The translations under genes were made by a program, and so were the position numbers. Of a DNA stretch of 61,925 nt, positions 1-61,925 are shown in pieces. The notes beneath the pieces were generated by a model. That model worked only from the letters and a program-made list of their open reading frames with translations, searched no databases and was not told where the DNA came from. This DNA is from Natronorubrum thiooxidans (GTDB lineage: Archaea > Halobacteriota > Halobacteria > Halobacteriales > Natrialbaceae): NCBI RefSeq assembly GCF_900156475.1, contig NZ_FTNR01000017.1, positions 1 to 61,925 on the forward strand. The letters run 5' to 3'. The number at the start of each line of letters is the position of its first letter. Position 1 is the stretch's first letter.

Positions 1-87
1 CCCATCCCGAACACGGAAGATAAGCTCGCCTGCGTTACGGTGAGTACTGGAGTGGGCGACCCTCTGGGAAACTCGTTTCGCCGCCTC
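1..87 (+). rRNA. rrf: 5S ribosomal RNA, 3' part (first tandem copy, cut by window edge)
   Basis: The first 87 bases are nearly identical to the complete 5S gene that follows. They include the conserved CCCATCCCGAACACGGAAGAT loop region and the CTCTGGGAAACTCG 3' helix, and end at the CGCCGCC closing strand. The 5' third lies outside the window. It differs from the second copy at two positions in the helix around 25-30 (CTCGCC against CCCGTC). It presumably ends an rRNA operon lying to the left. Confidence 0.9.
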
Positions 88-103
88 CATTCATATCGTA
101 GCA

Positions 104-148
104 GCGACCGACAGTGGTCTGACGGCGGTTCGATTCCGCCGGTCGGCA
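104..148 (+). pseudogene. tRNA 3'-half relic between the two 5S genes
   Basis: A perfect T arm is visible: 5-bp stem GGCGG (124-128), loop TTCGATT (129-135), CCGCC (136-140). It is followed by a 7-nt 3' acceptor strand GGTCGGC (141-147) and an A discriminator. The matching 5' acceptor strand GCCGACC is absent upstream, and a full-length tRNA would run into the first 5S gene. This looks like the 3' part of a tRNA left after a duplication or deletion in the 5S region. Its amino-acid identity cannot be read because the anticodon arm is missing. tRNA genes commonly follow 5S in haloarchaeal rRNA operons. Confidence 0.5.
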
Positions 149-149
149 T

Positions 150-271
150 TACAGCGGCCATAGCGGCGGGGTTCCTCCCGTACCCATCCCGAACACGGAA
201 GATAAGCCCGTCTGCGTTACGGTGAGTACTGGAGTGGGCGACCCTCTGGGAAACTCGTTTCGCCGCTTCCA
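150..271 (+). rRNA. rrf: 5S ribosomal RNA (second tandem copy, complete)
   Basis: About 122 nt with the haloarchaeal 5S pattern: the 5' strand AGCGGCCATAGC pairs with the 3' strand GCCGCT, with the conserved CCCATCCCGAACACGG and GAGTGGGCGACCCTCTGGGA segments between. It starts one or two bases after the tRNA relic, so the two 5S copies are in tandem. Ends are estimated from base pairing and may be off by a few bases. Confidence 0.9.
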
Positions 272-1006
272 CTCATACTTACTACTCGCAGCGAGCCATA
301 GCAGCGGCTGTCTACGGATTTTTGTTGTGTGATGAGTCGGTCAAGTGTGATCGGCTTCGATCGCAGAAATCACTCGCTTCAGTGGTTATAGCGACTGAAT
401 CGATTTGGATATTATGAACCGAGAACGGATACTGCGTCAGCTAATGATGCTCGGTGTTTGATTTGGCTTGCTGATCTATCGCTCTTCTATATAATTTGAG
501 AATTTGAAAAGTCCGGTATTAACTTTCTCAAAAAGCAGTTCACGACTGGTAGACAACTACGATTTACAGTCCGTCGACGAGGGTTCACCGAATTACATTG
601 TAGTTGATGAGAGTTCGCTTCAAATCGATAGTCAGCACGATCAGCTGTATTTCGCTTCGATCCTAAAATGAACAGAGTACCACACTTGCCGTTATTTTTG
701 CCGACTATCTCTATTCTCATAAAACTCCTTCTGCAAGAGTGGTCTGAAAATATGACTTCGAAGATACTGCATTTCTCATCGAGGAACAAACAATTTTCGA
801 ATTCTACTTCATCACAAAGGCTCTGATTTCGATATGGAAACCGTAATGCTGTCCAACATATATTTAGAGTGATATAGAACTACCCCTCCTTATTTTCAAA
901 CCATTTCATGTTGTGAATCTACTGGCCACAAAATGGTAGTTTCGACAACCTTTCACTAAAAATAACATAAATTAAACATATATGCAAGAGACAGTATCGA
1001 TAGATC
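272..1006. other. AT-rich spacer after the rRNA region; no supported gene
   Basis: About 735 bases with no convincing coding sequence. The longest reading frame (487-789, minus strand, 100 codons) has a basic, cysteine-rich, non-haloarchaeal composition and no recognisable domain. Bases 288-307 resemble the first 19 bases of the 5S gene. The remainder is AT-rich and probably holds the rRNA transcript end. Confidence 0.6.
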
Positions 1007-1014
1007 CCACTAAC
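1007..1014. repeat. 8-bp target-site duplication, left copy
   Basis: CCACTAAC directly before the left inverted repeat; the same 8 bases follow the right inverted repeat at 2085-2092. This direct repeat fixes the insertion boundaries. Confidence 0.85.
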
Positions 1015-1030
1015 GGGCGGTGGGGAAGAA
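1015..1030. repeat. Left terminal inverted repeat of the IS
   Basis: GGGCGGTGGGGAAGAA; it pairs with the reverse complement of 2069-2084 with two mismatches. Confidence 0.85.
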
Positions 1031-1036
1031 TAGATC

Positions 1037-2035
1037 TCACAGCATGATATTGGGGCTAGCGACATTGTTTCCGTGGTTATGATTGGCGAGTGCAACAGCC
1101 AGACGAAGGCAGAGAGCGATGAAAACGTGTGATTTGACCCTTACTCGGCCTCGGACCCTCGGGGTCCCGAGGCCGAGATCCTTGCAGACACCAATCGCTG
1201 TTTCTACCTGTGAGCGGTTTGAATACGTCTTGTCAAGTTGTTCCTGCCGAAGACGAGCCGTGTCGCTGTGCTCTTTGATACGATCTTCGACGCGGTAGTC
1301 GATATCAAGCGGATCAGCCGTGTTTCGTGGGTTATACGGGGCAATCGGCACGACCGCCTGCGCCAGCAGGTGGTCGTGCCACTCAAGCATGTCAAACTCC
1401 GAGTCACCGATCATCCAGCGTGGCGATTCGACGGCGAGCGCGTCGTGTGTGACGCGCATCGCCGTCTCCTGATCGACTTTCTTGGCTGGTGTGAACGCTG
1501 CTGCGACAGGAATGTTGTTCGCTGCGGTCACGATACAGCAGCCGTAGCCGTAGTAGAAGTCGTCTTCAGCGTGATCGTAGTTCCACTGAGCGTCCTCATC
1601 ACGCTGATCGACAGGAATGTCTGTTTTGTCCATTCGGAAGAACTTGCCGAGCGGGACCTGCTCGGCAAGCTCATGGACTAACTTAATGAAAACCTCTTCT
1701 GCGACGTGTTCGAAGTCAGCGATGAACCGCGAGAGCGTCCGCCGGGACGGCGGGCGCTCGAAGCCACACTGTCGCCAGACATCCTCGTTCCGAAGCTCTC
1801 GTGCCATTGGACGAGGGCCGTAGATCTCGTCGTAGAAACAGTGGAGAATGCCTTTCAGAAGTTCGGGTGGCTCATGAACCCGTGTTCGCCCCCTTGAATC
1901 GGGGGCGAACACGGGATAGTCTGTCAAAAACGCGAGGTCAAGGTTTTCGAAAAGTGCTGTCGTCTCTGTTTCCAGAGCTTTGAAAACCTGTGCGACCGTA
2001 TTATTATCCGGTAGGACGGCTTTGTTGCTGGACAC
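1037..2035 (-). CDS. IS transposase (DDE type)
   Basis: 332 residues, the sole gene of the element at 1015-2084, catalysing its transposition. Candidate catalytic acidic residues lie in MDKTDIPVD near residue 140, IGDSEFD in the middle, and the C-terminal YSNRSQVETAIG, which has the Y-(2)-R-(3)-E spacing of IS4/IS5-type transposases. The N-terminal third (ELLKGILHCFYDE, RRTLSRFIADFE) looks like the helical DNA-binding region of these enzymes. There is no frameshift or internal stop, so it is probably active. The DNA contains two long perfect or near-perfect hairpins within the reading frame (1144-1177 and 1879-1915). The exact IS family was not established. Confidence 0.85.
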   Translation of the reverse strand: MSSNKAVLPDNNTVAQVFKALETETTALFENLDLAFLTDYPVFAPDSRGRTRVHEPPELLKGILHCFYDEIYGPRPMARELRNEDVWRQCGFERPPSRRTLSRFIADFEHVAEEVFIKLVHELAEQVPLGKFFRMDKTDIPVDQRDEDAQWNYDHAEDDFYYGYGCCIVTAANNIPVAAAFTPAKKVDQETAMRVTHDALAVESPRWMIGDSEFDMLEWHDHLLAQAVVPIAPYNPRNTADPLDIDYRVEDRIKEHSDTARLRQEQLDKTYSNRSQVETAIGVCKDLGLGTPRVRGRVRVKSHVFIALCLRLAVALANHNHGNNVASPNIML

Positions 2036-2068
2036 ATCAAATTCGTCCTACCACTTCCTTGTGAAGCC

Positions 2069-2084
2069 TTCTGCACCACCGCCC
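2069..2084. repeat. Right terminal inverted repeat of the IS
   Basis: TTCTGCACCACCGCCC; reverse complement matches 14 of 16 bases of the left end. Confidence 0.85.
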
Positions 2085-2092
2085 CCACTAAC
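2085..2092. repeat. 8-bp target-site duplication, right copy
   Basis: CCACTAAC, identical to 1007-1014. Confidence 0.85.
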
Positions 2093-2767
2093 GTTTTTGA
2101 ACCTGAACTGTTTTGACGAAAAATCGTTGCCAACTTTACAGGTAGCTCCCTGTACTACTGTTCATAAGAGGTGAATACGTCGAACGGCATCTGCGTATTA
2201 CCTTGGTACCGAAATTAGTATACTGGTTTATTATTCGAATGACTAATTTTGAGAGAACATCAGCAGTGTAGATCACTTTGGAGTCCGATGTTCCAGCCAC
2301 TTCGAAATCTCGCTATGCTGCAAGACTGGCAGCTTCATAGGCCGCAGACGGAATGTCTTTGATTACGAAACTTCACTTCCGGATATTCGTCTCGTGTTTC
2401 TGTTGAGAGCGATGATCCCTAATCAATTCGACGGAGTCGCTGATTGATATTCCCAGAGCTGTTTTCCTGGTAATTGAAAGTAGGTGAAGAAGATGTGATT
2501 ATTGAGGGTATTGTCATTGAGTTACAGTAGTACGGATGTAAGTGATGCAGCAATATTTTCGCAACTATCGTAGCTACTGATTCTCAATGTACACCCAATC
2601 GCACGACGACCCTGTGTATGGGGTGTAATCTGTTTTAATTGTTACTATACGTGTAGCCACTGGTCGAGTTGATATAATCGAAGATTGTAACTATCGTCGT
2701 AGTCAGGGACCTGAGCAGTGACGAAAGAACTGTATATCCTGACGCACTACTTGGCTGTAGACCAGCT
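2093..2767. other. AT-rich spacer between the IS and the sulfur module
   Basis: About 675 bases without a supported gene. The right end holds the promoter of the HTH-rhodanese gene. Nothing else was recognised. Confidence 0.55.
2731..2738 (+). promoter_or_regulatory. TATA-like box of the HTH-rhodanese gene
   Basis: TGTATATC lies 30-37 nt before the ATG at 2768, the distance expected for an archaeal TATA box in front of a leaderless or very short-leader transcript. Confidence 0.5.
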
Positions 2768-3871
2768 ATGGCGGATAACCAGACTAAAGCCGTACTCGAG
2801 GATTTGCCGCCGAGTTCGAAGTTCATTTATAAAACACTCGAAGACAGCGGCCCAATGACACTCAAGGGGCTAACCGAGGAGACGATGCTTTCCTCACGGA
2901 CGGCGCGATACGGGCTGGATCAACTCGACGAAGCTGGTCTCATCGATTCGTCACCTGCTCTCCATGATGGGAGACAGACGTGTTACAAACTTGCTACTGG
3001 TTCTTGCGGGGACCAGAGTGACGCGGGATCTACAGTTATTGTCTCACCTGAGTGGGTCGAAGAGCGGCTCTTAGAGTTCGAACAAGACGATCCGGGGCTT
3101 CGACTCGTTGAGGCAGATGACGAGTACGATCCGGGGCACATTCCGGGAGCAGTTCAGGTCGACGTTCTCGGTGACCTTGTTGACGTCAACGGCTGTGGAA
3201 TCGCGGACAAGCGATGTTTCGAGGAGTACGTGGGAGCTCGTGGAATCTCGAAAGAGAGTACAGTCGTAATTTATAGCACGCATCACAATCAGTACGCGGC
3301 GTATCTCTACTGGCTGTTCAAGTACTATCGTCACACTGATGTTCGACTTCTTGACGGTGGAAAGCAGCGGTGGGAAGCGCTCGGATATCCGACAACGACT
3401 GACCGCCCTGAGGTCACTCCACAGGAGTACAGTGCACACGCACCCGATGAGCGGATTCGCGCCTATCGAACCGATATCGAAGCGGCGCTTGCACAGGATG
3501 TCACTATCGTCGACGTTCGATCCTCACCGGAGTATCACGGCGATCTAACACAGCCACCGAACAAGGATTTGCCTGAGGCTCGCACTGCAGGTCACATCCC
3601 GGGCACGATTCATATCACGTGGTCGGAAGTGATCGACGAAAACGGAGAGTTCAAGGATCAATCGGAGCTGGAACAACTGTTTCGCAGTCACGACAGTTCC
3701 CCCGAGACGGAGACAATTGTCTACTGCCATGTCGGGGAACGCTCGTCAATCGTCTGGTTCGTCCTCTCAGAACTGCTCGAGTACCAGACTGTTTCCAACT
3801 ATGATGGCTCCTGGATCGAGTGGGGGAACCTGATTAATGCGCCGGTCGAATCCGACGTAGAAGAGACGTAG
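2768..3871 (+). CDS. Winged-helix/rhodanese fusion sulfurtransferase
   Basis: 367 residues. Residues 10-75 form a winged-helix-like segment (KFIYKTLEDSGPMTLKGLTE, RTARYGLDQLDEAGLI, then a Lys-Leu wing), as in haloarchaeal MarR/ArsR-type regulators. Residues 90-210 and 230-360 are two rhodanese repeats, each with a D/GHIPGA/T motif. The second has the active loop YCHVGERSS with Cys320 as the persulfide-carrying cysteine. The first repeat has no catalytic cysteine, as is normal for thiosulfate sulfurtransferases. The family moves sulfane sulfur between thiosulfate or persulfide and a thiol or cyanide. A DNA-binding domain fused to a tandem rhodanese is unusual and may couple sulfane sulfur status to transcription. 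SQR lies downstream on the same strand. Confidence 0.8.
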   Translation: MADNQTKAVLEDLPPSSKFIYKTLEDSGPMTLKGLTEETMLSSRTARYGLDQLDEAGLIDSSPALHDGRQTCYKLATGSCGDQSDAGSTVIVSPEWVEERLLEFEQDDPGLRLVEADDEYDPGHIPGAVQVDVLGDLVDVNGCGIADKRCFEEYVGARGISKESTVVIYSTHHNQYAAYLYWLFKYYRHTDVRLLDGGKQRWEALGYPTTTDRPEVTPQEYSAHAPDERIRAYRTDIEAALAQDVTIVDVRSSPEYHGDLTQPPNKDLPEARTAGHIPGTIHITWSEVIDENGEFKDQSELEQLFRSHDSSPETETIVYCHVGERSSIVWFVLSELLEYQTVSNYDGSWIEWGNLINAPVESDVEET

Positions 3872-4077
3872 CCGGGCTAGAAACGGAACGCAGGCCAGTT
3901 GGTGACCTGGGACGGCTGATGGATTCTTGGGCGATCGATAGATTTCAAGCGACTGCACTGTCGATAACGAATGGACCAAGCAATATTTTCCGTATCGTCG
4001 TTGTGGCGATCTTTCCCACACAATTGTTTCTGAAAGACGTGTGTTTAGATGGATCAGACTACAATATTCGACTGTAC

Positions 4078-5250
4078 ATGACGAGAATAGCGATACTGGG
4101 TGCCGGCTCTGGCGGAGCCATGACGGCGAACATCCTTCGGCGCAAACTGGATGGGGACGAAGCGGAAATCACTGTTGTCGACAAGAGTACTGACCACTTC
4201 TACCAGCCCTCGTTTTATCTGGTGCCGTTTGGATATCTCGAGCCCGATCAGTCACGGGATATCAATGACCTTCTTAAGCCGGGTGTCGAGTTCGTCCACG
4301 ACGCTGTGACGGGTGTCGACCCTGATGCCCAGGCAGTTGCACTCGAGGACGGCGACGACCTCGAGTACGACTACCTCGTGGTTGCGACCGGCCATCGACT
4401 CGATCCGAGCGCGATGCCTGGATTGACTGAAGCGTGGGAGGACCACGACGATGTCTATCCGTTCTACCACTACGAGGCTGCCCTCGAGATGCGCGAAGCC
4501 CTCGAGAACTTCGACGGGGGGACGTTCCTCGTTACGCAACCCGACACGCCGATCAAGTGTCCTGGTGCGCCGTTGAAGATGACGATGCTCGCGGAAGACT
4601 ACTTCCGGCGACAGGGCATTCGCGACGACGTCGAGGTCATCATGACGCGAAATGCCGAACACCACTTTGGTGTCCAGCCGTACCGTGACAAACTCTACGA
4701 AATCTGGAACGACCGCGACATTGAGTTCAAGGAGAACTTCTCGGTCGAAGAGGTCGATCCCGACGCGGGCGTCGTCTACGGCGCGGACGGTGAAGAGATC
4801 GAATACGATCTCTACGCACCGGTCACACCGCAGTTCGGTCAGAAGCCAATTACCGAGAACTCGCCGCTGACCGAGGGCTCCGAGGACGGCGAGTACGTCA
4901 CGATCGATAAACACACCTGCCAGCACGATGGGTATGACAACGTCTTCGCGCTTGGCGACTGTGAGAACGCACCCCACTCCAAGACGGCCGCAGCAGCTCG
5001 CAAACAGGCTCATATTGTCGGCAAGAACCTGACGTCACTGGTCCAGGATAAGCCTATGCGTGCCGAGTACGACGGCTACGCGGCCTGTCCGTTGCTCACT
5101 GAGAAAGGGAAGGCAATGGTCGCCGAGTTCGACTACGATGGTGCCATCTCCGCACCTGTCGAGAGCAAGATGAACTGGATCATGGACGTTAACGTCCTTC
5201 CATCCGTCTACTGGGACGCCTGGATGAAAGGCTACGACCCACTTCCGTAA
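4078..5250 (+). CDS. sqr: Sulfide:quinone oxidoreductase, type II-like
   Basis: 390 residues, membrane-peripheral flavoprotein. It oxidises sulfide to a protein-bound or acceptor persulfide and reduces quinone. The N-terminal FAD motif is AILGAGSGG (5-13). The two catalytic cysteines typical of type II SQR can be seen: Cys161 in IKCPGAP and Cys337 in YDGYAACPLL. A second FAD contact is ALGDCENAP (291-299), and the amphipathic C-terminus ends PSVYWDAWMKGYDPLP. The reading frame extends 53 codons upstream to 3919. The ATG at 4078 was chosen because the FAD motif begins five residues later and a TTTAGAT box lies about 30 nt upstream. The DUF1641 gene follows after 3 nt, so the two are surely cotranscribed. 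Assignment is strong; the sulfur acceptor is unknown. Confidence 0.9.
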   Translation: MTRIAILGAGSGGAMTANILRRKLDGDEAEITVVDKSTDHFYQPSFYLVPFGYLEPDQSRDINDLLKPGVEFVHDAVTGVDPDAQAVALEDGDDLEYDYLVVATGHRLDPSAMPGLTEAWEDHDDVYPFYHYEAALEMREALENFDGGTFLVTQPDTPIKCPGAPLKMTMLAEDYFRRQGIRDDVEVIMTRNAEHHFGVQPYRDKLYEIWNDRDIEFKENFSVEEVDPDAGVVYGADGEEIEYDLYAPVTPQFGQKPITENSPLTEGSEDGEYVTIDKHTCQHDGYDNVFALGDCENAPHSKTAAAARKQAHIVGKNLTSLVQDKPMRAEYDGYAACPLLTEKGKAMVAEFDYDGAISAPVESKMNWIMDVNVLPSVYWDAWMKGYDPLP

Positions 5251-5253
5251 ACA

Positions 5254-6099
5254 ATGGCACAGAAAGATCAACCGGTCGACGGCGACTTCGATGGGACTGC
5301 CTTCGAGTCTGCCGAAATAAACGAACTCGCTCGGACGCTCGAGGAACACGACGAGGAGCTCGCCGAACTGCTCGAACTTCTCGTCGTCGTCCAGGAGCTT
5401 TCCGAGGATCTCGCACCCGAACTGCGTGAGGCCGCACACGACTCTCGGGAGCCGATCGCGGAGTTGCGTATGGCCTTGGAGAGCGAGGACACGCTCGTTC
5501 TCATCCAGCGTGTCGGTGAGAACGCCGATATGCTCGTCGAACTCCTCGAAAAGCTCGAGGTTGCAGACGACCTCGTGAGTGATCTGGTCCCGGAACTGCA
5601 GACGATCGTTCGCGAGAACCGCGAGACGATCGCTCGACTGCGGGTCGCCGTAGAGCGCGAGGAGACGCTCGTCTTGCTCGAGCGGCTCGGTGAGAATACC
5701 GACACGATCATCGAACTGCTCGAGTTGCTCGATGTAACGTACGATCTCGCAGAGAATCTGATTCCGGAGGCTGTCAACGTCGCTCGCGAGAACCGAAAGC
5801 CGATCGCGGAGCTGCGGATGATGGTCGCCGGCTTCTGTAGCACGTACTCCGAGGCCAACCTCGAGCCACACCAGCTCGGACAGAACCTCGGTAACATGCT
5901 CGTGCTTGGCTCCAAACTTGGTGATCAGGAACTCATCGACACCGTCGAGTCGGGGCTTGGTGCATTCACCGAAGAGGAGCCACCGGAGAAAGTCGGTGTG
6001 CTCGGAATGCTCGGTGCGCTTCGTGATGACGATGTCAAACAGGGACTCGGTGTGCTCATCGAGTTCCTCCGACGCATGGGTGCCTCGAAGTCGAAGTGA
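5254..6099 (+). CDS. DUF1641 protein with 58-residue internal repeats
   Basis: 281 residues, very acidic and almost entirely helical, with no signal peptide or membrane segment. It starts 3 nt after sqr. An internal repeat of exactly 58 residues can be seen: REPIAELR at 65, RETIARLR at 123 and RKPIAELR at 181, each followed by a Leu/Glu-rich helical block; a partial unit precedes residue 65. The C-terminal part (about 200-270) contains the NLGNMLVLGSKLGD and LGMLGALRDDDV segments typical of DUF1641. Members of this family are found beside SQR or formate dehydrogenase genes and are thought to be accessory or anchoring subunits; no biochemical role is established. The immediate coupling suggests it partners SQR, perhaps at the membrane. 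Confidence 0.85.
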   Translation: MAQKDQPVDGDFDGTAFESAEINELARTLEEHDEELAELLELLVVVQELSEDLAPELREAAHDSREPIAELRMALESEDTLVLIQRVGENADMLVELLEKLEVADDLVSDLVPELQTIVRENRETIARLRVAVEREETLVLLERLGENTDTIIELLELLDVTYDLAENLIPEAVNVARENRKPIAELRMMVAGFCSTYSEANLEPHQLGQNLGNMLVLGSKLGDQELIDTVESGLGAFTEEEPPEKVGVLGMLGALRDDDVKQGLGVLIEFLRRMGASKSK

Positions 6100-6318
6100 C
6101 CGGCTTCGGGTCGAATGACCTATCCTACGCTCCTCGAACCCGATCGATTAGGCCACCTCTCTTTTCGTCGCCGGCCGTAGCGTGTGTGGGAGTCTCTGGT
6201 ATGTCACTATAACGGAGTAGGGCAATTATTTCGCGATCTTCCGGTATTCTATTCGGAATACGAAAAAATATCTTTTTGAAAAGGGATTATGGTTGCGAGG
6301 TTCCTAACCCCAGATGTA

Positions 6319-6993
6319 ATGTCCGAAGACGAAAGTGACGCAAGTGGATTCCCACTCATCGGGGACCGGTTCCCCGATCTCGAGGTAGCGACGACGCACG
6401 GACCCAAGACGATCCCTGACGACTACGAGGGTCAGTGGTTCGTCCTCTTTAGCCACCCTGGCGACTTTACGCCGGTCTGTACGACTGAGTTCGTCGGTTT
6501 CGAGCAGCGCCGTGAGGAGTTCGAGGAACTCAACGCTGAACTGATCGGCCTTTCGATCGACCGCGTTCACTCCCACATCAAGTGGACCGAATGGATCAAC
6601 GAGGAACTCGATGAGGATATCGGCTTCCCGATTATCGCCGACGAGAGCGGCGACGTCGCCGACGCGCTCGGCATGGTCCATCCCGGTCAGGGGACCTCGA
6701 CGGTCCGTGCAGTCTTCATCGTCGACCCCGAGGGAGTCACCCGACAGGTCCTCTATTATCCAAAAGAGATCGGTCGCAATATCGACGAAGTTCTTCGCTC
6801 GCTCGAGGCGCTCCAGACCTCCGATGAGGAAAACGTCGCGCTGCCGGCGAACTGGCCAGCGAACGACAACTTCGGCGACAAGGCACTCCTCTCGCCGCCG
6901 GGAACCGTCGACGAGGCGAAAGCGCGAACGGCCGAAGCCGCCCAGGAGGGGTACGAGTCATACGATTGGTGGTTCACCCTGAAAGACATCTAG
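6319..6993 (+). CDS. 1-Cys peroxiredoxin (Prx6/AhpC-TSA family)
   Basis: 224 residues. Thioredoxin fold with the peroxidatic motif [13 protein letters not shown] and Cys54, followed by the Prx6-type C-terminal dimerisation region (residues 150-224, ending [12 protein letters not shown]). No other cysteine is present, so it is a 1-Cys enzyme needing an external reductant. It reduces hydrogen peroxide, organic peroxides and possibly polysulfide-derived oxidants. An in-frame ATG also exists at 6289. The later ATG was preferred because an AAAAAATAT box (6263-6271) would place transcription start near 6294. Its place in the sulfur module fits oxidative stress arising from sulfide oxidation. Confidence 0.9.
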
Positions 6994-7249
6994 ACACCCG
7001 ACTGCGATACGTCACACGCAGTTCGTGAGGGTGATCCCTGTCAGCTGGGCCCCACCACCTTTCCGTGTGACTGATTTCCTCTACTTGAGCACTCGAAGGG
7101 CGGACTCGAGTAGTGTCAGCAGGCATGTCGCGGACGGCGTATCCACACCCATCAGCGCCGTCCGTTTGTGTGGATGCCGTGGGCTGTTCGTTGCGTCGAC
7201 GAAATCGATCCGAGTTCCGTACGACCCGTTTTTGCTGCCGAATCGAGGA

Positions 7250-7558
7250 TCAGACTGCCGTCTGTTCTTGGACAGACGCGATAGCGGTCTCTATGTCGTC
7301 GTTACTCCGTCCCGTTACCGTCATAATCAGGGTGGTTCCAGCCGGGGTGACGCCGGCTTCGTCCAGCGCGAGGGCTTCTGCCTCGGCATCCGAGAGTCCA
7401 TCCTCGTAGTAGAGTTCGTTGATCCGATCGTGGTGTGTCTGAACGACCTTGAGTGCGAACTGTTTGATCGTCTCGTCGTTCTCGTCACCGTCGGCTGCCA
7501 GCCGATTGATCCGCTCAGGGAGCGAGAGGGAACTCTCGTCGTCGGAATCGTCCGTCAT
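7250..7558 (-). CDS. Small acidic haloarchaeal protein of unknown function
   Basis: 102 residues, starting MTDDSDDESS and ending TAIASVQEQTAV. It is acidic, soluble and helical, without cysteines, membrane segments or a recognisable motif. The frame continues upstream to 7645, but the upstream stretch is basic and proline-rich; the acidic start at 7558 is typical of haloarchaeal proteins. It is transcribed against its neighbours, so it is not part of the sulfur operon. A real gene is likely from composition alone. Confidence 0.6.
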   Translation of the reverse strand: MTDDSDDESSLSLPERINRLAADGDENDETIKQFALKVVQTHHDRINELYYEDGLSDAEAEALALDEAGVTPAGTTLIMTVTGRSNDDIETAIASVQEQTAV

Positions 7559-7708
7559 GCTCGTTTCTCGGCGGCCAAGATACTTATATGCTTTCGACGG
7601 TTCTCGCGGTGATGGATACGTCAGCGCGTTCGAGACCGGTGACACCCTCTCGGTTTTGTGCTCTTGAGGACAGCGCTTTCAGGCATCGAAACGCCCGCTG
7701 AGGACACA

Positions 7709-7718
7709 TTTTTATTTA
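7709..7718 (+). promoter_or_regulatory. TATA-like box of the TrxR-like gene
   Basis: TTTTTATTTA, 25-34 nt before the ATG at 7743; suggests a leaderless transcript. Confidence 0.5.
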
Positions 7719-7742
7719 CCGAACGACACCCTCTATGTACGA

Positions 7743-8807
7743 ATGTACACGGACAACGGATTCGACTATGACGTTGCGGTCGTCGGCGGCGGGCCGGCCG
7801 GGCTGACGAGTGCGCTCTATACGACGAGATTGGGGCTCGATACGATCGTCATCGATCGTGGCGGCGGTCGCGCAGCGATGATGCGTGAAACGCACAACGT
7901 CATCGGGATCGGCGAGGGGACGTCGGGCAACGAACTGTTGCAGACCGCTCGAGAGCAGATTCAGGGCTACGGCGCGGAGTACCAGCGCGACCTCGTCGAG
8001 GACGTCACGCCACTCGGCAACGACGTGGACGACGGCTACCGTGTCTCGATGGGCGACGAGAGCTACGATGTCTGCCGTGTCGTCCTCGCGATGGGCTTTA
8101 CCGACAACCGCCCGGAGCCACCGCTCCCGCCGACCGGCAGAGGGTTGCACTACTGTCTCCACTGTGATTCTTATATGTTCGTCGACGAACCTGTCTACGT
8201 AATGGGGACTGGCGAAGCCGCTGCATACGTCGCGATGATCATGCTGAACTACACCGATGATGTGGATCTGCTTACCCGCGGCGAGGAGCCGTCCTGGAGT
8301 GACGAGACGGCGACGATGCTCGAGGCCCATCCCGTCGACATCGTCACCGCAGAGCTTGTCGGGATGAACAAAGGCGAGAACGGCTGGCTCGAGTCCTTCG
8401 AGTTCGATGACGGACAGACTCGCTCCTACACCGGCGGCTTCCCGATGTACGGGTCCGACTACCACGACGATATTGTCGACGCGCTTGATCTCGAGCGAAA
8501 CGACGACGGTACCGTTGCTGTCGACGACCACGGCCAGACCTCCGTCGAAGGAGTGTACGCGGTCGGCGATCTCACCCCCGGGCACAAGCAGATCCCGGTC
8601 GCGATGGGCGAGGGAGCGAACGCGGGGATCGCCATCAACAAAGACCTACGGAGGTTCCCGCGCTCGCTCGAGGAACTCGAGTCGGAGGGTGAGGTGACGG
8701 CTGCGGACGTCCCCGCAATCTCGTCGGAACTCGAGTCGACTGCTGTCGATCACGAGGGCCACGCTGGTGGTCCTGACGGGCAGTCGCCAGTCGCCTCCGA
8801 CGACTGA
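7743..8807 (+). CDS. Thioredoxin-reductase-like FAD oxidoreductase
   Basis: 354 residues. FAD-binding GGGPAG motif at 15-20, redox-active CLHC (Cys138/Cys141) in the thioredoxin-reductase position, a second nucleotide fold beginning VYVMGTGEAAA at about 151, and the C-terminal FAD motif GVYAVGDLTPGHKQIPVAMG. The HRRxxxR signature that binds the NADPH 2'-phosphate is missing; the corresponding region reads LLTRGEEPSW. It therefore may not use NADPH, like other archaeal TrxR-like proteins. An acidic tail of about 50 residues follows the core. It may reduce a thioredoxin or a persulfide in the surrounding sulfur module. Substrate and donor are inference. Confidence 0.8.
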   Translation: MYTDNGFDYDVAVVGGGPAGLTSALYTTRLGLDTIVIDRGGGRAAMMRETHNVIGIGEGTSGNELLQTAREQIQGYGAEYQRDLVEDVTPLGNDVDDGYRVSMGDESYDVCRVVLAMGFTDNRPEPPLPPTGRGLHYCLHCDSYMFVDEPVYVMGTGEAAAYVAMIMLNYTDDVDLLTRGEEPSWSDETATMLEAHPVDIVTAELVGMNKGENGWLESFEFDDGQTRSYTGGFPMYGSDYHDDIVDALDLERNDDGTVAVDDHGQTSVEGVYAVGDLTPGHKQIPVAMGEGANAGIAINKDLRRFPRSLEELESEGEVTAADVPAISSELESTAVDHEGHAGGPDGQSPVASDD

Positions 8808-8939
8808 GCCGGACTGCTGTCTCGAGTTCTCGGTTCGACTGTGTCAGTTCCACGGCCGCGCCAGCGCTGACGTCCAGCCTGCTGTCTCTCGCCAGATATG
8901 AATGCGAGTCATTTATCCCCATTAGGATATTACCGGTTT

Positions 8940-9212
8940 ATGAAGAACGATATGAGTGTCAAAACTGAGACAAAAGCCGTCTCTGGATCCGCCCGTCGTG
9001 TCGTCGGCGTCGTACTGGGATCGTTCAGTGTTATCCTGTTGCTTTCGGCCGTCGCGTACTCTGTGACTGCCAACGTTGTCAACTGGGTGACGGTTGATTA
9101 TCTCGCCTATCCTGTTCACGAGGTTGCGCCCTTTGTCGTCATCAGTGGTGCAATCCTGACGATTCCGATCATCATCCCGACTGTTTTGGTTTCTGTGAAA
9201 ATTTTGCAGTAA
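8940..9212 (+). CDS. Small two-helix membrane protein, unknown
   Basis: 90 residues from the ATG at 8940, which lies 22-29 nt after an ATTTATCC box (leaderless). Two hydrophobic segments can be seen: GVVLGSFSVILLLSAVAYSV (about 22-41) and APFVVISGAILTIPIIIPTV (about 63-82). The linker contains Tyr and His (VDYLAYPVHEV). No family was recognised. An alternative start is the ATG at 8952. It sits between the TrxR-like and persulfide dioxygenase genes, on the same strand. Confidence 0.65.
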   Translation: MKNDMSVKTETKAVSGSARRVVGVVLGSFSVILLLSAVAYSVTANVVNWVTVDYLAYPVHEVAPFVVISGAILTIPIIIPTVLVSVKILQ

Positions 9213-9639
9213 TACCGCATGGTTTCTCCCGGTATCGATCTTGTCGCGGTGTTGTACCGATCGAGATAATTGGGTACGGTCTCTTGGACTGTCAGGGAAG
9301 TCGGTGTGCAGTGCTCTGGGCAATTTCTGTGACCCGTCTCGGGGTCAAGTGGTTCGAGGCGCCGTAAGCGTCTCGTCATCACGAGAGAGCGAGAGTGATC
9401 GGGTTTGGTTTGAATACTCGTTCCAGAAGCGTTCGCTTGAGTCGCCGGATTCGAATAGCGTACCGGCGTAGCCACGATTCAGCAGTGATGCAGACCACTC
9501 AAGCTCTCTCGAACGATCCCGAGGCACTTAGCCTGTTTTTCTGTAGATTCTTTCCGGTAGACTGTCGGTTCGCCTCGAAGGGGACAATTATTCTGCCTGC
9601 TCGAACCCTTAATATCAGCCCTCTCAAAGGCTCTCCCGT
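9213..9639. other. Spacer between small membrane protein and persulfide dioxygenase
   Basis: About 427 bases with no supported gene. A TATA-like CTTAATAT (9608-9615), 25-32 nt before the ATG at 9640, is the only element recognised. It was inspected for tRNA arms and none could be folded. Confidence 0.5.
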
Positions 9640-10815
9640 ATGGTTGAGACGATTTCGGCAGCGGATCTTCGGGACCGAATCGAAGCGGGAACGCTAGACG
9701 TGCTCTTCGACACGCGAGCACCGGACGATTACGAGGACTGGCGCATTTCGGAAGCGGAAAACATCGAGTACTCCGGATCTGACGACGAACTCGTTGGCGA
9801 GTTCGATCCCAGCGAGTACGAGACCGACGACGAAGTCGTCGTCACGTGTGCGACCGGTCGTTCTGCCGGGAAGTTCGCTGCGTACTTAGAGGAGGTCGAA
9901 GGCTTCGAAAACGTCGCATACGTTGATGGCGGGATGGAAGACTGGAGTCTGGTCTACGACGTCGTTCCGATCGCAACCGAGCGTGAGGACCTCGAACTCT
10001 TGCAACTCCAGCGACGCGCGAAGGGATGTCTCGGCTACCTCATCGGCTCGAAACGAACCGGGAAGGCGGCACTGGTCGACGTCACTCGTGCGACTGCTGC
10101 CTTCGAGCAGGCTGCTGCCAATCGCGGCTACGAGATCGATCGCGTCTTCGATACGCACATCCACGCTGATCACATCTCCGCGGGCCGCGACCTCGCCGAC
10201 AAGTACGGTGTCCCGTACCATCTCGGCGAACCCGCAAACACACGTGACCCGCAGTTCGAGTTCGATGGTCTCGAACCAAACGAGACGGTCATGGTCGGCG
10301 ACATTCCCGTCAAGGCCGTTCATACGCCGGGTCACACGACCGGCATGACCTCTTATCTCGTCGACGGCGAGGCGCTGCTGACCGGCGACACGCTGTTCGT
10401 CGAGTCGATCGGCCGAACTGAACTGCAGTTTGCCGGTGAGGACGCAAAGGGTGGCGCTCGTGTTCAGTACGAGACGCTCCAGCACAAAATCGCCACGATG
10501 CCCGACCATGTCAAGATCCTTCCCGGGCACTTCTCGCTGACCAACTGCGGCGAGTACATCGATGTTGAGCCCGGTATGCCGATGTTTTCGACTGTCGGTG
10601 AGATCTGGGCGAAAAACGAGATTATCCAGCTCGAGGAAGACGAGTTCGTCGAGCACATGTTCGATAACCTGCCGTCCAAGCCGCCGAACTACGAGAAGGT
10701 TATCGAGACGAACCTCGGCGTCTACGAACCCGATGGCGAGGACGAGCGCAACGAACTCGAACTCGGCCCCAACCGCTGTGCGGCGACCGAGGATAGTGCC
10801 GTTGCCGACGACTGA
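9640..10815 (+). CDS. Rhodanese/metallo-beta-lactamase persulfide dioxygenase-like protein
   Basis: 391 residues in two domains. Residues 1-110 form a single rhodanese domain with the active cysteine Cys70 (VVTCATGRSAGKF). Residues 115-330 are a metallo-beta-lactamase fold with THIHADHISAG (His173, His175, Asp177, His178), HTPGHT (His232), LTGDTLF (Asp250) and LPGHF (His297), the ETHE1/persulfide dioxygenase pattern. These enzymes use an Fe(II) centre and oxygen to oxidise glutathione or other thiol persulfide to sulfite. In rhodanese fusions the attached domain is thought to exchange sulfane sulfur with thiosulfate. Haloarchaea use gamma-glutamylcysteine or CoA-like thiols, so the acceptor thiol probably differs. 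It lies between SQR, which makes persulfide, and a sulfite exporter. Confidence 0.88.
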   Translation: MVETISAADLRDRIEAGTLDVLFDTRAPDDYEDWRISEAENIEYSGSDDELVGEFDPSEYETDDEVVVTCATGRSAGKFAAYLEEVEGFENVAYVDGGMEDWSLVYDVVPIATEREDLELLQLQRRAKGCLGYLIGSKRTGKAALVDVTRATAAFEQAAANRGYEIDRVFDTHIHADHISAGRDLADKYGVPYHLGEPANTRDPQFEFDGLEPNETVMVGDIPVKAVHTPGHTTGMTSYLVDGEALLTGDTLFVESIGRTELQFAGEDAKGGARVQYETLQHKIATMPDHVKILPGHFSLTNCGEYIDVEPGMPMFSTVGEIWAKNEIIQLEEDEFVEHMFDNLPSKPPNYEKVIETNLGVYEPDGEDERNELELGPNRCAATEDSAVADD

Positions 10816-10928
10816 GCAGCGACCTCACACCGCGATGAACACGATCTGCGTAGACGGCCGACGGACCTGATTACACGAGTAGATATGTCTTCACGAACTA
10901 CTGAACGTTCACCGAACAGCAACGAACT

Positions 10929-11090
10929 ATGGCAGGACTAGAAGTACCGAGCTGGGATCCACAGGCGGCACTCGTTATCGGGGTCGTCTTGTTCGAGGCG
11001 ATCGTCCTGTACGTCGGGTACGGGGGCCTCGAACGCCTCGTCGGCTCGCACCTGATTGACGCCTTCGTCGGGGGTGATGATACTGCTTGA
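10929..11090 (+). CDS. 53-residue membrane protein upstream of TauE (DUF7512-like)
   Basis: Reads MAGLEVPSWDPQAA, then one hydrophobic helix (ALVIGVVLFEAIVLYVGYGG), then an amphipathic tail ending in GGDDTA. Its last 14 bases overlap the start of the exporter gene in another frame, so translation is probably coupled. The length, single helix and fixed position before a TauE/SafE gene match the small haloarchaeal DUF7512 proteins as I recall them. It is probably an accessory subunit of the exporter; function is unproven. Confidence 0.7.
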   Translation: MAGLEVPSWDPQAALVIGVVLFEAIVLYVGYGGLERLVGSHLIDAFVGGDDTA

Positions 11091-12132
11091 CTCCGTCCTC
11101 GGCACGATAGGCGGCTCGCCGGAGCTTCTGGCCCTGTTCGTCGGTTTCGGGCTTCTCGTCGGCATCCTGTTCGGGTTCTTCGGCATGGGCGGGTCGTTCC
11201 TGGTTACGCCAGCGTTGCTGATGATGGGGTATCCAGCCCGGGTCGCGGTTGGCAGCGGGATGGCGTTCGTCTTCGGGACGGCCGTCATCGCGACGATGAA
11301 ACACCACGACCTCGGCCAGGTTGACTACAAACTCGGGGGTATCATGATCGCCGGGACGACCATCGGCATTGAGGTCGGTCGTGCGGCCGTCTTCTATCTC
11401 GAGGAACTCGGGTTGGCAGGCGGGATCATCAGCGTCGTGTATGTCCTGTTGCTGGGCGCGATCGGTTTCCTCGTCACACGGGACGCGCTGAACGGCGATG
11501 GTGGCGGTGGGGTCGACCACGACGCCGCCGACAAGGATCTCAGCGACTACGAGATTCCTGAAATCGCACAGACCATCCAGCAGACCGTCCGTATTCCGCC
11601 GATGGTCACGCTCCGCGGCGACGTCCGCGTGTCAGCGTGGGTGATCACGGCCGTCGCCTTCTCGACCGGCCTGTTGTCGGGCTTTCTCGGCGTTGGCGGC
11701 GGCTTCATCCGGATGCCAGCAATGATCTATGCCATCGGCGCACCGGTTCCCGTCGCCGTCGGTACTGACCTCTTCGAGATCGTCTTCTCGGGGGCGATCG
11801 GGAGTTACCTCTACGGACAGGGTGGCGGCGTCGACCTCGGTATCGTCGTCCCGCTGTTGTTCGGGAGTGCACTTGGGGCCCGGATCGGCTCGGCTGCGAC
11901 CGCCGTCGTCGATGCCGACGGCATCAAAGTCTACTTCGGCGGGATGTTGCTCGCCGGTTCCGTCGCGGTCGGCATCGGCGAGGTCGGAAGCTATCTCGGG
12001 AACGAACTCCTCGAGACCGTCGGACTGGTGTTGGTCCTCGGTGCGGCGCTGATCGTCGCATCCGCGGTCGTCTACACCAGTCTGCAGTCGCTTCGCGAAA
12101 CCCGCCGTCAGCAGCCGTCGGTAGCGGACTGA
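11077..12132 (+). CDS. TauE/SafE family sulfite (anion) exporter
   Basis: 351 residues, about eight membrane helices in two repeats. Each repeat begins with the family's glycine-rich element: GILFGFFGMGGSFLVTPALL in the first and GFLGVGGGFIRMPAMIY in the second. A cytoplasmic hydrophilic loop of about 70 residues (DGGGGVDHDAADKDLSD...) separates the halves. Family members move sulfite, sulfoacetate and related anions out of the cell. In this position it would export the sulfite made by the persulfide dioxygenase. The ATG at 11077 was chosen over a TTG at 11056; it overlaps the preceding small gene by 14 nt. Substrate is inferred from context. Confidence 0.87.
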   Translation: MILLDSVLGTIGGSPELLALFVGFGLLVGILFGFFGMGGSFLVTPALLMMGYPARVAVGSGMAFVFGTAVIATMKHHDLGQVDYKLGGIMIAGTTIGIEVGRAAVFYLEELGLAGGIISVVYVLLLGAIGFLVTRDALNGDGGGGVDHDAADKDLSDYEIPEIAQTIQQTVRIPPMVTLRGDVRVSAWVITAVAFSTGLLSGFLGVGGGFIRMPAMIYAIGAPVPVAVGTDLFEIVFSGAIGSYLYGQGGGVDLGIVVPLLFGSALGARIGSAATAVVDADGIKVYFGGMLLAGSVAVGIGEVGSYLGNELLETVGLVLVLGAALIVASAVVYTSLQSLRETRRQQPSVAD

Positions 12133-12336
12133 CGGCTCGAGCGGCGAGGTTGAGGCAATATTTTCTGTCGCCGGTTCCGCCGGCGATCACACGCCGAAAA
12201 TCGTTGCGTCCGACTGGTTTAGGCCCCGTGGGTCCCTAGCCACACTCGTGATGGGAGCGACGAGACCGAACCGAGACTCGAGAGACACACGCCACTGCCA
12301 GTTTATGAACGGACATCTGCGACCGGCTTTGGGACC

Positions 12337-13095
12337 ATGAGCGCAGTGCCGGCCGATCGACTTCGCGAACTCACGTTCCGCCTCGAGCACGATCCCGACG
12401 GTGATCGAATCACGACGATCTTGTGCCAGCATGAGACACTCGAGCTATCGACGATCGACATCGTCCTCGGAAACGGCTCGTACACGCGACTCGTCCAGCT
12501 CACTGGCGATCCGGACGCGGCTGACTCCCTCCAGACGGCGCTCGAGGACCACGACTACTGTCCGCGTGCGGTCGATCCCGAGGCCTGTGGGGGACAGCGG
12601 TCGTGGTATCGTCTCGAGTGTTCCCCGAGGCGTCGACTGATCTACGTGTACGCTGAAGACGTCCAGTCGTGCCCGTCCGTCGAAGCGCTTTTGACGACGA
12701 ACTTGAACTGCGGTACGATCTGTGAGAGTCGACATTGCGGCGAGACGGTGTGGTGGCGACTGCTCATGCGATCCGACGAGGCCGTGAGCACGCTCTACGA
12801 TCGTCTTCACGGCATCCTCGGGGAAGACGTAACGCTCGAGATGGGCCATCTCGGAACGGCGACGGAGTGGCACGGCGACGGCATCGTCGACGTCGGCCTG
12901 TCGGGCTCACAGCGAGAGGCGCTCGAAGCGGCGGCCTCGCGCGGGTACTACGAGCGGCCCCGAGAGATCACCCTCGAGGCACTCGCCTCGGACCTCGACG
13001 TCCCGGAATCGACGCTTTCCTACCGGCTTCGGATGGCCGAATCGACGCTCGTCAAGCGCCATCTCGAGCGGTTCGGCGACGGTCCCTTGGCTTGA
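12337..13095 (+). CDS. Bat-type HTH transcriptional regulator, cysteine-rich
   Basis: 252 residues. The C-terminal 55 residues are the HTH_10 domain of bacterio-opsin-activator-like regulators (LSGSQREALEAAASRGYYER, then LASDLDVPESTLSYRLRMAE). The N-terminal 190 residues would be the sensor part. They carry eight cysteines (30, 75, 84, 95, 112, 125, 129, 134), including a CGTICESRHC cluster, which is striking in a haloarchaeal protein. A role as a thiol, metal or sulfane-sulfur sensor is inference. It sits between the sulfur module and cydAB and is transcribed in the same direction, so either could be its target. Confidence 0.8.
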   Translation: MSAVPADRLRELTFRLEHDPDGDRITTILCQHETLELSTIDIVLGNGSYTRLVQLTGDPDAADSLQTALEDHDYCPRAVDPEACGGQRSWYRLECSPRRRLIYVYAEDVQSCPSVEALLTTNLNCGTICESRHCGETVWWRLLMRSDEAVSTLYDRLHGILGEDVTLEMGHLGTATEWHGDGIVDVGLSGSQREALEAAASRGYYERPREITLEALASDLDVPESTLSYRLRMAESTLVKRHLERFGDGPLA

Positions 13096-13204
13096 CGACG
13101 TCGTCGCTCCCCTTCTGTCGGACGATTGCGTGCCAGTGGGCCGAGCAGTGGTGAGAAGCATCGGCAGCTGTTTTTGTCAGAACAGTATCTAGTACAGTGG
13201 TTTT

Positions 13205-13235
13205 GGTTTAACAATCGAATCTTGGCTATAGCCAA
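13205..13235 (+). promoter_or_regulatory. Promoter/operator region of cydAB with a 14-bp perfect palindrome
   Basis: GGTTTAAC at 13205-13212 resembles a TATA box. Ten bases later the perfect palindrome TTGGCTATAGCCAA (13222-13235) lies where transcription would begin, 14 nt before the ATG at 13250. A dyad between TATA box and start is the usual place for an archaeal repressor site. Confidence 0.55.
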
Positions 13236-13249
13236 AGACTAGTTTACTG

Positions 13250-14758
13250 ATGTGTAACCCCTACCGTCGGATAGCAGGTGTAGACAGCATGTTCCCTACC
13301 TCGGAGCCTTCGATACCGGCACTCGCATCCGCGTATGCGGGAGATGTACTGACACTGGCGTTTCTGACGCCCGAACTGGCAAGTCGCATCCAGTTTGGCT
13401 GGACGATTACGATCCACATCATCTTCGCGGCGCTCTCGGTCGGACTCGCGCCGTTTCTCGTCTACGTCACTGTCCAAGAGGTCAGGACCGGCGAGAAACG
13501 ATACGCACGGCTTCGCGAGTTCTGGACGAAAGTCTTCGCCATTGGATTCGTGATGGGGACCGTTACCGGCATTCCGATGGGATTCATGTTCGGGACGAAC
13601 TTCGCCGCGTTCTCGACGGCCGCCGGCGAGATGATCGGTGGTCCGCTCTCGTTCGAAGCGAAGATGGCGTTCATGCTCGAGGCGGTCGCGCTTGGCGTGT
13701 TGCTGTTCGGTCGTGAGCGCGTTTCGGGCAAGATGTACGCCCTCTCGTCGGTTTTTGTCGCCCTCGGTGCGTGGCTGTCCGCGTTCTGGATCCTCGTCGT
13801 CAACTCCTGGATGCAGACGCCACGCGGGTACGAAGTCGTGATGGAGGGCGGTGTGCCAATCGCGAAACTCACCGATCCGACGGCGGCGTTTTTCAATCCC
13901 CGATTTCCGTGGATGTACGTCCACATGCAAAACGCAGCGATCATCTCCGTGACGCTCGTAATTGCAGGGATAGCCGCCTACTTCGTCTGGCAAAATCGCG
14001 ACAGCGACGTCTGGCGGACCGCACTCCGTGCTGCCGTCGTCGTCCTGCTGGTGACGTCGGCCTTTCAGGCGATCCACGGTGATATGTACGGCCGCCATGT
14101 CGCTGAGACACAGCCACACAAGTTCGCCGCGATGGAAGCCCACTATGAAACGGGGGAGGCCGATCTCCACCTCATCGCGATCCCGACCGATCTCGATGCG
14201 ATCACCGATCCGCGGGCGGACAACCTCTATACGATCAGCATTCCCCAACTCGGGTCGTTCCTCGCTAGCGGGGGTGATCCAACCGCCGAGGTGACCGGCC
14301 TCAACGACTTCGAGTACGAATCACCGCCCGTGGCGTGGGTGTTCTGGTCCTTCCGGATCATGGTCGGGCTCGGCTTCTGGTTTATCGGACTGGGTGCCTG
14401 GGGCACGTACCGCCTCTGGAAAGGCGGTCTCTACGATGACGAACGCTACCTGCAGGCGCTGATGCTGTCGTCGCCGCTGGGGTTCGTCGCACTGATCACC
14501 GGCTGGTACGTCACCGAAATCGGTCGTCAGCCGTGGATCATCCAGGACGTGCTTACGACCGCAGACGGCGTCTCGCCGCCGCTGTCGTCGGCGGAAGCGA
14601 CCTTCACGCTGATCGCGTTCGTGGTCGGCTACGTGCTGCTGTTCGGGGTCTTCCTCTATGTCCTCAAGCGACTCATCGACGAGGAAGCCGAGCGACACAC
14701 GGTCGGCATCGAGGAAGACGACCGACCCGACTCGCCGGGGGTGATCGCGGATGACTGA
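13250..14758 (+). CDS. cydA: Cytochrome bd oxidase subunit I
   Basis: 502 residues, about nine membrane helices. Terminal oxidase subunit carrying hemes b and d, taking electrons from quinol and reducing oxygen to water. Visible marks: TIHIIFAALSVGLAPF with the heme-ligand histidine, MYVHMQNAA with the second histidine, WSFRIMVGLGFW with the heme b558 methionine, and the diagnostic GRQPW motif near residue 425. The Q-loop region is short. Start 13250 was chosen because a TATA-like box lies about 40 nt upstream; an ATG at 13289 (MFPTSEPS) is an alternative. It overlaps cydB by 8 nt. bd oxidases tolerate sulfide, which fits the neighbouring sulfide-oxidising genes. Confidence 0.93.
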   Translation: MCNPYRRIAGVDSMFPTSEPSIPALASAYAGDVLTLAFLTPELASRIQFGWTITIHIIFAALSVGLAPFLVYVTVQEVRTGEKRYARLREFWTKVFAIGFVMGTVTGIPMGFMFGTNFAAFSTAAGEMIGGPLSFEAKMAFMLEAVALGVLLFGRERVSGKMYALSSVFVALGAWLSAFWILVVNSWMQTPRGYEVVMEGGVPIAKLTDPTAAFFNPRFPWMYVHMQNAAIISVTLVIAGIAAYFVWQNRDSDVWRTALRAAVVVLLVTSAFQAIHGDMYGRHVAETQPHKFAAMEAHYETGEADLHLIAIPTDLDAITDPRADNLYTISIPQLGSFLASGGDPTAEVTGLNDFEYESPPVAWVFWSFRIMVGLGFWFIGLGAWGTYRLWKGGLYDDERYLQALMLSSPLGFVALITGWYVTEIGRQPWIIQDVLTTADGVSPPLSSAEATFTLIAFVVGYVLLFGVFLYVLKRLIDEEAERHTVGIEEDDRPDSPGVIADD

Positions 14759-15746
14759 ACTCCTCTCGGACTCGGCGTACGTACTCGAGTCGTTACCCGA
14801 ACTCTGGTTCGGGCTCGTGATGCTCACACTTGGCGTGTATCTCCTGCTCGATGGCTTCGACTTCGGTCTCGGAATCCTGTTCGCCGAGGCAGACGAGACC
14901 GAACGGGAGACTATGCTCGCCGCCTTTGGCCCGCTCTGGAAGGCGAACGAAGTCTGGCTCGTCCTCTTCGGGACCGTGCTGTTTGCCGGCTTTCCGGCGG
15001 TGTACGCGAACATCCTCAGTCGTCACTACATGCTGGTCTTTGCGATCTTGCTGGCACTGGGCCTCCGGGGGCTCGGCGTGAAACTCCGCGAGGAACGCGA
15101 CGACGAGCAGTGGATCCGGTTCTGGGACGCCTGTTTCGTCGCCGGCAGCACTGCTTCCCCGTTGTTGCTCGGCGCGTTCGTCGCGAGCTGGGTGCTCGGC
15201 GAATCGTCGGCGCTTGCTGTGGGGCCGATCGTCGTCGGGGTCACCGTCGTCGCACTCTCGGTCGTCCTCGGGGCGGCGTTTCTCACCGGCAAGACCCGTG
15301 GGACGCTCCGCGAGCGAGTCATTCGTCGAGGGCGAGCGGCGACGGTCGTCTACGTCGGTCTATTCGTGCTCACGGCGGCGCTGTTGTTCGTTCGCTATCC
15401 GGAGTTCCAGTCGGTTATCTGGTCGCTGTCGACCGCTGCGATCGTCATCTCGACGCTCGTCTTCGCGCTTTTGAGCACCATCGCCGCGGCCAGCGGACGC
15501 GACCGCGAGGCGTTCCTCGCGGCGGCGGGGCTTGCAGTCGCGTTCGTTCTCTTCGTGGCCACGCTGCTGTATCCTGCCGTCGATCCAGCGGCTGGCCTGT
15601 CGATCACCGATGCCGTCGTCTCACCGCTCTCGCTCAATCTGACGGCCGTTTTTGCGGCCGTGTTCCTGCCGATCATCGGTGCCTATTTCGTGTTCCTCTA
15701 TACGCTGTTCGGCGGCCCAGCGAGTCCCGAAACCGGGTACCACTGA
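14751..15746 (+). CDS. cydB: Cytochrome bd oxidase subunit II
   Basis: 331 residues, about eight membrane helices, starting eight bases before the end of cydA (translational coupling). Family signatures are WFGLVMLTLGVYLLLDGFDF near the N-terminus and the FGPLWKANEVWLV segment at about 60-72. CydB forms the heterodimer with CydA and stabilises the heme groups. Length is normal. No small CydX-like gene was recognised after it. Confidence 0.92.
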   Translation: MTELLSDSAYVLESLPELWFGLVMLTLGVYLLLDGFDFGLGILFAEADETERETMLAAFGPLWKANEVWLVLFGTVLFAGFPAVYANILSRHYMLVFAILLALGLRGLGVKLREERDDEQWIRFWDACFVAGSTASPLLLGAFVASWVLGESSALAVGPIVVGVTVVALSVVLGAAFLTGKTRGTLRERVIRRGRAATVVYVGLFVLTAALLFVRYPEFQSVIWSLSTAAIVISTLVFALLSTIAAASGRDREAFLAAAGLAVAFVLFVATLLYPAVDPAAGLSITDAVVSPLSLNLTAVFAAVFLPIIGAYFVFLYTLFGGPASPETGYH

Positions 15747-16390
15747 CCCTCTCTCGAGTTCGCTCCTCTTTGATACGGACTGCTGTCGTCACTGACCGCC
15801 GATCACCGACCCCGTCTCTGGTGATCGGCCGTAACTCGGTCCAGCAGACCGTATGAGTCGTGACGGCCGTGTTTCGAATCCGACTCTCGTCCGATGATCC
15901 GTCCGGCGATTCGATCACCGTGTTTGATTGTAGCTGGGTCGGGATCGTGAATAGTACGTAAACAAATATATATCCGATCTCCTATTCTTCTCGACATATT
16001 ATCTCCGACTCGAGAGCAAAAGCGCTTGTCTCGAGGGTAGCTTGTTATTCGATAGACTTAGACGCAGTAGACGTTGTCTACGGGAGTTACAGATTTGAAC
16101 ACGCTTTTGATATCGACGACTCGTTTCGGTCCCACAATACGGGCGTCTGATTGCTAAACTGCGTTTAGAGCTCTTCTATAGGCATATGTGTGCTATTTTT
16201 ATCTCTCTATCTGTGGTTCTTGCTCAAAAATTATACTACACCAATATGTGTAATTCTCTATTAGTATATGAATACTATAAATTCTGTATTTGTTTGGATC
16301 TGCAGCGGGTTCGCGGTCGCTCTGGGACTATAATAACAGTCCGTCTGAGATCGCGATGACGACCGGGACTCGAATCGAGATTGCTCTCCG
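15747..16390. other. Convergent spacer between cydB and proA
   Basis: About 644 bases, becoming very AT-rich from 15960 to 16300. Both flanking genes end here, so no promoter is needed. No gene, tRNA or clear terminator was recognised. Confidence 0.5.
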
Positions 16391-17728
16391 TTACTCAGAC
16401 TCCGTGGAGAGACGGCCTGGGTTCCACTCTCCGTCGAACTCCTCGTGGCGGAACGGCTTTGCGTCCTCGCCGGCGTACGTCCCAACGAGCTGTCCGTCGC
16501 CCTCGAGGTGGTACTTGTAGGTCGTTAGCCCCTCGAGACCGACCGGTCCTCGGGCGTGGATCTTCCCGGTACTGATGCCGACTTCCGCGCCGAGACCGAA
16601 TCGGTAGCCGTCACTAAAGCGCGTCGAGGCGTTGTGGAACACGCTTGCCGAGTCGAGACTCCGCATGAATGTACTGGCTCGGTCGGCGTCGTCGGTCACG
16701 ATCGATTCCGTGTGCTTCGAACTGTACTCGGTGATGTGAGCGATGGCGGCCTCGAGCGAGTCGACGACCTTGATCGAGAGGATCAGGTCGCCGTACTCGG
16801 ATGCCCAGTCGTCTTCGGTCGCTTCGTTCATCTCGACGATGGCGCGTGCGGTGTCGTCGCCCCGCATTTCGACGCCTGCCTCCTCATAACGCGTTGCGAT
16901 CTCGGGCAGGAACTCCTCGGCGACGTCCTCGTGGACCAGCAGTGTCTCGACGGCGTTACAGACCGCTGGATACTGGACTTTCGCGTCGTAGGCGATCTCG
17001 GTGGCCATCTCGAGGTCGGCATCCTCGTCGACGTACACGTGACAGACGCCTTCTGTGTGGCCGAGGACGGGAATGCTCGTGTTGTCCTGGATGTAGCTGA
17101 CGAACTCGGAGCTGCCCCGCGGCATGAGGAGATCGATCGAATCGTCCATTTCGAGCATGGCGTCGACGTCTTCCCGTGCCTCGATAAGCTGTGCCCAGCC
17201 GTCGGGCAACTCGGCAGTGGCCTCCCGGATGATATCGTAGAGGACCCGGTTCGAGTGGCTCGCCTCGCTACCGCCTTTCAGGATCACGGCATTGCCGGAT
17301 TTGAGGCTGAGGGCAGCGATCTGGACCAGTGCGTCGGGTCTGGACTCGAAGACCGTCCCGATGACACCGATCGGGACTGCGAGCTTGTACAGCTCGAGAT
17401 CGTCGTCGAGCCGTCTCGAGGCCAGCGTTTTCTCGAGCGGATCGTCCTGTGCTGCGACGCTTCTGACCATCTCGCTGATGCTCTCGAGTTTCGAGGGGGA
17501 GAGTTTGAGGCGATCGACGAGCGCCTGGCTGTACTCGCCTTCCTCGAGTAGTTTCTCCCCCGCAGTGACGTCTTTTTCGTTGGCCTCGAGGATCTCCTCG
17601 TGGCGGTTGTCGATCGCATCAGCGATCGCTCGAAGCCCCTCGCTGCGCTCGTCGTCGGAGCGCTTTGCGAGTCCGAGGGCAGCGGTCTGTGCCTCGTCGA
17701 CTTTGGTTTCCGTCGATTTCTCAGTCAT
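16391..17728 (-). CDS. proA: Glutamate-5-semialdehyde dehydrogenase
   Basis: 445 residues. Catalyses NADPH-dependent reduction of glutamyl-5-phosphate to glutamate-5-semialdehyde, the second step of proline synthesis. Visible are [20 protein letters not shown] (substrate/cofactor region), [13 protein letters not shown] and the catalytic cysteine in [15 protein letters not shown]. The ATG at 17728 overlaps the end of proB by 8 nt (ATGACTGA); an in-frame ATG three codons earlier is less likely. Last gene of the proC-proB-proA operon. Confidence 0.95.
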
Positions 17729-18560
17729 CGGTGACACCGTTTATGGGAACGAATAGTGTGCCCACAGGCTTGGCAGCAGCGATTTTTTCGAGGATGTCGT
17801 CTTCCGTCGATTTGGCGATGATAGCCGGGATGCCGTACTCGCTGACGTCCCGTGCGCCCTGTACTTTCGTCTGTATGCCGCCGAACTCGGACGACGAACT
17901 CTCGTCGATGATCGCCTGTACCTCGTCGTAGTTGTGACCGACGGCCTCGATGCGCTCTGCGGTGGGGTCTTCTTTCGGATTGCCGGTATACACGCCGCCG
18001 ACGTCGGTCAGCGTGACCAGCAGATCGCCGTCGATGCCGATGGCGACCGAGGAAGAAAGCATGTCGTTGTCGCCGATGCGGATCTCCTCGGTTGCGATGG
18101 CGTCGTTCTCGTTGATGATCGGGACGATGTCCCACTCCAGTAGCGTTTCGATGGTGTTACCGAAGTTGGTGAACCGCTCCGGATTCTCGAGGTCGTGCTG
18201 ACTCAACAGGATCTGAGCGACTTTCTCGTCGTAGCGCTCGAAACTCTCCGTATACCGTCGCATGAGATGGCTCTGACCGACGGTCGACAGTGCCTGCGAT
18301 TCCTCGACGGTCTCACCGGTGTACCCAACTCGCCCCTTTCCAGCGCCGACTGCGCCCGAGGAGACGAGGATCACGTCTTTGTCCTGCTCGAGGAGGTCGG
18401 CGATATCGTCGACGAGCTTGTCGAGCTTCTCGTCGTCGAGGTTCGACTCCTCGTCCGTCAGCGAGTTGGTCCCGGCTTTGATGATCACACGGTCGGCGTC
18501 GGCTGCGAACTGTCTCGCCCGTTCGACTTCCGTCGCGTCGATTTCAGTCGTGTCACTCAT
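17721..18560 (-). CDS. proB: Glutamate 5-kinase
   Basis: 279 residues, an amino-acid kinase domain without the C-terminal PUA domain found in many bacterial ProB proteins. It phosphorylates glutamate, the committed and usually proline-inhibited step. Visible are [42 protein letters not shown] and [13 protein letters not shown]. The start at 18560 ([12 protein letters not shown]) overlaps the end of proC by 8 nt; a frame extension to 18605 runs inside proC and was not used. The missing PUA domain may alter feedback control. Confidence 0.93.
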
Positions 18561-19326
18561 GCTCGAATTCGTCCGCGAGCTCTCTGGATCGGTTTTCGGC
18601 CGCACCGACGGCGTCGATGACCGCCTGATCGGCGTCGCTGTCCCACAGTACGTTCATCCCTTCGATGGTCGTTCCCTTAGGTGAACAGACCGCATCGATC
18701 AGGTCCTCGATGCTCTCCTCGGATTGAAGTACCGTTTCGGCCGCTCCCTTGAACGTCTGTGCGGCGAGCGTTCGGGCCTCGTCTTCGTCGAGGCCGCCGT
18801 TGACGCCGGCCTCTTTCATCGCGTTTAGGAGATAGAACACGAACGCAGGACCGCTTCCGTTGACGGCGGTTGCGATGTCCATCTGCTGTTCGTCAATCTC
18901 GACGAACTCGCCGACGTCGTCGAGCAGTTCCCTGACGTCGTCGGTAACGCTATGCTGGGTTACCGCTGCTGCCATGTTTGCCGTTTCGGCCGCGAGGTTC
19001 GGCATGATCCGAACGACCGTCGCGTCCGTTCTGTCCTCGAGTGCGTCCGTCGAAACTCCTGCAGCGAGCGTGACCAGCGTCTGGTCTGCTGAGAGGTCGA
19101 GATCATCGATAACGCTCCCGACGATGTCGGGTTTTACGGCGATGATCACCACGTCCGACTCCGCTGCCACGTCGGGATCCGACGTCGTCGAACTGTACTC
19201 CGCGACTGCTTCGAGTGCGTCCGGGTCCAGGTCACACGCCGTCAGCGTGTGCTTTCCAGCCTTCGAGAGCCCCGTAATCAGGGCACTTCCCATATTTCCG
19301 CACCCGATGACGCTCACATCTGTCAT
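18553..19326 (-). CDS. proC: Pyrroline-5-carboxylate reductase
   Basis: 257 residues. Reduces pyrroline-5-carboxylate to proline. N-terminal dinucleotide motif [15 protein letters not shown], the [12 protein letters not shown] strand, the [17 protein letters not shown] segment and the C-terminal substrate region [20 protein letters not shown]. First gene of the proline operon, joined to proB by an 8-nt overlap. The order C-B-A with ATG/stop overlaps at both joints suggests tight translational coupling. Confidence 0.95.
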
Positions 19327-19482
19327 CCTATTCTATTGGAAGCGACAAGAGAGACATACAACTTTGGTTTCGCTCCGCAGTAGCTCTTCTCCAATATGAG
19401 TCTCGGTTGGACATCGCCGGTTTCGACGACTCCACCAGCAGTGCGGACTCTGGATCCCACCGATTGACGGTCGTAAGCTCGT

Positions 19483-19701
19483 TTACGAGAATTCGCACTC
19501 GAGTCTGGACTGTTCTCTTCCGGTCTTCGAATCCGCGGGCTGCTCGAGTTCGACGTCGAAAGTCGGTGTCTCGGCGAGTTCGACCCGAAACTGGCGGACT
19601 GGCGCAAAGGCGATGATTGGCACTGCGTGTTCACAATCGATCGGAACCACCCTCGAGCCCCCATTCGAACTCGTTGGTGGCGTTTCTCGTGACTCTGCCA
19701 T
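19483..19701 (-). CDS. Possible small acidic protein
   Basis: 72 residues, MAESRETPPTSSNGGS... with 13 acidic and 7 basic residues and two cysteines. An AATTATATG-type AT-rich box about 30 nt upstream of the ATG, in a spacer that would otherwise be 511 bases of nothing, supports it weakly. No family recognised. The rest of 19327-19837 holds only the proC and channel-gene promoters. Confidence 0.35.
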   Translation of the reverse strand: MAESRETPPTSSNGGSRVVPIDCEHAVPIIAFAPVRQFRVELAETPTFDVELEQPADSKTGREQSRLECEFS

Positions 19702-19807
19702 CGTTCCATAGAACTACCGCACTCTCGGAGTAATTATATGGACGTTTGTCAATCTAATTCCGGAAACGTATCCGTCTCTAATGTGTATGTTTGCAGTATG
19801 ACGACAG

Positions 19808-19815
19808 CTTTATTC
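19808..19815 (+). promoter_or_regulatory. TATA-like box of the FNT channel gene
   Basis: CTTTATTC, 23-30 nt before the ATG at 19838; leaderless transcript likely. Confidence 0.45.
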
Positions 19816-19837
19816 AGTTCTTCTCGAACACGTCAGT

Positions 19838-20821
19838 ATGAGTACTGGCAAGCAGATATCTGATGATTCGACGCGAGAGGCGTCGGTATCGGACGAACCG
19901 ACACCTGACGAGTCGATTCGAGAAGCTGTCGAACGATCTCGAAGCGGCGCGCCAGCGGCTGGTGCAGTCGTCCGCGATCGATTTTCATCGGACGAGATTT
20001 TTCATCGGATCGTCGCTGCAGCAGACGAGGAAATTTCGACTGGCACACGGGAACTGTTTTTCAGCGCGTTGGCTGCAGGCTTTGCGATCACGCTGACGTT
20101 CATGCTCTATGCATCTGTGACGGACGCAACCGGTGGTGCACCGGTTCTGAGTGCAATTCTCTATCCGCTGGGATTCATTTATATCATTCTCGGCGATTAT
20201 CAACTGTACACTGAGAACACGTTGCCACCAGTCGCACTCGTCCTCGAGCGATTAGCGAGTATTCCGGCGTTGCTCACCGTCTGGACGATCGTGTTGATTG
20301 GAAACCTCGTTGGTGGGACGCTGGGTGCGTTTATTTTGGCATCGACGGGCGTTTTCTCACCGGATGTGATGGCAACAGCGGTCGGTATCGCTGAAAGCGG
20401 CGTTGCGACATCGTGGTGGTCGCTGTTTTTCAAGGCAGTATTCGCCGGCCTGATCGTCGCCGGTGTCGTCTGGCTCGACTACGCAGCACAGGATACGACG
20501 TCTCGATTGCTGATGATTTACCTCGCATTTCTCGCCATTCCACTGGGGAATCTCTATCACGTCGTGGTCTCTGCTACTGAGGCGATGTTCCTCGTCTTTC
20601 GAGGGGACCTCGCGCTCGCAACCGGCGTGTTCGAGTTTGTCCTGCCCGTTCTGCTCGGGAATACGATCGGTGGCATCCTGCTCGTGACCGTCGTTAACTA
20701 CTTCCAGGCGGTCGAACGAACGTATCAGGAACAAAACTACCAACTCTCGATGCGAGAGATGATCTTCGGCAAATATGTTGGCGGTGACTACGTCCCATTA
20801 CCGGAGTCGAACGACGACTGA
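19838..20821 (+). CDS. Formate/nitrite transporter (FNT) family channel
   Basis: 327 residues with a hydrophilic N-terminal extension of about 60 residues and six membrane helices. Family pattern: AFFSALAAGFAITL-like first helix (LFFSALAAGFAITLTFMLY), LVGGTLGAFILAS after helix 3, IPLGNLYHVVVSATEAMFL, and GNTIGGILLVTVVNYFQAV at the end. FNT pentamers pass small monovalent anions such as formate, nitrite or hydrosulfide. The long N-terminus and the ionic substrate are not defined by sequence. It is a single-gene unit, convergent with the MFS gene. Confidence 0.85.
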   Translation: MSTGKQISDDSTREASVSDEPTPDESIREAVERSRSGAPAAGAVVRDRFSSDEIFHRIVAAADEEISTGTRELFFSALAAGFAITLTFMLYASVTDATGGAPVLSAILYPLGFIYIILGDYQLYTENTLPPVALVLERLASIPALLTVWTIVLIGNLVGGTLGAFILASTGVFSPDVMATAVGIAESGVATSWWSLFFKAVFAGLIVAGVVWLDYAAQDTTSRLLMIYLAFLAIPLGNLYHVVVSATEAMFLVFRGDLALATGVFEFVLPVLLGNTIGGILLVTVVNYFQAVERTYQEQNYQLSMREMIFGKYVGGDYVPLPESNDD

Positions 20822-21152
20822 TCACTGCCGCACCGTTTCTATGACGCATTGTATAGGGTTCTTCTAAGTACTCACTTAGTTGATTATATCGGAAAACAGT
20901 CATATTATGCAAACCGTGGAAAAACACTTTCGATTTTGAACTAATTATGTCTATAATATGATGAACATGCCTGTTACACTATGTAGTATTTACATTCTAA
21001 TTTATAGTGCCTGGTAAAATCAGCGATGAATGTTATATTTCTCGACAACTTGATAAACTCTCTATTACGAATACTGTTCTTATTCTCGAATTATTTGTGT
21101 CGAACGCGTTCAGTAGACGGTTGAGACGGTCGACGACTCCGGGGTTGCTCAC
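20822..21152. other. AT-rich convergent spacer
   Basis: About 330 bases between the ends of the FNT and MFS genes. Several inverted AT-rich stretches but no stable terminator hairpin or gene was recognised. Confidence 0.45.
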
Positions 21153-22391
21153 CTACTGGCTCGTCACGAGCGCGATCGCGAAAAGCCCTCCAAGCACCGA
21201 AAAGCTTGCCAGCACGCCGAAGACGATCGATACGGACGCGTAGGTGAGTACCGTTCCGACGACTGCCGCTCCAAGAGCACCGATCCCAAAGGTTGCAAGA
21301 TACGTGTATCCGAACGACAGCCCTCGAGATTCCGGAATCGAGTATCTGGCGATCGTTGCTTGCGTGAGCGGCTGCATAGCGAACAGGGCGAAACCGAGGA
21401 CTAGACTGCCGGCCAGTAGCCCTCCAAGTCCCGCTTTGGCTGCGGGAACGAACAGGAGTCCGATGGCGGTTAGAATAGCCAGCATAATGACCAGCCCCCG
21501 CTCCGGTTCGATCGTGTCGGTAAGCCGGCCGCCGAGGTATTGGCCGCCAATGCCGACTGTCAACAACCCCGCATAGAGATACTGGGCGAGGTCGAACTTC
21601 TCGGCGACTGGACTGTCGGGACTGAACAGTTGGATATCCCCAACGGCCGCCGTCAAGAAATCACCGAGAAGATCCGGCAAGAACGTCAGAACACCACGAT
21701 AGTACAGCCCATTGAACGAGACGATGACGAACACCAGCAGAAAACTAAGGGTGAACAGGCGTCGCGTCTCACCTGCGAAACCCACGAGTGATGTCGGTAT
21801 CCGTCGCTCGCGGTCGCTGTCGGCGACGTCGGCCGCAGCGGTTGGATCGAACTCGATGGTCATACCGATGACGGCGGCGATCACGGCTGGAATCGCGAGG
21901 AGTGCGGTCACGAGCCGCCAGTCGAACGCAAGCAGTAAGACGGCTGTTAGAAGCGGTCCGCCGGCGATCCCGACGTTCCCGGCCATACCGTGATAGGCGA
22001 ACCCTCGGCCCCGTTCTTCGACACCGTTGCTGATGAGTGTCAGCCCTGCGGGGTGGTATACGCTCGCCGCAACTCCCCAAAGCGCCAGTGCGACCGCGAT
22101 CCCAACGACGCTTGGTGCAAGGCTCAAGGCCAGAAATGAAAGCCCCATCCCGGCGAGACAGGAACTGATCAGTGTCCGTGGACCGAACCGATCAACCAAC
22201 AGTCCGCCTGGAAGTGCACCGACGCCGAACAGTCCGTAGCCGATGGCGACGACGATTCCCAACATCGCCGCCGTCGTCGAGAACTCGAGCAGCCAGACCG
22301 TCATCAAGATCGGTATCGACAGCTCGTAGGTATGTACCATCGCGTGACCGATCATTACGAACCCGACGATAGACCGATCATTGTCGTCCAC
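21153..22391 (-). CDS. MFS transporter
   Basis: 412 residues from a GTG at 22391, about 12 membrane helices. MFS signs include the loop GGLLVDRFGPRTLISS between helices 2 and 3 and the pseudo-repeat GGRLTDTIEPERG between helices 8 and 9. The YHPAGLTLIS segment in helix 4 resembles Fsr/NNP-type carriers. The frame runs upstream to an ATG at 22448, but a TTTATAAA box abuts that ATG, so transcription would start downstream; GTG 22391 or ATG 22355 (MIGHAMVHTYEL) fits better. The substrate cannot be told. It is divergent from the ABC ATPase pair. Confidence 0.8.
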   Translation of the reverse strand: MDDNDRSIVGFVMIGHAMVHTYELSIPILMTVWLLEFSTTAAMLGIVVAIGYGLFGVGALPGGLLVDRFGPRTLISSCLAGMGLSFLALSLAPSVVGIAVALALWGVAASVYHPAGLTLISNGVEERGRGFAYHGMAGNVGIAGGPLLTAVLLLAFDWRLVTALLAIPAVIAAVIGMTIEFDPTAAADVADSDRERRIPTSLVGFAGETRRLFTLSFLLVFVIVSFNGLYYRGVLTFLPDLLGDFLTAAVGDIQLFSPDSPVAEKFDLAQYLYAGLLTVGIGGQYLGGRLTDTIEPERGLVIMLAILTAIGLLFVPAAKAGLGGLLAGSLVLGFALFAMQPLTQATIARYSIPESRGLSFGYTYLATFGIGALGAAVVGTVLTYASVSIVFGVLASFSVLGGLFAIALVTSQ

Positions 22392-22448
22392 AGCATTCGA
22401 TACTCGGCGAGATCGTGATATGTATTTTGTTCTCTGTTGACAGACCAT

Positions 22449-23036
22449 TTTATAAAATTTTGATTAATATTTACTGCCCCAAGATATTGTGTAGTTAGCA
22501 CACAAATATAAGCTCGAGTTTACGGCCGAATTCGTTATTGAATACTGGTACCATCTATTATATCTAGTAATTCTAAGCAATCCGACTTACTTCTATTAGC
22601 AATCTATTTCGGAAATCTATTCGACTATTTGGCCGTAATATCCAATTCGGAACGAGTTAGTTGTATAGCAACAACCGAAACTGAGTCGAGAACGGAGTTG
22701 AAACATCTGGTATTTGAACTACTACTCTATCGTATTTATTCATCACTCTACGGCTAGTTTGGGAGTATAGTATTGTAAAATATCTACATCATTACTCCGA
22801 TATAACAAACTATGTATAACCATATTGATTAGTCAGTCGAAATACTAACTCAGACGGACTCCGTGAACTGTCTCGAGGTCAGGTCTTGAAGCGTTCGCCT
22901 TGTACATCTGTAGAAAGACACCCTCGAGTACCGAGTCGTCGAGGCCCCATTCCAATCAGATAAAAATTATGTACGGCGGTTCGTACCGACCGCAGAGCAG
23001 ATAAAGCTAAATGCCCGCTACACACAATGTGACTTG
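22449..23036. other. AT-rich divergent intergenic region between MFS and ABC genes
   Basis: About 590 bases with the TTTATAAA box of the MFS gene next to its left end and an AGATAAAGC box near 22999-23007 for the ATPase pair. No gene recognised in between. Confidence 0.5.
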
Positions 23037-24164
23037 ATGACGGCTAGCGCAATTTCGATCGAGTCAGTGACTAAATCATTTCAGCGCGAGACAGTTCTCC
23101 GAGACATCGAACTCGAGGTCGAAGACGGGGAGTTCTGTGTCGTTCTCGGGCCGAGTGGTTGTGGAAAGAGTACGCTGCTTAAATGTATTGCCGGGTTGAT
23201 CGAGTCCGACGATGGCACGATCTCACTCGACGGTCGTGATACGGCCGGTATGTCGGTCCAAGAACGGAACCTGGGCTACGTGTTCCAGGAGTTCGAAGAG
23301 ACGTTGTTCCCGCACAAGACGGTCGCCGAGAACATCGCGTTTGGCCTCGAGCAAGGCGAACAAGAGCGTTCTCCCGACGAGATCGAGGAGACGATCGATG
23401 ACATACTGGCGCTGTTAGCGATCGAAGAGACGCGAGACGATCTTCCAGGATCGCTCTCGGGCGGCCAACAACAGCGTGTGGAACTGGCACGCCAACTGAG
23501 CCGTGAGTGTCCGATCATGCTGTTCGACGATCCGCTGGCCGACCTCGACTACAAGCTCCAGAAACGGATGGAGCTCGAGATGCGGAGTCTCCATGCTGAT
23601 CTCGGGAGCACGTTCCTCTATATCACACACAACCAGGATCAGGCGCTCAAGCTCGCCGACAAACTGGTTGTGATGAACCACGGCAGGATCGAACAGATCG
23701 GAACACCAGAATCGGTGTATCACAACCCACAGACGGCGTTTGTCTGCCGGTTCGTCGGTGACTCGAACGCGCTCGTTACGGAGGGTGTACCGACCGACGT
23801 CGGCGACGGTGTCGTGGAAGTCGAGACCGAAATCGGACCGATCACGGCGACCGCGCAGAACGGTGCCGAGAAAGAGACCGGTATCGTGATCGTCCGTCCC
23901 GAAGTCGTCTCGCTCGACGCAGCCGACTGCGATGTAACGTTCACTGGCGTTCTCGAGGGGAAAACGTATACCGGCGAAACCACCGAGTTTGCGCTGTCAC
24001 TCGAGGGACTCGATCGCGACTTCTACGTCGTCGTCCCGAACAACCCCGACATCGGTGCGATCGGCGATTCGATCGAACTGGGGTGGAACGTCGACGATGC
24101 GCTTTACTTCGACAAACTCAGCGTAACCGATACTGTTACCACCAGCGACCTCCTTGATGAATGA
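23037..24164 (+). CDS. ABC importer ATPase, polyamine/PotA type, variant Walker B
   Basis: 375 residues: nucleotide-binding domain (1-235) and a C-terminal TOBE-like beta domain (about 240-375). Walker A GPSGCGKST (38-46), Q-loop Gln84, signature LSGGQ (140-144) and H-loop His198 are intact. In Walker B the general-base glutamate is replaced: the sequence is MLFDDPLADLD, with Asp165 where Glu is expected. With the partner ATPase carrying a normal Glu, the pair would form an asymmetric heterodimer with one weak site. It overlaps the next gene by 4 nt (ATGA). The matching binding protein and permeases are probably those at 29208-34319. Confidence 0.87.
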   Translation: MTASAISIESVTKSFQRETVLRDIELEVEDGEFCVVLGPSGCGKSTLLKCIAGLIESDDGTISLDGRDTAGMSVQERNLGYVFQEFEETLFPHKTVAENIAFGLEQGEQERSPDEIEETIDDILALLAIEETRDDLPGSLSGGQQQRVELARQLSRECPIMLFDDPLADLDYKLQKRMELEMRSLHADLGSTFLYITHNQDQALKLADKLVVMNHGRIEQIGTPESVYHNPQTAFVCRFVGDSNALVTEGVPTDVGDGVVEVETEIGPITATAQNGAEKETGIVIVRPEVVSLDAADCDVTFTGVLEGKTYTGETTEFALSLEGLDRDFYVVVPNNPDIGAIGDSIELGWNVDDALYFDKLSVTDTVTTSDLLDE

Positions 24165-25366
24165 CAATGTCTGACACAGAATACTCCGGGACGGACGTCT
24201 CGACAGCCGAACCGACACCGGGAGCGACGGATGACGTCGCACTCGATGTTCGCGGACTCACGAAGATTTATCCCGACGGAACGCTCGCCGTCGAAGAGAT
24301 CGATTTCAGTATCAACGACGGTGATTTCTGTGTGCTGATCGGCCCCAGCGGCTGTGGAAAGTCGACAACACTTCACTCGCTCGTCGGTAAAATTCCGGTG
24401 ACGGAGGGCGAAATCCGACTCGGCGGCGAGGACATTACCCACGCCCCCACATATGAACGTGATATCGGACTCGTGTTCCAGGATTTTCAGCTGTTTCCAC
24501 ATTTGACCGTCGAAGAGAACATCGAGTACGGATTGAAACGCCTGCAGGTTGACGCGGATGAGCGGACTGATCGCGTCACCAATATCGTCGAGATGATGCG
24601 CCTCGAAGAACTCCTCGACCGCCAGCCGGAGGAGCTCTCTGCCGGCCAAAAACAGCGCGTCGCACTCGCCCGGAGCATGGTCCTCGAGCCGAGACTCCTC
24701 TTGCTTGATGAACCGCTAGGAGACATGGATTACAAGCTCCAGAAACACATGGAGCGAGAACTGCTTCGGCTCCACCGTGAACTCGATACGACGTTCGTCT
24801 ACGTCACACACGACCAGACACAGGCGATGCGCCTCGCTGACCAAATCGTCGTGATGAACGACGGCAGAGTAGAACAATCTGACTCCGTCGAGCGCGTCTA
24901 CAACGAGCCGGCAACGGCGTTTGTCTCGGCGTTTGTCGGTGACTCGAACATCTTCACGGGTGAACTGACTGACGTCACTGATGACGGTAGTTGCGCCCAC
25001 ATCGAAACCCCACTCGGGACGTTTCTTGCGACGACGGGAAACCTTCGGTCCGAACCGATGTCCCTTGTCGGCGAGCAGGTTCCGTTCTCGGTCCGCCCGC
25101 AGTATCTCGAACTCGATAGTGAACTGGACAATAGTCTCAGCTGCCAGGTCGACGACGTCATCCACCAGCCCGGCTCGGGGACGCAGATAATCCTCGAGGC
25201 GACTACGACCGATGGAGATACCCACGAACTGCAACTGAAATCGTTCGACCGCATCGAGCCCTCGGAGACGGTCACCGTCGGCTGGAGTGCGGCCCACGCG
25301 ACGCTGCTCGAGCAGACGAGCGTCGTCGACGGCATCGACCTCGAGACGGATATCCTCGGTGAGTGA
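24161..25366 (+). CDS. ABC importer ATPase, polyamine/PotA type
   Basis: 401 residues, second ATPase of the pair, starting inside the stop codon of the first. Walker A GPSGCGKST (62-70), signature LSAGQ (159-163, with Ala for the usual Gly) and Walker B LLLLDEPLGDMD with the catalytic Glu184 and H-loop VTHDQT. A TOBE-like C-terminal domain follows residue 240. A 25-residue acidic N-terminal extension precedes the domain. The gene ends directly against the right end of the TnpB element. Two non-identical ATPases are uncommon for PotABCD-type importers, which normally use a homodimer. Confidence 0.87.
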   Translation: MTMSDTEYSGTDVSTAEPTPGATDDVALDVRGLTKIYPDGTLAVEEIDFSINDGDFCVLIGPSGCGKSTTLHSLVGKIPVTEGEIRLGGEDITHAPTYERDIGLVFQDFQLFPHLTVEENIEYGLKRLQVDADERTDRVTNIVEMMRLEELLDRQPEELSAGQKQRVALARSMVLEPRLLLLDEPLGDMDYKLQKHMERELLRLHRELDTTFVYVTHDQTQAMRLADQIVVMNDGRVEQSDSVERVYNEPATAFVSAFVGDSNIFTGELTDVTDDGSCAHIETPLGTFLATTGNLRSEPMSLVGEQVPFSVRPQYLELDSELDNSLSCQVDDVIHQPGSGTQIILEATTTDGDTHELQLKSFDRIEPSETVTVGWSAAHATLLEQTSVVDGIDLETDILGE

Positions 25367-25432
25367 ACTACCCCACCCTACTCCGCTCAGGCTAACGCCT
25401 TCGCTTCGTTGAGGGTGGGGCTTCCTGATTCA
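25367..25432 (-). ncRNA. Right end of the TnpB element, putative omega/reRNA scaffold
   Basis: On the minus strand this holds the last codons of tnpB and the bases after it. GCCCCACCCT (about 25416-25425) can pair with AGGGTGGGGT just after the stop, enclosing GCGAAGGCGTTAGCC, the kind of hairpin found at IS200/IS605 right ends. In this family the 3' end of tnpB and the right end encode the guide RNA; sense-overlapping RNAs from such genes are known in Halobacterium. The guide would be read from the adjoining host DNA, here the antisense of the ATPase gene end. The exact cleavage boundary is unknown. Confidence 0.5.
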
Positions 25433-26643
25433 ATGACACGCTTTGCAGACACTTCAGAAAACTCCGAAGCATCCGTAGGGAGCGCAGTCTCCACAGGCGT
25501 TGATTCGGGCCATCCCAGCCCTAACTCTTCGAAACCTCGCTGCAAGACATTCAACGCCGCGTTCGCATCACGGTCACACTCAAAGCCACACGATGGACAC
25601 GAATGCTCTCGGACCCATAACGGCTTCTCGGTTTCAGCACCACACGACGCGCACTCTTTCCTCGTGCCACGCGGTTCAACCTGCTCGACGTGGACGCCAT
25701 ACAGTTTTGCCTTGTATTCGAGCAACGTGATGAATTGCCGCCACGCGGCATCCTGCTTGTTCCGCGCGTTGTGCGAGTCCTCAAGCATCGGCTTCACGTC
25801 TAAATCCTCGACAAACACGGCATCGTACTCACGGACAAGCCATGTTGTCAACTTCTGCTGAAAGTCCAAGACTTTCCGTTGAATCCGACGCTTCACCTTC
25901 GCCACTCCGACGCGTTGCTTCTCCCAGTTGTTCGAGCCTTCTTCTTTCCGCGAGAGTTTGCGTTGCTCTCTGCGGAGGCGCTCGTACTCTTCGTCAAGGT
26001 CGAGCCAGTCCACCCTGAGTCCATCAGACGTATGGATGTAGTTGAGAATGCCGAGGTCGATACCAATACTATTGCTCGTATCAAGCGAGTCTACGTCGAG
26101 TTTCTCGGGTAGGTTTTCGTCATCGGTTACGAGACCGAACGATACGAACCACTCGCCCGTTGTCTCTTTCTTCACCGTGACTTCTTTGATAGTCGCGTCG
26201 TCGGGGATTTCGCGGTGGTAGCGAATACGGATGTCACCGATTTTGGAGAGTTCTAACGTTGCGTGTCGGCCACTCGTATTTTTGAGTTCGAAGCCAGACT
26301 GCGAGTACGTCATACTCTGGAACTCCTTCGGTGACTTCCACTTGAGCCACCCGACTTTGTTCCCGTTTTGCTTCTGTTCGAAGAGGTTTGATAGGTTCTG
26401 GTAGAACCGTGTGACGGTTCGTTGCAGCGCCTTTGAGTTGACTTCTGAGAAAACGGGGAACTCGTCTTTCCAGTCGGGGAGTCGGTAGTGGTGTTTGTAC
26501 GCGGAGCCGATGTTGTCAGCGTCCACGTTCTCGTATTCGTATCGGGTGTAGTTGTAGGCTTGACGATGAATGTCAATGTGTCTTTCCAGTTCAGTCGCTA
26601 CGGTTTGGGTTGGGTAGGCAGCGTAGCGGTTACTGTACTCCAT
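25387..26643 (-). CDS. tnpB: RNA-guided endonuclease TnpB (IS200/IS605, IS1341 type)
   Basis: 418 residues. N-terminal wedge/helical region, then a RuvC-like nuclease with the three catalytic acidic residues in SIGIDLGILNY (about 193-203), AVFVEDLDVKPM (about 285) and DRDANAALNVL (about 370). A zinc-ribbon CASCG...CPSCG is inserted before the last motif. TnpB cuts DNA next to a target-adjacent motif using an RNA from its own 3' end and helps the element persist. No tnpA transposase is present, so it is an IS1341-type element that moves only with help. The frame is intact with no decay. The upstream 60 bases are AT-rich and contain the probable promoter. Confidence 0.92.
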   Translation of the reverse strand: MEYSNRYAAYPTQTVATELERHIDIHRQAYNYTRYEYENVDADNIGSAYKHHYRLPDWKDEFPVFSEVNSKALQRTVTRFYQNLSNLFEQKQNGNKVGWLKWKSPKEFQSMTYSQSGFELKNTSGRHATLELSKIGDIRIRYHREIPDDATIKEVTVKKETTGEWFVSFGLVTDDENLPEKLDVDSLDTSNSIGIDLGILNYIHTSDGLRVDWLDLDEEYERLRREQRKLSRKEEGSNNWEKQRVGVAKVKRRIQRKVLDFQQKLTTWLVREYDAVFVEDLDVKPMLEDSHNARNKQDAAWRQFITLLEYKAKLYGVHVEQVEPRGTRKECASCGAETEKPLWVREHSCPSCGFECDRDANAALNVLQRGFEELGLGWPESTPVETALPTDASEFSEVSAKRVIESGSPTLNEAKALA

Positions 26644-26702
26644 CGCTGTCTTGTGGTTATGGTTTGTTGTTATGTAATTGTTTGTAACTCGTTCGGCAAT
26701 TT

Positions 26703-26770
26703 ATACCCTCCCTACTGCGCTACTCGCTCACGGTGTTCGCTGCGTTGCTCGTTGAGGAAGGGGCATTCTC
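26703..26770 (-). repeat. Second scaffold-like sequence upstream of tnpB
   Basis: On the plus strand TACCCTCCCTACTGCGCTAC opens this segment and GTTGAGGAAGGGGC closes it. This closely parallels TACCCCACCCTACTCCGCT and GTTGAGGGTGGGGC at the right end of tnpB, 1.3 kb away in the same orientation. It could be the left end of this element with shared subterminal structure, or the solo right end of an earlier insertion. Confidence 0.5.
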
Positions 26771-26817
26771 GCCTATTTACTGGTAAACGAACTGATTCCG
26801 TCTCCGAACGGCTGTGA

Positions 26818-27258
26818 CTACACTTTTCCGTCCGTCTCCGCCTCTTGAATCCGTATCGTCACCGGTTGAACGCCGTCTCTGAGTGTGAGTTCCTCGAGTG
26901 CGGTGAGTTCTGCACGCGTCGCCTCGAGCGTTCCAACGTGGTTACCGGCGAGTTCTCCGGCCGGGCTTTTGAAACACGTTGGCCCACACGCGATCAGGAG
27001 TTCCTGCTCGTTCTTGTAGCCGGGATACAGCAGAATATCGCCACGGGATGGGTAGACGGTGTGGTTTTCCCGGGGAAGATCTGGGAGTTTGACCTCGTCG
27101 ATGTTGACCCACGTCGCGTGGCCACTCCAGCGGACGTGCATCAGCTCTGAGGACAACGGGAGGACCACCTTCAGCGCGCGAATCGACTCGGGGGCTTCCG
27201 CTTCGAGAAGCGACGCGACGTACGTGTGCTCGCCGACGGTGAGGTGGAGTTCACTCAC
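26818..27258 (-). CDS. DUF3830 family protein (cyclophilin-like fold)
   Basis: 146 residues from a GTG at 27258 (SELHLTVGEHTYVASLLEAE). Visible family features: the EAEAPESI segment, LPLSSELMHVRWSGHATWV, the YPSRGDILLYPG strand pair and IACGPTCFKSPAGELAGNHV near residue 95. DUF3830 proteins have a cyclophilin-like beta-barrel and unknown activity; their genes accompany amide- and hydantoin-degrading genes. An alternative GTG at 27267 would overlap the SDR stop codon as GTGA; either way translation is coupled to the SDR. A frame extension to 27384 overlaps the SDR gene and was not used. Confidence 0.75.
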   Translation of the reverse strand: MSELHLTVGEHTYVASLLEAEAPESIRALKVVLPLSSELMHVRWSGHATWVNIDEVKLPDLPRENHTVYPSRGDILLYPGYKNEQELLIACGPTCFKSPAGELAGNHVGTLEATRAELTALEELTLRDGVQPVTIRIQEAETDGKV

Positions 27259-27263
27259 GGCGA

Positions 27264-28037
27264 TCACCACGCCGTCCAGCCGCCATCGACACGCAGCACG
27301 TGGCCGGTGACGAACTCGCTCTCGTCGCTTGCCAGGAAGAGCGCAGCGTCTGCGACGTCCTCGGGTAGTCCGAACCGCGGCCACGGTGTCGACGTCTGCC
27401 AGTCGGCGAGCAGTTCCGGATCGGTTTCACGCCACTCGGCGTTCTGTGCCGTCTCGATGATTCCCGGTGCGAGCGCGTTGACGTTGATTTCGTCAGCCGC
27501 ATAGTCGAGCGCCAGTTGCCGGGTCAGATTAGAGACACCACCCTTCGACGCACAGTAGGCGGCGCTGTTCTCTCCGCCGACCAGCCCGTAAATCGACGAG
27601 AGATTGATGATTTTGCCGTGGTCGCTCTCTTTCAGCGCTGAAAGGGCGTGCTTACTCGTGAGAAACAGCCCTCGAAGATTGACGTCCATGATCGCGTCGT
27701 ACTCGTCAACGGGTGTTTCGTGGGCTTGGTTCTGAAAGTAGATCCCGGCATTGTTCACGAGGATATCGAGCCCACCGAACTCGGTTTCGGCCGTCTCGAG
27801 CGCCCTGACGATTTCGGCTTCGTCCGTCACGTCCATCTCGACGAACTCGTAGTCGGCGTCGACTGCCTCGAGACGCTCGAAGACGGACTGTTCGTCCTCG
27901 AGTTTCGGCTCCCGTCTGACGTCGGCGACGACGATACTGGCTCCTTCGGCTCCGAACTTCGCGGCGATCGCGTTCCCGATACCTGAACTCGCCCCCGTGA
28001 CGAGCGCAACACGTCCCGCTAAGCGTCCTTTTGACAT
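27264..28037 (-). CDS. Short-chain dehydrogenase/reductase
   Basis: 257 residues, classical SDR: cofactor motif TGASSGIGNA (14-23), NNAGIYF, catalytic Ser in INLSSIYG, YCASKGG (Tyr-x3-Lys) and the C-terminal FVTGHVLRVDGGW. An acidic residue after the second beta strand (VVADVRRE) points to NAD rather than NADP. It is preceded by asparaginase (33-nt gap) and followed by DUF3830, giving a three-gene operon. Substrate unknown; an alcohol or hydroxy acid in the island's pathway is plausible. Confidence 0.88.
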   Translation of the reverse strand: MSKGRLAGRVALVTGASSGIGNAIAAKFGAEGASIVVADVRREPKLEDEQSVFERLEAVDADYEFVEMDVTDEAEIVRALETAETEFGGLDILVNNAGIYFQNQAHETPVDEYDAIMDVNLRGLFLTSKHALSALKESDHGKIINLSSIYGLVGGENSAAYCASKGGVSNLTRQLALDYAADEINVNALAPGIIETAQNAEWRETDPELLADWQTSTPWPRFGLPEDVADAALFLASDESEFVTGHVLRVDGGWTAW

Positions 28038-28070
28038 TCGGTATCAGCAACCATGGCAAAGGTGAAATAG

Positions 28071-29054
28071 CTATCGTTCGGCTTCCTCTCCGACGAACAG
28101 TCGCCGTTGCTCCTCGAGGTCGTCAGCAACAGCACAGACGACCGCGAGTTTGAGTCGTGCCTTGTGCGCTGGCAGGTCGTCGCCGTGGATCGCGCCGTAT
28201 GACTGCAAGGTGTTGCCGCCACCACCGCCGCCGTACACCGGTGCTGTTGCGCCGGCCTGACACCGTGAGACGACGACTACTGGAGTGTCCGCGGTAACTG
28301 CGTCGGCGATCGCGTCACCGAGTTCGCTCGTCGCATTGCCAAGTCCCGTCCCGTTGACGACGATCCCGTCGACGTCGTCCTCGAGTGCCCAATCGATCGA
28401 CCGGCGACCCATGCTGGCTCCGCTGGCGACGATCACGACCTCGCTCGTCACGGATCCAACGTCGAACGTCGCCGAGTAACTTCGCGGCTCGCGGATAATC
28501 CGAACGTCCGACCGCGTCATCGAGGCGATCGGTCCCGTACTCGGCGAGCCGAAGGTTTCGAGCGCGCTGGTGTGGGTCTTCATGACATCGCGTGCGGCAT
28601 GGACTTCGTCGTTTGCGGCCACGTAGACACCGTCGTCAAACTGCTCGTGGCTCGCGGCTCTGACCGCCGTGAGCAGGTTCGCTGGGCCGTCCGGGCTGAT
28701 CTCGTCGGGGCGACGCTGCGCGCCGGTGAAGACGACTGGTGTTTCACAACCGAGCGTGAGATCGAGGAAATAGGCGGACTCCTCGATCGTGTCGGTTCCG
28801 TGGGTGACGACGACGCCGTCCGCGCCGGCAGCCGCGACGCGTTCGGTGGCTGCGGCGAGTTTCGACAGCGTTTCGAACGTCATGTCGTAGCTCGGCACTT
28901 GTGCGATCTCTTCGACCGTGAGTTCGGCGTACGCCTCGAGTTCCGGGACGGCGGCGACCAGGTCTGCGCCTCGTTTGCTCGGTGTCGCACCGCCTTCGGC
29001 ACTCGTACTCGCGATGGTTCCGCCCGTACTGAGGATGGCGATCGTTGGTGGCAT
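28071..29054 (-). CDS. L-asparaginase family amidohydrolase
   Basis: 327 residues. Two threonine signatures: ILSTGGTIAST at the N-terminus and VVVTHGTDTIEESAY at about 83-97, with the ANDEVHAARDV and later VNGTGLGN segments. It has no signal peptide, so it acts in the cytoplasm. It hydrolyses asparagine or a related beta-amide to aspartate and ammonia; in this context a carbamoyl or amide intermediate is also possible. First gene of a three-gene operon, divergent from the binding-protein gene across 153 bases. Confidence 0.88.
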   Translation of the reverse strand: MPPTIAILSTGGTIASTSAEGGATPSKRGADLVAAVPELEAYAELTVEEIAQVPSYDMTFETLSKLAAATERVAAAGADGVVVTHGTDTIEESAYFLDLTLGCETPVVFTGAQRRPDEISPDGPANLLTAVRAASHEQFDDGVYVAANDEVHAARDVMKTHTSALETFGSPSTGPIASMTRSDVRIIREPRSYSATFDVGSVTSEVVIVASGASMGRRSIDWALEDDVDGIVVNGTGLGNATSELGDAIADAVTADTPVVVVSRCQAGATAPVYGGGGGGNTLQSYGAIHGDDLPAHKARLKLAVVCAVADDLEEQRRLFVGEEAER

Positions 29055-29174
29055 GTGGGTGAATCAGTCTCTCATTGGATATCTCTTTCGTCCAAGCGGT
29101 AGATACCCCAGAATGTTCAGTGAAATACGTATTCCTGTGTAAAACCCCCAATTATCGTCTTTGTAAGAGGAACG

Positions 29175-29181
29175 TTTAATA
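29175..29181 (+). promoter_or_regulatory. TATA-like box of the binding-protein gene
   Basis: TTTAATA, 27-33 nt before the ATG at 29208. Confidence 0.5.
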
Positions 29182-29207
29182 GGGCCCAGAGTATGTGACA
29201 GCTTGTA

Positions 29208-30536
29208 ATGCCAGACGGTATCAGTAGACGAAACTTTGTGGCGTACGGTGGCGCAGCAGCAGGTGCCGCACTTGCTGGGTGTATTGGTGGCGACGATGGT
29301 CCAGCACGACCACTGCAGTGGATCGGCCCGGACTGGGCAGTCAGTGACGAGCAGGCCGCGAAAATGGAGGAGATGTCGGGTGTCGAGGTGAACACAACGA
29401 TCGCAACGATCGGAGACACACAGGCACAACTCCTCGGTGGCGGCTCCGAAAACACGGACGTATTCACCTCGGACACGACCGGATCTGGGGCACTCACTCG
29501 AGACAACCCGGTGACGATTCCAATGCCGGTCGAGGATCTGGAAAACTGGGACGAAGAGCAGATTTCCGATCTGTTCACGAATCCAGCCGAGCGACTCAGC
29601 CACCTCGGCGAGCAAGTCGAAACGGTCAACCAGGAGCTGTGGGTCGACGGCGACACCCGCGACGAGATTCTGTTCTCGCCGTATGCCTACAACTTCGACG
29701 CGATGGGGTACAACCCGTCGTTCGTCGACGACGTCTCCCTGTGGAGTACGCAGTTCGACGAACAGTACGAAGGTGAGGTCATCGTCGGCGAGACCGCGGC
29801 GATCACGATCCCGCAGGCGATCATGCACCTGCTGGACAACGACATGATCGACGGTGACATCGGCGAGTTGAACAATCCAACACAGGACCAACTCGATACG
29901 GCGATTGACTTCCTCATCGAGCAGAAAGAAGCCGGGCAGTTCCGCTCGACCTGGGAAGCCTACGGCGAGTCCGTGACGCTGATGGCCGGCGAGGAAGCGG
30001 TTATCGGCGACATCTGGCAGCCGGCGGCGATGGACGTTCGCCGAGAAGGGACGCCGTGTACCTACGCCACGATGAGCGAAGGCATTCAGGGCTACCGGTA
30101 CTGGTACGGCGGCATGGCGACCCTCGAGGGCGCACGCGAGCGCCAGAACGTCGACCAGGTCACGTTCCTGTACGATCAGGTCCACCTCGGTGCGTGGTTC
30201 CCCGGCTTCGTGCAAGGTCGTGGCTACTCGGTTCCCCACTACGAAAACGAAGAGCTCGTCCGTGACGGCTCAGATGACTCCGGCGAGGGAATGGGGCCGG
30301 AGTACTACGACTGGGCGTACCGCGGCGAGGCCACGTACGAGGAGATCGACGAGCCGGCACTGTTCGATCCGCTCGATTACGACTGGTCGATGGAGGAAGG
30401 CTCGCCCGACTCGAACGGCGGCACCCGTGATAGTGGGCCGATCGAAGAGCGGATCGACCGCATCGGCTTCTTCCAGATTTGGCCCAGCGAGGCTGACTAC
30501 ATGGTCTCCCGGTGGGAGGACTTCCTAGCTGCCTAA
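29208..30536 (+). CDS. ABC importer substrate-binding lipoprotein (polyamine type)
   Basis: 442 residues. Tat signal with RRNF at 7-10, a short hydrophobic stretch and a lipobox ALAGC (Cys25), so it is exported folded and anchored by a lipid, as is usual in haloarchaea. The mature part follows the PotD/extracellular-solute-binding fold (LLGGGSENTDVFTSDTTG, YAYNFDAMGYNP, GDIWQPAAMDVR). The ligand cannot be read; polyamine-type binding proteins also bind other small amines and cyclic amides. First gene of a block with the permease at 30585. Confidence 0.87.
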   Translation: MPDGISRRNFVAYGGAAAGAALAGCIGGDDGPARPLQWIGPDWAVSDEQAAKMEEMSGVEVNTTIATIGDTQAQLLGGGSENTDVFTSDTTGSGALTRDNPVTIPMPVEDLENWDEEQISDLFTNPAERLSHLGEQVETVNQELWVDGDTRDEILFSPYAYNFDAMGYNPSFVDDVSLWSTQFDEQYEGEVIVGETAAITIPQAIMHLLDNDMIDGDIGELNNPTQDQLDTAIDFLIEQKEAGQFRSTWEAYGESVTLMAGEEAVIGDIWQPAAMDVRREGTPCTYATMSEGIQGYRYWYGGMATLEGARERQNVDQVTFLYDQVHLGAWFPGFVQGRGYSVPHYENEELVRDGSDDSGEGMGPEYYDWAYRGEATYEEIDEPALFDPLDYDWSMEEGSPDSNGGTRDSGPIEERIDRIGFFQIWPSEADYMVSRWEDFLAA

Positions 30537-30584
30537 CTCGAGTATGCTTACGACCATTGTGCTGCAATCGAAGACACGTATTAC

Positions 30585-31493
30585 ATGAGTTCTGAACCAA
30601 AAACCGGTATTTCGAGCCTGCTAGGGACCGACAGGGACGACCTGATCAACGAAGTAACCGGCCTGATAGCCCCGACTGTCCTGTGGTTTGCCATCTTCTT
30701 ACTGCTGCCGTTGCTCGTTATTTTCTACTACAGCTTTCTCACGTACCAGTCGTTCAACGTGATCAACGAGTTCACGATTTCGGCGTGGGTCGATGGCGTG
30801 TTCGGCTCCGGTGCGGTTCGGGGTGCGTTCATCCGAACGATCGGGGTCGGAATCATCGTGACCCTCATTACACTCGTATTCGGCTATCCGCTCGCGTACT
30901 ACCTGCGATTCCACACCACGCCAATGGTTGGACTCGTCTTGCTGTTGTTCCTCGTCATCCCGTTCTGGACGTCAGAGCTGATCCGCACATTCGGCTGGTT
31001 CCCAATTTTGGGACGAAACGGGATCATTAACGGGCTGTTGATGGGGATCGGGGTCACCAGTGGACCGATCGGGTGGCTGTTGTTCTCCGGGTTCTCACAG
31101 GCGGTTGGCTATCTGCAGAACTACGTGGTGTTCATGGCGGCACCGATCTACATCTCGCTGTCGCAGATCGACGAAGGACTGCTCAACGCCTCCGAAACGC
31201 TGCGCGGGAATCCAGTCGAGACGTTCAAGAACGTCACGTGGCCGCTGAGCCTGCCCGGCGTCGCGATCGGGTGTATGTTCACGTTCGTGCTGACGATCGG
31301 AAACTTCACCGTGCCATCGTTCCTCAGTGGCGGTGCCAACACGGTTCCAACGCTGATCTACAGCCGCTACAGCCAGGGACTCAACTACCCCTCGGCTGCG
31401 GCGCTCTCGATTACGTTGCTCGTCGTGATCTTCGCGTTCGTGTTCCTGCTGTTCAGAGTCGTCGACATCACGGAAATTGCCAGCCAGGACTGA
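30585..31493 (+). CDS. ABC importer permease 1 (PotB type)
   Basis: 302 residues, six membrane helices after a 30-residue cytoplasmic N-terminus. The permease EAA loop is visible as SETLRGNPVETFKNVTWPLS at about 205-225, which docks on the ATPase. It lies 48 nt after the binding protein. The helix ending FLVIPFWTSELIRTFGW is typical of PotB-like permeases. It would pair with the permease at 33471. Confidence 0.88.
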   Translation: MSSEPKTGISSLLGTDRDDLINEVTGLIAPTVLWFAIFLLLPLLVIFYYSFLTYQSFNVINEFTISAWVDGVFGSGAVRGAFIRTIGVGIIVTLITLVFGYPLAYYLRFHTTPMVGLVLLLFLVIPFWTSELIRTFGWFPILGRNGIINGLLMGIGVTSGPIGWLLFSGFSQAVGYLQNYVVFMAAPIYISLSQIDEGLLNASETLRGNPVETFKNVTWPLSLPGVAIGCMFTFVLTIGNFTVPSFLSGGANTVPTLIYSRYSQGLNYPSAAALSITLLVVIFAFVFLLFRVVDITEIASQD

Positions 31494-31562
31494 CTCCGAA
31501 CCCACTGTTTTTCATTGGTCTGTACAATAACGTAGTCCACACGGAATCGTGTTCCTGCCCGG

Positions 31563-33350
31563 TCACTGATGCCAGATCGTATCGTCTCGCTCGTCGAGAT
31601 ACTCCTGGTGGTGCTCCGCGTGTTCGTCGTAGATCGCATCCCCTGGCTCCGTGGGTTCGTCGGTAAACGTCGCATCGATGGCATCGTCGACGCGGAGCAC
31701 GAGCAACGCGACGTCGACTGCATGCTGATAACACCGGAGCCGGATCGCCGTCGGATCGAGCAACCCTGCCTCGAGGACGTCGTCGATCTTCCCGGCGGGG
31801 AAGACAAGTCCTGGGGTGGTGCCGTTCGTCGCGTTCGTCGTCGCCTCTCGCAGGTTCGTCAGCGTCGTGAGCGGATCCATCCCGGCGTTCCGTGCCAGTG
31901 TCGACACGAACTGCTCCGTCGCATCGGCGAACGCTTCGAAAGCGAGTTGCTCCCGTCCGTCCGCATCGAGTGCGGCCGCACGGAGCGAGCTCGCGATCTC
32001 GAGTTCCGTCGCGCCGCCACCGGGAACTACACCCGATGGTCCGACCGTTTCCCCGTTCGCCGTCGCGACCGCGGCGACGGCTTTTCTGACCTCCGTCGCC
32101 GCCTGTTCGCCGAGTTGCCCGTGCACGCCGTGAAGGAGAAACGTCACCGACTCCGGGTCGGGACACTCGTCGAATACCATCATCCGGCGGCGTTTTCGGC
32201 GGCCCTGTCGCTTGTCGATGACCTGCTGTTCGACGAGTCCCGCGAAGCCGAGATCCGCCGGCGTCACGTCCGTCGGGTCGACGACGGGTGTCGCACCAGT
32301 CGCCCGCGCCAACTGCGTGAGCTTGAGACGGTTGACGCCACGGATCCCCATGATGCCGTGTTCGGCGAGCAGTTCCTGGTACGCGTCGTTGATGCCGACT
32401 CGAGTTACGACGACGTCGACACCAGCCTCGACGAGGCCAGCGACGACCTGCTCGCGACGGCTCACGAACACGTCGTCGAACGCGTCGATATCGTCGGGTG
32501 AGTCGACGATGAGCCGCTCACCATCCTGCTGGAAATCAGGGTCCTGTAACCCGCCAGTCTTGCCGTCGTTTGCTTTCCCGCGTTTGAACCCACTGAGCAC
32601 GAGCACGTTCGCGTCTTCGACTCGGTAGGGCATCCGCTCGTTACAGACCTCGTTTCGATCGAGTACCGTTCCGGAGACGAGCCGCGACTCGGCGATCGAC
32701 CCCGACCGGAGCTGCCGAATCGCGAACGTCTCCTCGTTGGGCATCCCCACCTGTCTGGCTGCCTCGACGGCTCCAGCCGCCCACGCTGCTCGTGCGTTCC
32801 CGATATCGTTACCCGTCATGGCCGAACTGGCAACCATCTCGGCGGCCGCGGTCGGCTCTGCAAACGATTCGAGCGGCCGGGAGAGCGACTGTATTGTGTG
32901 TTCGACCTGCTCGAGGGCGGCGCTGTAGCCTTCTTCGATAGTCGTGGGATGCACACCGAGCTTGATCAGGCGCTCTCCCTCCTCTAACAGCGCTCCGAGC
33001 AGGACCACGGTGGTTCCGATCCCGTCGGGCACGAGTTCCCCGACGACGTCCGTCGTTCCCGGGCGTTCCGGCGCGACGAGGCGGCGAATAATCGGCCCCA
33101 TTGGGTGTTCGATCGGGAGTTCCTCGAGAATTGTCGCCCCATCGCTGCTGATCGTATCCACCCGCGCTGGGGGCTCTCCCGGCTCTCGCTCCCCATCCGA
33201 CGAGCCACCAGCAATCAGCGTGTCGTGAGACAGCGGGCCAACAGAGCTCTCGAGTGCACCGGTTACCGCTCGAGCAGCGACGATGTTCGCGTGTGGAAAC
33301 TGTAACTCCCCACCTGTTTCGGGTCCGTCTTCCATGTGTAACACTCTCAT
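31563..33350 (-). CDS. Divergent group II chaperonin (thermosome/CCT paralogue), ATPase motifs degenerate
   Basis: 595 residues, all three chaperonin domains. Equatorial: SDGATILEELPIEHP (69-83; NDGVTILKEM-like), GVHPTTIEEGYSAALE (132-147), VVPGGGATELEIA (441-453) and GREQLAFEAFADATE (465-479). Apical: RVEDANVLVLSG (243-254) to LARATGATPVV (347-357) and DLGFAGLVEQQ. The phosphate loop GDGTT reads PDGIGTT (108-114). The Asp expected before the GGGA segment (EDA in thermosomes, the hydrolytic Asp398 of GroEL) aligns with Arg-Lys-Ala (422-424). GPKGMDKML near residue 38 is GPLSHDTLI. ATP hydrolysis may therefore be lost. The flexible GM-rich tail is absent. It lies on the opposite strand between the importer's two permeases. 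The ATG at 33350 follows a TTTTTAT box by about 20 nt. Confidence 0.85.
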   Translation of the reverse strand: MRVLHMEDGPETGGELQFPHANIVAARAVTGALESSVGPLSHDTLIAGGSSDGEREPGEPPARVDTISSDGATILEELPIEHPMGPIIRRLVAPERPGTTDVVGELVPDGIGTTVVLLGALLEEGERLIKLGVHPTTIEEGYSAALEQVEHTIQSLSRPLESFAEPTAAAEMVASSAMTGNDIGNARAAWAAGAVEAARQVGMPNEETFAIRQLRSGSIAESRLVSGTVLDRNEVCNERMPYRVEDANVLVLSGFKRGKANDGKTGGLQDPDFQQDGERLIVDSPDDIDAFDDVFVSRREQVVAGLVEAGVDVVVTRVGINDAYQELLAEHGIMGIRGVNRLKLTQLARATGATPVVDPTDVTPADLGFAGLVEQQVIDKRQGRRKRRRMMVFDECPDPESVTFLLHGVHGQLGEQAATEVRKAVAAVATANGETVGPSGVVPGGGATELEIASSLRAAALDADGREQLAFEAFADATEQFVSTLARNAGMDPLTTLTNLREATTNATNGTTPGLVFPAGKIDDVLEAGLLDPTAIRLRCYQHAVDVALLVLRVDDAIDATFTDEPTEPGDAIYDEHAEHHQEYLDERDDTIWHQ

Positions 33351-33438
33351 TCCGTCGGGCAGTGAATAAAAACCTGTCCACGAATAGCCGCGTTCCGTGG
33401 TCGATTCTGGCGTGTTGATACGAATCGTACGCAGTATC

Positions 33439-33446
33439 TTTATATA
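33439..33446 (+). promoter_or_regulatory. TATA-like box of permease 2
   Basis: TTTATATA, 25-32 nt before the ATG at 33471; a separate promoter because the chaperonin gene interrupts the operon. Confidence 0.55.
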
Positions 33447-33470
33447 ATATGCCACCAGTACTCAGGATAG

Positions 33471-34319
33471 ATGGCAACAAAGCACACTGCAGTCGACACG
33501 CAGGTGGATCAATCTGCGTTAACACGGCTCATACAACGGTTCGATATGAAACGCCTGCTGGCGGCGTACTTCATCCTGATTTCGCTGTACATCTACGCCC
33601 CGATGATCGCGCTGATCGTGTTTTCGTTCAACGCGGGCGGGATCTCGCCGCCGTATCAAGGGTTTACACTGGCGTGGTACAGTGAGCTGGTGTCCAACCA
33701 GGGGATTATTAATTCGGTCTTGCGGTCGATCCAACTCGCGCTCGTCGTGACGGTGATTACGACGATACTCGGGACTGCTGCAGCGCTCGCGTATCGCTTT
33801 GATTTCCGTGGCCGGAAGCTGTTCCTGTACCTGATCGTGCTCGGGATCATCACGCCGGGAATCGCGTTCAGCGTCGGCTCGACGCTGTTTTTGAACGAGG
33901 TCCTTGGTTTCTCGCGGTCGATGTGGCTTGCACTGCCGGCCCACGTCGTCTGGACGCTCCCGTTTGCCGTCATCGTCTTGCTCGCCGGCTTCCCGCCGAA
34001 TCTGGCACAGAACGAAGAAGCAGCTCGCGTGATGGGCGCAGATCGACGGACCACGTTCCGTGAGATCGTGTTGCCACAGATCGCGCCGACCGTCCTCGGT
34101 GCCGCCGTGTTCGCGTTTACGCTCTCGTACAACGAAGCGGAACGTGGACTGCTCCTCGTTGGCCGTGACCGAACCATGCCGATGGAAGTGTTCAGTATCG
34201 CCTCTGCGGAACGTGCGACGCCGGAACTGTTCGCCCTCGGGAGCGTGACGACGGTGTTTTCGACGATCCTCCTCCTCGTCGCTGGCGGCCTCGTTGTCTA
34301 CGGTGCCAGACAGTCCTGA
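33471..34319 (+). CDS. ABC importer permease 2 (PotC type)
   Basis: 282 residues, six membrane helices. EAA loop EEAARVMGADRRTTFREIVL at about 183-202, and the C-terminal FALGSVTTVFSTILLLVAGG helix. The N-terminal 28 residues are hydrophilic and an internal ATG follows them, but the first ATG fits the TATA distance. It is divergent from the chaperonin gene across 120 bases and is followed at 109 nt by the deacetylase. Confidence 0.87.
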   Translation: MATKHTAVDTQVDQSALTRLIQRFDMKRLLAAYFILISLYIYAPMIALIVFSFNAGGISPPYQGFTLAWYSELVSNQGIINSVLRSIQLALVVTVITTILGTAAALAYRFDFRGRKLFLYLIVLGIITPGIAFSVGSTLFLNEVLGFSRSMWLALPAHVVWTLPFAVIVLLAGFPPNLAQNEEAARVMGADRRTTFREIVLPQIAPTVLGAAVFAFTLSYNEAERGLLLVGRDRTMPMEVFSIASAERATPELFALGSVTTVFSTILLLVAGGLVVYGARQS

Positions 34320-34395
34320 CGGCATCCTGGAAATCGACGGGGTGGTTCCGCGGCCCGCTACATGTGTGATACTATCAGCCAAACATAAGAAAAGG

Positions 34396-34402
34396 CTTTT
34401 TA
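34396..34402 (+). promoter_or_regulatory. TATA-like box of the deacetylase gene
   Basis: CTTTTTA, 26-32 nt before the ATG at 34428. Confidence 0.45.
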
Positions 34403-34427
34403 GATACCACTCGAACTCGAATTCGCA

Positions 34428-35264
34428 ATGACGTCCAACGTCTGCCTTACGTACGACTTTGACGCGGTATCGACGTGGCTGTGGTCATACGACTCCTGGG
34501 ACATGCCAACACGGCATTCTCGAGGTGTGTATGGAGCGAACGTCGGTGCACCGCGCCTGCTCGACCTTCACGATAAACACGACATTCCTGCAACCTGGTT
34601 CATCCCTGGCCACACGATCGACAGCTTCCCGGAGATCAGCGGCGAGGTATGGGATCGCGGCTACGACATCCAACACCACGGCTGGAGCCACACCGGACCG
34701 GCGACGTATGAAACCAAAGAAGACGAGAAGGCGGACGTCGATCGAGCGATCGAATCGATCGTCGACCTCACCGGTCGCAAACCGACTGGCTACCGTTCTC
34801 CCGCGTGGGACTACTCGGCGAACACGCTCGACATCTTAGACGAGGTCGGCATCGAGTGGGACTCGAGCAAGATGGCTTCGGACTTCGAACCCCACTGGCT
34901 CTACGGCGACTGGAGCGCCCCCGAGGACGGCCCGTACGACCGCGGTGAACCCACTGATATTGTCGAACTCCCCGTCTCCTGGCAGCGCGACGACTGGCCT
35001 GCACTGACGTTTACCTGGGCACGCCCACACCGCATGGGCTACGTGAGCGAGGATTCGCTGTTCCAGCGCTACTACGACCAGTTCGACTGGATGCACGAGA
35101 ACGTCGACGACGGCGTGTTCATCCTGACGCTGCACCCGCAGGTCATCGGCCAGGCCCACCGCATCTCGCGACTCGAGGAACTGATCGAACACATGAAGAG
35201 CAAGGACGATGTCGAGTTCAAAGAGATGGACGAAGTCGCCACCGAGTTCCGCGAGAGTAACTGA
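34428..35264 (+). CDS. Polysaccharide deacetylase/PuuE-allantoinase-like hydrolase
   Basis: 278 residues, NodB-type barrel. Metal-site elements: LTYDFDAV (Asp10, Asp12), ATWFIPGHTIDSFPE and QHHGWSHTGP with the two histidines, then TGYRSPAWDYSANTLDIL and TLHPQVIGQAHRI near the C-terminus. The RSPAWDYS and LHPQVIG motifs resemble the cyclic-imide/allantoinase branch (PuuE-like) more than chitin deacetylases, and no signal peptide is present, so a cytoplasmic C-N hydrolase acting on an imported ring is more likely than a wall enzyme. It follows the importer permease. Confidence 0.78.
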   Translation: MTSNVCLTYDFDAVSTWLWSYDSWDMPTRHSRGVYGANVGAPRLLDLHDKHDIPATWFIPGHTIDSFPEISGEVWDRGYDIQHHGWSHTGPATYETKEDEKADVDRAIESIVDLTGRKPTGYRSPAWDYSANTLDILDEVGIEWDSSKMASDFEPHWLYGDWSAPEDGPYDRGEPTDIVELPVSWQRDDWPALTFTWARPHRMGYVSEDSLFQRYYDQFDWMHENVDDGVFILTLHPQVIGQAHRISRLEELIEHMKSKDDVEFKEMDEVATEFRESN

Positions 35265-35283
35265 TCGCTCGGTGGGCCCGCGA

Positions 35284-35940
35284 TCAGATCCGATCCAGTA
35301 ACTCCCGTTTTTTGGCCGCGAACTCCTGTTCCGTGAGATGTCCCTGTTCGAACAGGGTCGCGAGTCGCTCGATCGTCTCGAGCGGGTCGTCGTCCGATTG
35401 GTCGGCAGCCGACGTGGTCTCCGCCGGCTGCTCGTCTGCTAGCTGGTCCTCGAGGCGCTGGCGAAGTCGGGTACAGGCAGCGCTGGCGACGTCAGTTGGG
35501 CTTCGACTGACGTCGATGTAGTATCGGTTCGCTCCGCGAACCACCAGCCGCTGGTTCCCGTTCGCCGTTTCGAGCGTCACGCGCTCCAGTTCGTCGTCGG
35601 GGATCGATCGATACTCGTGGTCGGCGGGCAACTCCCGCTGGACCACGATCAGCAGCCGCTGGGTCGTGACGACCGTCAACAGGTCGCGGCCGTGACTCGC
35701 CATCTTGCGGGTGCGGCTCTCCTCGCGACGCTCGCGATCGTCATCGTCCGGTTCGTAGTCCATGAGCCGCCCGCGAAGGACGGACTGTATTCGCTCGTCG
35801 TCGTCCAGTCGCTCGAGGAGTGCCCGGCGGTCCGTCTTGCCGAGTTCGAGTCGCTCGAACGCCTCGGCAGCCGGGTCGGAGAGCACATCGCTGCTGGATA
35901 CCGGAGCGTCCTGTCGGCCAGTCTCGTCGTCTGCGGTCAT
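35284..35940 (-). CDS. PH-like/SHOCT-domain protein
   Basis: 218 residues from ATG 35940. The middle (about 85-150) is a bacterial PH-like beta domain (LLTVVTTQRLLIVVQRE, IPDDELERVTLETANGNQRL). The C-terminal 33 residues are a SHOCT motif (IERLATLFEQGHLTEQEFAA). SHOCT segments occur at the ends of unrelated proteins and are thought to aid oligomerisation. It does not obviously belong to the catabolic island and is transcribed against its neighbours. Confidence 0.75.
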   Translation of the reverse strand: MTADDETGRQDAPVSSSDVLSDPAAEAFERLELGKTDRRALLERLDDDERIQSVLRGRLMDYEPDDDDRERREESRTRKMASHGRDLLTVVTTQRLLIVVQRELPADHEYRSIPDDELERVTLETANGNQRLVVRGANRYYIDVSRSPTDVASAACTRLRQRLEDQLADEQPAETTSAADQSDDDPLETIERLATLFEQGHLTEQEFAAKKRELLDRI

Positions 35941-36153
35941 ACTGGTCAGAGACTGGGCACACATATAAATTCTCGAGCGAGACCTCGGTCGGGCACACTC
36001 TCGAGTGCCACGGCCACGTTACAGTTCGTAGCGATAACAGCTATACCGACTCGCCGAGAACGAATACTACTCCCACAGTACGGAGTGACACAACCGACGG
36101 GACTGTCGAGCGAGCCATCGACGGCTGGCCGAGAGCCACGTCAAGAGGAATCC

Positions 36154-36720
36154 ATGACAACCGATGAGCACACAGACGGAGAGAACCGTATCGTCGAGGG
36201 CTGGCACGGTCGCTACTACGAGGACTTCGAGGTCGGTGACATTTACAAACACCCGTTCGGGCGTACCGTCACCGAGACGGACAACGTCTGGATGACGAAC
36301 GTGACGATGAATCTCAACCCGATGCATTTCAACGAGGCCTACGCGGCCGAGACGGAGTTCGGCGAACGCCTTGTCGACGGGACGTTCGTCATCGCACTCG
36401 CAGTCGGCATGAGCGTCATCGACATCTCGGTCAACGCGACGGCAAATCTCGGCTACGACGATATTCGCCACCACAGCCCCGTCTTCCACGGCGACACGAT
36501 CTTCGCCGAAAGCGAAGTGGTGAGCAAACGAGAACTCGAGTCCCGCGACCACGTCGGCATCGTCACGACCGAACTCCGGGCATACAATCAAGACAACGAC
36601 CTCGTCCTGTCGCTCGAGCGAACGCCGATGGTGTTAAAACGCAGCCACGCCGAGCCGTCGGCAGCACAGCCGCCAGGCTGGCCCGAAGGGATTGGCACGC
36701 AGCCGGAGCCCGATCAATGA
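36154..36720 (+). CDS. MaoC-like (hot-dog fold) dehydratase
   Basis: 188 residues. MaoC/R-hydratase pattern: YYEDFEVGDIYKHPFGRTVT, then DNVWMTNVTMNLNPMHFNEAYA with the catalytic Asp/Asn-His arrangement (NPMHFN) and GERLVDGTFVIALAVG. Members hydrate enoyl-CoA or dehydrate hydroxyacyl-CoA (for example mesaconyl-CoA). The frame extends upstream to 35617 but overlaps the antisense SHOCT gene; the ATG at 36154 follows AAGAGGA by 6 nt. Overlaps the CoA-transferase gene by 4 nt (ATGA). Confidence 0.85.
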   Translation: MTTDEHTDGENRIVEGWHGRYYEDFEVGDIYKHPFGRTVTETDNVWMTNVTMNLNPMHFNEAYAAETEFGERLVDGTFVIALAVGMSVIDISVNATANLGYDDIRHHSPVFHGDTIFAESEVVSKRELESRDHVGIVTTELRAYNQDNDLVLSLERTPMVLKRSHAEPSAAQPPGWPEGIGTQPEPDQ

Positions 36721-38159
36721 GCGACAGACTCGAGGACGCGATCACGCCCGTCGACGCCGAAACGGCTGCCACCCACGTCGACAGCGATGCCGTCGTCGCC
36801 GTCAGCGGCTTCGGCGCGGTCGGCTACCCGAAAGCGCTCCCGCTGGCGCTCGCCGAAGCTGACCGGGACCTCGAGCTGACGATTATCAGCGGGGGCAGCG
36901 TCGGCACGGAGATCGATACGGCACTCGTCGAGGCGAGTGCGGTCGCCCGTCGGTATCCGTATCAGTCGCGGCCGGCCGCTCGAGCGGCAGTCAACGACGG
37001 GACGATCGCGTACCAGGACCGGTTCATCTCGGCGGTCGGCGACGAGGTCGCGCTAGGCTCTCTTCCAGAACCCGATATCGCGATCGTCGAAGCGGTCGCC
37101 GTCGGCGATGGCTGGTTCGTGCCCTCACTGTCGATCGGCCACACTGCAGCGTACGTCAGGGCGGCATCGGCGCTAATTATCGAAGTCAACAGCGCGATCC
37201 CCCGGGAAATCGGCCAGTTTCACGACGTCTACGAACGCGAGCTGCCGCCGGATCGAAAGCCGATCCCCCTCGAGCATCCGGCCGATCGGATCGGCGAGGA
37301 TCGGATTCGGTTCGATCCGGATGCTCTCCTCGCCGTCGTCGAGACCGAGACGGCCGACGATCCCTACAGCTTCCGCGAGCCGTCCGCGACCGACCGGGAG
37401 ATCGCGGCCAACCTCGCGACGTTCCTCGAGGCCGAACTCGAGCGCTGTTCGATCTTCGACGACCGAATCGCACTGCAGTTCGGCGTCGGAAGCCTCGGCA
37501 ATGCGCTCATGGGGGCGCTGTCGGACATCGATTTCGGCGACCGCGACGTCTACTACTACGGCGAGGTTTTCCAGGACGGCTTGCTCGAGATGATCGAGAA
37601 CGGGACGCTCGCCGGTGCCAGCGCGACGTCGTTCGCGCTCTCTGTCGAGGGACAACGGCAACTGTTCAGCGATATCGACCAGTACAGCGAGTCGGTCGTC
37701 CTCCGGACGGCAGCACTCTCGAATAGCCCGGCGCTGATCGACCGATTCGGCGTCGTCGGGATCAACAGTGCCGTCGAAGTCGACCTCTACGGCCACGTCA
37801 ACTCGACGCACGTTGGCGGCTCGCGCGTCCTGAACGGGGTCGGTGGCAGCGGCGATTTCAACCGCAATTCTCCGCTCACGATTACGACGCTGCCCTCGAG
37901 ACACGGCGCGGAGACGTCGTGTCTCGTGCCGATGTGTCCCCATGTCGATCACACCGAGCACGACATTTCGGTCGTGATCACCGAGCAGGGTGTCGCCGAC
38001 CTTCGGGGGAGCGCCCCGCGCGAACGCAGTCGGCTGCTCATCGAGGGATGTGCCCACCCGCAGTTCGTCGACGACCTCAAGGCGTACGTCGAGCGCAGCG
38101 AAGCAAGCGGCGGCCACGTCCCACACCACCTCGAGTCGGCGTTTTCCTGGCGGTCCTAA
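36717..38159 (+). CDS. Acetyl-CoA hydrolase/CoA-transferase family protein
   Basis: 480 residues. N-terminal half with AVSGFGAVGYPKALPLALAE, C-terminal half with VYYYGEVFQDGLLEMIENG where the Glu of GEV is the acyl-enzyme residue, then VGINSAVEVDLYGHVNSTHV and TEQGVADLRGSAPRER. This family moves CoA between short acids (succinate, acetate, butyrate). It is coupled to the MaoC gene and may activate or release the acid product of the island's pathway. Substrate not determined. Confidence 0.87.
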   Translation: MSDRLEDAITPVDAETAATHVDSDAVVAVSGFGAVGYPKALPLALAEADRDLELTIISGGSVGTEIDTALVEASAVARRYPYQSRPAARAAVNDGTIAYQDRFISAVGDEVALGSLPEPDIAIVEAVAVGDGWFVPSLSIGHTAAYVRAASALIIEVNSAIPREIGQFHDVYERELPPDRKPIPLEHPADRIGEDRIRFDPDALLAVVETETADDPYSFREPSATDREIAANLATFLEAELERCSIFDDRIALQFGVGSLGNALMGALSDIDFGDRDVYYYGEVFQDGLLEMIENGTLAGASATSFALSVEGQRQLFSDIDQYSESVVLRTAALSNSPALIDRFGVVGINSAVEVDLYGHVNSTHVGGSRVLNGVGGSGDFNRNSPLTITTLPSRHGAETSCLVPMCPHVDHTEHDISVVITEQGVADLRGSAPRERSRLLIEGCAHPQFVDDLKAYVERSEASGGHVPHHLESAFSWRS

Positions 38160-38241
38160 CGGCGCGTTGCTAGCTTCGCTCGGCGCGATCGGGGAAACAG
38201 CTTTGCTCGCTCCGGAGAACGTCTCTGCGTGGCGCAGACCC

Positions 38242-38979
38242 ATGAAAATCAAAGCCATTAATCCGAACACGACACTCGAGATGACCGAGAACATCGGCAC
38301 GGTCGCAAACAAGTACACGAGCGACGAGACCGAGGTCGTCGCTGTCTCGCCCGAGCGTGGCCCGATCAGTATTGAATCGTACTACGACGACTATCTCGCC
38401 GTGCCTGGCCTTCTCGACGAAATCCTCAAAGCCGAGGAGGGGGACGAGGAGTACGACGCGTTCGTCAATTCGTGCTGGGGCGATCCGGGACTCGACGCGT
38501 GCCGGGAAGTCACCGACAAACCGGTCGTCGGCATCGCCGAGGGCTCGATGTACGTCGCGAACATGCTGGGCGCGAACTTCTCGGTGGCGACGATCCTCCC
38601 TCGAGCGCGCGATTTCATCGAGGAAGCCGTCCGAAAGACGGGACTGGAGGACCACTGCGCATCGGTCCGCTGTACTGATTTGACCGTCGTCGAAACCGAA
38701 GATACCCGCGATGCGGCAGCCGAAGCCCTCCTCGAGGCGAGTTGGCAGGCGATAGAAGAGGACGGCGCTGAAGTGATCTGTCTCGGCTGTGCCGGCATGG
38801 GTGGCCTCGACGAACCGCTCGAGGCGGAACTCCCGGTTCCCGTCATCGACAGCGTCGGGGCAGGTGCGGTCCTCGCAGAAGCGCTCGTCAAACTGGGCAA
38901 ACAGACGAGTACGATTCGGACGTATAAATCGCCGGAGTCGAAGGAGATCGTCGGCTACGGTGACCGCTACCAGTTGTAG
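38242..38979 (+). CDS. Asp/Glu/hydantoin racemase family protein
   Basis: 245 residues. Two catalytic cysteines in the family positions: Cys78 in VNSCWGDPGLDA and Cys183 in VICLGCAGMGGLD. The N-terminus IKAINPNTTLEMTENIG matches hydantoin and allantoin racemases (KVINPNT). It interconverts the enantiomers of 5-substituted hydantoins or allantoin so that stereoselective hydrolases can use both. It lies 82 nt after the CoA-transferase gene. The frame is open upstream into that gene, but ATG 38242 fits the family start exactly. Confidence 0.87.
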   Translation: MKIKAINPNTTLEMTENIGTVANKYTSDETEVVAVSPERGPISIESYYDDYLAVPGLLDEILKAEEGDEEYDAFVNSCWGDPGLDACREVTDKPVVGIAEGSMYVANMLGANFSVATILPRARDFIEEAVRKTGLEDHCASVRCTDLTVVETEDTRDAAAEALLEASWQAIEEDGAEVICLGCAGMGGLDEPLEAELPVPVIDSVGAGAVLAEALVKLGKQTSTIRTYKSPESKEIVGYGDRYQL

Positions 38980-39165
38980 CGAAGCCTCACGAACCGTTCA
39001 CAATTTTCTGGCAATGTGAGCAGTTGCCACGGACTCCGACCACCGGAATCGCTGCTCGAGTTGGCTGTGTAGCGTCCGTCAGTGGCGAATTATATATACT
39101 GTAGTGTCTGGGAAGCTCTATGCAACCATTTTGTCTTTGATGATATTGGTTCACCGTCAAATGAG

Positions 39166-39185
39166 TTACAACCGTATGGTTGTAA
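39166..39185. repeat. 20-bp inverted repeat
   Basis: TTACAACC-GTAT-GGTTGTAA, perfect 8-bp arms; GAGTTA and TAACTC flank it loosely. Confidence 0.6.
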
Positions 39186-39252
39186 ACACTTGGTAACTCG
39201 AGCTGACAGTCGGCTAATCATTGATATGGTACTTGTGATCACCATTCAGGAT

Positions 39253-39284
39253 TTACAGTAATACTATTGTAACGTATACTGTAA
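39253..39284. repeat. Inverted repeat with 16-nt spacer
   Basis: TTACAGTA and TACTGTAA, perfect 8-bp arms. Confidence 0.55.
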
Positions 39285-39848
39285 GCGTCGTCGCAGAGAC
39301 GAGCGACTCATGTATAGTACAGTTGTCGATCGAGGAGAAACGTCTCACTGTCATGCGGTTTCGAGCAGCACCCACCGAGTCAAATGCGTTCAGCGATACC
39401 GTCTTTTATATACAAACGCCACGACCGAGTTCAGAATGGTTCGAGCGCAGTCGGATTCCAGAACGTTCTACTAGATCTGTTCCCATATTCGATTTTTGTC
39501 CACTTTTCGCCCAGTTCTGATCCCTATTATTGGTGAATCTGAACCATAAGCACTATCTTTCAACTGAATAGTCAGTAACTACTCGAGTTTGGTATTGTCT
39601 GGCAGGGAATCAGACCAATACTGCCGCGTCCGGATCCCAAACGTGCGCTCTTCTCGAGTTGAAAGCTATCACTGAAAACTACGGTAGTCCGGCGACAGCG
39701 AATGATATATATGGCATCACTCGAGGAGCGATGATGGCGGGTTGAACGACAACACAGGTATGGGTACTCGAATTGGCACAGAAGGTGAAAACGGACCGCG
39801 GTTCGATCGGCTTGGTCGAATCGCGTCACTGCCGAACAGTCGACAGGA

Positions 39849-41054
39849 TCAGTACGACCGTGGCAGTCCCAGCACGTTCTCCCCGATGTAGTTGAGCACG
39901 AGTTCCTGTGTGATCGGGACGAGTCGCGTGAGCCGTGCCTCCCTGAAGTACCGTTCGACGTCGTACTCCCGTGCGACACCAAACCCGCCGTGGGTCTGGA
40001 CGGCAGCGTCAGCGGCTGCGAAAGCGGCCTCGGCGGCCAGATACTTCGCCATGTTCGCCTGTGCGCCGACTGCTGCCCCCGACTCACCCTCGACGATTGT
40101 CGCGGCGTTGTAGGTTAGTTGCTTTGCGGCCTGCACCTCAGCGTAGGCCTTCGCCAGCGGGTGTTGAATGGCCTGATTCTGGCCGATCGGGCGGTCAAAC
40201 ACTACGCGCTCGTTTGCGTAATCAACTCCGCTCTGAATCGCCAGTTCGCCAAGGCCAAGACACTCCGCCGCGATCACCAGCCGCTCTTCGTTGAGTCCAT
40301 CCAGCAGGTGATAGAAGCCATTTCCACGCTCACCGACGAGGTTGCCAGCAGGAACGTGGAGGTCGTCGAACCAGAGTTCGTATGCGTGGACGGCGTTACT
40401 CGCCGTCTTTGGAATCGCTTTCATCTCGAGCGTCTCAGCCTCGAGTGCGTCTTGCACGTCCACGAGGAACATCGAAATCCCTCGCGTTCGTTTCTCGACC
40501 TCGGATTTCGGTGTCGTTCGTGCGACGACCAACAGATAATCGCTCGCATCGACTCGCGAGGTCCAGATCTTCTGGCCGTTGATGACGTACTCGTCGTCGT
40601 GTTTGTCGGCGACGGTTTCGATTGACGTCGAATCCGATCCCGCGTTCGGTTCGGTGAGCCCGAGCGATTGGATTGCCACGTCGCCGGCGGCAACGTCCGG
40701 CAGCAGCTGTTCTTTCAGTTCCTCGCTCCCGTGGCGAACGATCGGGACGGAGTTGTAAATTCCACCATGAATCGCCTGTGCCGCGGCGAATCCGCCACCG
40801 CTTGCGGCGATTTCTTCCATCATCACGACGACTTCGGCAGTCCCCATTCCTGCGCCGCCGTATTCTTCGGGAACGAGGACGCCAAGCCAGCCGTGGTCGC
40901 CAAGCGTCGTAACGAACTCGTGTGGATATTCGCCAGCACGGTCTTTCTCCCGCCAGTACTCGTCGTCGAACTCGCTACAGATATCACGGATACTCTCTCT
41001 AACGAGTCGCTGTTGTTCTGACAGCTCTATGGTGTCCGTCGCTACTGTGACCAT
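39849..41054 (-). CDS. Acyl-CoA dehydrogenase
   Basis: 401 residues, standard length. FAD enzyme that forms a trans-enoyl-CoA. Visible are LGLTEPNAGSD (FAD/substrate), YVINGQKIWTSRVDASDYL, the C-terminal VQTHGGFGVAREYDVERYFR and LNEERLVIAAECLG. The active-site base is probably a glutamate or aspartate in the GGFGVAREYDVER region. ATG 41054 (MVTVATDTIELSEQQ) was preferred to 41129, whose extra 25 residues are basic and hydrophobic. It is divergent from hyuA (41183), so the two share a 128-nt promoter region. Confidence 0.92.
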   Translation of the reverse strand: MVTVATDTIELSEQQRLVRESIRDICSEFDDEYWREKDRAGEYPHEFVTTLGDHGWLGVLVPEEYGGAGMGTAEVVVMMEEIAASGGGFAAAQAIHGGIYNSVPIVRHGSEELKEQLLPDVAAGDVAIQSLGLTEPNAGSDSTSIETVADKHDDEYVINGQKIWTSRVDASDYLLVVARTTPKSEVEKRTRGISMFLVDVQDALEAETLEMKAIPKTASNAVHAYELWFDDLHVPAGNLVGERGNGFYHLLDGLNEERLVIAAECLGLGELAIQSGVDYANERVVFDRPIGQNQAIQHPLAKAYAEVQAAKQLTYNAATIVEGESGAAVGAQANMAKYLAAEAAFAAADAAVQTHGGFGVAREYDVERYFREARLTRLVPITQELVLNYIGENVLGLPRSY

Positions 41055-41147
41055 CACTGTTCCTTCTGAGTTCGGCCAAATAAAGCTACGCCCTATCACT
41101 ACTGTTACAGGTATCTGACGACGAACCACTTGGTGGCTGAGGGAAAC

Positions 41148-41155
41148 GGTTAAAT
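41148..41155 (+). promoter_or_regulatory. TATA-like box of the first hyuAB operon
   Basis: GGTTAAAT, 28-35 nt before the ATG at 41183. Confidence 0.45.
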
Positions 41156-41182
41156 CCTCCAGCAGAGAGTGACTTCTTGTGT

Positions 41183-43282
41183 ATGGTTAGCAAGAGCACA
41201 GACGGAAGTAGTGAAACCCGTGTCGGCGTCGACGTCGGTGGCACGAACACCGACGTTATTCTCGTCACTGAGGACGACGAGTTTACGTTCAAAACCCCGT
41301 CGACAGCGGATCCATCGCAGTCGACGATCACCGGTATCGTCGAAGTCTGTCGGCACGCCGGTATCGAACCCGGCGACGTCGATCAGATCCTCCACGGAAC
41401 GACGGTCGCGACGAACGCTCTTATCGAACACGAGGGAGCGAAAACGGGACTGCTCACGACGAACGGCTTTCGAGACGTTCTACATATTGGCCGCCATCGA
41501 AAACCCCACAGTTTCTCCCTTCAGCAGACGATTGTCTGGCAAGAACAGCCAATCGTCGAACGACGACATCGCAAAGAGATTACCGAGCGAATCTACCCAC
41601 CCGGCGACGTCATCACATCCTTGGATGAAGACGAGGTACTGGCACAAACCGGTGATCTCGTCGCCGATGGCGTCGAATCGATCGCCGTCTGTTATCTCCA
41701 CTCCTATCTCAATCGCGAGCACGAGGACCGAACGAAAGAACTCATTCACGAGAAGTTCCCCGACGTCAGCGTCTCGACCTCGAGCGAGGTCGTCGCCCAG
41801 TTCCGTGAGTTCGAACGATTCACGACGACGGCGATCAACGCCCGCCTCGAGCCCGTCATGTCGACGTATCTGACACGGCTCAGTGACGGCCTCGCCGACG
41901 AGGGCTTCGACGCCGAAGTGCTCATCATGCAGTCCAACGGCGGCATGGCAAGCGTCCAGAACGTTGCCGAACAGCCGGTGACGACGCTCGTCTCCGGGCC
42001 AGCCGCCGGCGTGCTCTCGGCGGCGTTCGAAGGGGGGAACGTCGACGAACCGAATCTCGTCATGCTGGACATGGGCGGGACCAGCGCCGATATCTCCGTG
42101 ATTCCCGGGCGCGTCCTCGAGCGCGATCCGCGAGACAGTACCGTCGGCGGCTATCCGACGATCACGCCTATGCTCGACATCGAAACGATCGGCGCGGGCG
42201 GCGGCTCGATCGCCTGGTTCGACGACGCGATGGGCTTTAACGTCGGCCCGAAAAGCGCCGGCGCGAACCCGGGGCCGGCGTGTTACGCCCGCGGCAACGA
42301 CCAGCCGACGACGACCGACGCGCAGGTCGTCCTCGGCCGGATCGATCCCGACAGCTTCCTCGGCGGCGACCTCGACCTCGAGCCCGAGCGCTCTCGGGAC
42401 GCCCTGCAGACGCAACTGTGTGATCGAACCGACCAGGCGCAGTTCGAGACGCCCGAACAGGCCGCACTCGCCACGCTCGAGGTCGCGAACACGAACATGT
42501 ACCGGGCGATCCGCGAACAGACCGTCCAGCGGGGCTACGACCCGCGAGAGTACACGATGGTCGCCTTTGGCGGTGCCGGCCCGATGCACGGCGCAAGCAT
42601 CGCCGAGAAACTGGAGGTCTCGACGGTGCTGGTGCCGCCGTCGCCGGGGATCGCCTCAGCTCGCGGGCTCCTGACGGGGAACGTAAAATACGACTACCAG
42701 CAGACGATCAGCAGCCCGCTCGAGGAAGTCGACGGCGAGTTCATCGAAGAGGCGTTCGATCGACTCGAGACACGGGGTCGCGAGCAACTCGAGCGCGACG
42801 AGATCGATCCCTCGCGGTGGACGTTCAGATCGTCGGTCGACTGCCTGTACGACGGGCAGGGGTACGAACTGAACATCGATTTCGACGGAACCGACGGCGA
42901 CTGGCACGCCAGACTCCGCGAGCGCTTCGAGGAGCGACACGAGGCCGAGTACGGCCACTACTTCGAGGACGACCCCGTCGAACTGCTCAACGTCCGCGTG
43001 ACCGCGATCGGCGACGTGGAATCGTACGCGCCACCCGAGATCGCCGCCGACGGCACGCTCGAGACAGCCAAGACGACGGAGTCGACGATCGTCTTCGGCA
43101 CTCCGGACGCCCCTGAAAAGCTGACCGTCCCACGATACGAGCGCGAGAAACTGGCAGCCGGCACCGAAATCGACGGGCCGGCGATCGTCGACGAGTTCGA
43201 CAGCACGGTCGTCGTCAACCCCGACTGGACGGCGACGGTCGAAGCGAACGGATCGATCATACTGACGACGGAGAAACGATGA
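41183..43282 (+). CDS. hyuA: ATP-dependent hydantoinase/oxoprolinase subunit A (copy 1)
   Basis: 699 residues. ASKHA-fold kinase-like subunit with the phosphate loops VGVDVGGTNTDVIL (N-terminus) and MLDMGGTSADISVIPG (about 295), plus AFGGAGPMHGASIAE (about 465). The HyuA/HyuB pair phosphorylates and opens N-methylhydantoin, hydantoins or 5-oxoproline; acetone and acetophenone carboxylases are relatives. It overlaps hyuB by 4 nt (ATGA). The upstream TTG at 41177 was not used. Exact ring substrate unknown. Confidence 0.9.
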   Translation: MVSKSTDGSSETRVGVDVGGTNTDVILVTEDDEFTFKTPSTADPSQSTITGIVEVCRHAGIEPGDVDQILHGTTVATNALIEHEGAKTGLLTTNGFRDVLHIGRHRKPHSFSLQQTIVWQEQPIVERRHRKEITERIYPPGDVITSLDEDEVLAQTGDLVADGVESIAVCYLHSYLNREHEDRTKELIHEKFPDVSVSTSSEVVAQFREFERFTTTAINARLEPVMSTYLTRLSDGLADEGFDAEVLIMQSNGGMASVQNVAEQPVTTLVSGPAAGVLSAAFEGGNVDEPNLVMLDMGGTSADISVIPGRVLERDPRDSTVGGYPTITPMLDIETIGAGGGSIAWFDDAMGFNVGPKSAGANPGPACYARGNDQPTTTDAQVVLGRIDPDSFLGGDLDLEPERSRDALQTQLCDRTDQAQFETPEQAALATLEVANTNMYRAIREQTVQRGYDPREYTMVAFGGAGPMHGASIAEKLEVSTVLVPPSPGIASARGLLTGNVKYDYQQTISSPLEEVDGEFIEEAFDRLETRGREQLERDEIDPSRWTFRSSVDCLYDGQGYELNIDFDGTDGDWHARLRERFEERHEAEYGHYFEDDPVELLNVRVTAIGDVESYAPPEIAADGTLETAKTTESTIVFGTPDAPEKLTVPRYEREKLAAGTEIDGPAIVDEFDSTVVVNPDWTATVEANGSIILTTEKR

Positions 43283-45111
43283 CGACACATCCAGACCACA
43301 CGGACCAGACGGCACCGGACGACGAACACGACGAGACGACCGCGGCGGACGTTCTCCGCGAACGCGAGATCGATCCGGTGACGATGCAGGTCATCGGTGG
43401 CGAACTCGATACGATCGCCCAGGAGATGGGGTACAAACTCATCCGCTCGTCGTACTCCTCGATCATCCGCGAGAGCGAGGACATGGGCGCGGGGATCTTC
43501 ACTACGGATTGTCGCGAGCTGTGTGAAAGCGACTCGACGCCGATGCACGTCGGCTCGCTGATCGGCTACCTCGACGGCATGTACAAGACGTTCGAGGAAC
43601 GCGGCGTCGACCGCGAGGAGATTATCAACGAGGGCGACGTCTTCATCCACAACCACCCCCACTACGGCGCGAGCCACTCGCCGGATATCGCCGTCGCTGT
43701 CCCCATCTTCTACGAGGGCGAGCACATCGCCTGGGCGGCGAACACGGCCCATCACCTCGACATCGGCTCAGCGACGCCCGGTCTCGCGATCGACCTCGAG
43801 GACATGTACGCCGAGGGAAGCCTGTTCCGGGCGACGAAAGTCTACGATCAGGGCGAGCGGGTCGACGGCATCTGGGACTTCATCGAGGACAACGTTCGGA
43901 CGCCCCGAGAGGTCATCGGCGACCTGCAGGCCCAGATTTCCTCGTGTCACGTCGGCGAAAATCGGTATCTCGACCTCGTCGAAAAGTACGGGCTCGAGGA
44001 GATCCAGCAGGCCGGCGAGGCGCTGATGGACTACGCCGAGGCGCTCCTGCGCAACGAGATCAGGACGATCCCCGATGGGACGTACTACGCCGAGGACTAT
44101 CTCGACGACGACGGTCGAAACCGGGGGCAGCGACTGAAGATCGCTGCGGAGGTGACCGTCGACGGCAGCGACATCACCGTCGACATGAGCAAATCGGCGG
44201 ATCAGACGCCGACGGGGTACAACATTCCGTTCCACGGCTCGACCGACGTCTGTATCTACTTCACGATTCGGTCGCTCCTGATGGACACCTTCGTTCGCGA
44301 CGAGTACCTGCCACAGAACTCGGGGACGTTCGCACCCGTCCATCCGAAGGCCAGACCGGGCTGTATGTTCAATCCGACGCCGCCGACGTCGGCGTTCGCC
44401 CGCATTAATCAGGTGGACAAAATGAGCGACCTCATTATCAAGGCGCTCGCGGATGCGATCCCCGAGAAGGTCTGTGCGGGCACCTGCGGACAGGTGTACT
44501 TCGTGAGCTACGGCGGGACGAACGACGACGGCGAGTACTGGGTCTACCTCGAGGTCAACGAGGGCTCCTACGGCGGTCGGCCCGAAGCGGACGGCCTCGA
44601 CGCGGTCGACGCGCTCGTTCACAACACCAAAAACCGGCCCGTCGAAGACATCGAACTCTCCCATCCGATGCGGATCGAACGCTACGGGCTCCGTGAGGAC
44701 GGCCACGGTGCCGGACGGACTCGAGGCGGCCACGGGATCGTCCGCGAGTCGCAGTTCCTCACGGACGCCGTGATGACGATGGAAGGCGACGGCAACACGT
44801 ACCGCCCGCACGGCCTCTTCGGTGGCGGCGAGGGGACTCACGGCGACTTGAAACACATCAAAGCCGACGGCGAGGTGCTGGATCTTCATTCGAAAGAGTC
44901 CGGCTACAAGTTCGAAGCCAACGATCGTGTGCTGATCAAGACGGCGAGCGGCGGCGGCTACGGCGATCCGTACGAGCGGCCAGCCGACGCCGTCTACGAG
45001 GACTACCTCGACGGACTGGTTTCGGAGACCGACGCCCGCAAGGAGTACGGCGTCGTCATCGAAGACGGCACGCTTGATACGGCAGCGACGGACGAACTGC
45101 GGAACGAGTAG
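43279..45111 (+). CDS. hyuB: ATP-dependent hydantoinase/oxoprolinase subunit B (copy 1)
   Basis: 610 residues. HyuB family: IDPVTMQVIGGELDTIAQEM start after a 35-residue acidic extension, VFIHNHPHYGASHSPDIAVA with metal-binding His/Asp residues, TRGGHGIVRE and the C-terminal ASGGGYGDPYERP. The subunit carries the metal site where the phosphorylated ring is opened. Coupled to the copy 1 hyuA. Copy 2 (48915) is clearly a different protein, not a recent duplicate. Confidence 0.9.
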   Translation: MTTHPDHTDQTAPDDEHDETTAADVLREREIDPVTMQVIGGELDTIAQEMGYKLIRSSYSSIIRESEDMGAGIFTTDCRELCESDSTPMHVGSLIGYLDGMYKTFEERGVDREEIINEGDVFIHNHPHYGASHSPDIAVAVPIFYEGEHIAWAANTAHHLDIGSATPGLAIDLEDMYAEGSLFRATKVYDQGERVDGIWDFIEDNVRTPREVIGDLQAQISSCHVGENRYLDLVEKYGLEEIQQAGEALMDYAEALLRNEIRTIPDGTYYAEDYLDDDGRNRGQRLKIAAEVTVDGSDITVDMSKSADQTPTGYNIPFHGSTDVCIYFTIRSLLMDTFVRDEYLPQNSGTFAPVHPKARPGCMFNPTPPTSAFARINQVDKMSDLIIKALADAIPEKVCAGTCGQVYFVSYGGTNDDGEYWVYLEVNEGSYGGRPEADGLDAVDALVHNTKNRPVEDIELSHPMRIERYGLREDGHGAGRTRGGHGIVRESQFLTDAVMTMEGDGNTYRPHGLFGGGEGTHGDLKHIKADGEVLDLHSKESGYKFEANDRVLIKTASGGGYGDPYERPADAVYEDYLDGLVSETDARKEYGVVIEDGTLDTAATDELRNE

Positions 45112-45267
45112 TCGGTAATTATTTTTGCCGGTCGAGGTGGGACGCGCTCGAGCGACGAACCGGCTCAGAGGGATTCTCGTAGGAGCTCATAGATTTGCGG
45201 CACGGAAACCGAGCTACGGAAGCTGCACATATCGATAGAAACAACCGGCCGGCTACGAGAACCCCTA

Positions 45268-46701
45268 TCAGTCAGCAACCCGCTCGAGGGCGCGTGCAAC
45301 GCGAAGTGCCAGGCCGTCCTCGAACTGCGGAGCGATCGCCTGGGCGCTCACCGGAAGCCCATCGAGCGACGTCACGGGCACGGTGACGGCCGGCGTACCG
45401 GCGATGTTGAACGGGGCCGTGTTGCCGAGGATCGGGATGAGATCCGCACGCGTCGTGACCGTCTCGACGGCCGGCGGACGGACGCGAAGCGTCGGAGCGA
45501 CGAGGACGTCGACGGACTCGAACGCCGTCTCGAGTCGGGTCGTAAACTCAATGCCCTCGGCTCGAGCGGCGGCATAGGTCGCCCCGCCGCTGGTCATGTC
45601 GAGGAACGCGGGTGGTAGAATCCGTCTCGCGACGTGCTCACCGAGGCCCGCTTCGCGGGCAGCCGCGAACGCCTGTCGAAGTTCCTCGTTGTAGCCTGTC
45701 CCTTGCCCTCTAGTGACGCCGTTGCCGGAGACGAGCCACGAGAACTCCGCTGCGCCGATGTTCAGGTAGGCAGCTTCGGTGTCGCCGAGATCCAACTCGA
45801 CGGGAACGGTCTTGATGCCGAGCGTCGAGAGCCGGTCGGTGACCGTCCGAACGGCGTCGGCGACCTCGTCCGAGGACCGCTCGAACGGCGTTTCCGGGAT
45901 GCCGACGGTCAGTCCCTCGACGTCGTCGAGATCCTCGAGCGTCTCGAACTCGAGGGAGCGATCGGCCGACGTCGGATCTCGGGGGTCCGGACCAGCCATG
46001 GCCGCGAGCGCGCTCGCCGCTGTCGAGACGTCACGCGTCATCGGACCGATCGTATCCAGCGAGGGCGCGAAGTCGACGAACCCGTTCCGTGGGACGAGTC
46101 GGTGCGACGACTTGACGCCGACGATGCCACAGCAGGCTGCCGGAAGGCGGACGCTGCCGCCCGTGTCTGTGCCGAGGGCGACATCGACGCTGCCGGCTGC
46201 GACGGCGGCGGCACTACCGCTCGAGGAGCCGCCGGCAACGATCTCGGAATCGAGCGGGTTCGTGACGTGGCCAAAGTCGCTGAACTCGCCGGTCGGCCCC
46301 ATCGCGAACGGCTCCATGTTGGCCTTGCCGACGAGCGCGATACCCGCATCGAGGAGCCGATCGACAGACGGCGCCGTCTCTGAGGGAACGACGGAGTACG
46401 CCGCCGAGCCACAAGTCATCTCGAGGTCGGCGACAGCGATGTTGTCTTTGACCGCGAGGGTCGTCCCCGCGAGCGGCCCCGAATCGGTTCGAGTGCGTGG
46501 TTCGTCGAAGACGGCGAGCAGGGCGTTTTCGTCGTCATCCGAGCGGTGGCCCACACCCTCAGCTGATTGCGTCGTGGTCGCCGTCGCCTCCGAGTCGCCA
46601 GCCGTCGCCGTCTCGAGGATCTCCTCGAGCAGCGATTCGGAGAGGTCGAAACCGAGGCGTTCGGCCTGGGTTCGCATTGCGGCGAGGTCGGACTCGGTCA
46701 T
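45268..46701 (-). CDS. Amidase signature family amidase
   Basis: 477 residues from ATG 46701. Ser-cisSer-Lys hydrolase: the lysine lies in GTTLAVKDNIAV, and the AS signature VAGGSSSGSAAAVAAGSVDV is followed by LGTDTGGSVRLPAACCGIVG with the nucleophilic serine of TGGS. It hydrolyses amides, ureas or allophanate-like compounds; GatA is ruled out as the clear first choice because no gatB or gatC is nearby and the context is catabolic. It lies between the two hyuAB pairs on the opposite strand. Confidence 0.88.
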   Translation of the reverse strand: MTESDLAAMRTQAERLGFDLSESLLEEILETATAGDSEATATTTQSAEGVGHRSDDDENALLAVFDEPRTRTDSGPLAGTTLAVKDNIAVADLEMTCGSAAYSVVPSETAPSVDRLLDAGIALVGKANMEPFAMGPTGEFSDFGHVTNPLDSEIVAGGSSSGSAAAVAAGSVDVALGTDTGGSVRLPAACCGIVGVKSSHRLVPRNGFVDFAPSLDTIGPMTRDVSTAASALAAMAGPDPRDPTSADRSLEFETLEDLDDVEGLTVGIPETPFERSSDEVADAVRTVTDRLSTLGIKTVPVELDLGDTEAAYLNIGAAEFSWLVSGNGVTRGQGTGYNEELRQAFAAAREAGLGEHVARRILPPAFLDMTSGGATYAAARAEGIEFTTRLETAFESVDVLVAPTLRVRPPAVETVTTRADLIPILGNTAPFNIAGTPAVTVPVTSLDGLPVSAQAIAPQFEDGLALRVARALERVAD

Positions 46702-46887
46702 CGGCGGTCGCCTCGGTCGTGTGGTCGGGTTCGGCACTGTCGAGACTGTGTACTATCGCTGACGCGTCGGGTCATGCGTTCGAATGACACCCAATGTGCT
46801 TAGTCGTATCGACAGCCGTGGAGGAAATGGTTCTATCGAGTAAAACGTTATATACTCCTTCCGTGTTCTACAGCGTGAGATGGTACC

Positions 46888-48912
46888 ATGACTCGAGCAG
46901 GTATCGATATCGGTGGGACGTTTACCGACCTGATAATCTTCGATGAAGAGACTGGATGTATCGAAATTACGAAAACGCCGTCCACGCCGGACAACTCCGC
47001 GGAGGGGGTGATCAACGGGCTGACGAAAGCGGAGACGGCGATCAGCGATCTGGACTTCTTCTCGCACGGGTCGACGGTCGGGACCAACGCCCTGATCGAG
47101 CGCGACCTGCCGCGAACGGGCCTGATCACGACGGAGGGCTTCCGGGACGTCCACGAGATCCGAGACGCGACCAAAGAAGACGTCTGGGACGCTTATACCG
47201 ACGTCGCAGACCCCTACGTAACGCGACGTGATCGACTCGAGGTAACGGAGCGAATCGATTACAACGGAGAGGTCGTCGCGCCGCTCGACGAAGACGACGT
47301 TCGGGAGGTCGTGCAGGTGTTCAAAAAGCGGGGCATCGACACGATCGCGATCTCGCTTATCAACGCCTACGTTAACGGCGACCACGAACGGCGGGTGCAA
47401 GAGATCGTCGAAGAAGAGCACCCCGACGCGTTCGTCTGTTGTTCACACGAGATCCTCCCGGAGATGTTCGAACACGAGCGGACGAGTACGACGATCGTCA
47501 ACGCGGCGCTGGTGCCCGTCGTCAGGGAGTATCTGACCGATCTCGCAGACCAACTCGAGTCCCGAGGCTACGAAAACGACGTCCTCGCGATGCACTCCGG
47601 CGGGGGCGTGATGACCACCGAAGCGATCGCCTACTACGCGGCCCGGATCGCCAACTCCGGCCCGACGGCGGGGGCGATCGCCGGCCAGTACATCGCCGAA
47701 CAGTGCGGGTTCGACAACGCGATCGGCTTCGACATGGGCGGCACCAGCGTCGACGTCTCGCTCACCTACGGCGGCGACATCGAGATGACTGACGAGTGGG
47801 CCGTCGAGTACGGCTACCCGATCATGTTTCCCTCGACGGATATCAAGACGATCGGCGCGGGCGGTGGCTCGATCGCCTGGATCGACGAGGGTGGCTCGCT
47901 CCGTGTCGGGCCGCGCAGCCAAGGGGCAGACCCCGGCCCCGCCTGTTACATGCGCGGTGGTGACAAGCCGACAATCACCGACGCGAACGTGTTGCTCGGC
48001 TGGGTCGACCCCGACAAGTTCCTTGGGGGTGAGATGGACGCCACGGCTGGCCCGTCTCGAGAGGTAATCGAACGCGACATCGCCGAGCCACTCGATCTCG
48101 ACGCGACCGAAGCAGCGTCCGCGATCGAACAGATCGCCATTGCAAACATGTGCAACGCCGTCAGGCTCGTCTCGACGAGCAAGGGCTACGACCCCCGTGA
48201 CTTCGCCATCGTCGCCTTCGGCGGGGCCGGACCAATGCACGCCGCCCACGTCGCCCGCGAGATGAACATTCCGAACGTCATCGTCCCGCCGTACCCCGGG
48301 ATCAACTCCGCACTGGGCTGTCTGCTCGTCGACGTCGAACACGACCTTTCGAAGACGTTCGTCGCGAACGCAACCGAGGAGATCGCCGACGACCTGGAAG
48401 CGGCGCTCGCCGAGGTCGAATCGGAGATCCTCGAGCGACTACGCGCCGAAGAGATCGAAGACGACCAGATCCGCCTCGAACACGAGGTGAAGATGCGCTA
48501 TGCCGGTCAGTGGCGATCGCTGGCCGTCCCGTGTTCGTTGCCGATCGAGAGCGTCGACGAGATCCGTGAGCGGTTTCACGAGGAACACGAACGCGTCTAC
48601 GCCTACTCGGATCGCGACGCGACCGTCGAAATCTATGGAATCCGCGTCACGGGACGTGGCCTCGTCGAGAAGCCGTCGTTCCCCGAAATCGAGTCGGGCA
48701 GCGTCGACGACGCTCACCTCGGCACTCGAGCGGTGTACTTCGAGGACGCAGGCGGATTCGTCGAGACGGATCTCTACCAGCGCGAGCAACTGGGTGCTGG
48801 GGCGACGTTCAGTGGCCCCGCGATCGTCGAACAGATGGATTCCACCGTGGTCGTGCCCCCCGAGGCCAGTGTGGAAGTCGAACAGACGGGGAACCTGATC
48901 ATCGAGATATAA
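46888..48912 (+). CDS. hyuA: ATP-dependent hydantoinase/oxoprolinase subunit A (copy 2)
   Basis: 674 residues. ASKHA motifs: AGIDIGGTFTDLIIF at the N-terminus, GFDMGGTSVDVSL at about 280 and AFGGAGPMHAAHVARE at about 445. It shares the family core with the first copy but differs through most of the length, so the pair probably acts on another ring or enantiomer. A TTATATA box at 46848-46854 lies 34-40 nt upstream. It is followed by hyuB copy 2 after 2 nt. Confidence 0.9.
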   Translation: MTRAGIDIGGTFTDLIIFDEETGCIEITKTPSTPDNSAEGVINGLTKAETAISDLDFFSHGSTVGTNALIERDLPRTGLITTEGFRDVHEIRDATKEDVWDAYTDVADPYVTRRDRLEVTERIDYNGEVVAPLDEDDVREVVQVFKKRGIDTIAISLINAYVNGDHERRVQEIVEEEHPDAFVCCSHEILPEMFEHERTSTTIVNAALVPVVREYLTDLADQLESRGYENDVLAMHSGGGVMTTEAIAYYAARIANSGPTAGAIAGQYIAEQCGFDNAIGFDMGGTSVDVSLTYGGDIEMTDEWAVEYGYPIMFPSTDIKTIGAGGGSIAWIDEGGSLRVGPRSQGADPGPACYMRGGDKPTITDANVLLGWVDPDKFLGGEMDATAGPSREVIERDIAEPLDLDATEAASAIEQIAIANMCNAVRLVSTSKGYDPRDFAIVAFGGAGPMHAAHVAREMNIPNVIVPPYPGINSALGCLLVDVEHDLSKTFVANATEEIADDLEAALAEVESEILERLRAEEIEDDQIRLEHEVKMRYAGQWRSLAVPCSLPIESVDEIRERFHEEHERVYAYSDRDATVEIYGIRVTGRGLVEKPSFPEIESGSVDDAHLGTRAVYFEDAGGFVETDLYQREQLGAGATFSGPAIVEQMDSTVVVPPEASVEVEQTGNLIIEI

Positions 48913-48914
48913 CC

Positions 48915-50888
48915 ATGTCACAGACAGACGCACACACAGATATCGACCTCGATCCGGTCACCTTCGAGGTTCTGCGAAGCTCGTTTACGAACCTCGTCGA
49001 CCGGATGGCCGAACAGATCCAGCGAACGTGTTACTCGTTCGTGATCTACAACCGCGACTTCAGCAACTGCCTGAACGACGCGGAAGGGAACACGGTAATG
49101 CAGGGCTCACAGGACATCGCCGTCCACGTCGGCACGCTGCATTACACCTGCAAGGAGACCCTCGAGTACTTCGAGGGGAACATCAACCCGGGCGACGTCT
49201 ACATCGTCAACGACCCGTATCTGGGGGCGACACACATCAACGACGTCCGGATCATGCGGCCGGTGTTCTACGACGACGAACTCATCGCCGTCACCCAATC
49301 GAACGGTCACTGGGCCGACGTCGGCGGCCCGTCGCCGGGCTCGTTCAACATCGAGGCGAACAGCCACTTCGCGGAAGGGTTGCGGATTCCGCCGCTGAAA
49401 ATCTGGGACCGCGGCGAGTTCCAGGACGACGTCGCCAACCTGTTGGTGACGAACATGCGCCTCTCGGAAGACCGCATGGGCGACCTGCGTGCCCAGACCG
49501 AAGCGACCAGAATCGCCGAAGAGCGGCTGCTCGAACTCGTCGACAAGTACGGGATCGACACCGTGAAAACGGCGTTCGACGAGTCGAAAAACTACGTCGA
49601 ACGGATCATGCGCGAGCGGATTCGCGACCTCCCGAACGGCACCTGGCGAACACAGGATTACATCGACGGTGACCCGGCGAAAGAGGAGGGCTTCGTCACG
49701 ATCGACGTCGAGATGACGATCGACGACGACGAGGTCCACTACGATCTCTCGGGGTCGGACGAGTACATCGGCAACTTCCTGAACTCCACGTATGGGACGT
49801 CGTTTTCGGCGGTGATCGCCGGGACGAAGATGTTCTTCCCGGACGTGCCGCTCAACTCGGGGATGTACCGGGTCGTCGACGCGACGCTTCCCGAAGGAAC
49901 AGTGGTCAACGCCCCAGAGCCCGTCCCCGTTACGGGGTCGGTTGCGGGGGCGTACGAGAAAGTCATGAACGCCATCTTCGAGATGTGGTCGGAGGTGTTG
50001 CCAGAGCGGGCGATGGCCTGTGCCTTCAACCTCGAGTATCTGCTCTCGGGTGGGACGGACCGCCGTCCCGACCGTGATGGCGAGGAGTTCATGTGGTACG
50101 ACTGGATGGCCGGCGGCTGGGGCGGTCGAGACGGCTTAGACGGCGCGAACGCGACCGCACCCGTTTTCGGTGCGGGACTGGCCGTCCAGTCGCTCGAGGG
50201 CCAAGAACGCGACACGCCGCTACTGACGAGCCAGCACTCGATCGTCACGGACTCGGCCGGCCCCGGGGAGTTCCGCGGCGGCTGTGGCGTCGAGAAAGGC
50301 GGACGCTTGCTCGAGTGTGAAAACAGCGTCATCTCCTACTGTTCCGATCGGGCGTACTCGGTCACGTGGGGATTAGACGGCGGCCTGCCGGGCGTGCCCC
50401 ACGGCGTTACCCTCACGCGTGCAGATGAGGATCCCAAAGATCTCGGGACCGTGTTCTCGAACAGACCGATCGAGACTGGCGATCAGTTCACTCGACCGTC
50501 CTCCGGCGGTGGCGGCTTTGGCGATCCCCTCGAGCGCGACCCCGACGCGGTCCGCGAGGACGTCATCGACGACTACGTCTCGATCGAACGCGCGGCGAAA
50601 GATTACGGCGTGGTGATCGACGCCGTCGATCCGGATCTGTGCGAGTACGAGATCGATCACGAAGCGACGGCGGACAAACGCGACCACATCCGCGAGCACC
50701 GCGAGGGCTGGCTCGAGGCAGACCCCGAGTCGGTCGCCGAACGCTACCGCGAGGGCGACCTCGATCAACTGGATCTCGTCCGACGGTACGGCGTGATCCT
50801 CGAGTGGGAATCCGGCGAACTCCTCGAGCGGACGACGGCCCAGTTCCGGGAGATGCTCGAGCGGCGAGCCGTGGCTGAGTGGCGCTGA
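48915..50888 (+). CDS. hyuB: ATP-dependent hydantoinase/oxoprolinase subunit B (copy 2)
   Basis: 657 residues, 47 longer than copy 1. LDPVTFEVLRSSFTNLVDRM start, VYIVNDPYLGATHINDVRIM (metal region), SNGHWADVGGPSPGSF and the C-terminal SSGGGGFGDPLERDP. The extra length is a C-terminal tail after residue 560 (about 95 residues, charged, helical). Translated with copy 2 hyuA. Confidence 0.9.
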   Translation: MSQTDAHTDIDLDPVTFEVLRSSFTNLVDRMAEQIQRTCYSFVIYNRDFSNCLNDAEGNTVMQGSQDIAVHVGTLHYTCKETLEYFEGNINPGDVYIVNDPYLGATHINDVRIMRPVFYDDELIAVTQSNGHWADVGGPSPGSFNIEANSHFAEGLRIPPLKIWDRGEFQDDVANLLVTNMRLSEDRMGDLRAQTEATRIAEERLLELVDKYGIDTVKTAFDESKNYVERIMRERIRDLPNGTWRTQDYIDGDPAKEEGFVTIDVEMTIDDDEVHYDLSGSDEYIGNFLNSTYGTSFSAVIAGTKMFFPDVPLNSGMYRVVDATLPEGTVVNAPEPVPVTGSVAGAYEKVMNAIFEMWSEVLPERAMACAFNLEYLLSGGTDRRPDRDGEEFMWYDWMAGGWGGRDGLDGANATAPVFGAGLAVQSLEGQERDTPLLTSQHSIVTDSAGPGEFRGGCGVEKGGRLLECENSVISYCSDRAYSVTWGLDGGLPGVPHGVTLTRADEDPKDLGTVFSNRPIETGDQFTRPSSGGGGFGDPLERDPDAVREDVIDDYVSIERAAKDYGVVIDAVDPDLCEYEIDHEATADKRDHIREHREGWLEADPESVAERYREGDLDQLDLVRRYGVILEWESGELLERTTAQFREMLERRAVAEWR

Positions 50889-51030
50889 ACGCCCGACTCT
50901 CAACCTGTCGATGATGCGACGAAACGTTTTTTATGATAGGCTGTCTCAATCACACTGCTATCGATCGTCTGCCGCTGTCGACATGTCAGTGGGCAGTCAA
51001 TATGCGGCAGAGACTCGAGGCGAGACACAG

Positions 51031-51492
51031 ATGAGCACCACGACCACCATCAGACAGCTATCGACCGAGGATGATCTGCGCACAGGGTTTCCGATTCTCA
51101 ACGAACTGCGAACACATCTGGACGAAGACCTGTTTTTCGAACTGTACGAGCAGATGCACGAGGAAGGGTATCGACTGTTCGGCCTCTACGACGACGACGA
51201 GATCGTCGCCGTTGCTGGCGTCACCGTCTCGACCAACTTCTACCTCGGGAAGCACGCTTACGTCTACGATCTCGTGACGACTGAATCCCGGCGCTCGGAG
51301 GGGTTCGGTGAACAGCTCCTCTCGTTTGTCCACGACTGGGCGGCGACGGAAGGCTGTGAAGCGGTCGAACTCGAGTCGGGGCTCTGGCGTGACGACGCAC
51401 ACCGATTCTACACCGACACACTCGGTTATGAGAAGTACTGTTACTCGTTCAAATACGACCTCACGAACGACGACGGCGAAGCGAGCGAGTAA
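51031..51492 (+). CDS. GNAT acetyltransferase
   Basis: 153 residues from ATG 51031. GNAT fold: IVAVAGVTVSTNFY (beta4), YVYDLVTTESRRSEGFGEQL with the acetyl-CoA loop R/Q-x-x-G-x-G/A reading RRSEGFGEQL, and LESGLWRDDAHRFYTDTLGY. It acetylates an amine of unknown identity; the frame extends to 50911 with a cysteine-containing stretch that was excluded. It follows hyuB copy 2 by 142 nt, so it may share its transcript. Confidence 0.85.
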   Translation: MSTTTTIRQLSTEDDLRTGFPILNELRTHLDEDLFFELYEQMHEEGYRLFGLYDDDEIVAVAGVTVSTNFYLGKHAYVYDLVTTESRRSEGFGEQLLSFVHDWAATEGCEAVELESGLWRDDAHRFYTDTLGYEKYCYSFKYDLTNDDGEASE

Positions 51493-51510
51493 TCGTTACA
51501 GCAGACCGTA

Positions 51511-52026
51511 TCAGTCCGTTCCGTCGGTGACGGTCTCGATCATCTCCTCGGACATGTTCGCGACCGTCCCCGTGTTAGTCTTCAGTTCGTTCATCACGAA
51601 CGTCGAGGCAGTCTCGTTGACGCCATCGATCGTCACGATCTCGTCAATGAGGTCGTTCATCTGCTCGCGGTCTTGTACGCGCGAGTGGACGATAAAGTCG
51701 ACGTCGCCCATCGTATAGTACACTTGAAACACGCCGTCGATCGCGGTGAGCGAACGACCAATATCTTCGGCGTAGCCACTCTCGTGGGCCACCGATACCT
51801 CCGTGATGACCATCATCTCGAGTCCGAGTGCGAGCGGATCGACGTCAGCTGACACCGTCGTGATGACGTCGGCATCTTTGAGCTTGTTTAGCCGGTAATG
51901 GACCGCCGATTTCGAGAGACCGAGATCCGCCGCCAGCTCCGAAAGGTTAACGTCGGCATCGTGCTCGACGCGCTCGAGGATCTTGATGTCCGTCTCGTCG
52001 ATGGTCGGTCGGTCGTTGGGTTCCAT
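51511..52026 (-). CDS. Lrp/AsnC family transcriptional regulator
   Basis: 171 residues. N-terminal HTH (DETDIKILERVEHDADVNLS, then LAADLGLSKSAVHYRLNKLK) and a C-terminal RAM effector domain (residues 75-150, MGDVDFIVHSRVQDREQMND). Lrp-type regulators respond to amino acids and often act on neighbouring genes. It sits directly after (75 nt downstream of) the aminotransferase gene on the same strand, so it may control that gene in response to its amino-acid substrate. Confidence 0.9.
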   Translation of the reverse strand: MEPNDRPTIDETDIKILERVEHDADVNLSELAADLGLSKSAVHYRLNKLKDADVITTVSADVDPLALGLEMMVITEVSVAHESGYAEDIGRSLTAIDGVFQVYYTMGDVDFIVHSRVQDREQMNDLIDEIVTIDGVNETASTFVMNELKTNTGTVANMSEEMIETVTDGTD

Positions 52027-52101
52027 ATCAGTGGGTTCGTCGGGGGACAGTTAAAAGCGCGATTCGAGCGCGACGAGGCGACCCTCGAGCGAGCCGTGTC
52101 G

Positions 52102-53451
52102 CTACTTATCCATCGCCGCGTCAGAGACCTCGAGTGCGACGTCGAGGGCTGCGACGGCCTCGTCGATATCGTCTTCGGTGATCGGAAGCGGCGGCGCGAT
52201 AATGAGCGTGTTGATCATGTTGCCAACGTAAACGCCTTCGTCCCACGCGGCGCTGCTGACCTCGTCGACGACGGTCGAGCCCATCGAGATCTTGTCGGAA
52301 CGGTGGCCGAAGGGGACGCGCTCGTCGGGGTCTTTCGTCAACTCGATCCCGCGGAAGAGGCCGACACCTCGTGTCTCGCCGACGCTTGGATGCTTTTCTG
52401 CGAGTTCCTCGAGTCGCTCCCCGAGGTACTCTCCGACGCGGTTAGCGTGTGAGATCAGGTCCTGCTCTTGATAGCTGGTGACCGCAGCGAGCCCGGCGGC
52501 ACAGGCGACGGGGTGGCCCGCGTAGGTGTGGCCGTGACAGAACATCTCGTTTTCGAAGTGGGCAGCGATCTCGTCGGTGACGATCGTCGCGCCAAGTGGT
52601 GCATAGGCCCCGCTGAGCCCTTTTGCCATCGACATAATGTCGGGTGTCACGTCGAAGACGTCACAGCCGAACCACTCGCCGGTGCGTCCGAAGCCGCTCA
52701 TCACCTCGTCGCAGATGAGCAACGCGCCGTGATCGTGGGCGATCTCCTTGAGCCGGGGGAGATACTCCTTCGGCGGGACAAGAATTCCGTTCGAGCCGAC
52801 GACGGGTTCAACGATCACTGCCGCGACGGTGTCGCCCTCGAGCATCAGCATCTCCTCGATGTACTCGAGGCTCTCCATGGGCTCGAGCGTCGAGCCGTAG
52901 GCGTACGGGTCGGGGGCTTTGATCGAACCGGGGACGCCGGGTTCGGCCATTAGCCGCCGTGGGTCGCCCGTGACGCTGATCGAGCCGGCGGTGGCACCGT
53001 GATACGAGCGGTAGCGGGAGATGATCTTCTGTTTGCCCGTATACATGCGGGCGATCTTGATCGCGGCCTCGACGGCCTCCGTGCCACTGGTCGAGAAGAA
53101 CGTCTTCGAGAGGTTCCCCGGCGTCACTTCTGCGAGTTTCTCACCCAGCTTCGCTCGCGGTTCGGTCGTAAAGCCCGGGGCGAAGTACGCGCCCTCGTGG
53201 GCCTGTTCGGCCATCGCATCGGCGACGGTGTCCGCGGAGTGACCGAGGTTCGAACACATAAGCTGTCCCGAGAAATCGATGTACTCCCCGCCGTCTGCCG
53301 TAGTAAATCGGACGCCTGAGCCGCCGGTGACCTCCGTCGGAGAAACCTCACTCTGGAACGACCAAGTGCCGAACACATACTCTTTGTCCAGCCGTTCGGT
53401 CTCGGTCGCATCCGCCGGAAGCACGTCATCGGATGATTGCGTATCTGACAT
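52102..53451 (-). CDS. Class III aminotransferase (beta-alanine/omega-amino acid type)
   Basis: 449 residues. PLP fold with FFSTSGTEAVEAAIKIARMY, ISRYRSYHGATAGSISVTGD, ICDEVMSGFGRTGEWFGCD and the Schiff-base lysine in DIMSMAKGLSGAYAPLGAT (about residue 285). The family includes beta-alanine:pyruvate and GABA aminotransferases. Paired with the semialdehyde dehydrogenase in the neighbouring divergent gene, it would convert beta-alanine or 3-aminoisobutyrate to malonate or methylmalonate semialdehyde. ATG 53451 was preferred to 53478. Confidence 0.9.
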   Translation of the reverse strand: MSDTQSSDDVLPADATETERLDKEYVFGTWSFQSEVSPTEVTGGSGVRFTTADGGEYIDFSGQLMCSNLGHSADTVADAMAEQAHEGAYFAPGFTTEPRAKLGEKLAEVTPGNLSKTFFSTSGTEAVEAAIKIARMYTGKQKIISRYRSYHGATAGSISVTGDPRRLMAEPGVPGSIKAPDPYAYGSTLEPMESLEYIEEMLMLEGDTVAAVIVEPVVGSNGILVPPKEYLPRLKEIAHDHGALLICDEVMSGFGRTGEWFGCDVFDVTPDIMSMAKGLSGAYAPLGATIVTDEIAAHFENEMFCHGHTYAGHPVACAAGLAAVTSYQEQDLISHANRVGEYLGERLEELAEKHPSVGETRGVGLFRGIELTKDPDERVPFGHRSDKISMGSTVVDEVSSAAWDEGVYVGNMINTLIIAPPLPITEDDIDEAVAALDVALEVSDAAMDK

Positions 53452-53600
53452 TGATATATCCCCTACGTTGTTCCTCATCCTGCATTAATCTTTACCAAAC
53501 CCTCATTTCAGAAGACTGTTTCCCGACAATCCCATTTTCTATAGAATTCTGTCCAGCTATTTCCGGTTACCACTGAACAGCGTAGATCGAATACCGAAGA

Positions 53601-53607
53601 GTTATTT
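53601..53607 (+). promoter_or_regulatory. TATA-like box of the semialdehyde dehydrogenase gene
   Basis: GTTATTT, 24-30 nt before the ATG at 53631; leaderless transcript likely. Confidence 0.45.
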
Positions 53608-53630
53608 CATTGGTTGTGTTATCTCCCCCC

Positions 53631-55112
53631 ATGGTCGAGTTAGAATCACTCTCGGAAACGGGGGAGGTACAGAACTACGTCGGCGGCACGTGGACGCACC
53701 CAGATGACGGCGACGGGCTGCCCGTCGACAATCCAGCGACCGGCGACGAACTCTCGTTCGTCCCGTTTAGCTCCGCACCGGACGTCGACGATGCCGTTGC
53801 GGCCGGCCTCGAGGCGTTCGAGGAGTGGTCGACGACGCCCGTCGAAGCCCGGATTCAGCCGCTGTTCAAGCTGAAAGGGCTTCTCGAGGACCACCAGGAG
53901 GAACTGGCGGAGATTCTCGTCGAAGAACACGGCAAGACGCTCGCGGAGGCTCGCGGCGAACTTCGTCGTGGCATCGAGAACGTCGAGGTCGCCTGTGGCA
54001 TTCCCTCGATGATGCAAAGTGGCACCCTGTTGAACGCGGCTCCCGATATCGACGAGAGCGCCGTTCGCAAACCGCTCGGGGTTTTCGCAGCTATCACCCC
54101 CTTTAATTTCCCAGGCATGATTCCCCTGTGGTTCCTGCCGTACGCCGTCGCGACCGGCAACAGCTTCATTCTGAAGCCGAGCGAACGCGATCCACTAGTC
54201 GCCCAGCGCATGTTCGAACTCATCGACGAGGCGGGCTTTCCCGACGGCGTCGTCCAACTCGTCAACGGGAGCGTCGACACCGTCAACACGCTGCTCGAGC
54301 ACGAGGACATCGCCGGCATCTCCTTCGTCGGCAGCACCCCCGTCGCGGAACACGTCTACGAGACCGCCGCCGCACACGGGAAACGTGTCCAAGCCCAAGG
54401 CGGCGCGAAAAACCACATCATCGTCACCGAAACGGCGGATCTCGAGTTCGCCGCCGAAAAAACGGTCGCATCGGCGTGTGCCTGCGCCGGCGAGCGCTGT
54501 CTCGCTAACGACGTCGTCCTCGTCGAAGAAGGCGTCTACGACGAGTTCGAGGAACTAGTGCTCGAGAAAGCCGAGGCCCAGACGGTCGGCTACGGCCTCG
54601 ACGAGGGCGTCGACATCGGCGCGCTCATCACAGCCGAACACGAACAGCGCGTGCGTGAGTTCATCGAAACCGGCATCGACGAAGGTGCCGACCTCCTCCT
54701 CGATGGCCGCGACGTCACCGTCGACGGCTACGAGGACGGCAACTTCCTGGCACCGTCCGTGTTCGGCGGCCTGACCCCGGAGATGACCATCACTCGAGAA
54801 GAGATCTTCGGGCCGGTGTTCGGACTGATGGCTGTCGAAGACATGGACGAGGCACTCGAGGTCCTCAACATGAGCGACTTCGGGAACGCGGCGAGTCTCT
54901 TCACGGGCAGCGGCCTCGACGCCCGCAAGTTCCGCCACCGCGCCGACGTGGGGAACCTCGGCGTCAACGTCGGCACCTCCGCCCCGATGGCCTTCTTCCA
55001 CTTCGGCGGCCAGCGCGATTCGTTCTTCGGCGACCTCCACGCACAGGGAGAGGACATGATCCACTTCTACACGGACAAGAACGTCTACATCGAGCGCTGG
55101 CCAGATAACTGA
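53631..55112 (+). CDS. CoA-acylating (methyl)malonate-semialdehyde dehydrogenase
   Basis: 493 residues. ALDH family with the MMSDH marks: QNYVGGTWTHPDDG start, AAITPFNFPGMIPLWFLPYA (cofactor region), LKPSERDPLVAQRMFELIDE, SFVGSTPVAEHVYETAAAHG, and the catalytic cysteine in CACAGERCLANDVV. The FFGDLHAQGEDMIHFYTDKN C-terminus is typical of MMSDH. It oxidises methylmalonate or malonate semialdehyde to propionyl- or acetyl-CoA with loss of CO2. It would close the route from pyrimidine-derived beta-amino acids to acyl-CoA. ATG 53631 starts at the leaderless position. Confidence 0.92.
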   Translation: MVELESLSETGEVQNYVGGTWTHPDDGDGLPVDNPATGDELSFVPFSSAPDVDDAVAAGLEAFEEWSTTPVEARIQPLFKLKGLLEDHQEELAEILVEEHGKTLAEARGELRRGIENVEVACGIPSMMQSGTLLNAAPDIDESAVRKPLGVFAAITPFNFPGMIPLWFLPYAVATGNSFILKPSERDPLVAQRMFELIDEAGFPDGVVQLVNGSVDTVNTLLEHEDIAGISFVGSTPVAEHVYETAAAHGKRVQAQGGAKNHIIVTETADLEFAAEKTVASACACAGERCLANDVVLVEEGVYDEFEELVLEKAEAQTVGYGLDEGVDIGALITAEHEQRVREFIETGIDEGADLLLDGRDVTVDGYEDGNFLAPSVFGGLTPEMTITREEIFGPVFGLMAVEDMDEALEVLNMSDFGNAASLFTGSGLDARKFRHRADVGNLGVNVGTSAPMAFFHFGGQRDSFFGDLHAQGEDMIHFYTDKNVYIERWPDN

Positions 55113-55200
55113 TCCCGGCTAGCTCGATATCCGTCTCAAGCGAGAGTCGCGTTGTCGACAAACCAAAACGCCGTCCTCGAGTATCTGCAGGCAGAGCAGG

Positions 55201-55240
55201 CCGAGTGCCTCGGGGTCACGCCCCGAGGCGGTTCACTCGG
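55201..55240. terminator. Convergent hairpin beside the LLM gene stop
   Basis: GCCTCGGGG (55207-55215), 5-nt loop, CCCCGAGGC (55221-55229): a perfect 9-bp stem. CCGAGT and ACTCGG extend it on both sides with a bulge. It lies at the 3' ends of the convergent ALDH and LLM genes and could end or stabilise transcripts. No T tract follows on either strand. Confidence 0.5.
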
Positions 55241-56270
55241 CTTTGAACTCCGCGAAGACGTCGATCACTTCCTTGACGTTCGGGCCGAGCGAGTACAGCG
55301 ACGGTTCGGTACAGCCAGCATCACAGTACTCCGCGACCTTCTGAACACAGTCTTCTGGCGTCCCGGCGGCGACGATGTTCGTGACGACCTCGTCGGGGAC
55401 CAGTCGGCTGGCGCGCTCGATATCCTCGGCCGAGGCAGGCCAGCCACCGAGTTCCTCGCCGACCTGTTCGCCGACTTCGGGGTCGATCCCCGACGCCTTC
55501 GTGATGTGGGGCTGTTGGCCGATGTACTGGGTGACCAGCCCGCGAGCGTTGTCGATGGCGACGTCCGCGTCCTCGTCCATCGAGACCGCGATCAGCTGTG
55601 GCCGGTCGACGTCGTCGATCGTCCCGCCCTGTTTCTCGACGCCCTCGGTGAGCTTCTCCATCGCCCGTTCGTTGTGTGCTGGCGGGATCAGGTAATTCAT
55701 GTAGACGCCGTCGATGGTGCCGTTACCGACCAGTTCGCCAGCCATCTTGTTCATCGTCATCCCGGTCGCCCCAATGTAGATCGGCACCGTCCGCGGCTCG
55801 GCGTTGGCCCGCACCAGATCGAGTTCGATGTCGTCGACCTGAATGTACTGCCCGTCGTAGGTGACGGTCTCGAGATCGAGTAGCTTCCTGAGCACGGTAC
55901 AGTACTCCCACATGTACCGAAGCGGATTTTGGCGGTCGATTCCCACTTTGCTCGCAAGCGGATCCCACCACGCGCCGATACCGAGCATCGCCCGGCCGCC
56001 AGACAGTTCATGAAGCGTCGAGAACGTCTGAGCCATCAGGGCGACGTTTCGCGTATAACAGTTGGTCACGCCCGGCCCGAACTTGACCGAGTCAGTCACC
56101 TGCGTGTACGCCCCCATAATCGTCATGGCGTCGCGAACGAGCCGCGACTCGCCCTGCCAGACCGAGTCGAATCCCTTGGACTCGGCGTACTTTGCGTACT
56201 CGATTTCGTCGGCGACATCCTCGCTCTCCCAGTTCCAGATGCCGAGTCGATCGAACGTCGGATCGCTCAT
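55233..56270 (-). CDS. Luciferase-like (LLM) flavin/F420-dependent oxidoreductase
   Basis: 345 residues, TIM-barrel luciferase superfamily. Visible: YAKYAESKGFDSVWQGESRL start, VKFGPGVTNCYTRNVALMAQ (as in F420-binding Mer, with non-prolyl cis peptide region), STLHELSGGRAMLGIGAWW and VPIYIGATGMTMNKMAGE. Such enzymes use F420 (methylene-tetrahydromethanopterin reductase type) or FMN plus oxygen. It overlaps the M20 hydrolase gene by 4 nt (ATGA), so the two work together. A role in reducing the pyrimidine or hydantoin ring, or opening it like RutA, is possible; the sequence is closer to Mer than to RutA as far as can be seen. Confidence 0.85.
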   Translation of the reverse strand: MSDPTFDRLGIWNWESEDVADEIEYAKYAESKGFDSVWQGESRLVRDAMTIMGAYTQVTDSVKFGPGVTNCYTRNVALMAQTFSTLHELSGGRAMLGIGAWWDPLASKVGIDRQNPLRYMWEYCTVLRKLLDLETVTYDGQYIQVDDIELDLVRANAEPRTVPIYIGATGMTMNKMAGELVGNGTIDGVYMNYLIPPAHNERAMEKLTEGVEKQGGTIDDVDRPQLIAVSMDEDADVAIDNARGLVTQYIGQQPHITKASGIDPEVGEQVGEELGGWPASAEDIERASRLVPDEVVTNIVAAGTPEDCVQKVAEYCDAGCTEPSLYSLGPNVKEVIDVFAEFKAE

Positions 56271-57505
56271 TTCGCACCTCCGGCGAGGTCAACGGCAGCG
56301 TTCGCAATCGTCGACGACGCCTTGTAGCAGTCGTCCCAACTCGTGTACTCCGACTCGTTGTGGCTCTTGCCGTTCTCGCTCACCGCGAACACCATTCCCG
56401 TATCGCAGATGCTGTGCATATGTGTTGCGTCGTGTCCCGCGCCGCTGAAGATCTGCATACTATCGTAGCCGAGCTCGTCCGCAGCCGTCTGGACCGCATC
56501 GACACACCCGTCGGCGAACTCGACCGCTGGAGCACGCATTCGGTCTTCGTACTCCCACTCGAGGCCCTCCCGCTCGGCGGCCCACTCCGCTTCCTCGAGG
56601 ACGCGCCGACGGGCTTCGTCGATCACGTCGTCGGAGGGATCACGGAACCCCCAGGTGAAGGTGACTTCCTCGGGGATTATATTGATCGAGTTCGGCTTGG
56701 CGTCGATGTAGCCCGTGGTGCCGACAGTGCGCTCGCCGAGCGTGCTCGGAATGCGCCGGATCTGGGTGATGACGTCGGCCGCCGCGACCAGCGCGTCCTG
56801 TCGGTAGTGCATCGGTGTCGGCCCGGAGTGGTCGGCCTCGCCGTAGAACGTGATCGCCCCCCACGTGAAGCCGACGATTCCCGTGACCACGCCGACGTCC
56901 TTTTTGTTTTCCTCGAGGTAGGGGCCCTGCTCGACGTGGAGTTCAAGATACGCCTCGTACTCCTCGGGGGGCTCACAGGGTTCCTCGCCCTTGTAGCCGA
57001 TGCGCTCGAGTTCTTCTTCAAAGACGTTCCCATCGACGTCGGTCTTGGCGTACTCTTCCTCGAGGTCGTGTGCGCCGGCCCAGACGCCGCTGCCCTGCAT
57101 CGCGGGCTGGAACCGCGACCCTTCCTCGTTGGTCCAGTTGACGATCTCGATGGGGTGTTCGGTCTCGAGCTCGTTGTCGTTAAGCGTCCGGATCAGCTCC
57201 AGAGCGGCGATGACGCCGAGTGCACCGTCGTAGATACCGCCGTAGGGCTGGGAGTCGAGATGAGAGCCGACCAACACTGGCTTTGCGTCGGGATCAGTGC
57301 CCGCACGGCGTCCGAACATGTTTCCGAACTCATCGACCCGGACCGAGAGATCGGCCGCAGTCAGCTGCTCCATAAACCAGTCGCGGATCTCCTTGTCGTC
57401 GTCGGACAGCGCGAGTCTGTGTAAGCCACCATCGGCAGTCCCACCGATTTCGGCCTGCTCTTTCATCGTCGATACGAAGCGCTCTCGCTGTAACGCAATG
57501 GGCAT
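56267..57505 (-). CDS. M20 family N-carbamoyl amino-acid amidohydrolase (HyuC/beta-ureidopropionase/allantoate type)
   Basis: 412 residues from ATG 57505. Zn ligands: His82 in VLVGSHLDSQPYGG, Asp93 in IYDGALGVIAALE, Glu127/128 in NEEGSRF, His in YLELHVEQGPYLEE and the C-terminal GAGHDATHMHSI. The lid domain (about 212-320) has GITFYGEADHSG-like sequence (AITFYGEADHSGPTPM). It cleaves the carbamoyl group from N-carbamoyl-beta-alanine, N-carbamoyl-L-amino acids or allantoate, giving CO2, ammonia and the amino acid. The 66-residue upstream extension is cysteine-rich and was left out. First gene of a two-gene operon with the LLM enzyme. Confidence 0.88.
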   Translation of the reverse strand: MPIALQRERFVSTMKEQAEIGGTADGGLHRLALSDDDKEIRDWFMEQLTAADLSVRVDEFGNMFGRRAGTDPDAKPVLVGSHLDSQPYGGIYDGALGVIAALELIRTLNDNELETEHPIEIVNWTNEEGSRFQPAMQGSGVWAGAHDLEEEYAKTDVDGNVFEEELERIGYKGEEPCEPPEEYEAYLELHVEQGPYLEENKKDVGVVTGIVGFTWGAITFYGEADHSGPTPMHYRQDALVAAADVITQIRRIPSTLGERTVGTTGYIDAKPNSINIIPEEVTFTWGFRDPSDDVIDEARRRVLEEAEWAAEREGLEWEYEDRMRAPAVEFADGCVDAVQTAADELGYDSMQIFSGAGHDATHMHSICDTGMVFAVSENGKSHNESEYTSWDDCYKASSTIANAAVDLAGGAK

Positions 57506-57584
57506 ACAGCTACCTCTCGGGAACCATAGATAAGCCTTTGTGTGGAAACAACACGCATATTCATCACAAACGGGAACGTCGTCG

Positions 57585-58352
57585 CTACGAAAACGTAATA
57601 TCGAGTTCGAGTTCGTTGACTGTGCCCAGTAGCATCGACGGCACTTCCTCGGTGAACCACTCACCTTGCATTCGATACGTCGGCCCCGAAAGGCTGATCG
57701 CACCGAGGACTGCTCCCGACTGTTCCAGCACCGGCACGCCGACAGCGGTCAACCCCTTCGTATACTCCTCCTCGTTGAATACGTAGTTCTGCTCCCGCGC
57801 AATCTGCAGTTCCGCCCGCAGCTCGTCGACGTCCGTGACAGTATACTCGGTGAATCGCTCGAGTTCGAGTTTCGCGAGCAACGCTTCCATGTACGGCACG
57901 GGAAGCGCGCTAAGAATTGCCTTTCCTGCAGCAGTCGCATGGAGAGGAACGCTCTCTCCAATATCCGAGTTCGTTTTCACGCCATACTCACCCGTCTCGC
58001 GGTGAACGTAGACCCCTTTTCCGTGTTCTTCGACGATGAACTGCGCGCGCTCGCCGGTCCGTTCGGCCAGTCGGCTCACTTTGTCGTACGTGAGTCGATA
58101 CGCCTCTTTTCGCCATCGAGCGTGCTCGCCGAGTCTGAGAAACCGGAGACTGAGGTAGTACTCGTTGCCCTCTTTGACGACGTACTCGTGCTGGTGCATC
58201 GTCGACAGATGGTCGTGAACGGTGCTTTTTGGCATCTCGAGTCGCGTCGCAACTTCGGTCACACGTGCGCCGTTGAGTTCGTCCAGAACGTGGATGATCT
58301 CGAACAGCCGATCAACGGACTTTACTGACGAACCTGGTTCGACGCTTGCCAT
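57585..58352 (-). CDS. IclR family transcriptional regulator
   Basis: 255 residues. Winged-helix N-terminus (KSVDRLFEIIHVLDELNG, then EVATRLEMPKSTVHDHLSTM) and a C-terminal GAF-like ligand domain (residues 75-250, including GKAILSALPVPYMEALLAKL and GAISLSGPTYRM). IclR regulators usually sense the substrate or first intermediate of the nearby pathway. It lies 79 nt upstream of the M20 start on the same strand and could control the M20-LLM operon. Confidence 0.92.
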   Translation of the reverse strand: MASVEPGSSVKSVDRLFEIIHVLDELNGARVTEVATRLEMPKSTVHDHLSTMHQHEYVVKEGNEYYLSLRFLRLGEHARWRKEAYRLTYDKVSRLAERTGERAQFIVEEHGKGVYVHRETGEYGVKTNSDIGESVPLHATAAGKAILSALPVPYMEALLAKLELERFTEYTVTDVDELRAELQIAREQNYVFNEEEYTKGLTAVGVPVLEQSGAVLGAISLSGPTYRMQGEWFTEEVPSMLLGTVNELELDITFS

Positions 58353-58591
58353 GTTATGTTATACAATGCCACTATTCCTAAATGACCGTTTCGCTGTTCA
58401 AATCGGTGATACTAGGGATTTCCTTATATAATTAAAGCAGGATTCACGGCGACCAGTGCGCACCGAGTTGGACGATCCACTGGTTTCGTCGATCCCACCG
58501 ACACGAATCTTTTTGCCGCTCTCGAGCGACGTCGTGGTATCCACCCGGACGAACCGACGTGTGCGCCTCGTCCGCGATGGACCACCCGACT

Positions 58592-59233
58592 ATGCCAGCA
58601 GAGACACCAGAGGTATACGATCGTGCAGGACTGGACAACGAAATCGGCTACGGCGACACGCCCGCACTGGTCGTCGTCGATCTGCAACAGGGCTTTACCG
58701 ATCCGTCGTGTCCGCTCGGTGGCGACCTCACAGGCGTCGTCGAGCGAACGAACGCGCTCCTCAAGGCCGCCCACGAGGCCGACTGTCCCGTCGTGGCGAC
58801 CCGCATTGTCACCACCCACCCGGAGGCAGCCGATCTCGGGACCTGGGTAGAGAAGATCCCCACACTCGAGATACTGGCTGCAGGTTCGGAGTGGGTCGCG
58901 TTCGACGAGCGACTCGACCTTCGCGACGACGACCACCGACTGGACAAGCGACAGGCGAGTGCGTTTCACGAAACCGAACTCCACTCGATGCTGTCCGCGT
59001 GGGGCGTCGATACGCTCATCGTCGCTGGCTGTACGACCAGCGGCTGCATCCGCGCGACAGCCGTCGACGGCTGTGCCCACGGCTTTCGCGTGATCGTCCC
59101 CGAGGGGAGCGTCGGCGACCGACTCGAGGAGCCACACGCGGCGAACCTCTTCGATATCCACGCGAAGTACGGCGATGTCAAACCAGTCGACGAGGTGTGT
59201 GAGTATCTTCGCGATGGCCCAAAACCGAGCTAA
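58592..59233 (+). CDS. Isochorismatase-fold hydrolase, N-carbamoylsarcosine-amidase-like
   Basis: 213 residues from ATG 58592 (MPAETPEVYDRAGL; an ATG at 58577 is also possible). Catalytic triad Asp30 (VVVDLQQGF), Lys119 (LDKRQASAF) and Cys152 (GCTTSGCIRATAVDG). The TTSGC loop and DRAGL start resemble N-carbamoylsarcosine amidohydrolases and RutB-like ureidoacrylate hydrolases. It releases ammonia and CO2 from a ureido compound. Its stop codon overlaps that of the convergent SDR gene. Confidence 0.87.
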   Translation: MPAETPEVYDRAGLDNEIGYGDTPALVVVDLQQGFTDPSCPLGGDLTGVVERTNALLKAAHEADCPVVATRIVTTHPEAADLGTWVEKIPTLEILAAGSEWVAFDERLDLRDDDHRLDKRQASAFHETELHSMLSAWGVDTLIVAGCTTSGCIRATAVDGCAHGFRVIVPEGSVGDRLEEPHAANLFDIHAKYGDVKPVDEVCEYLRDGPKPS

Positions 59234-59982
59234 TGCATCGCGTCCCCGCCGTCGGGGCTGAGCGTCTGGCCCGTATAATAGCTGCTCTCCTCGGAGGCGA
59301 GGAAGACGACCGTCGGGACGATATCCTCGACCTCGCCGAGTCGATCCATCGGAAGCTGTGCCGCTTTCGCCTCGCGCCACTCCTCGCTGATGTCGTCCAA
59401 CAGCTCGGTCTGGACCGGTCCCGGCGCGACGGCGTTGACTCGAACTGTCGGCGACACCTCGCGGGCGAGCGCCCGCGTCATCGCGATCACGCCGCCTTTG
59501 GCAGCCGAGTAGTGGACCAGCTCTTCGCCGCCGACGATCCCAAGTTGTGAGGCCACATTGATGATCGAGCCGTCGCCCGACTCGAGCATCCCGGGAAGGG
59601 CAAACCGCGTCGGGAGGAACGTCCCGCGCAAGTCCACCGCGATCGTTTCGTCCCACATCTCGACGGGCATCTCCTCGAGCGGTGACTGGGTCAGGATCCC
59701 CGCGTTGTTAACGAGGGTGTCTATCGCTCCGAACGCAGCTTCGAACGCGTCGATCATTGACTCAACATCGGCGGCGTCGCTGACGTCGGCTTCGAACGTG
59801 CGTGCGGTGCCCCCGTTCGCTTCGATCGTCTCGACGACGTCGTCGGCGTGGCTCGATCCTTCCTGTGGCGGATAGTTGACGCCGACTGTCGCGCCCTCTG
59901 CAGCCAATCCCTCAGCGATGCCGCGTCCGATGCCTTTGCTCGCTCCCGTCACTAACGCCTGTGTACCGTCTACTCGGCCCAT
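59230..59982 (-). CDS. Short-chain dehydrogenase/reductase (FabG-like)
   Basis: 250 residues from ATG 59982. Cofactor motif TGASKGIGRG, NNAGILTQSP, catalytic Ser in INVASQLG and YSAAKGG (Tyr-x3-Lys). After strand 2 it has NYPPQEGSS, which allows NADP binding. The frame runs upstream to 60054 but the extra residues are basic and were left out. It overlaps the end of the convergent isochorismatase-like gene by a few bases. Substrate unknown. Confidence 0.88.
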   Translation of the reverse strand: MGRVDGTQALVTGASKGIGRGIAEGLAAEGATVGVNYPPQEGSSHADDVVETIEANGGTARTFEADVSDAADVESMIDAFEAAFGAIDTLVNNAGILTQSPLEEMPVEMWDETIAVDLRGTFLPTRFALPGMLESGDGSIINVASQLGIVGGEELVHYSAAKGGVIAMTRALAREVSPTVRVNAVAPGPVQTELLDDISEEWREAKAAQLPMDRLGEVEDIVPTVVFLASEESSYYTGQTLSPDGGDAMH

Positions 59983-60114
59983 ATACGACAGTCCAGTACA
60001 AACCGTATAACTGTTCACGTCAGTCCGTATCTCGTTTCGCTGCTTCGTCCCCAATCATATCAAATAGATTGTGGTTTCCTGTAAAGTTAAGCCCTCCCTC
60101 CGTCAGTATGGTGT

Positions 60115-61530
60115 ATGGTAGAAGCCACCAGTAGAGTCGTTAACGCACGAGTCGTTACCCCGTCCGGAACGATCCACGGCGGAATGGCCGCCAAAGACGG
60201 CAAAATCGTCGCCATCGGGTCGGACAGTTCGCTGCCCGAAGCTGACGAAACGATCGACGCGGATGGGAATTACCTCATTCCGGGCATCATCTGCCCGCAC
60301 AACCACATGGGAATCTCTCGATACGAGAACGACTATCACACCCAGTACGAACTCGATATGGAAACCGAGACGAAAGCCTGTCTCGCCGGCGGTGTGACGT
60401 CGTTCTTTACGTTCCTCCTCCAAGAAGAGCCGTACGTTCCCGACATGGACTTCTTCGTCGACACCGGCGAGCAACAGTCCTACATCGACTTCGGGTTTCA
60501 TGCGATCGTCCATCAGGACCATCATATCGACGAAATCGACGCCCTCGCTGCGGAAGGAATCCGGTCGTTTAAACTGTTTTTCAACATGTACAAGACGTCG
60601 GCTCCCGAGCTGGGAATCGGCCACTCCGACGCCGGTCGCGTCTACACCGTTTTGAAAAAGACGGCCGAGATGGAAAACGCAGTCGTCATGTTTCACGCCG
60701 AAAACGACGATCTCGGTCCGGTGAAAGTCGAGGAAATCAAATCGGAGGGGCGAGACGACCTCAGTGCGTGGGCCGACGCCTCCCCGGGAATCAGTCAGGC
60801 AATGCAGATTGAACAGATCGGCATGCTCACCGAACACACCGGCGCGACGACGTACGTCGTCCACAACAGTATGGAAGAAACTGTCGACGCACTCGGCCGG
60901 TACAACGACCGCGGCGTCAGTATCCACGGCGAAACCCTGCCGAGTTTCCTCGCCAACCACTGCGAAGACGAGGACGTCGGCACCTGGGGAAAGATTTCGC
61001 CACCGATCGGCTACAAATCGGATCAGGAGGCCCTCTGGAAGGCCCTCCGAAACGGCACGTTCGACCACGTCGGCACCGACCACTGCCCGTACCAACTCGA
61101 GTTCAAAGGCCCCCGCGACGGCAGCGTCTGGGAGGCCCCACCGGGCGATCAGGGTCTGCAAACGTTCCTTCCACTCATGCTGAGCGAAGGCGTAAACAAA
61201 AACCGGATCTCGATGGAGCGGCTGGTCGAGGTCTGCTCGACGAACAACGCAAAGCGGTTCGGCATCTATCCGCGGAAAGGTGCGCTCGTTGAAGGTGCAG
61301 ACGCCGACGCCGTCATCGTCGATCTGCAAAAGGAGTTCACTGTCGATGAAGACTACCTCTACGGGCTGGACAACCGCTGGTGTTCGTCATTCGGCCGCGA
61401 GCTGACTGGCGCGCCGACACACACGATCAAGGGCGGTGAACTCGTCGTCGAACACAACGACGTTCTCACCGAAGGCGGGATCGGCTCGTACCTGCCACGC
61501 TACGAAGACGGCGTTCAACTGGCTGAATGA
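60115..61530 (+). CDS. Dihydropyrimidinase/hydantoinase (amidohydrolase superfamily)
   Basis: 471 residues. Binuclear metal site: CPHNHMGI (His62, His64), the carbamylated lysine in RSFKLFFNMY (Lys153), His194 in VVMFHAEND, His250 in YVVHNSMEE and Asp322 in HVGTDHCPYQ. It reversibly opens dihydrouracil, dihydrothymine or hydantoin rings to the N-carbamoyl amino acid, the substrate of the M20 enzyme. It differs from the family in having Cys-Pro before the HxH in place of Asp-(A/P/V). The IHGGMAAKDGKIVAIG start is normal. Confidence 0.9.
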   Translation: MVEATSRVVNARVVTPSGTIHGGMAAKDGKIVAIGSDSSLPEADETIDADGNYLIPGIICPHNHMGISRYENDYHTQYELDMETETKACLAGGVTSFFTFLLQEEPYVPDMDFFVDTGEQQSYIDFGFHAIVHQDHHIDEIDALAAEGIRSFKLFFNMYKTSAPELGIGHSDAGRVYTVLKKTAEMENAVVMFHAENDDLGPVKVEEIKSEGRDDLSAWADASPGISQAMQIEQIGMLTEHTGATTYVVHNSMEETVDALGRYNDRGVSIHGETLPSFLANHCEDEDVGTWGKISPPIGYKSDQEALWKALRNGTFDHVGTDHCPYQLEFKGPRDGSVWEAPPGDQGLQTFLPLMLSEGVNKNRISMERLVEVCSTNNAKRFGIYPRKGALVEGADADAVIVDLQKEFTVDEDYLYGLDNRWCSSFGRELTGAPTHTIKGGELVVEHNDVLTEGGIGSYLPRYEDGVQLAE

Positions 61531-61925
61531 CGTTCCTGCTCGACCGTGCTGTCGAGAGGCCATGATCGGCAGCATCCTCGAGGCCCCAGCGTGCCTCGAG
61601 TAGCGACAGCGTCGCAACCGGCCGATCCTGCACTGTCCGTCTCGCGTAAAAACATCTCGAGTTCGAAGACGAGTCGAACCATTGTAAGTTCCACCGTGCG
61701 GCAGGACATGTCGTCGATCGATGATAGCTGCCAGCTGGTCAGATGTCAAACTGTCGACGCTATTTTAGTCGTATTTCGTTCCGAATCCGAACAGAGTACC
61801 GCTCGATTAATGAAAAGCGATATCTGAGTTACTCAGCTTTGCACGTTGAAGTAGGAGCATGACGTAGGCGGTGGCAAGGACGGATGATGCCGATTACGGA
61901 TTTCTTGTCGTGTACGCGAGTGTTC
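61531..61925. other. Unassigned end region, possible transposase relic
   Basis: No complete gene. On the minus strand from the window edge, one frame gives NTRVHDKKSVIGII and another gives VLATAYVMLLLQRAKLSN. Together these would resemble a transposase C-terminus with a one-base frameshift near 61875. The identity is not certain. Confidence 0.25.

Follow-up and report, generated by a model that had tools for sequence, protein, structure and literature searches.

Which enzyme would reduce the pyrimidine ring in a haloarchaeal gene cluster that has candidates for the later steps of reductive pyrimidine breakdown? This question was raised by a stretch of 61,925 nucleotides from Natronorubrum thiooxidans (contig NZ_FTNR01000017.1, analysed in full and hereafter called the window), in which an LLM-class oxidoreductase is coupled to a putative decarbamoylating hydrolase. 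We consider it likely that this LLM is an F420H2-dependent pyrimidine (uracil/thymine) reductase that replaces dihydropyrimidine dehydrogenase (PydA/PreTA); its catalysis is untested, biochemically as well as genetically.

The hydrolase-LLM gene pair and its neighborhood

The pair is encoded on the minus strand and consists of an M20-family N-carbamoyl amidohydrolase (56267..57505, 412 aa), transcribed first, and the Mer-like LLM (55233..56270, 345 aa), the start of which lies inside the stop codon of the hydrolase. The preliminary description of this DNA had linked a Mer/F420-like enzyme to a decarbamoylating hydrolase by an ATGA overlap, and this overlap was found at 56267..56270 of the minus strand (tcat on the plus strand), with GGAGGTG directly before the LLM start. 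The LLM matched PF00296, its sole Pfam family, with 201 bits (gathering score 27.9) and showed the TIM-barrel LLM fold by Foldseek, and is thus a member of the LLM-class oxidoreductases. The hydrolase, whose N-terminus is MPIALQRERF, scored 411.6 bits against the TIGR01879 hydantoinase/carbamoylase model (cut-off 204). Allantoate and N-carbamoyl-amino-acid hydrolases are also among the members of the M20 family; the role of beta-ureidopropionase (PydC) proposed here is inferred. The nearest named record was a Natronorubrum bangense plasmid, with an LLM of 98% identity and identical gene order. A longer GTG start of the hydrolase at 57703 was rejected, being unsupported by the 412-codon annotation in this near-identical locus.

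The genes around the pair include the set of the reductive Pyd pathway, namely dihydropyrimidinase, ureidopropionase, beta-alanine aminotransferase, and semialdehyde dehydrogenase. A cyclic amidohydrolase of the dihydropyrimidinase/D-hydantoinase group (60115..61530, plus strand), to which we assign the PydB role by inference, had PRK13404 and TIGR02033 as its best models, both below cut-off, and the metal-binding HNH, SFKLFF lysine, and GTDHCPY motifs were readable in its sequence. A class III aminotransferase (52102..53478, minus strand; PF00202), the proposed beta-alanine/beta-aminoisobutyrate transaminase, is co-conserved with the LLM and with a CoA-acylating (methyl)malonate-semialdehyde dehydrogenase (MMSDH; 53610..55112, plus strand), which exceeded the cut-off of TIGR01722 (524 bits, cut-off 448.5). 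The assignment of the dihydropyrimidinase and the aminotransferase of the window is to the general family only, since both were below equivalog cut-offs. An Lrp/AsnC regulator (51511..52026, minus strand; PF01037 and PF13404) adjoins the aminotransferase in a BarR-like position that is kept in relatives, and an IclR-family regulator (57585..58352, minus strand; PF01614 and PF09339) lies upstream of the hydrolase-LLM pair. The neighborhood accordingly offers candidates for each step from dihydropyrimidine to acyl-CoA, and only the uracil-reducing step is without a gene.

The wider cluster of the window contains an isochorismatase-fold hydrolase (58559..59233, plus strand; PF00857), an SDR dehydrogenase (59230..60054, minus strand; PF13561) that is a conserved member of clusters of the ABC/hydantoinase type, and two HyuA-HyuB pairs of the hydantoinase/oxoprolinase type (41177..45111, matching caprolactamase-subunit models below cut-off, and 46888..50888, both plus strand), as well as an amidase gene. 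Two potA1/potA2-like ABC transporter ATPases (23034..25366, plus strand) are found near the LLM-M20 pair in relatives too, and the substrate-binding protein of the same transporter is encoded at 29208..30536 (plus strand). Near these transporter genes, a thermosome/TCP-1-like protein below thermosome cut-offs was observed at 31563-33455, and TCP-1-family genes recur in two related clusters (L061 and L063). The protein encoded at 34428-35264 belongs to the polysaccharide-deacetylase family and has a weak, allantoinase-like match to PuuE; several relatives conserve such a gene close to the LLM, and the similar nodB-like HVO_A0301 is co-induced in Haloferax volcanii.

Canonical reductases and the distribution of the LLM

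The preliminary description had proposed that the LLM may supply a missing ring-reducing step, a claim that would be refuted by a canonical dihydropyrimidine dehydrogenase in the same pathway. The N. thiooxidans genome, with an estimated completeness of 100%, was searched family by family, and no canonical dihydropyrimidine dehydrogenase was found in it; the DHO_dh family was represented by a single full-length, PyrD-like protein and two short weak matches. Among 293 genomes of the order, none had a PreA match over cut-off (three had weaker matches), and E. coli was detected by the same model as a control. A hidden PreA was rejected on this basis. The LLM itself fails the membership of the PydA/PreA family, which calls for a PreA/DHO_dh-fold FMN domain over the curated cut-off, as it matched PF00296 only.

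In a survey of the same 293 genomes, the LLM had a match at E<=1e-40 in 40, of which 16 carried one with at least 72% identity (clade A) and the rest one with 51-55% identity (clade B); one genome carried both. The M20 orthologue was present in all 16 clade A genomes versus 42/293 overall (Fisher 1.8e-15, not corrected for phylogeny), and the order M20 then LLM, with ends overlapping or almost abutting, was seen in 12 more loci, the tightly spaced pair being kept in several haloarchaeal genera. From this recurrent order and the invariable M20 orthologue, the pairing is not due to chance. The same dihydropyrimidinase was detected in 13 of the 16 genomes, the other three, from the genus of the window, having a different one in the cluster, and the MMSDH orthologue was found in 12 of 14 LLM genomes checked.

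Compact clade A clusters, in Haladaptatus and other genera, comprise a nucleobase permease, the M20 hydrolase, the LLM, a dihydropyrimidinase-like protein, the aminotransferase, MMSDH, and often Lrp; extended clusters, including that of the window, additionally contain the ABC transporter, HyuAB, isochorismatase-fold, and SDR genes. Gene order and orientation varied among the compact clusters and membership was kept, indicating that the co-occurrence with dihydropyrimidinase and with beta-alanine and malonate-semialdehyde genes, for which the preliminary description had asked, is strong and survives gene-order shuffling. Since the compact clusters hold the rest of the Pyd-type set, only uracil reduction is left there without an assigned gene. 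This otherwise complete gene set, the absence of PreA, and the co-occurrence favor the LLM as the supplier of the missing step, with the catalysis inferred. In a close relative (G217; L034 8840-10557), the aminotransferase and MMSDH are gone from between Lrp and the LLM, while the LLM and M20 genes are kept; downstream steps have been lost recently in this genome.

The clades were further compared in a tree of 107 rows. The LLM paralogues of the same genome served as a distant outgroup and gave very long branches, so that we place no confidence in the root separating clades A and B. Clade A formed a single group of 22 rows (SH-aLRT 96), and among labelled members Pyd-type neighbors were found only in clade A and SsnA-type neighbors only in clade B. 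Twenty-nine positions switch between near-fixed states in the two clades, four of which fall within a short insertion around residues 180-184 that distinguishes the clades; the switches include W12-N13-W14-E15 versus Y-L-Q-D, G40 versus A, and Y72 versus W. WNWE was present in 22/22 clade A members. The region of residue 12, at the start of the barrel, is inferred from the LLM fold to belong to the substrate pocket.

Clade B, with 51-56% identity to the clade A LLM, occurs in haloarchaea, Chloroflexota, and Actinomycetota. Its neighbors are SsnA-like, dihydropyrimidinase-like, threonine-synthase-like PALP, D-aminoacylase-like, M20, and xanthine-dehydrogenase (XDH)-like genes, and the locus of Haloterrigena turkmenica also contains npdG, selD, and yqeB. 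When public genomes were scanned, many bacterial members were recovered, chiefly from Chloroflexota and Actinomycetota (50-56% identity), and many of these adjoin SsnA-like, XDH-like, and often NpdG genes. Such neighbors are those of the reductive uric acid pathway, in which Li et al. in 2025 showed YgfK to reduce yanthine; for Chloroflexota, they proposed an F420-dependent protein of the luciferase family in place of YgfK (PMC12507026). They called yanthine reduction directly analogous to PydA chemistry, a PydA homologue being used for it in C. difficile (PMC12507026). By its SsnA placement, this putative yanthine reductase belongs to the same LLM subfamily as the LLM of the window, and the two share the motifs GAWWDPLA and TQY[IL]GQQP, F420-dependent reduction of a ring of the uracil type being proposed for both; in contrast, it falls into the separate clade with YLQD and has SsnA, XDH, and PALP neighbors in place of Pyd-type genes. 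As judged from sequence, clade A is akin to a putative reductase of nucleobase rings and is located in a putative pathway that requires one, and the sister family probably performs the equivalent step in uric acid breakdown. An apparent reductive uric acid pathway was also observed on haloarchaeal replicons (L065, which is H. turkmenica pHTUR01, L052, L062, and L191), with SsnA, HyuA-like, PALP, D-aminoacylase, XDH, and selD/yqeB genes and with an F420-type LLM and NpdG in the place of YgfK. An archaeal occurrence of this pathway is absent from the text of PMC12507026, which does not contain the word archaea.

Cofactor and alternative functions

The solved relatives of the LLM at E<=1e-10 were all F420 enzymes. 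A structure was modelled from 22 sequences with AF2 (pLDDT 82, pTM 0.83), and the top Foldseek matches of this model were Mer, Adf, and FGD (F420-dependent glucose-6-phosphate dehydrogenases), with F420 enzymes ranked before nearly all luciferases and alkanesulfonate monooxygenases. When membership of the F420-dependent LLM subgroup is taken to mean that the nearest characterised relatives use F420, the LLM meets it by sequence and the fold ranking agrees. The use of F420 rather than FMN, which the preliminary description had left to a structural model, is therefore favored by sequence and at the level of the fold, as an inference from homology without bound-cofactor data. In this genome, NpdG was over cut-off and a CofH-like gene was below it.

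The likeness to Mer, the F420-dependent methylene-H4MPT reductase, extends to the closest solved structures (about 30% identity), the TIM barrel, and the predicted F420 site, and Mer models were the best-scoring curated ones (184.9 bits for NF002619 and 177.6 bits for TIGR03555). The LLM might thus be a methylenetetrahydromethanopterin/tetrahydrofolate reductase paralogue of C1 metabolism, but these scores are far below the cut-offs of 276 and 348.7, respectively, no C1 genes are present in the cluster, and a clade as patchy as this (16/293 genomes) is unlike a housekeeping enzyme. Moreover, Mer Glu6, which carries the E6Q mutation in PDB 8QQ8, is not conserved; the aligned residue 12 is Trp in all 22 clade A members and Tyr in the sister clade. 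We rejected a Mer function, which has the least credence among the readings weighed here. Oxidative ring opening by an FMN-dependent monooxygenase, in the manner of RutA, was scarcely more credible. RutA belongs to the same superfamily and cleaves pyrimidines, and the isochorismatase-fold gene nearby has a RutB-like fold; however, the LLM scored 25.3 bits against RutA (cut-off 498.3) and the isochorismatase-fold protein 39 bits against RutB (cut-off 378), and RutA was over cut-off nowhere in this genome. RutA depends on FMN and O2, whereas the fold neighbors of the LLM place F420 enzymes ahead of FMN enzymes, and a dihydropyrimidinase would make little sense after oxidative opening but fits the reductive direction inferred here. 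The ring-opening step that had been offered as an alternative in the preliminary description was consequently abandoned.

A reductase acting on another ring, such as a hydantoin or a purine-derived ureide (yanthine or dehydro-hydantoin), with a beta- or alpha-amino acid other than beta-alanine as the end product, is unlikely but deserves more attention than the foregoing readings. The sister family is tied to purine breakdown (PMC12507026), and the NCS1 permease of the compact clusters resembles allantoin permeases as well. In the window, the HyuAB pairs, the amidase, the isochorismatase-fold hydrolase, and a dihydropyrimidinase that shares only some 30% identity with its compact-cluster counterpart make another cyclic ureide possible. 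Nevertheless, SsnA, XDH-like, and PALP genes are beside none of the clade A members labelled in the tree, the motif at residues 12-15 is wholly unlike that of the yanthine-type clade, and the aminotransferase, MMSDH, and Lrp of the compact clusters fit beta-alanine or beta-aminoisobutyrate. The LLM could also be an accidental or auxiliary operon member, and the actual uracil reductase, perhaps a protein of the AFOR family, would then be encoded elsewhere. In several genomes, M20, dihydropyrimidinase, and aminotransferase genes occur without a clade A LLM, often with an AFOR-family gene, so that the LLM is not needed for every such cluster. Of the 26 genomes that have the M20 orthologue but lack the LLM, 11 had the AFOR orthologue, versus 0 of 16 LLM genomes (Fisher 0.003 within M20 genomes, likewise uncorrected for relatedness), and AFOR never occurred together with the clade A LLM in the 293 genomes. 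The MMSDH orthologue was missing in seven of the 11 AFOR genomes, and AFOR may therefore replace the MMSDH step, the oxidation of malonate semialdehyde; AFOR and MMSDH genes lie side by side in at least one genome (G040), and hence AFOR could still be an alternative ring reductase. Its function in LLM-free clusters is either of the two. Against an accidental role of the LLM, for which we see very little room, its coupling and linkage are kept in several genera with differing gene orders. The LLM-free clusters L158-L161 (e.g., L160:5469-7319 and L160:14411-15646) were also observed to contain NCS2 permeases, M20, dihydropyrimidinase, an AFOR-family protein, CoA-transferase III, and, in most, the aminotransferase.

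A proposed reductive route

With the LLM as a pyrimidine reductase, NpdG would regenerate reduced F420 from NADPH, and C6 of the pyrimidine (uracil or thymine) would accept a hydride from reduced F420, with protonation of C5 by the enzyme, to give the dihydropyrimidine. The dihydropyrimidinase would then open this ring, the coupled M20 hydrolase would decarbamoylate the opened product, and the resulting beta-amino acid would be converted to acetyl- or propionyl-CoA by the class III aminotransferase and MMSDH. Translational coupling would hold the amount of the reductase in proportion to the hydrolysis step, which is irreversible and draws the pathway forward. These data do not decide among uracil, thymine, and another cyclic ureide as the exact substrate. 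The LLM would share with PydA/PreTA/DPYD, including the ferredoxin-dependent PydAc (PMC7332683), the proposed reaction and the position before dihydropyrimidinase and ureidopropionase, but those are FMN/Fe-S flavoenzymes of the DHO_dh fold, whereas the LLM is a small, single-domain, unrelated protein. It may thus work like PydA without being a member of the PydA family, uracil reduction itself being inferred.

A related cluster has been described in H. volcanii (pHV4, HVO_A0293-A0307; PMC6801745). Its gene set is the same, and the gene next to amaB2 belongs to the luciferase family. This gene, HVO_A0295A, was up 5.6 log2 together with amaB2, dpyS, mmsA, gabT6, and the ABC transporter on alanine versus ammonium in a medium with uracil. 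The authors proposed a route from uracil to beta-alanine; in the accessible part of that report, no uracil reductase is named and the luciferase-family gene is left without a role. They also noted that the Lrp of the cluster resembles Sulfolobus BarR, which is a beta-alanine-responsive regulator (PMC4977709). We infer from gene content, without comparison of the sequence, that HVO_A0295A belongs to clade A, and the genes may have been induced by limiting ammonium and not by uracil. In a paper on H. volcanii transposon mutants, uracil appears merely as a supplement.

The preliminary description had held that an F420-dependent dihydropyrimidine dehydrogenase was undescribed. For uracil this stands, as our literature search found no paper joining F420 to uracil reduction (most subscription literature was outside the search), whereas the Chloroflexota LLM had already been proposed for yanthine (PMC12507026). 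The proposal most likely adds a variant of the already known reductive pyrimidine pathway. A broader idea, that F420-dependent LLMs constitute a nucleobase ring-reductase family, with clade A acting on uracil and the sister on yanthine, independent of the PydA/YgfK/UacX flavoenzymes, is in our judgment evenly balanced. H. volcanii, which is genetically tractable and routinely grown with uracil, provides a direct test bed. If the proposal is true, the first step of haloarchaeal uracil breakdown would be filled in an order of which no sampled genome has the classical dehydrogenase over cut-off, F420 enzymes would gain a new reaction class, and the uracil/yanthine pair of ring reductions would have evolved twice, from different protein folds.
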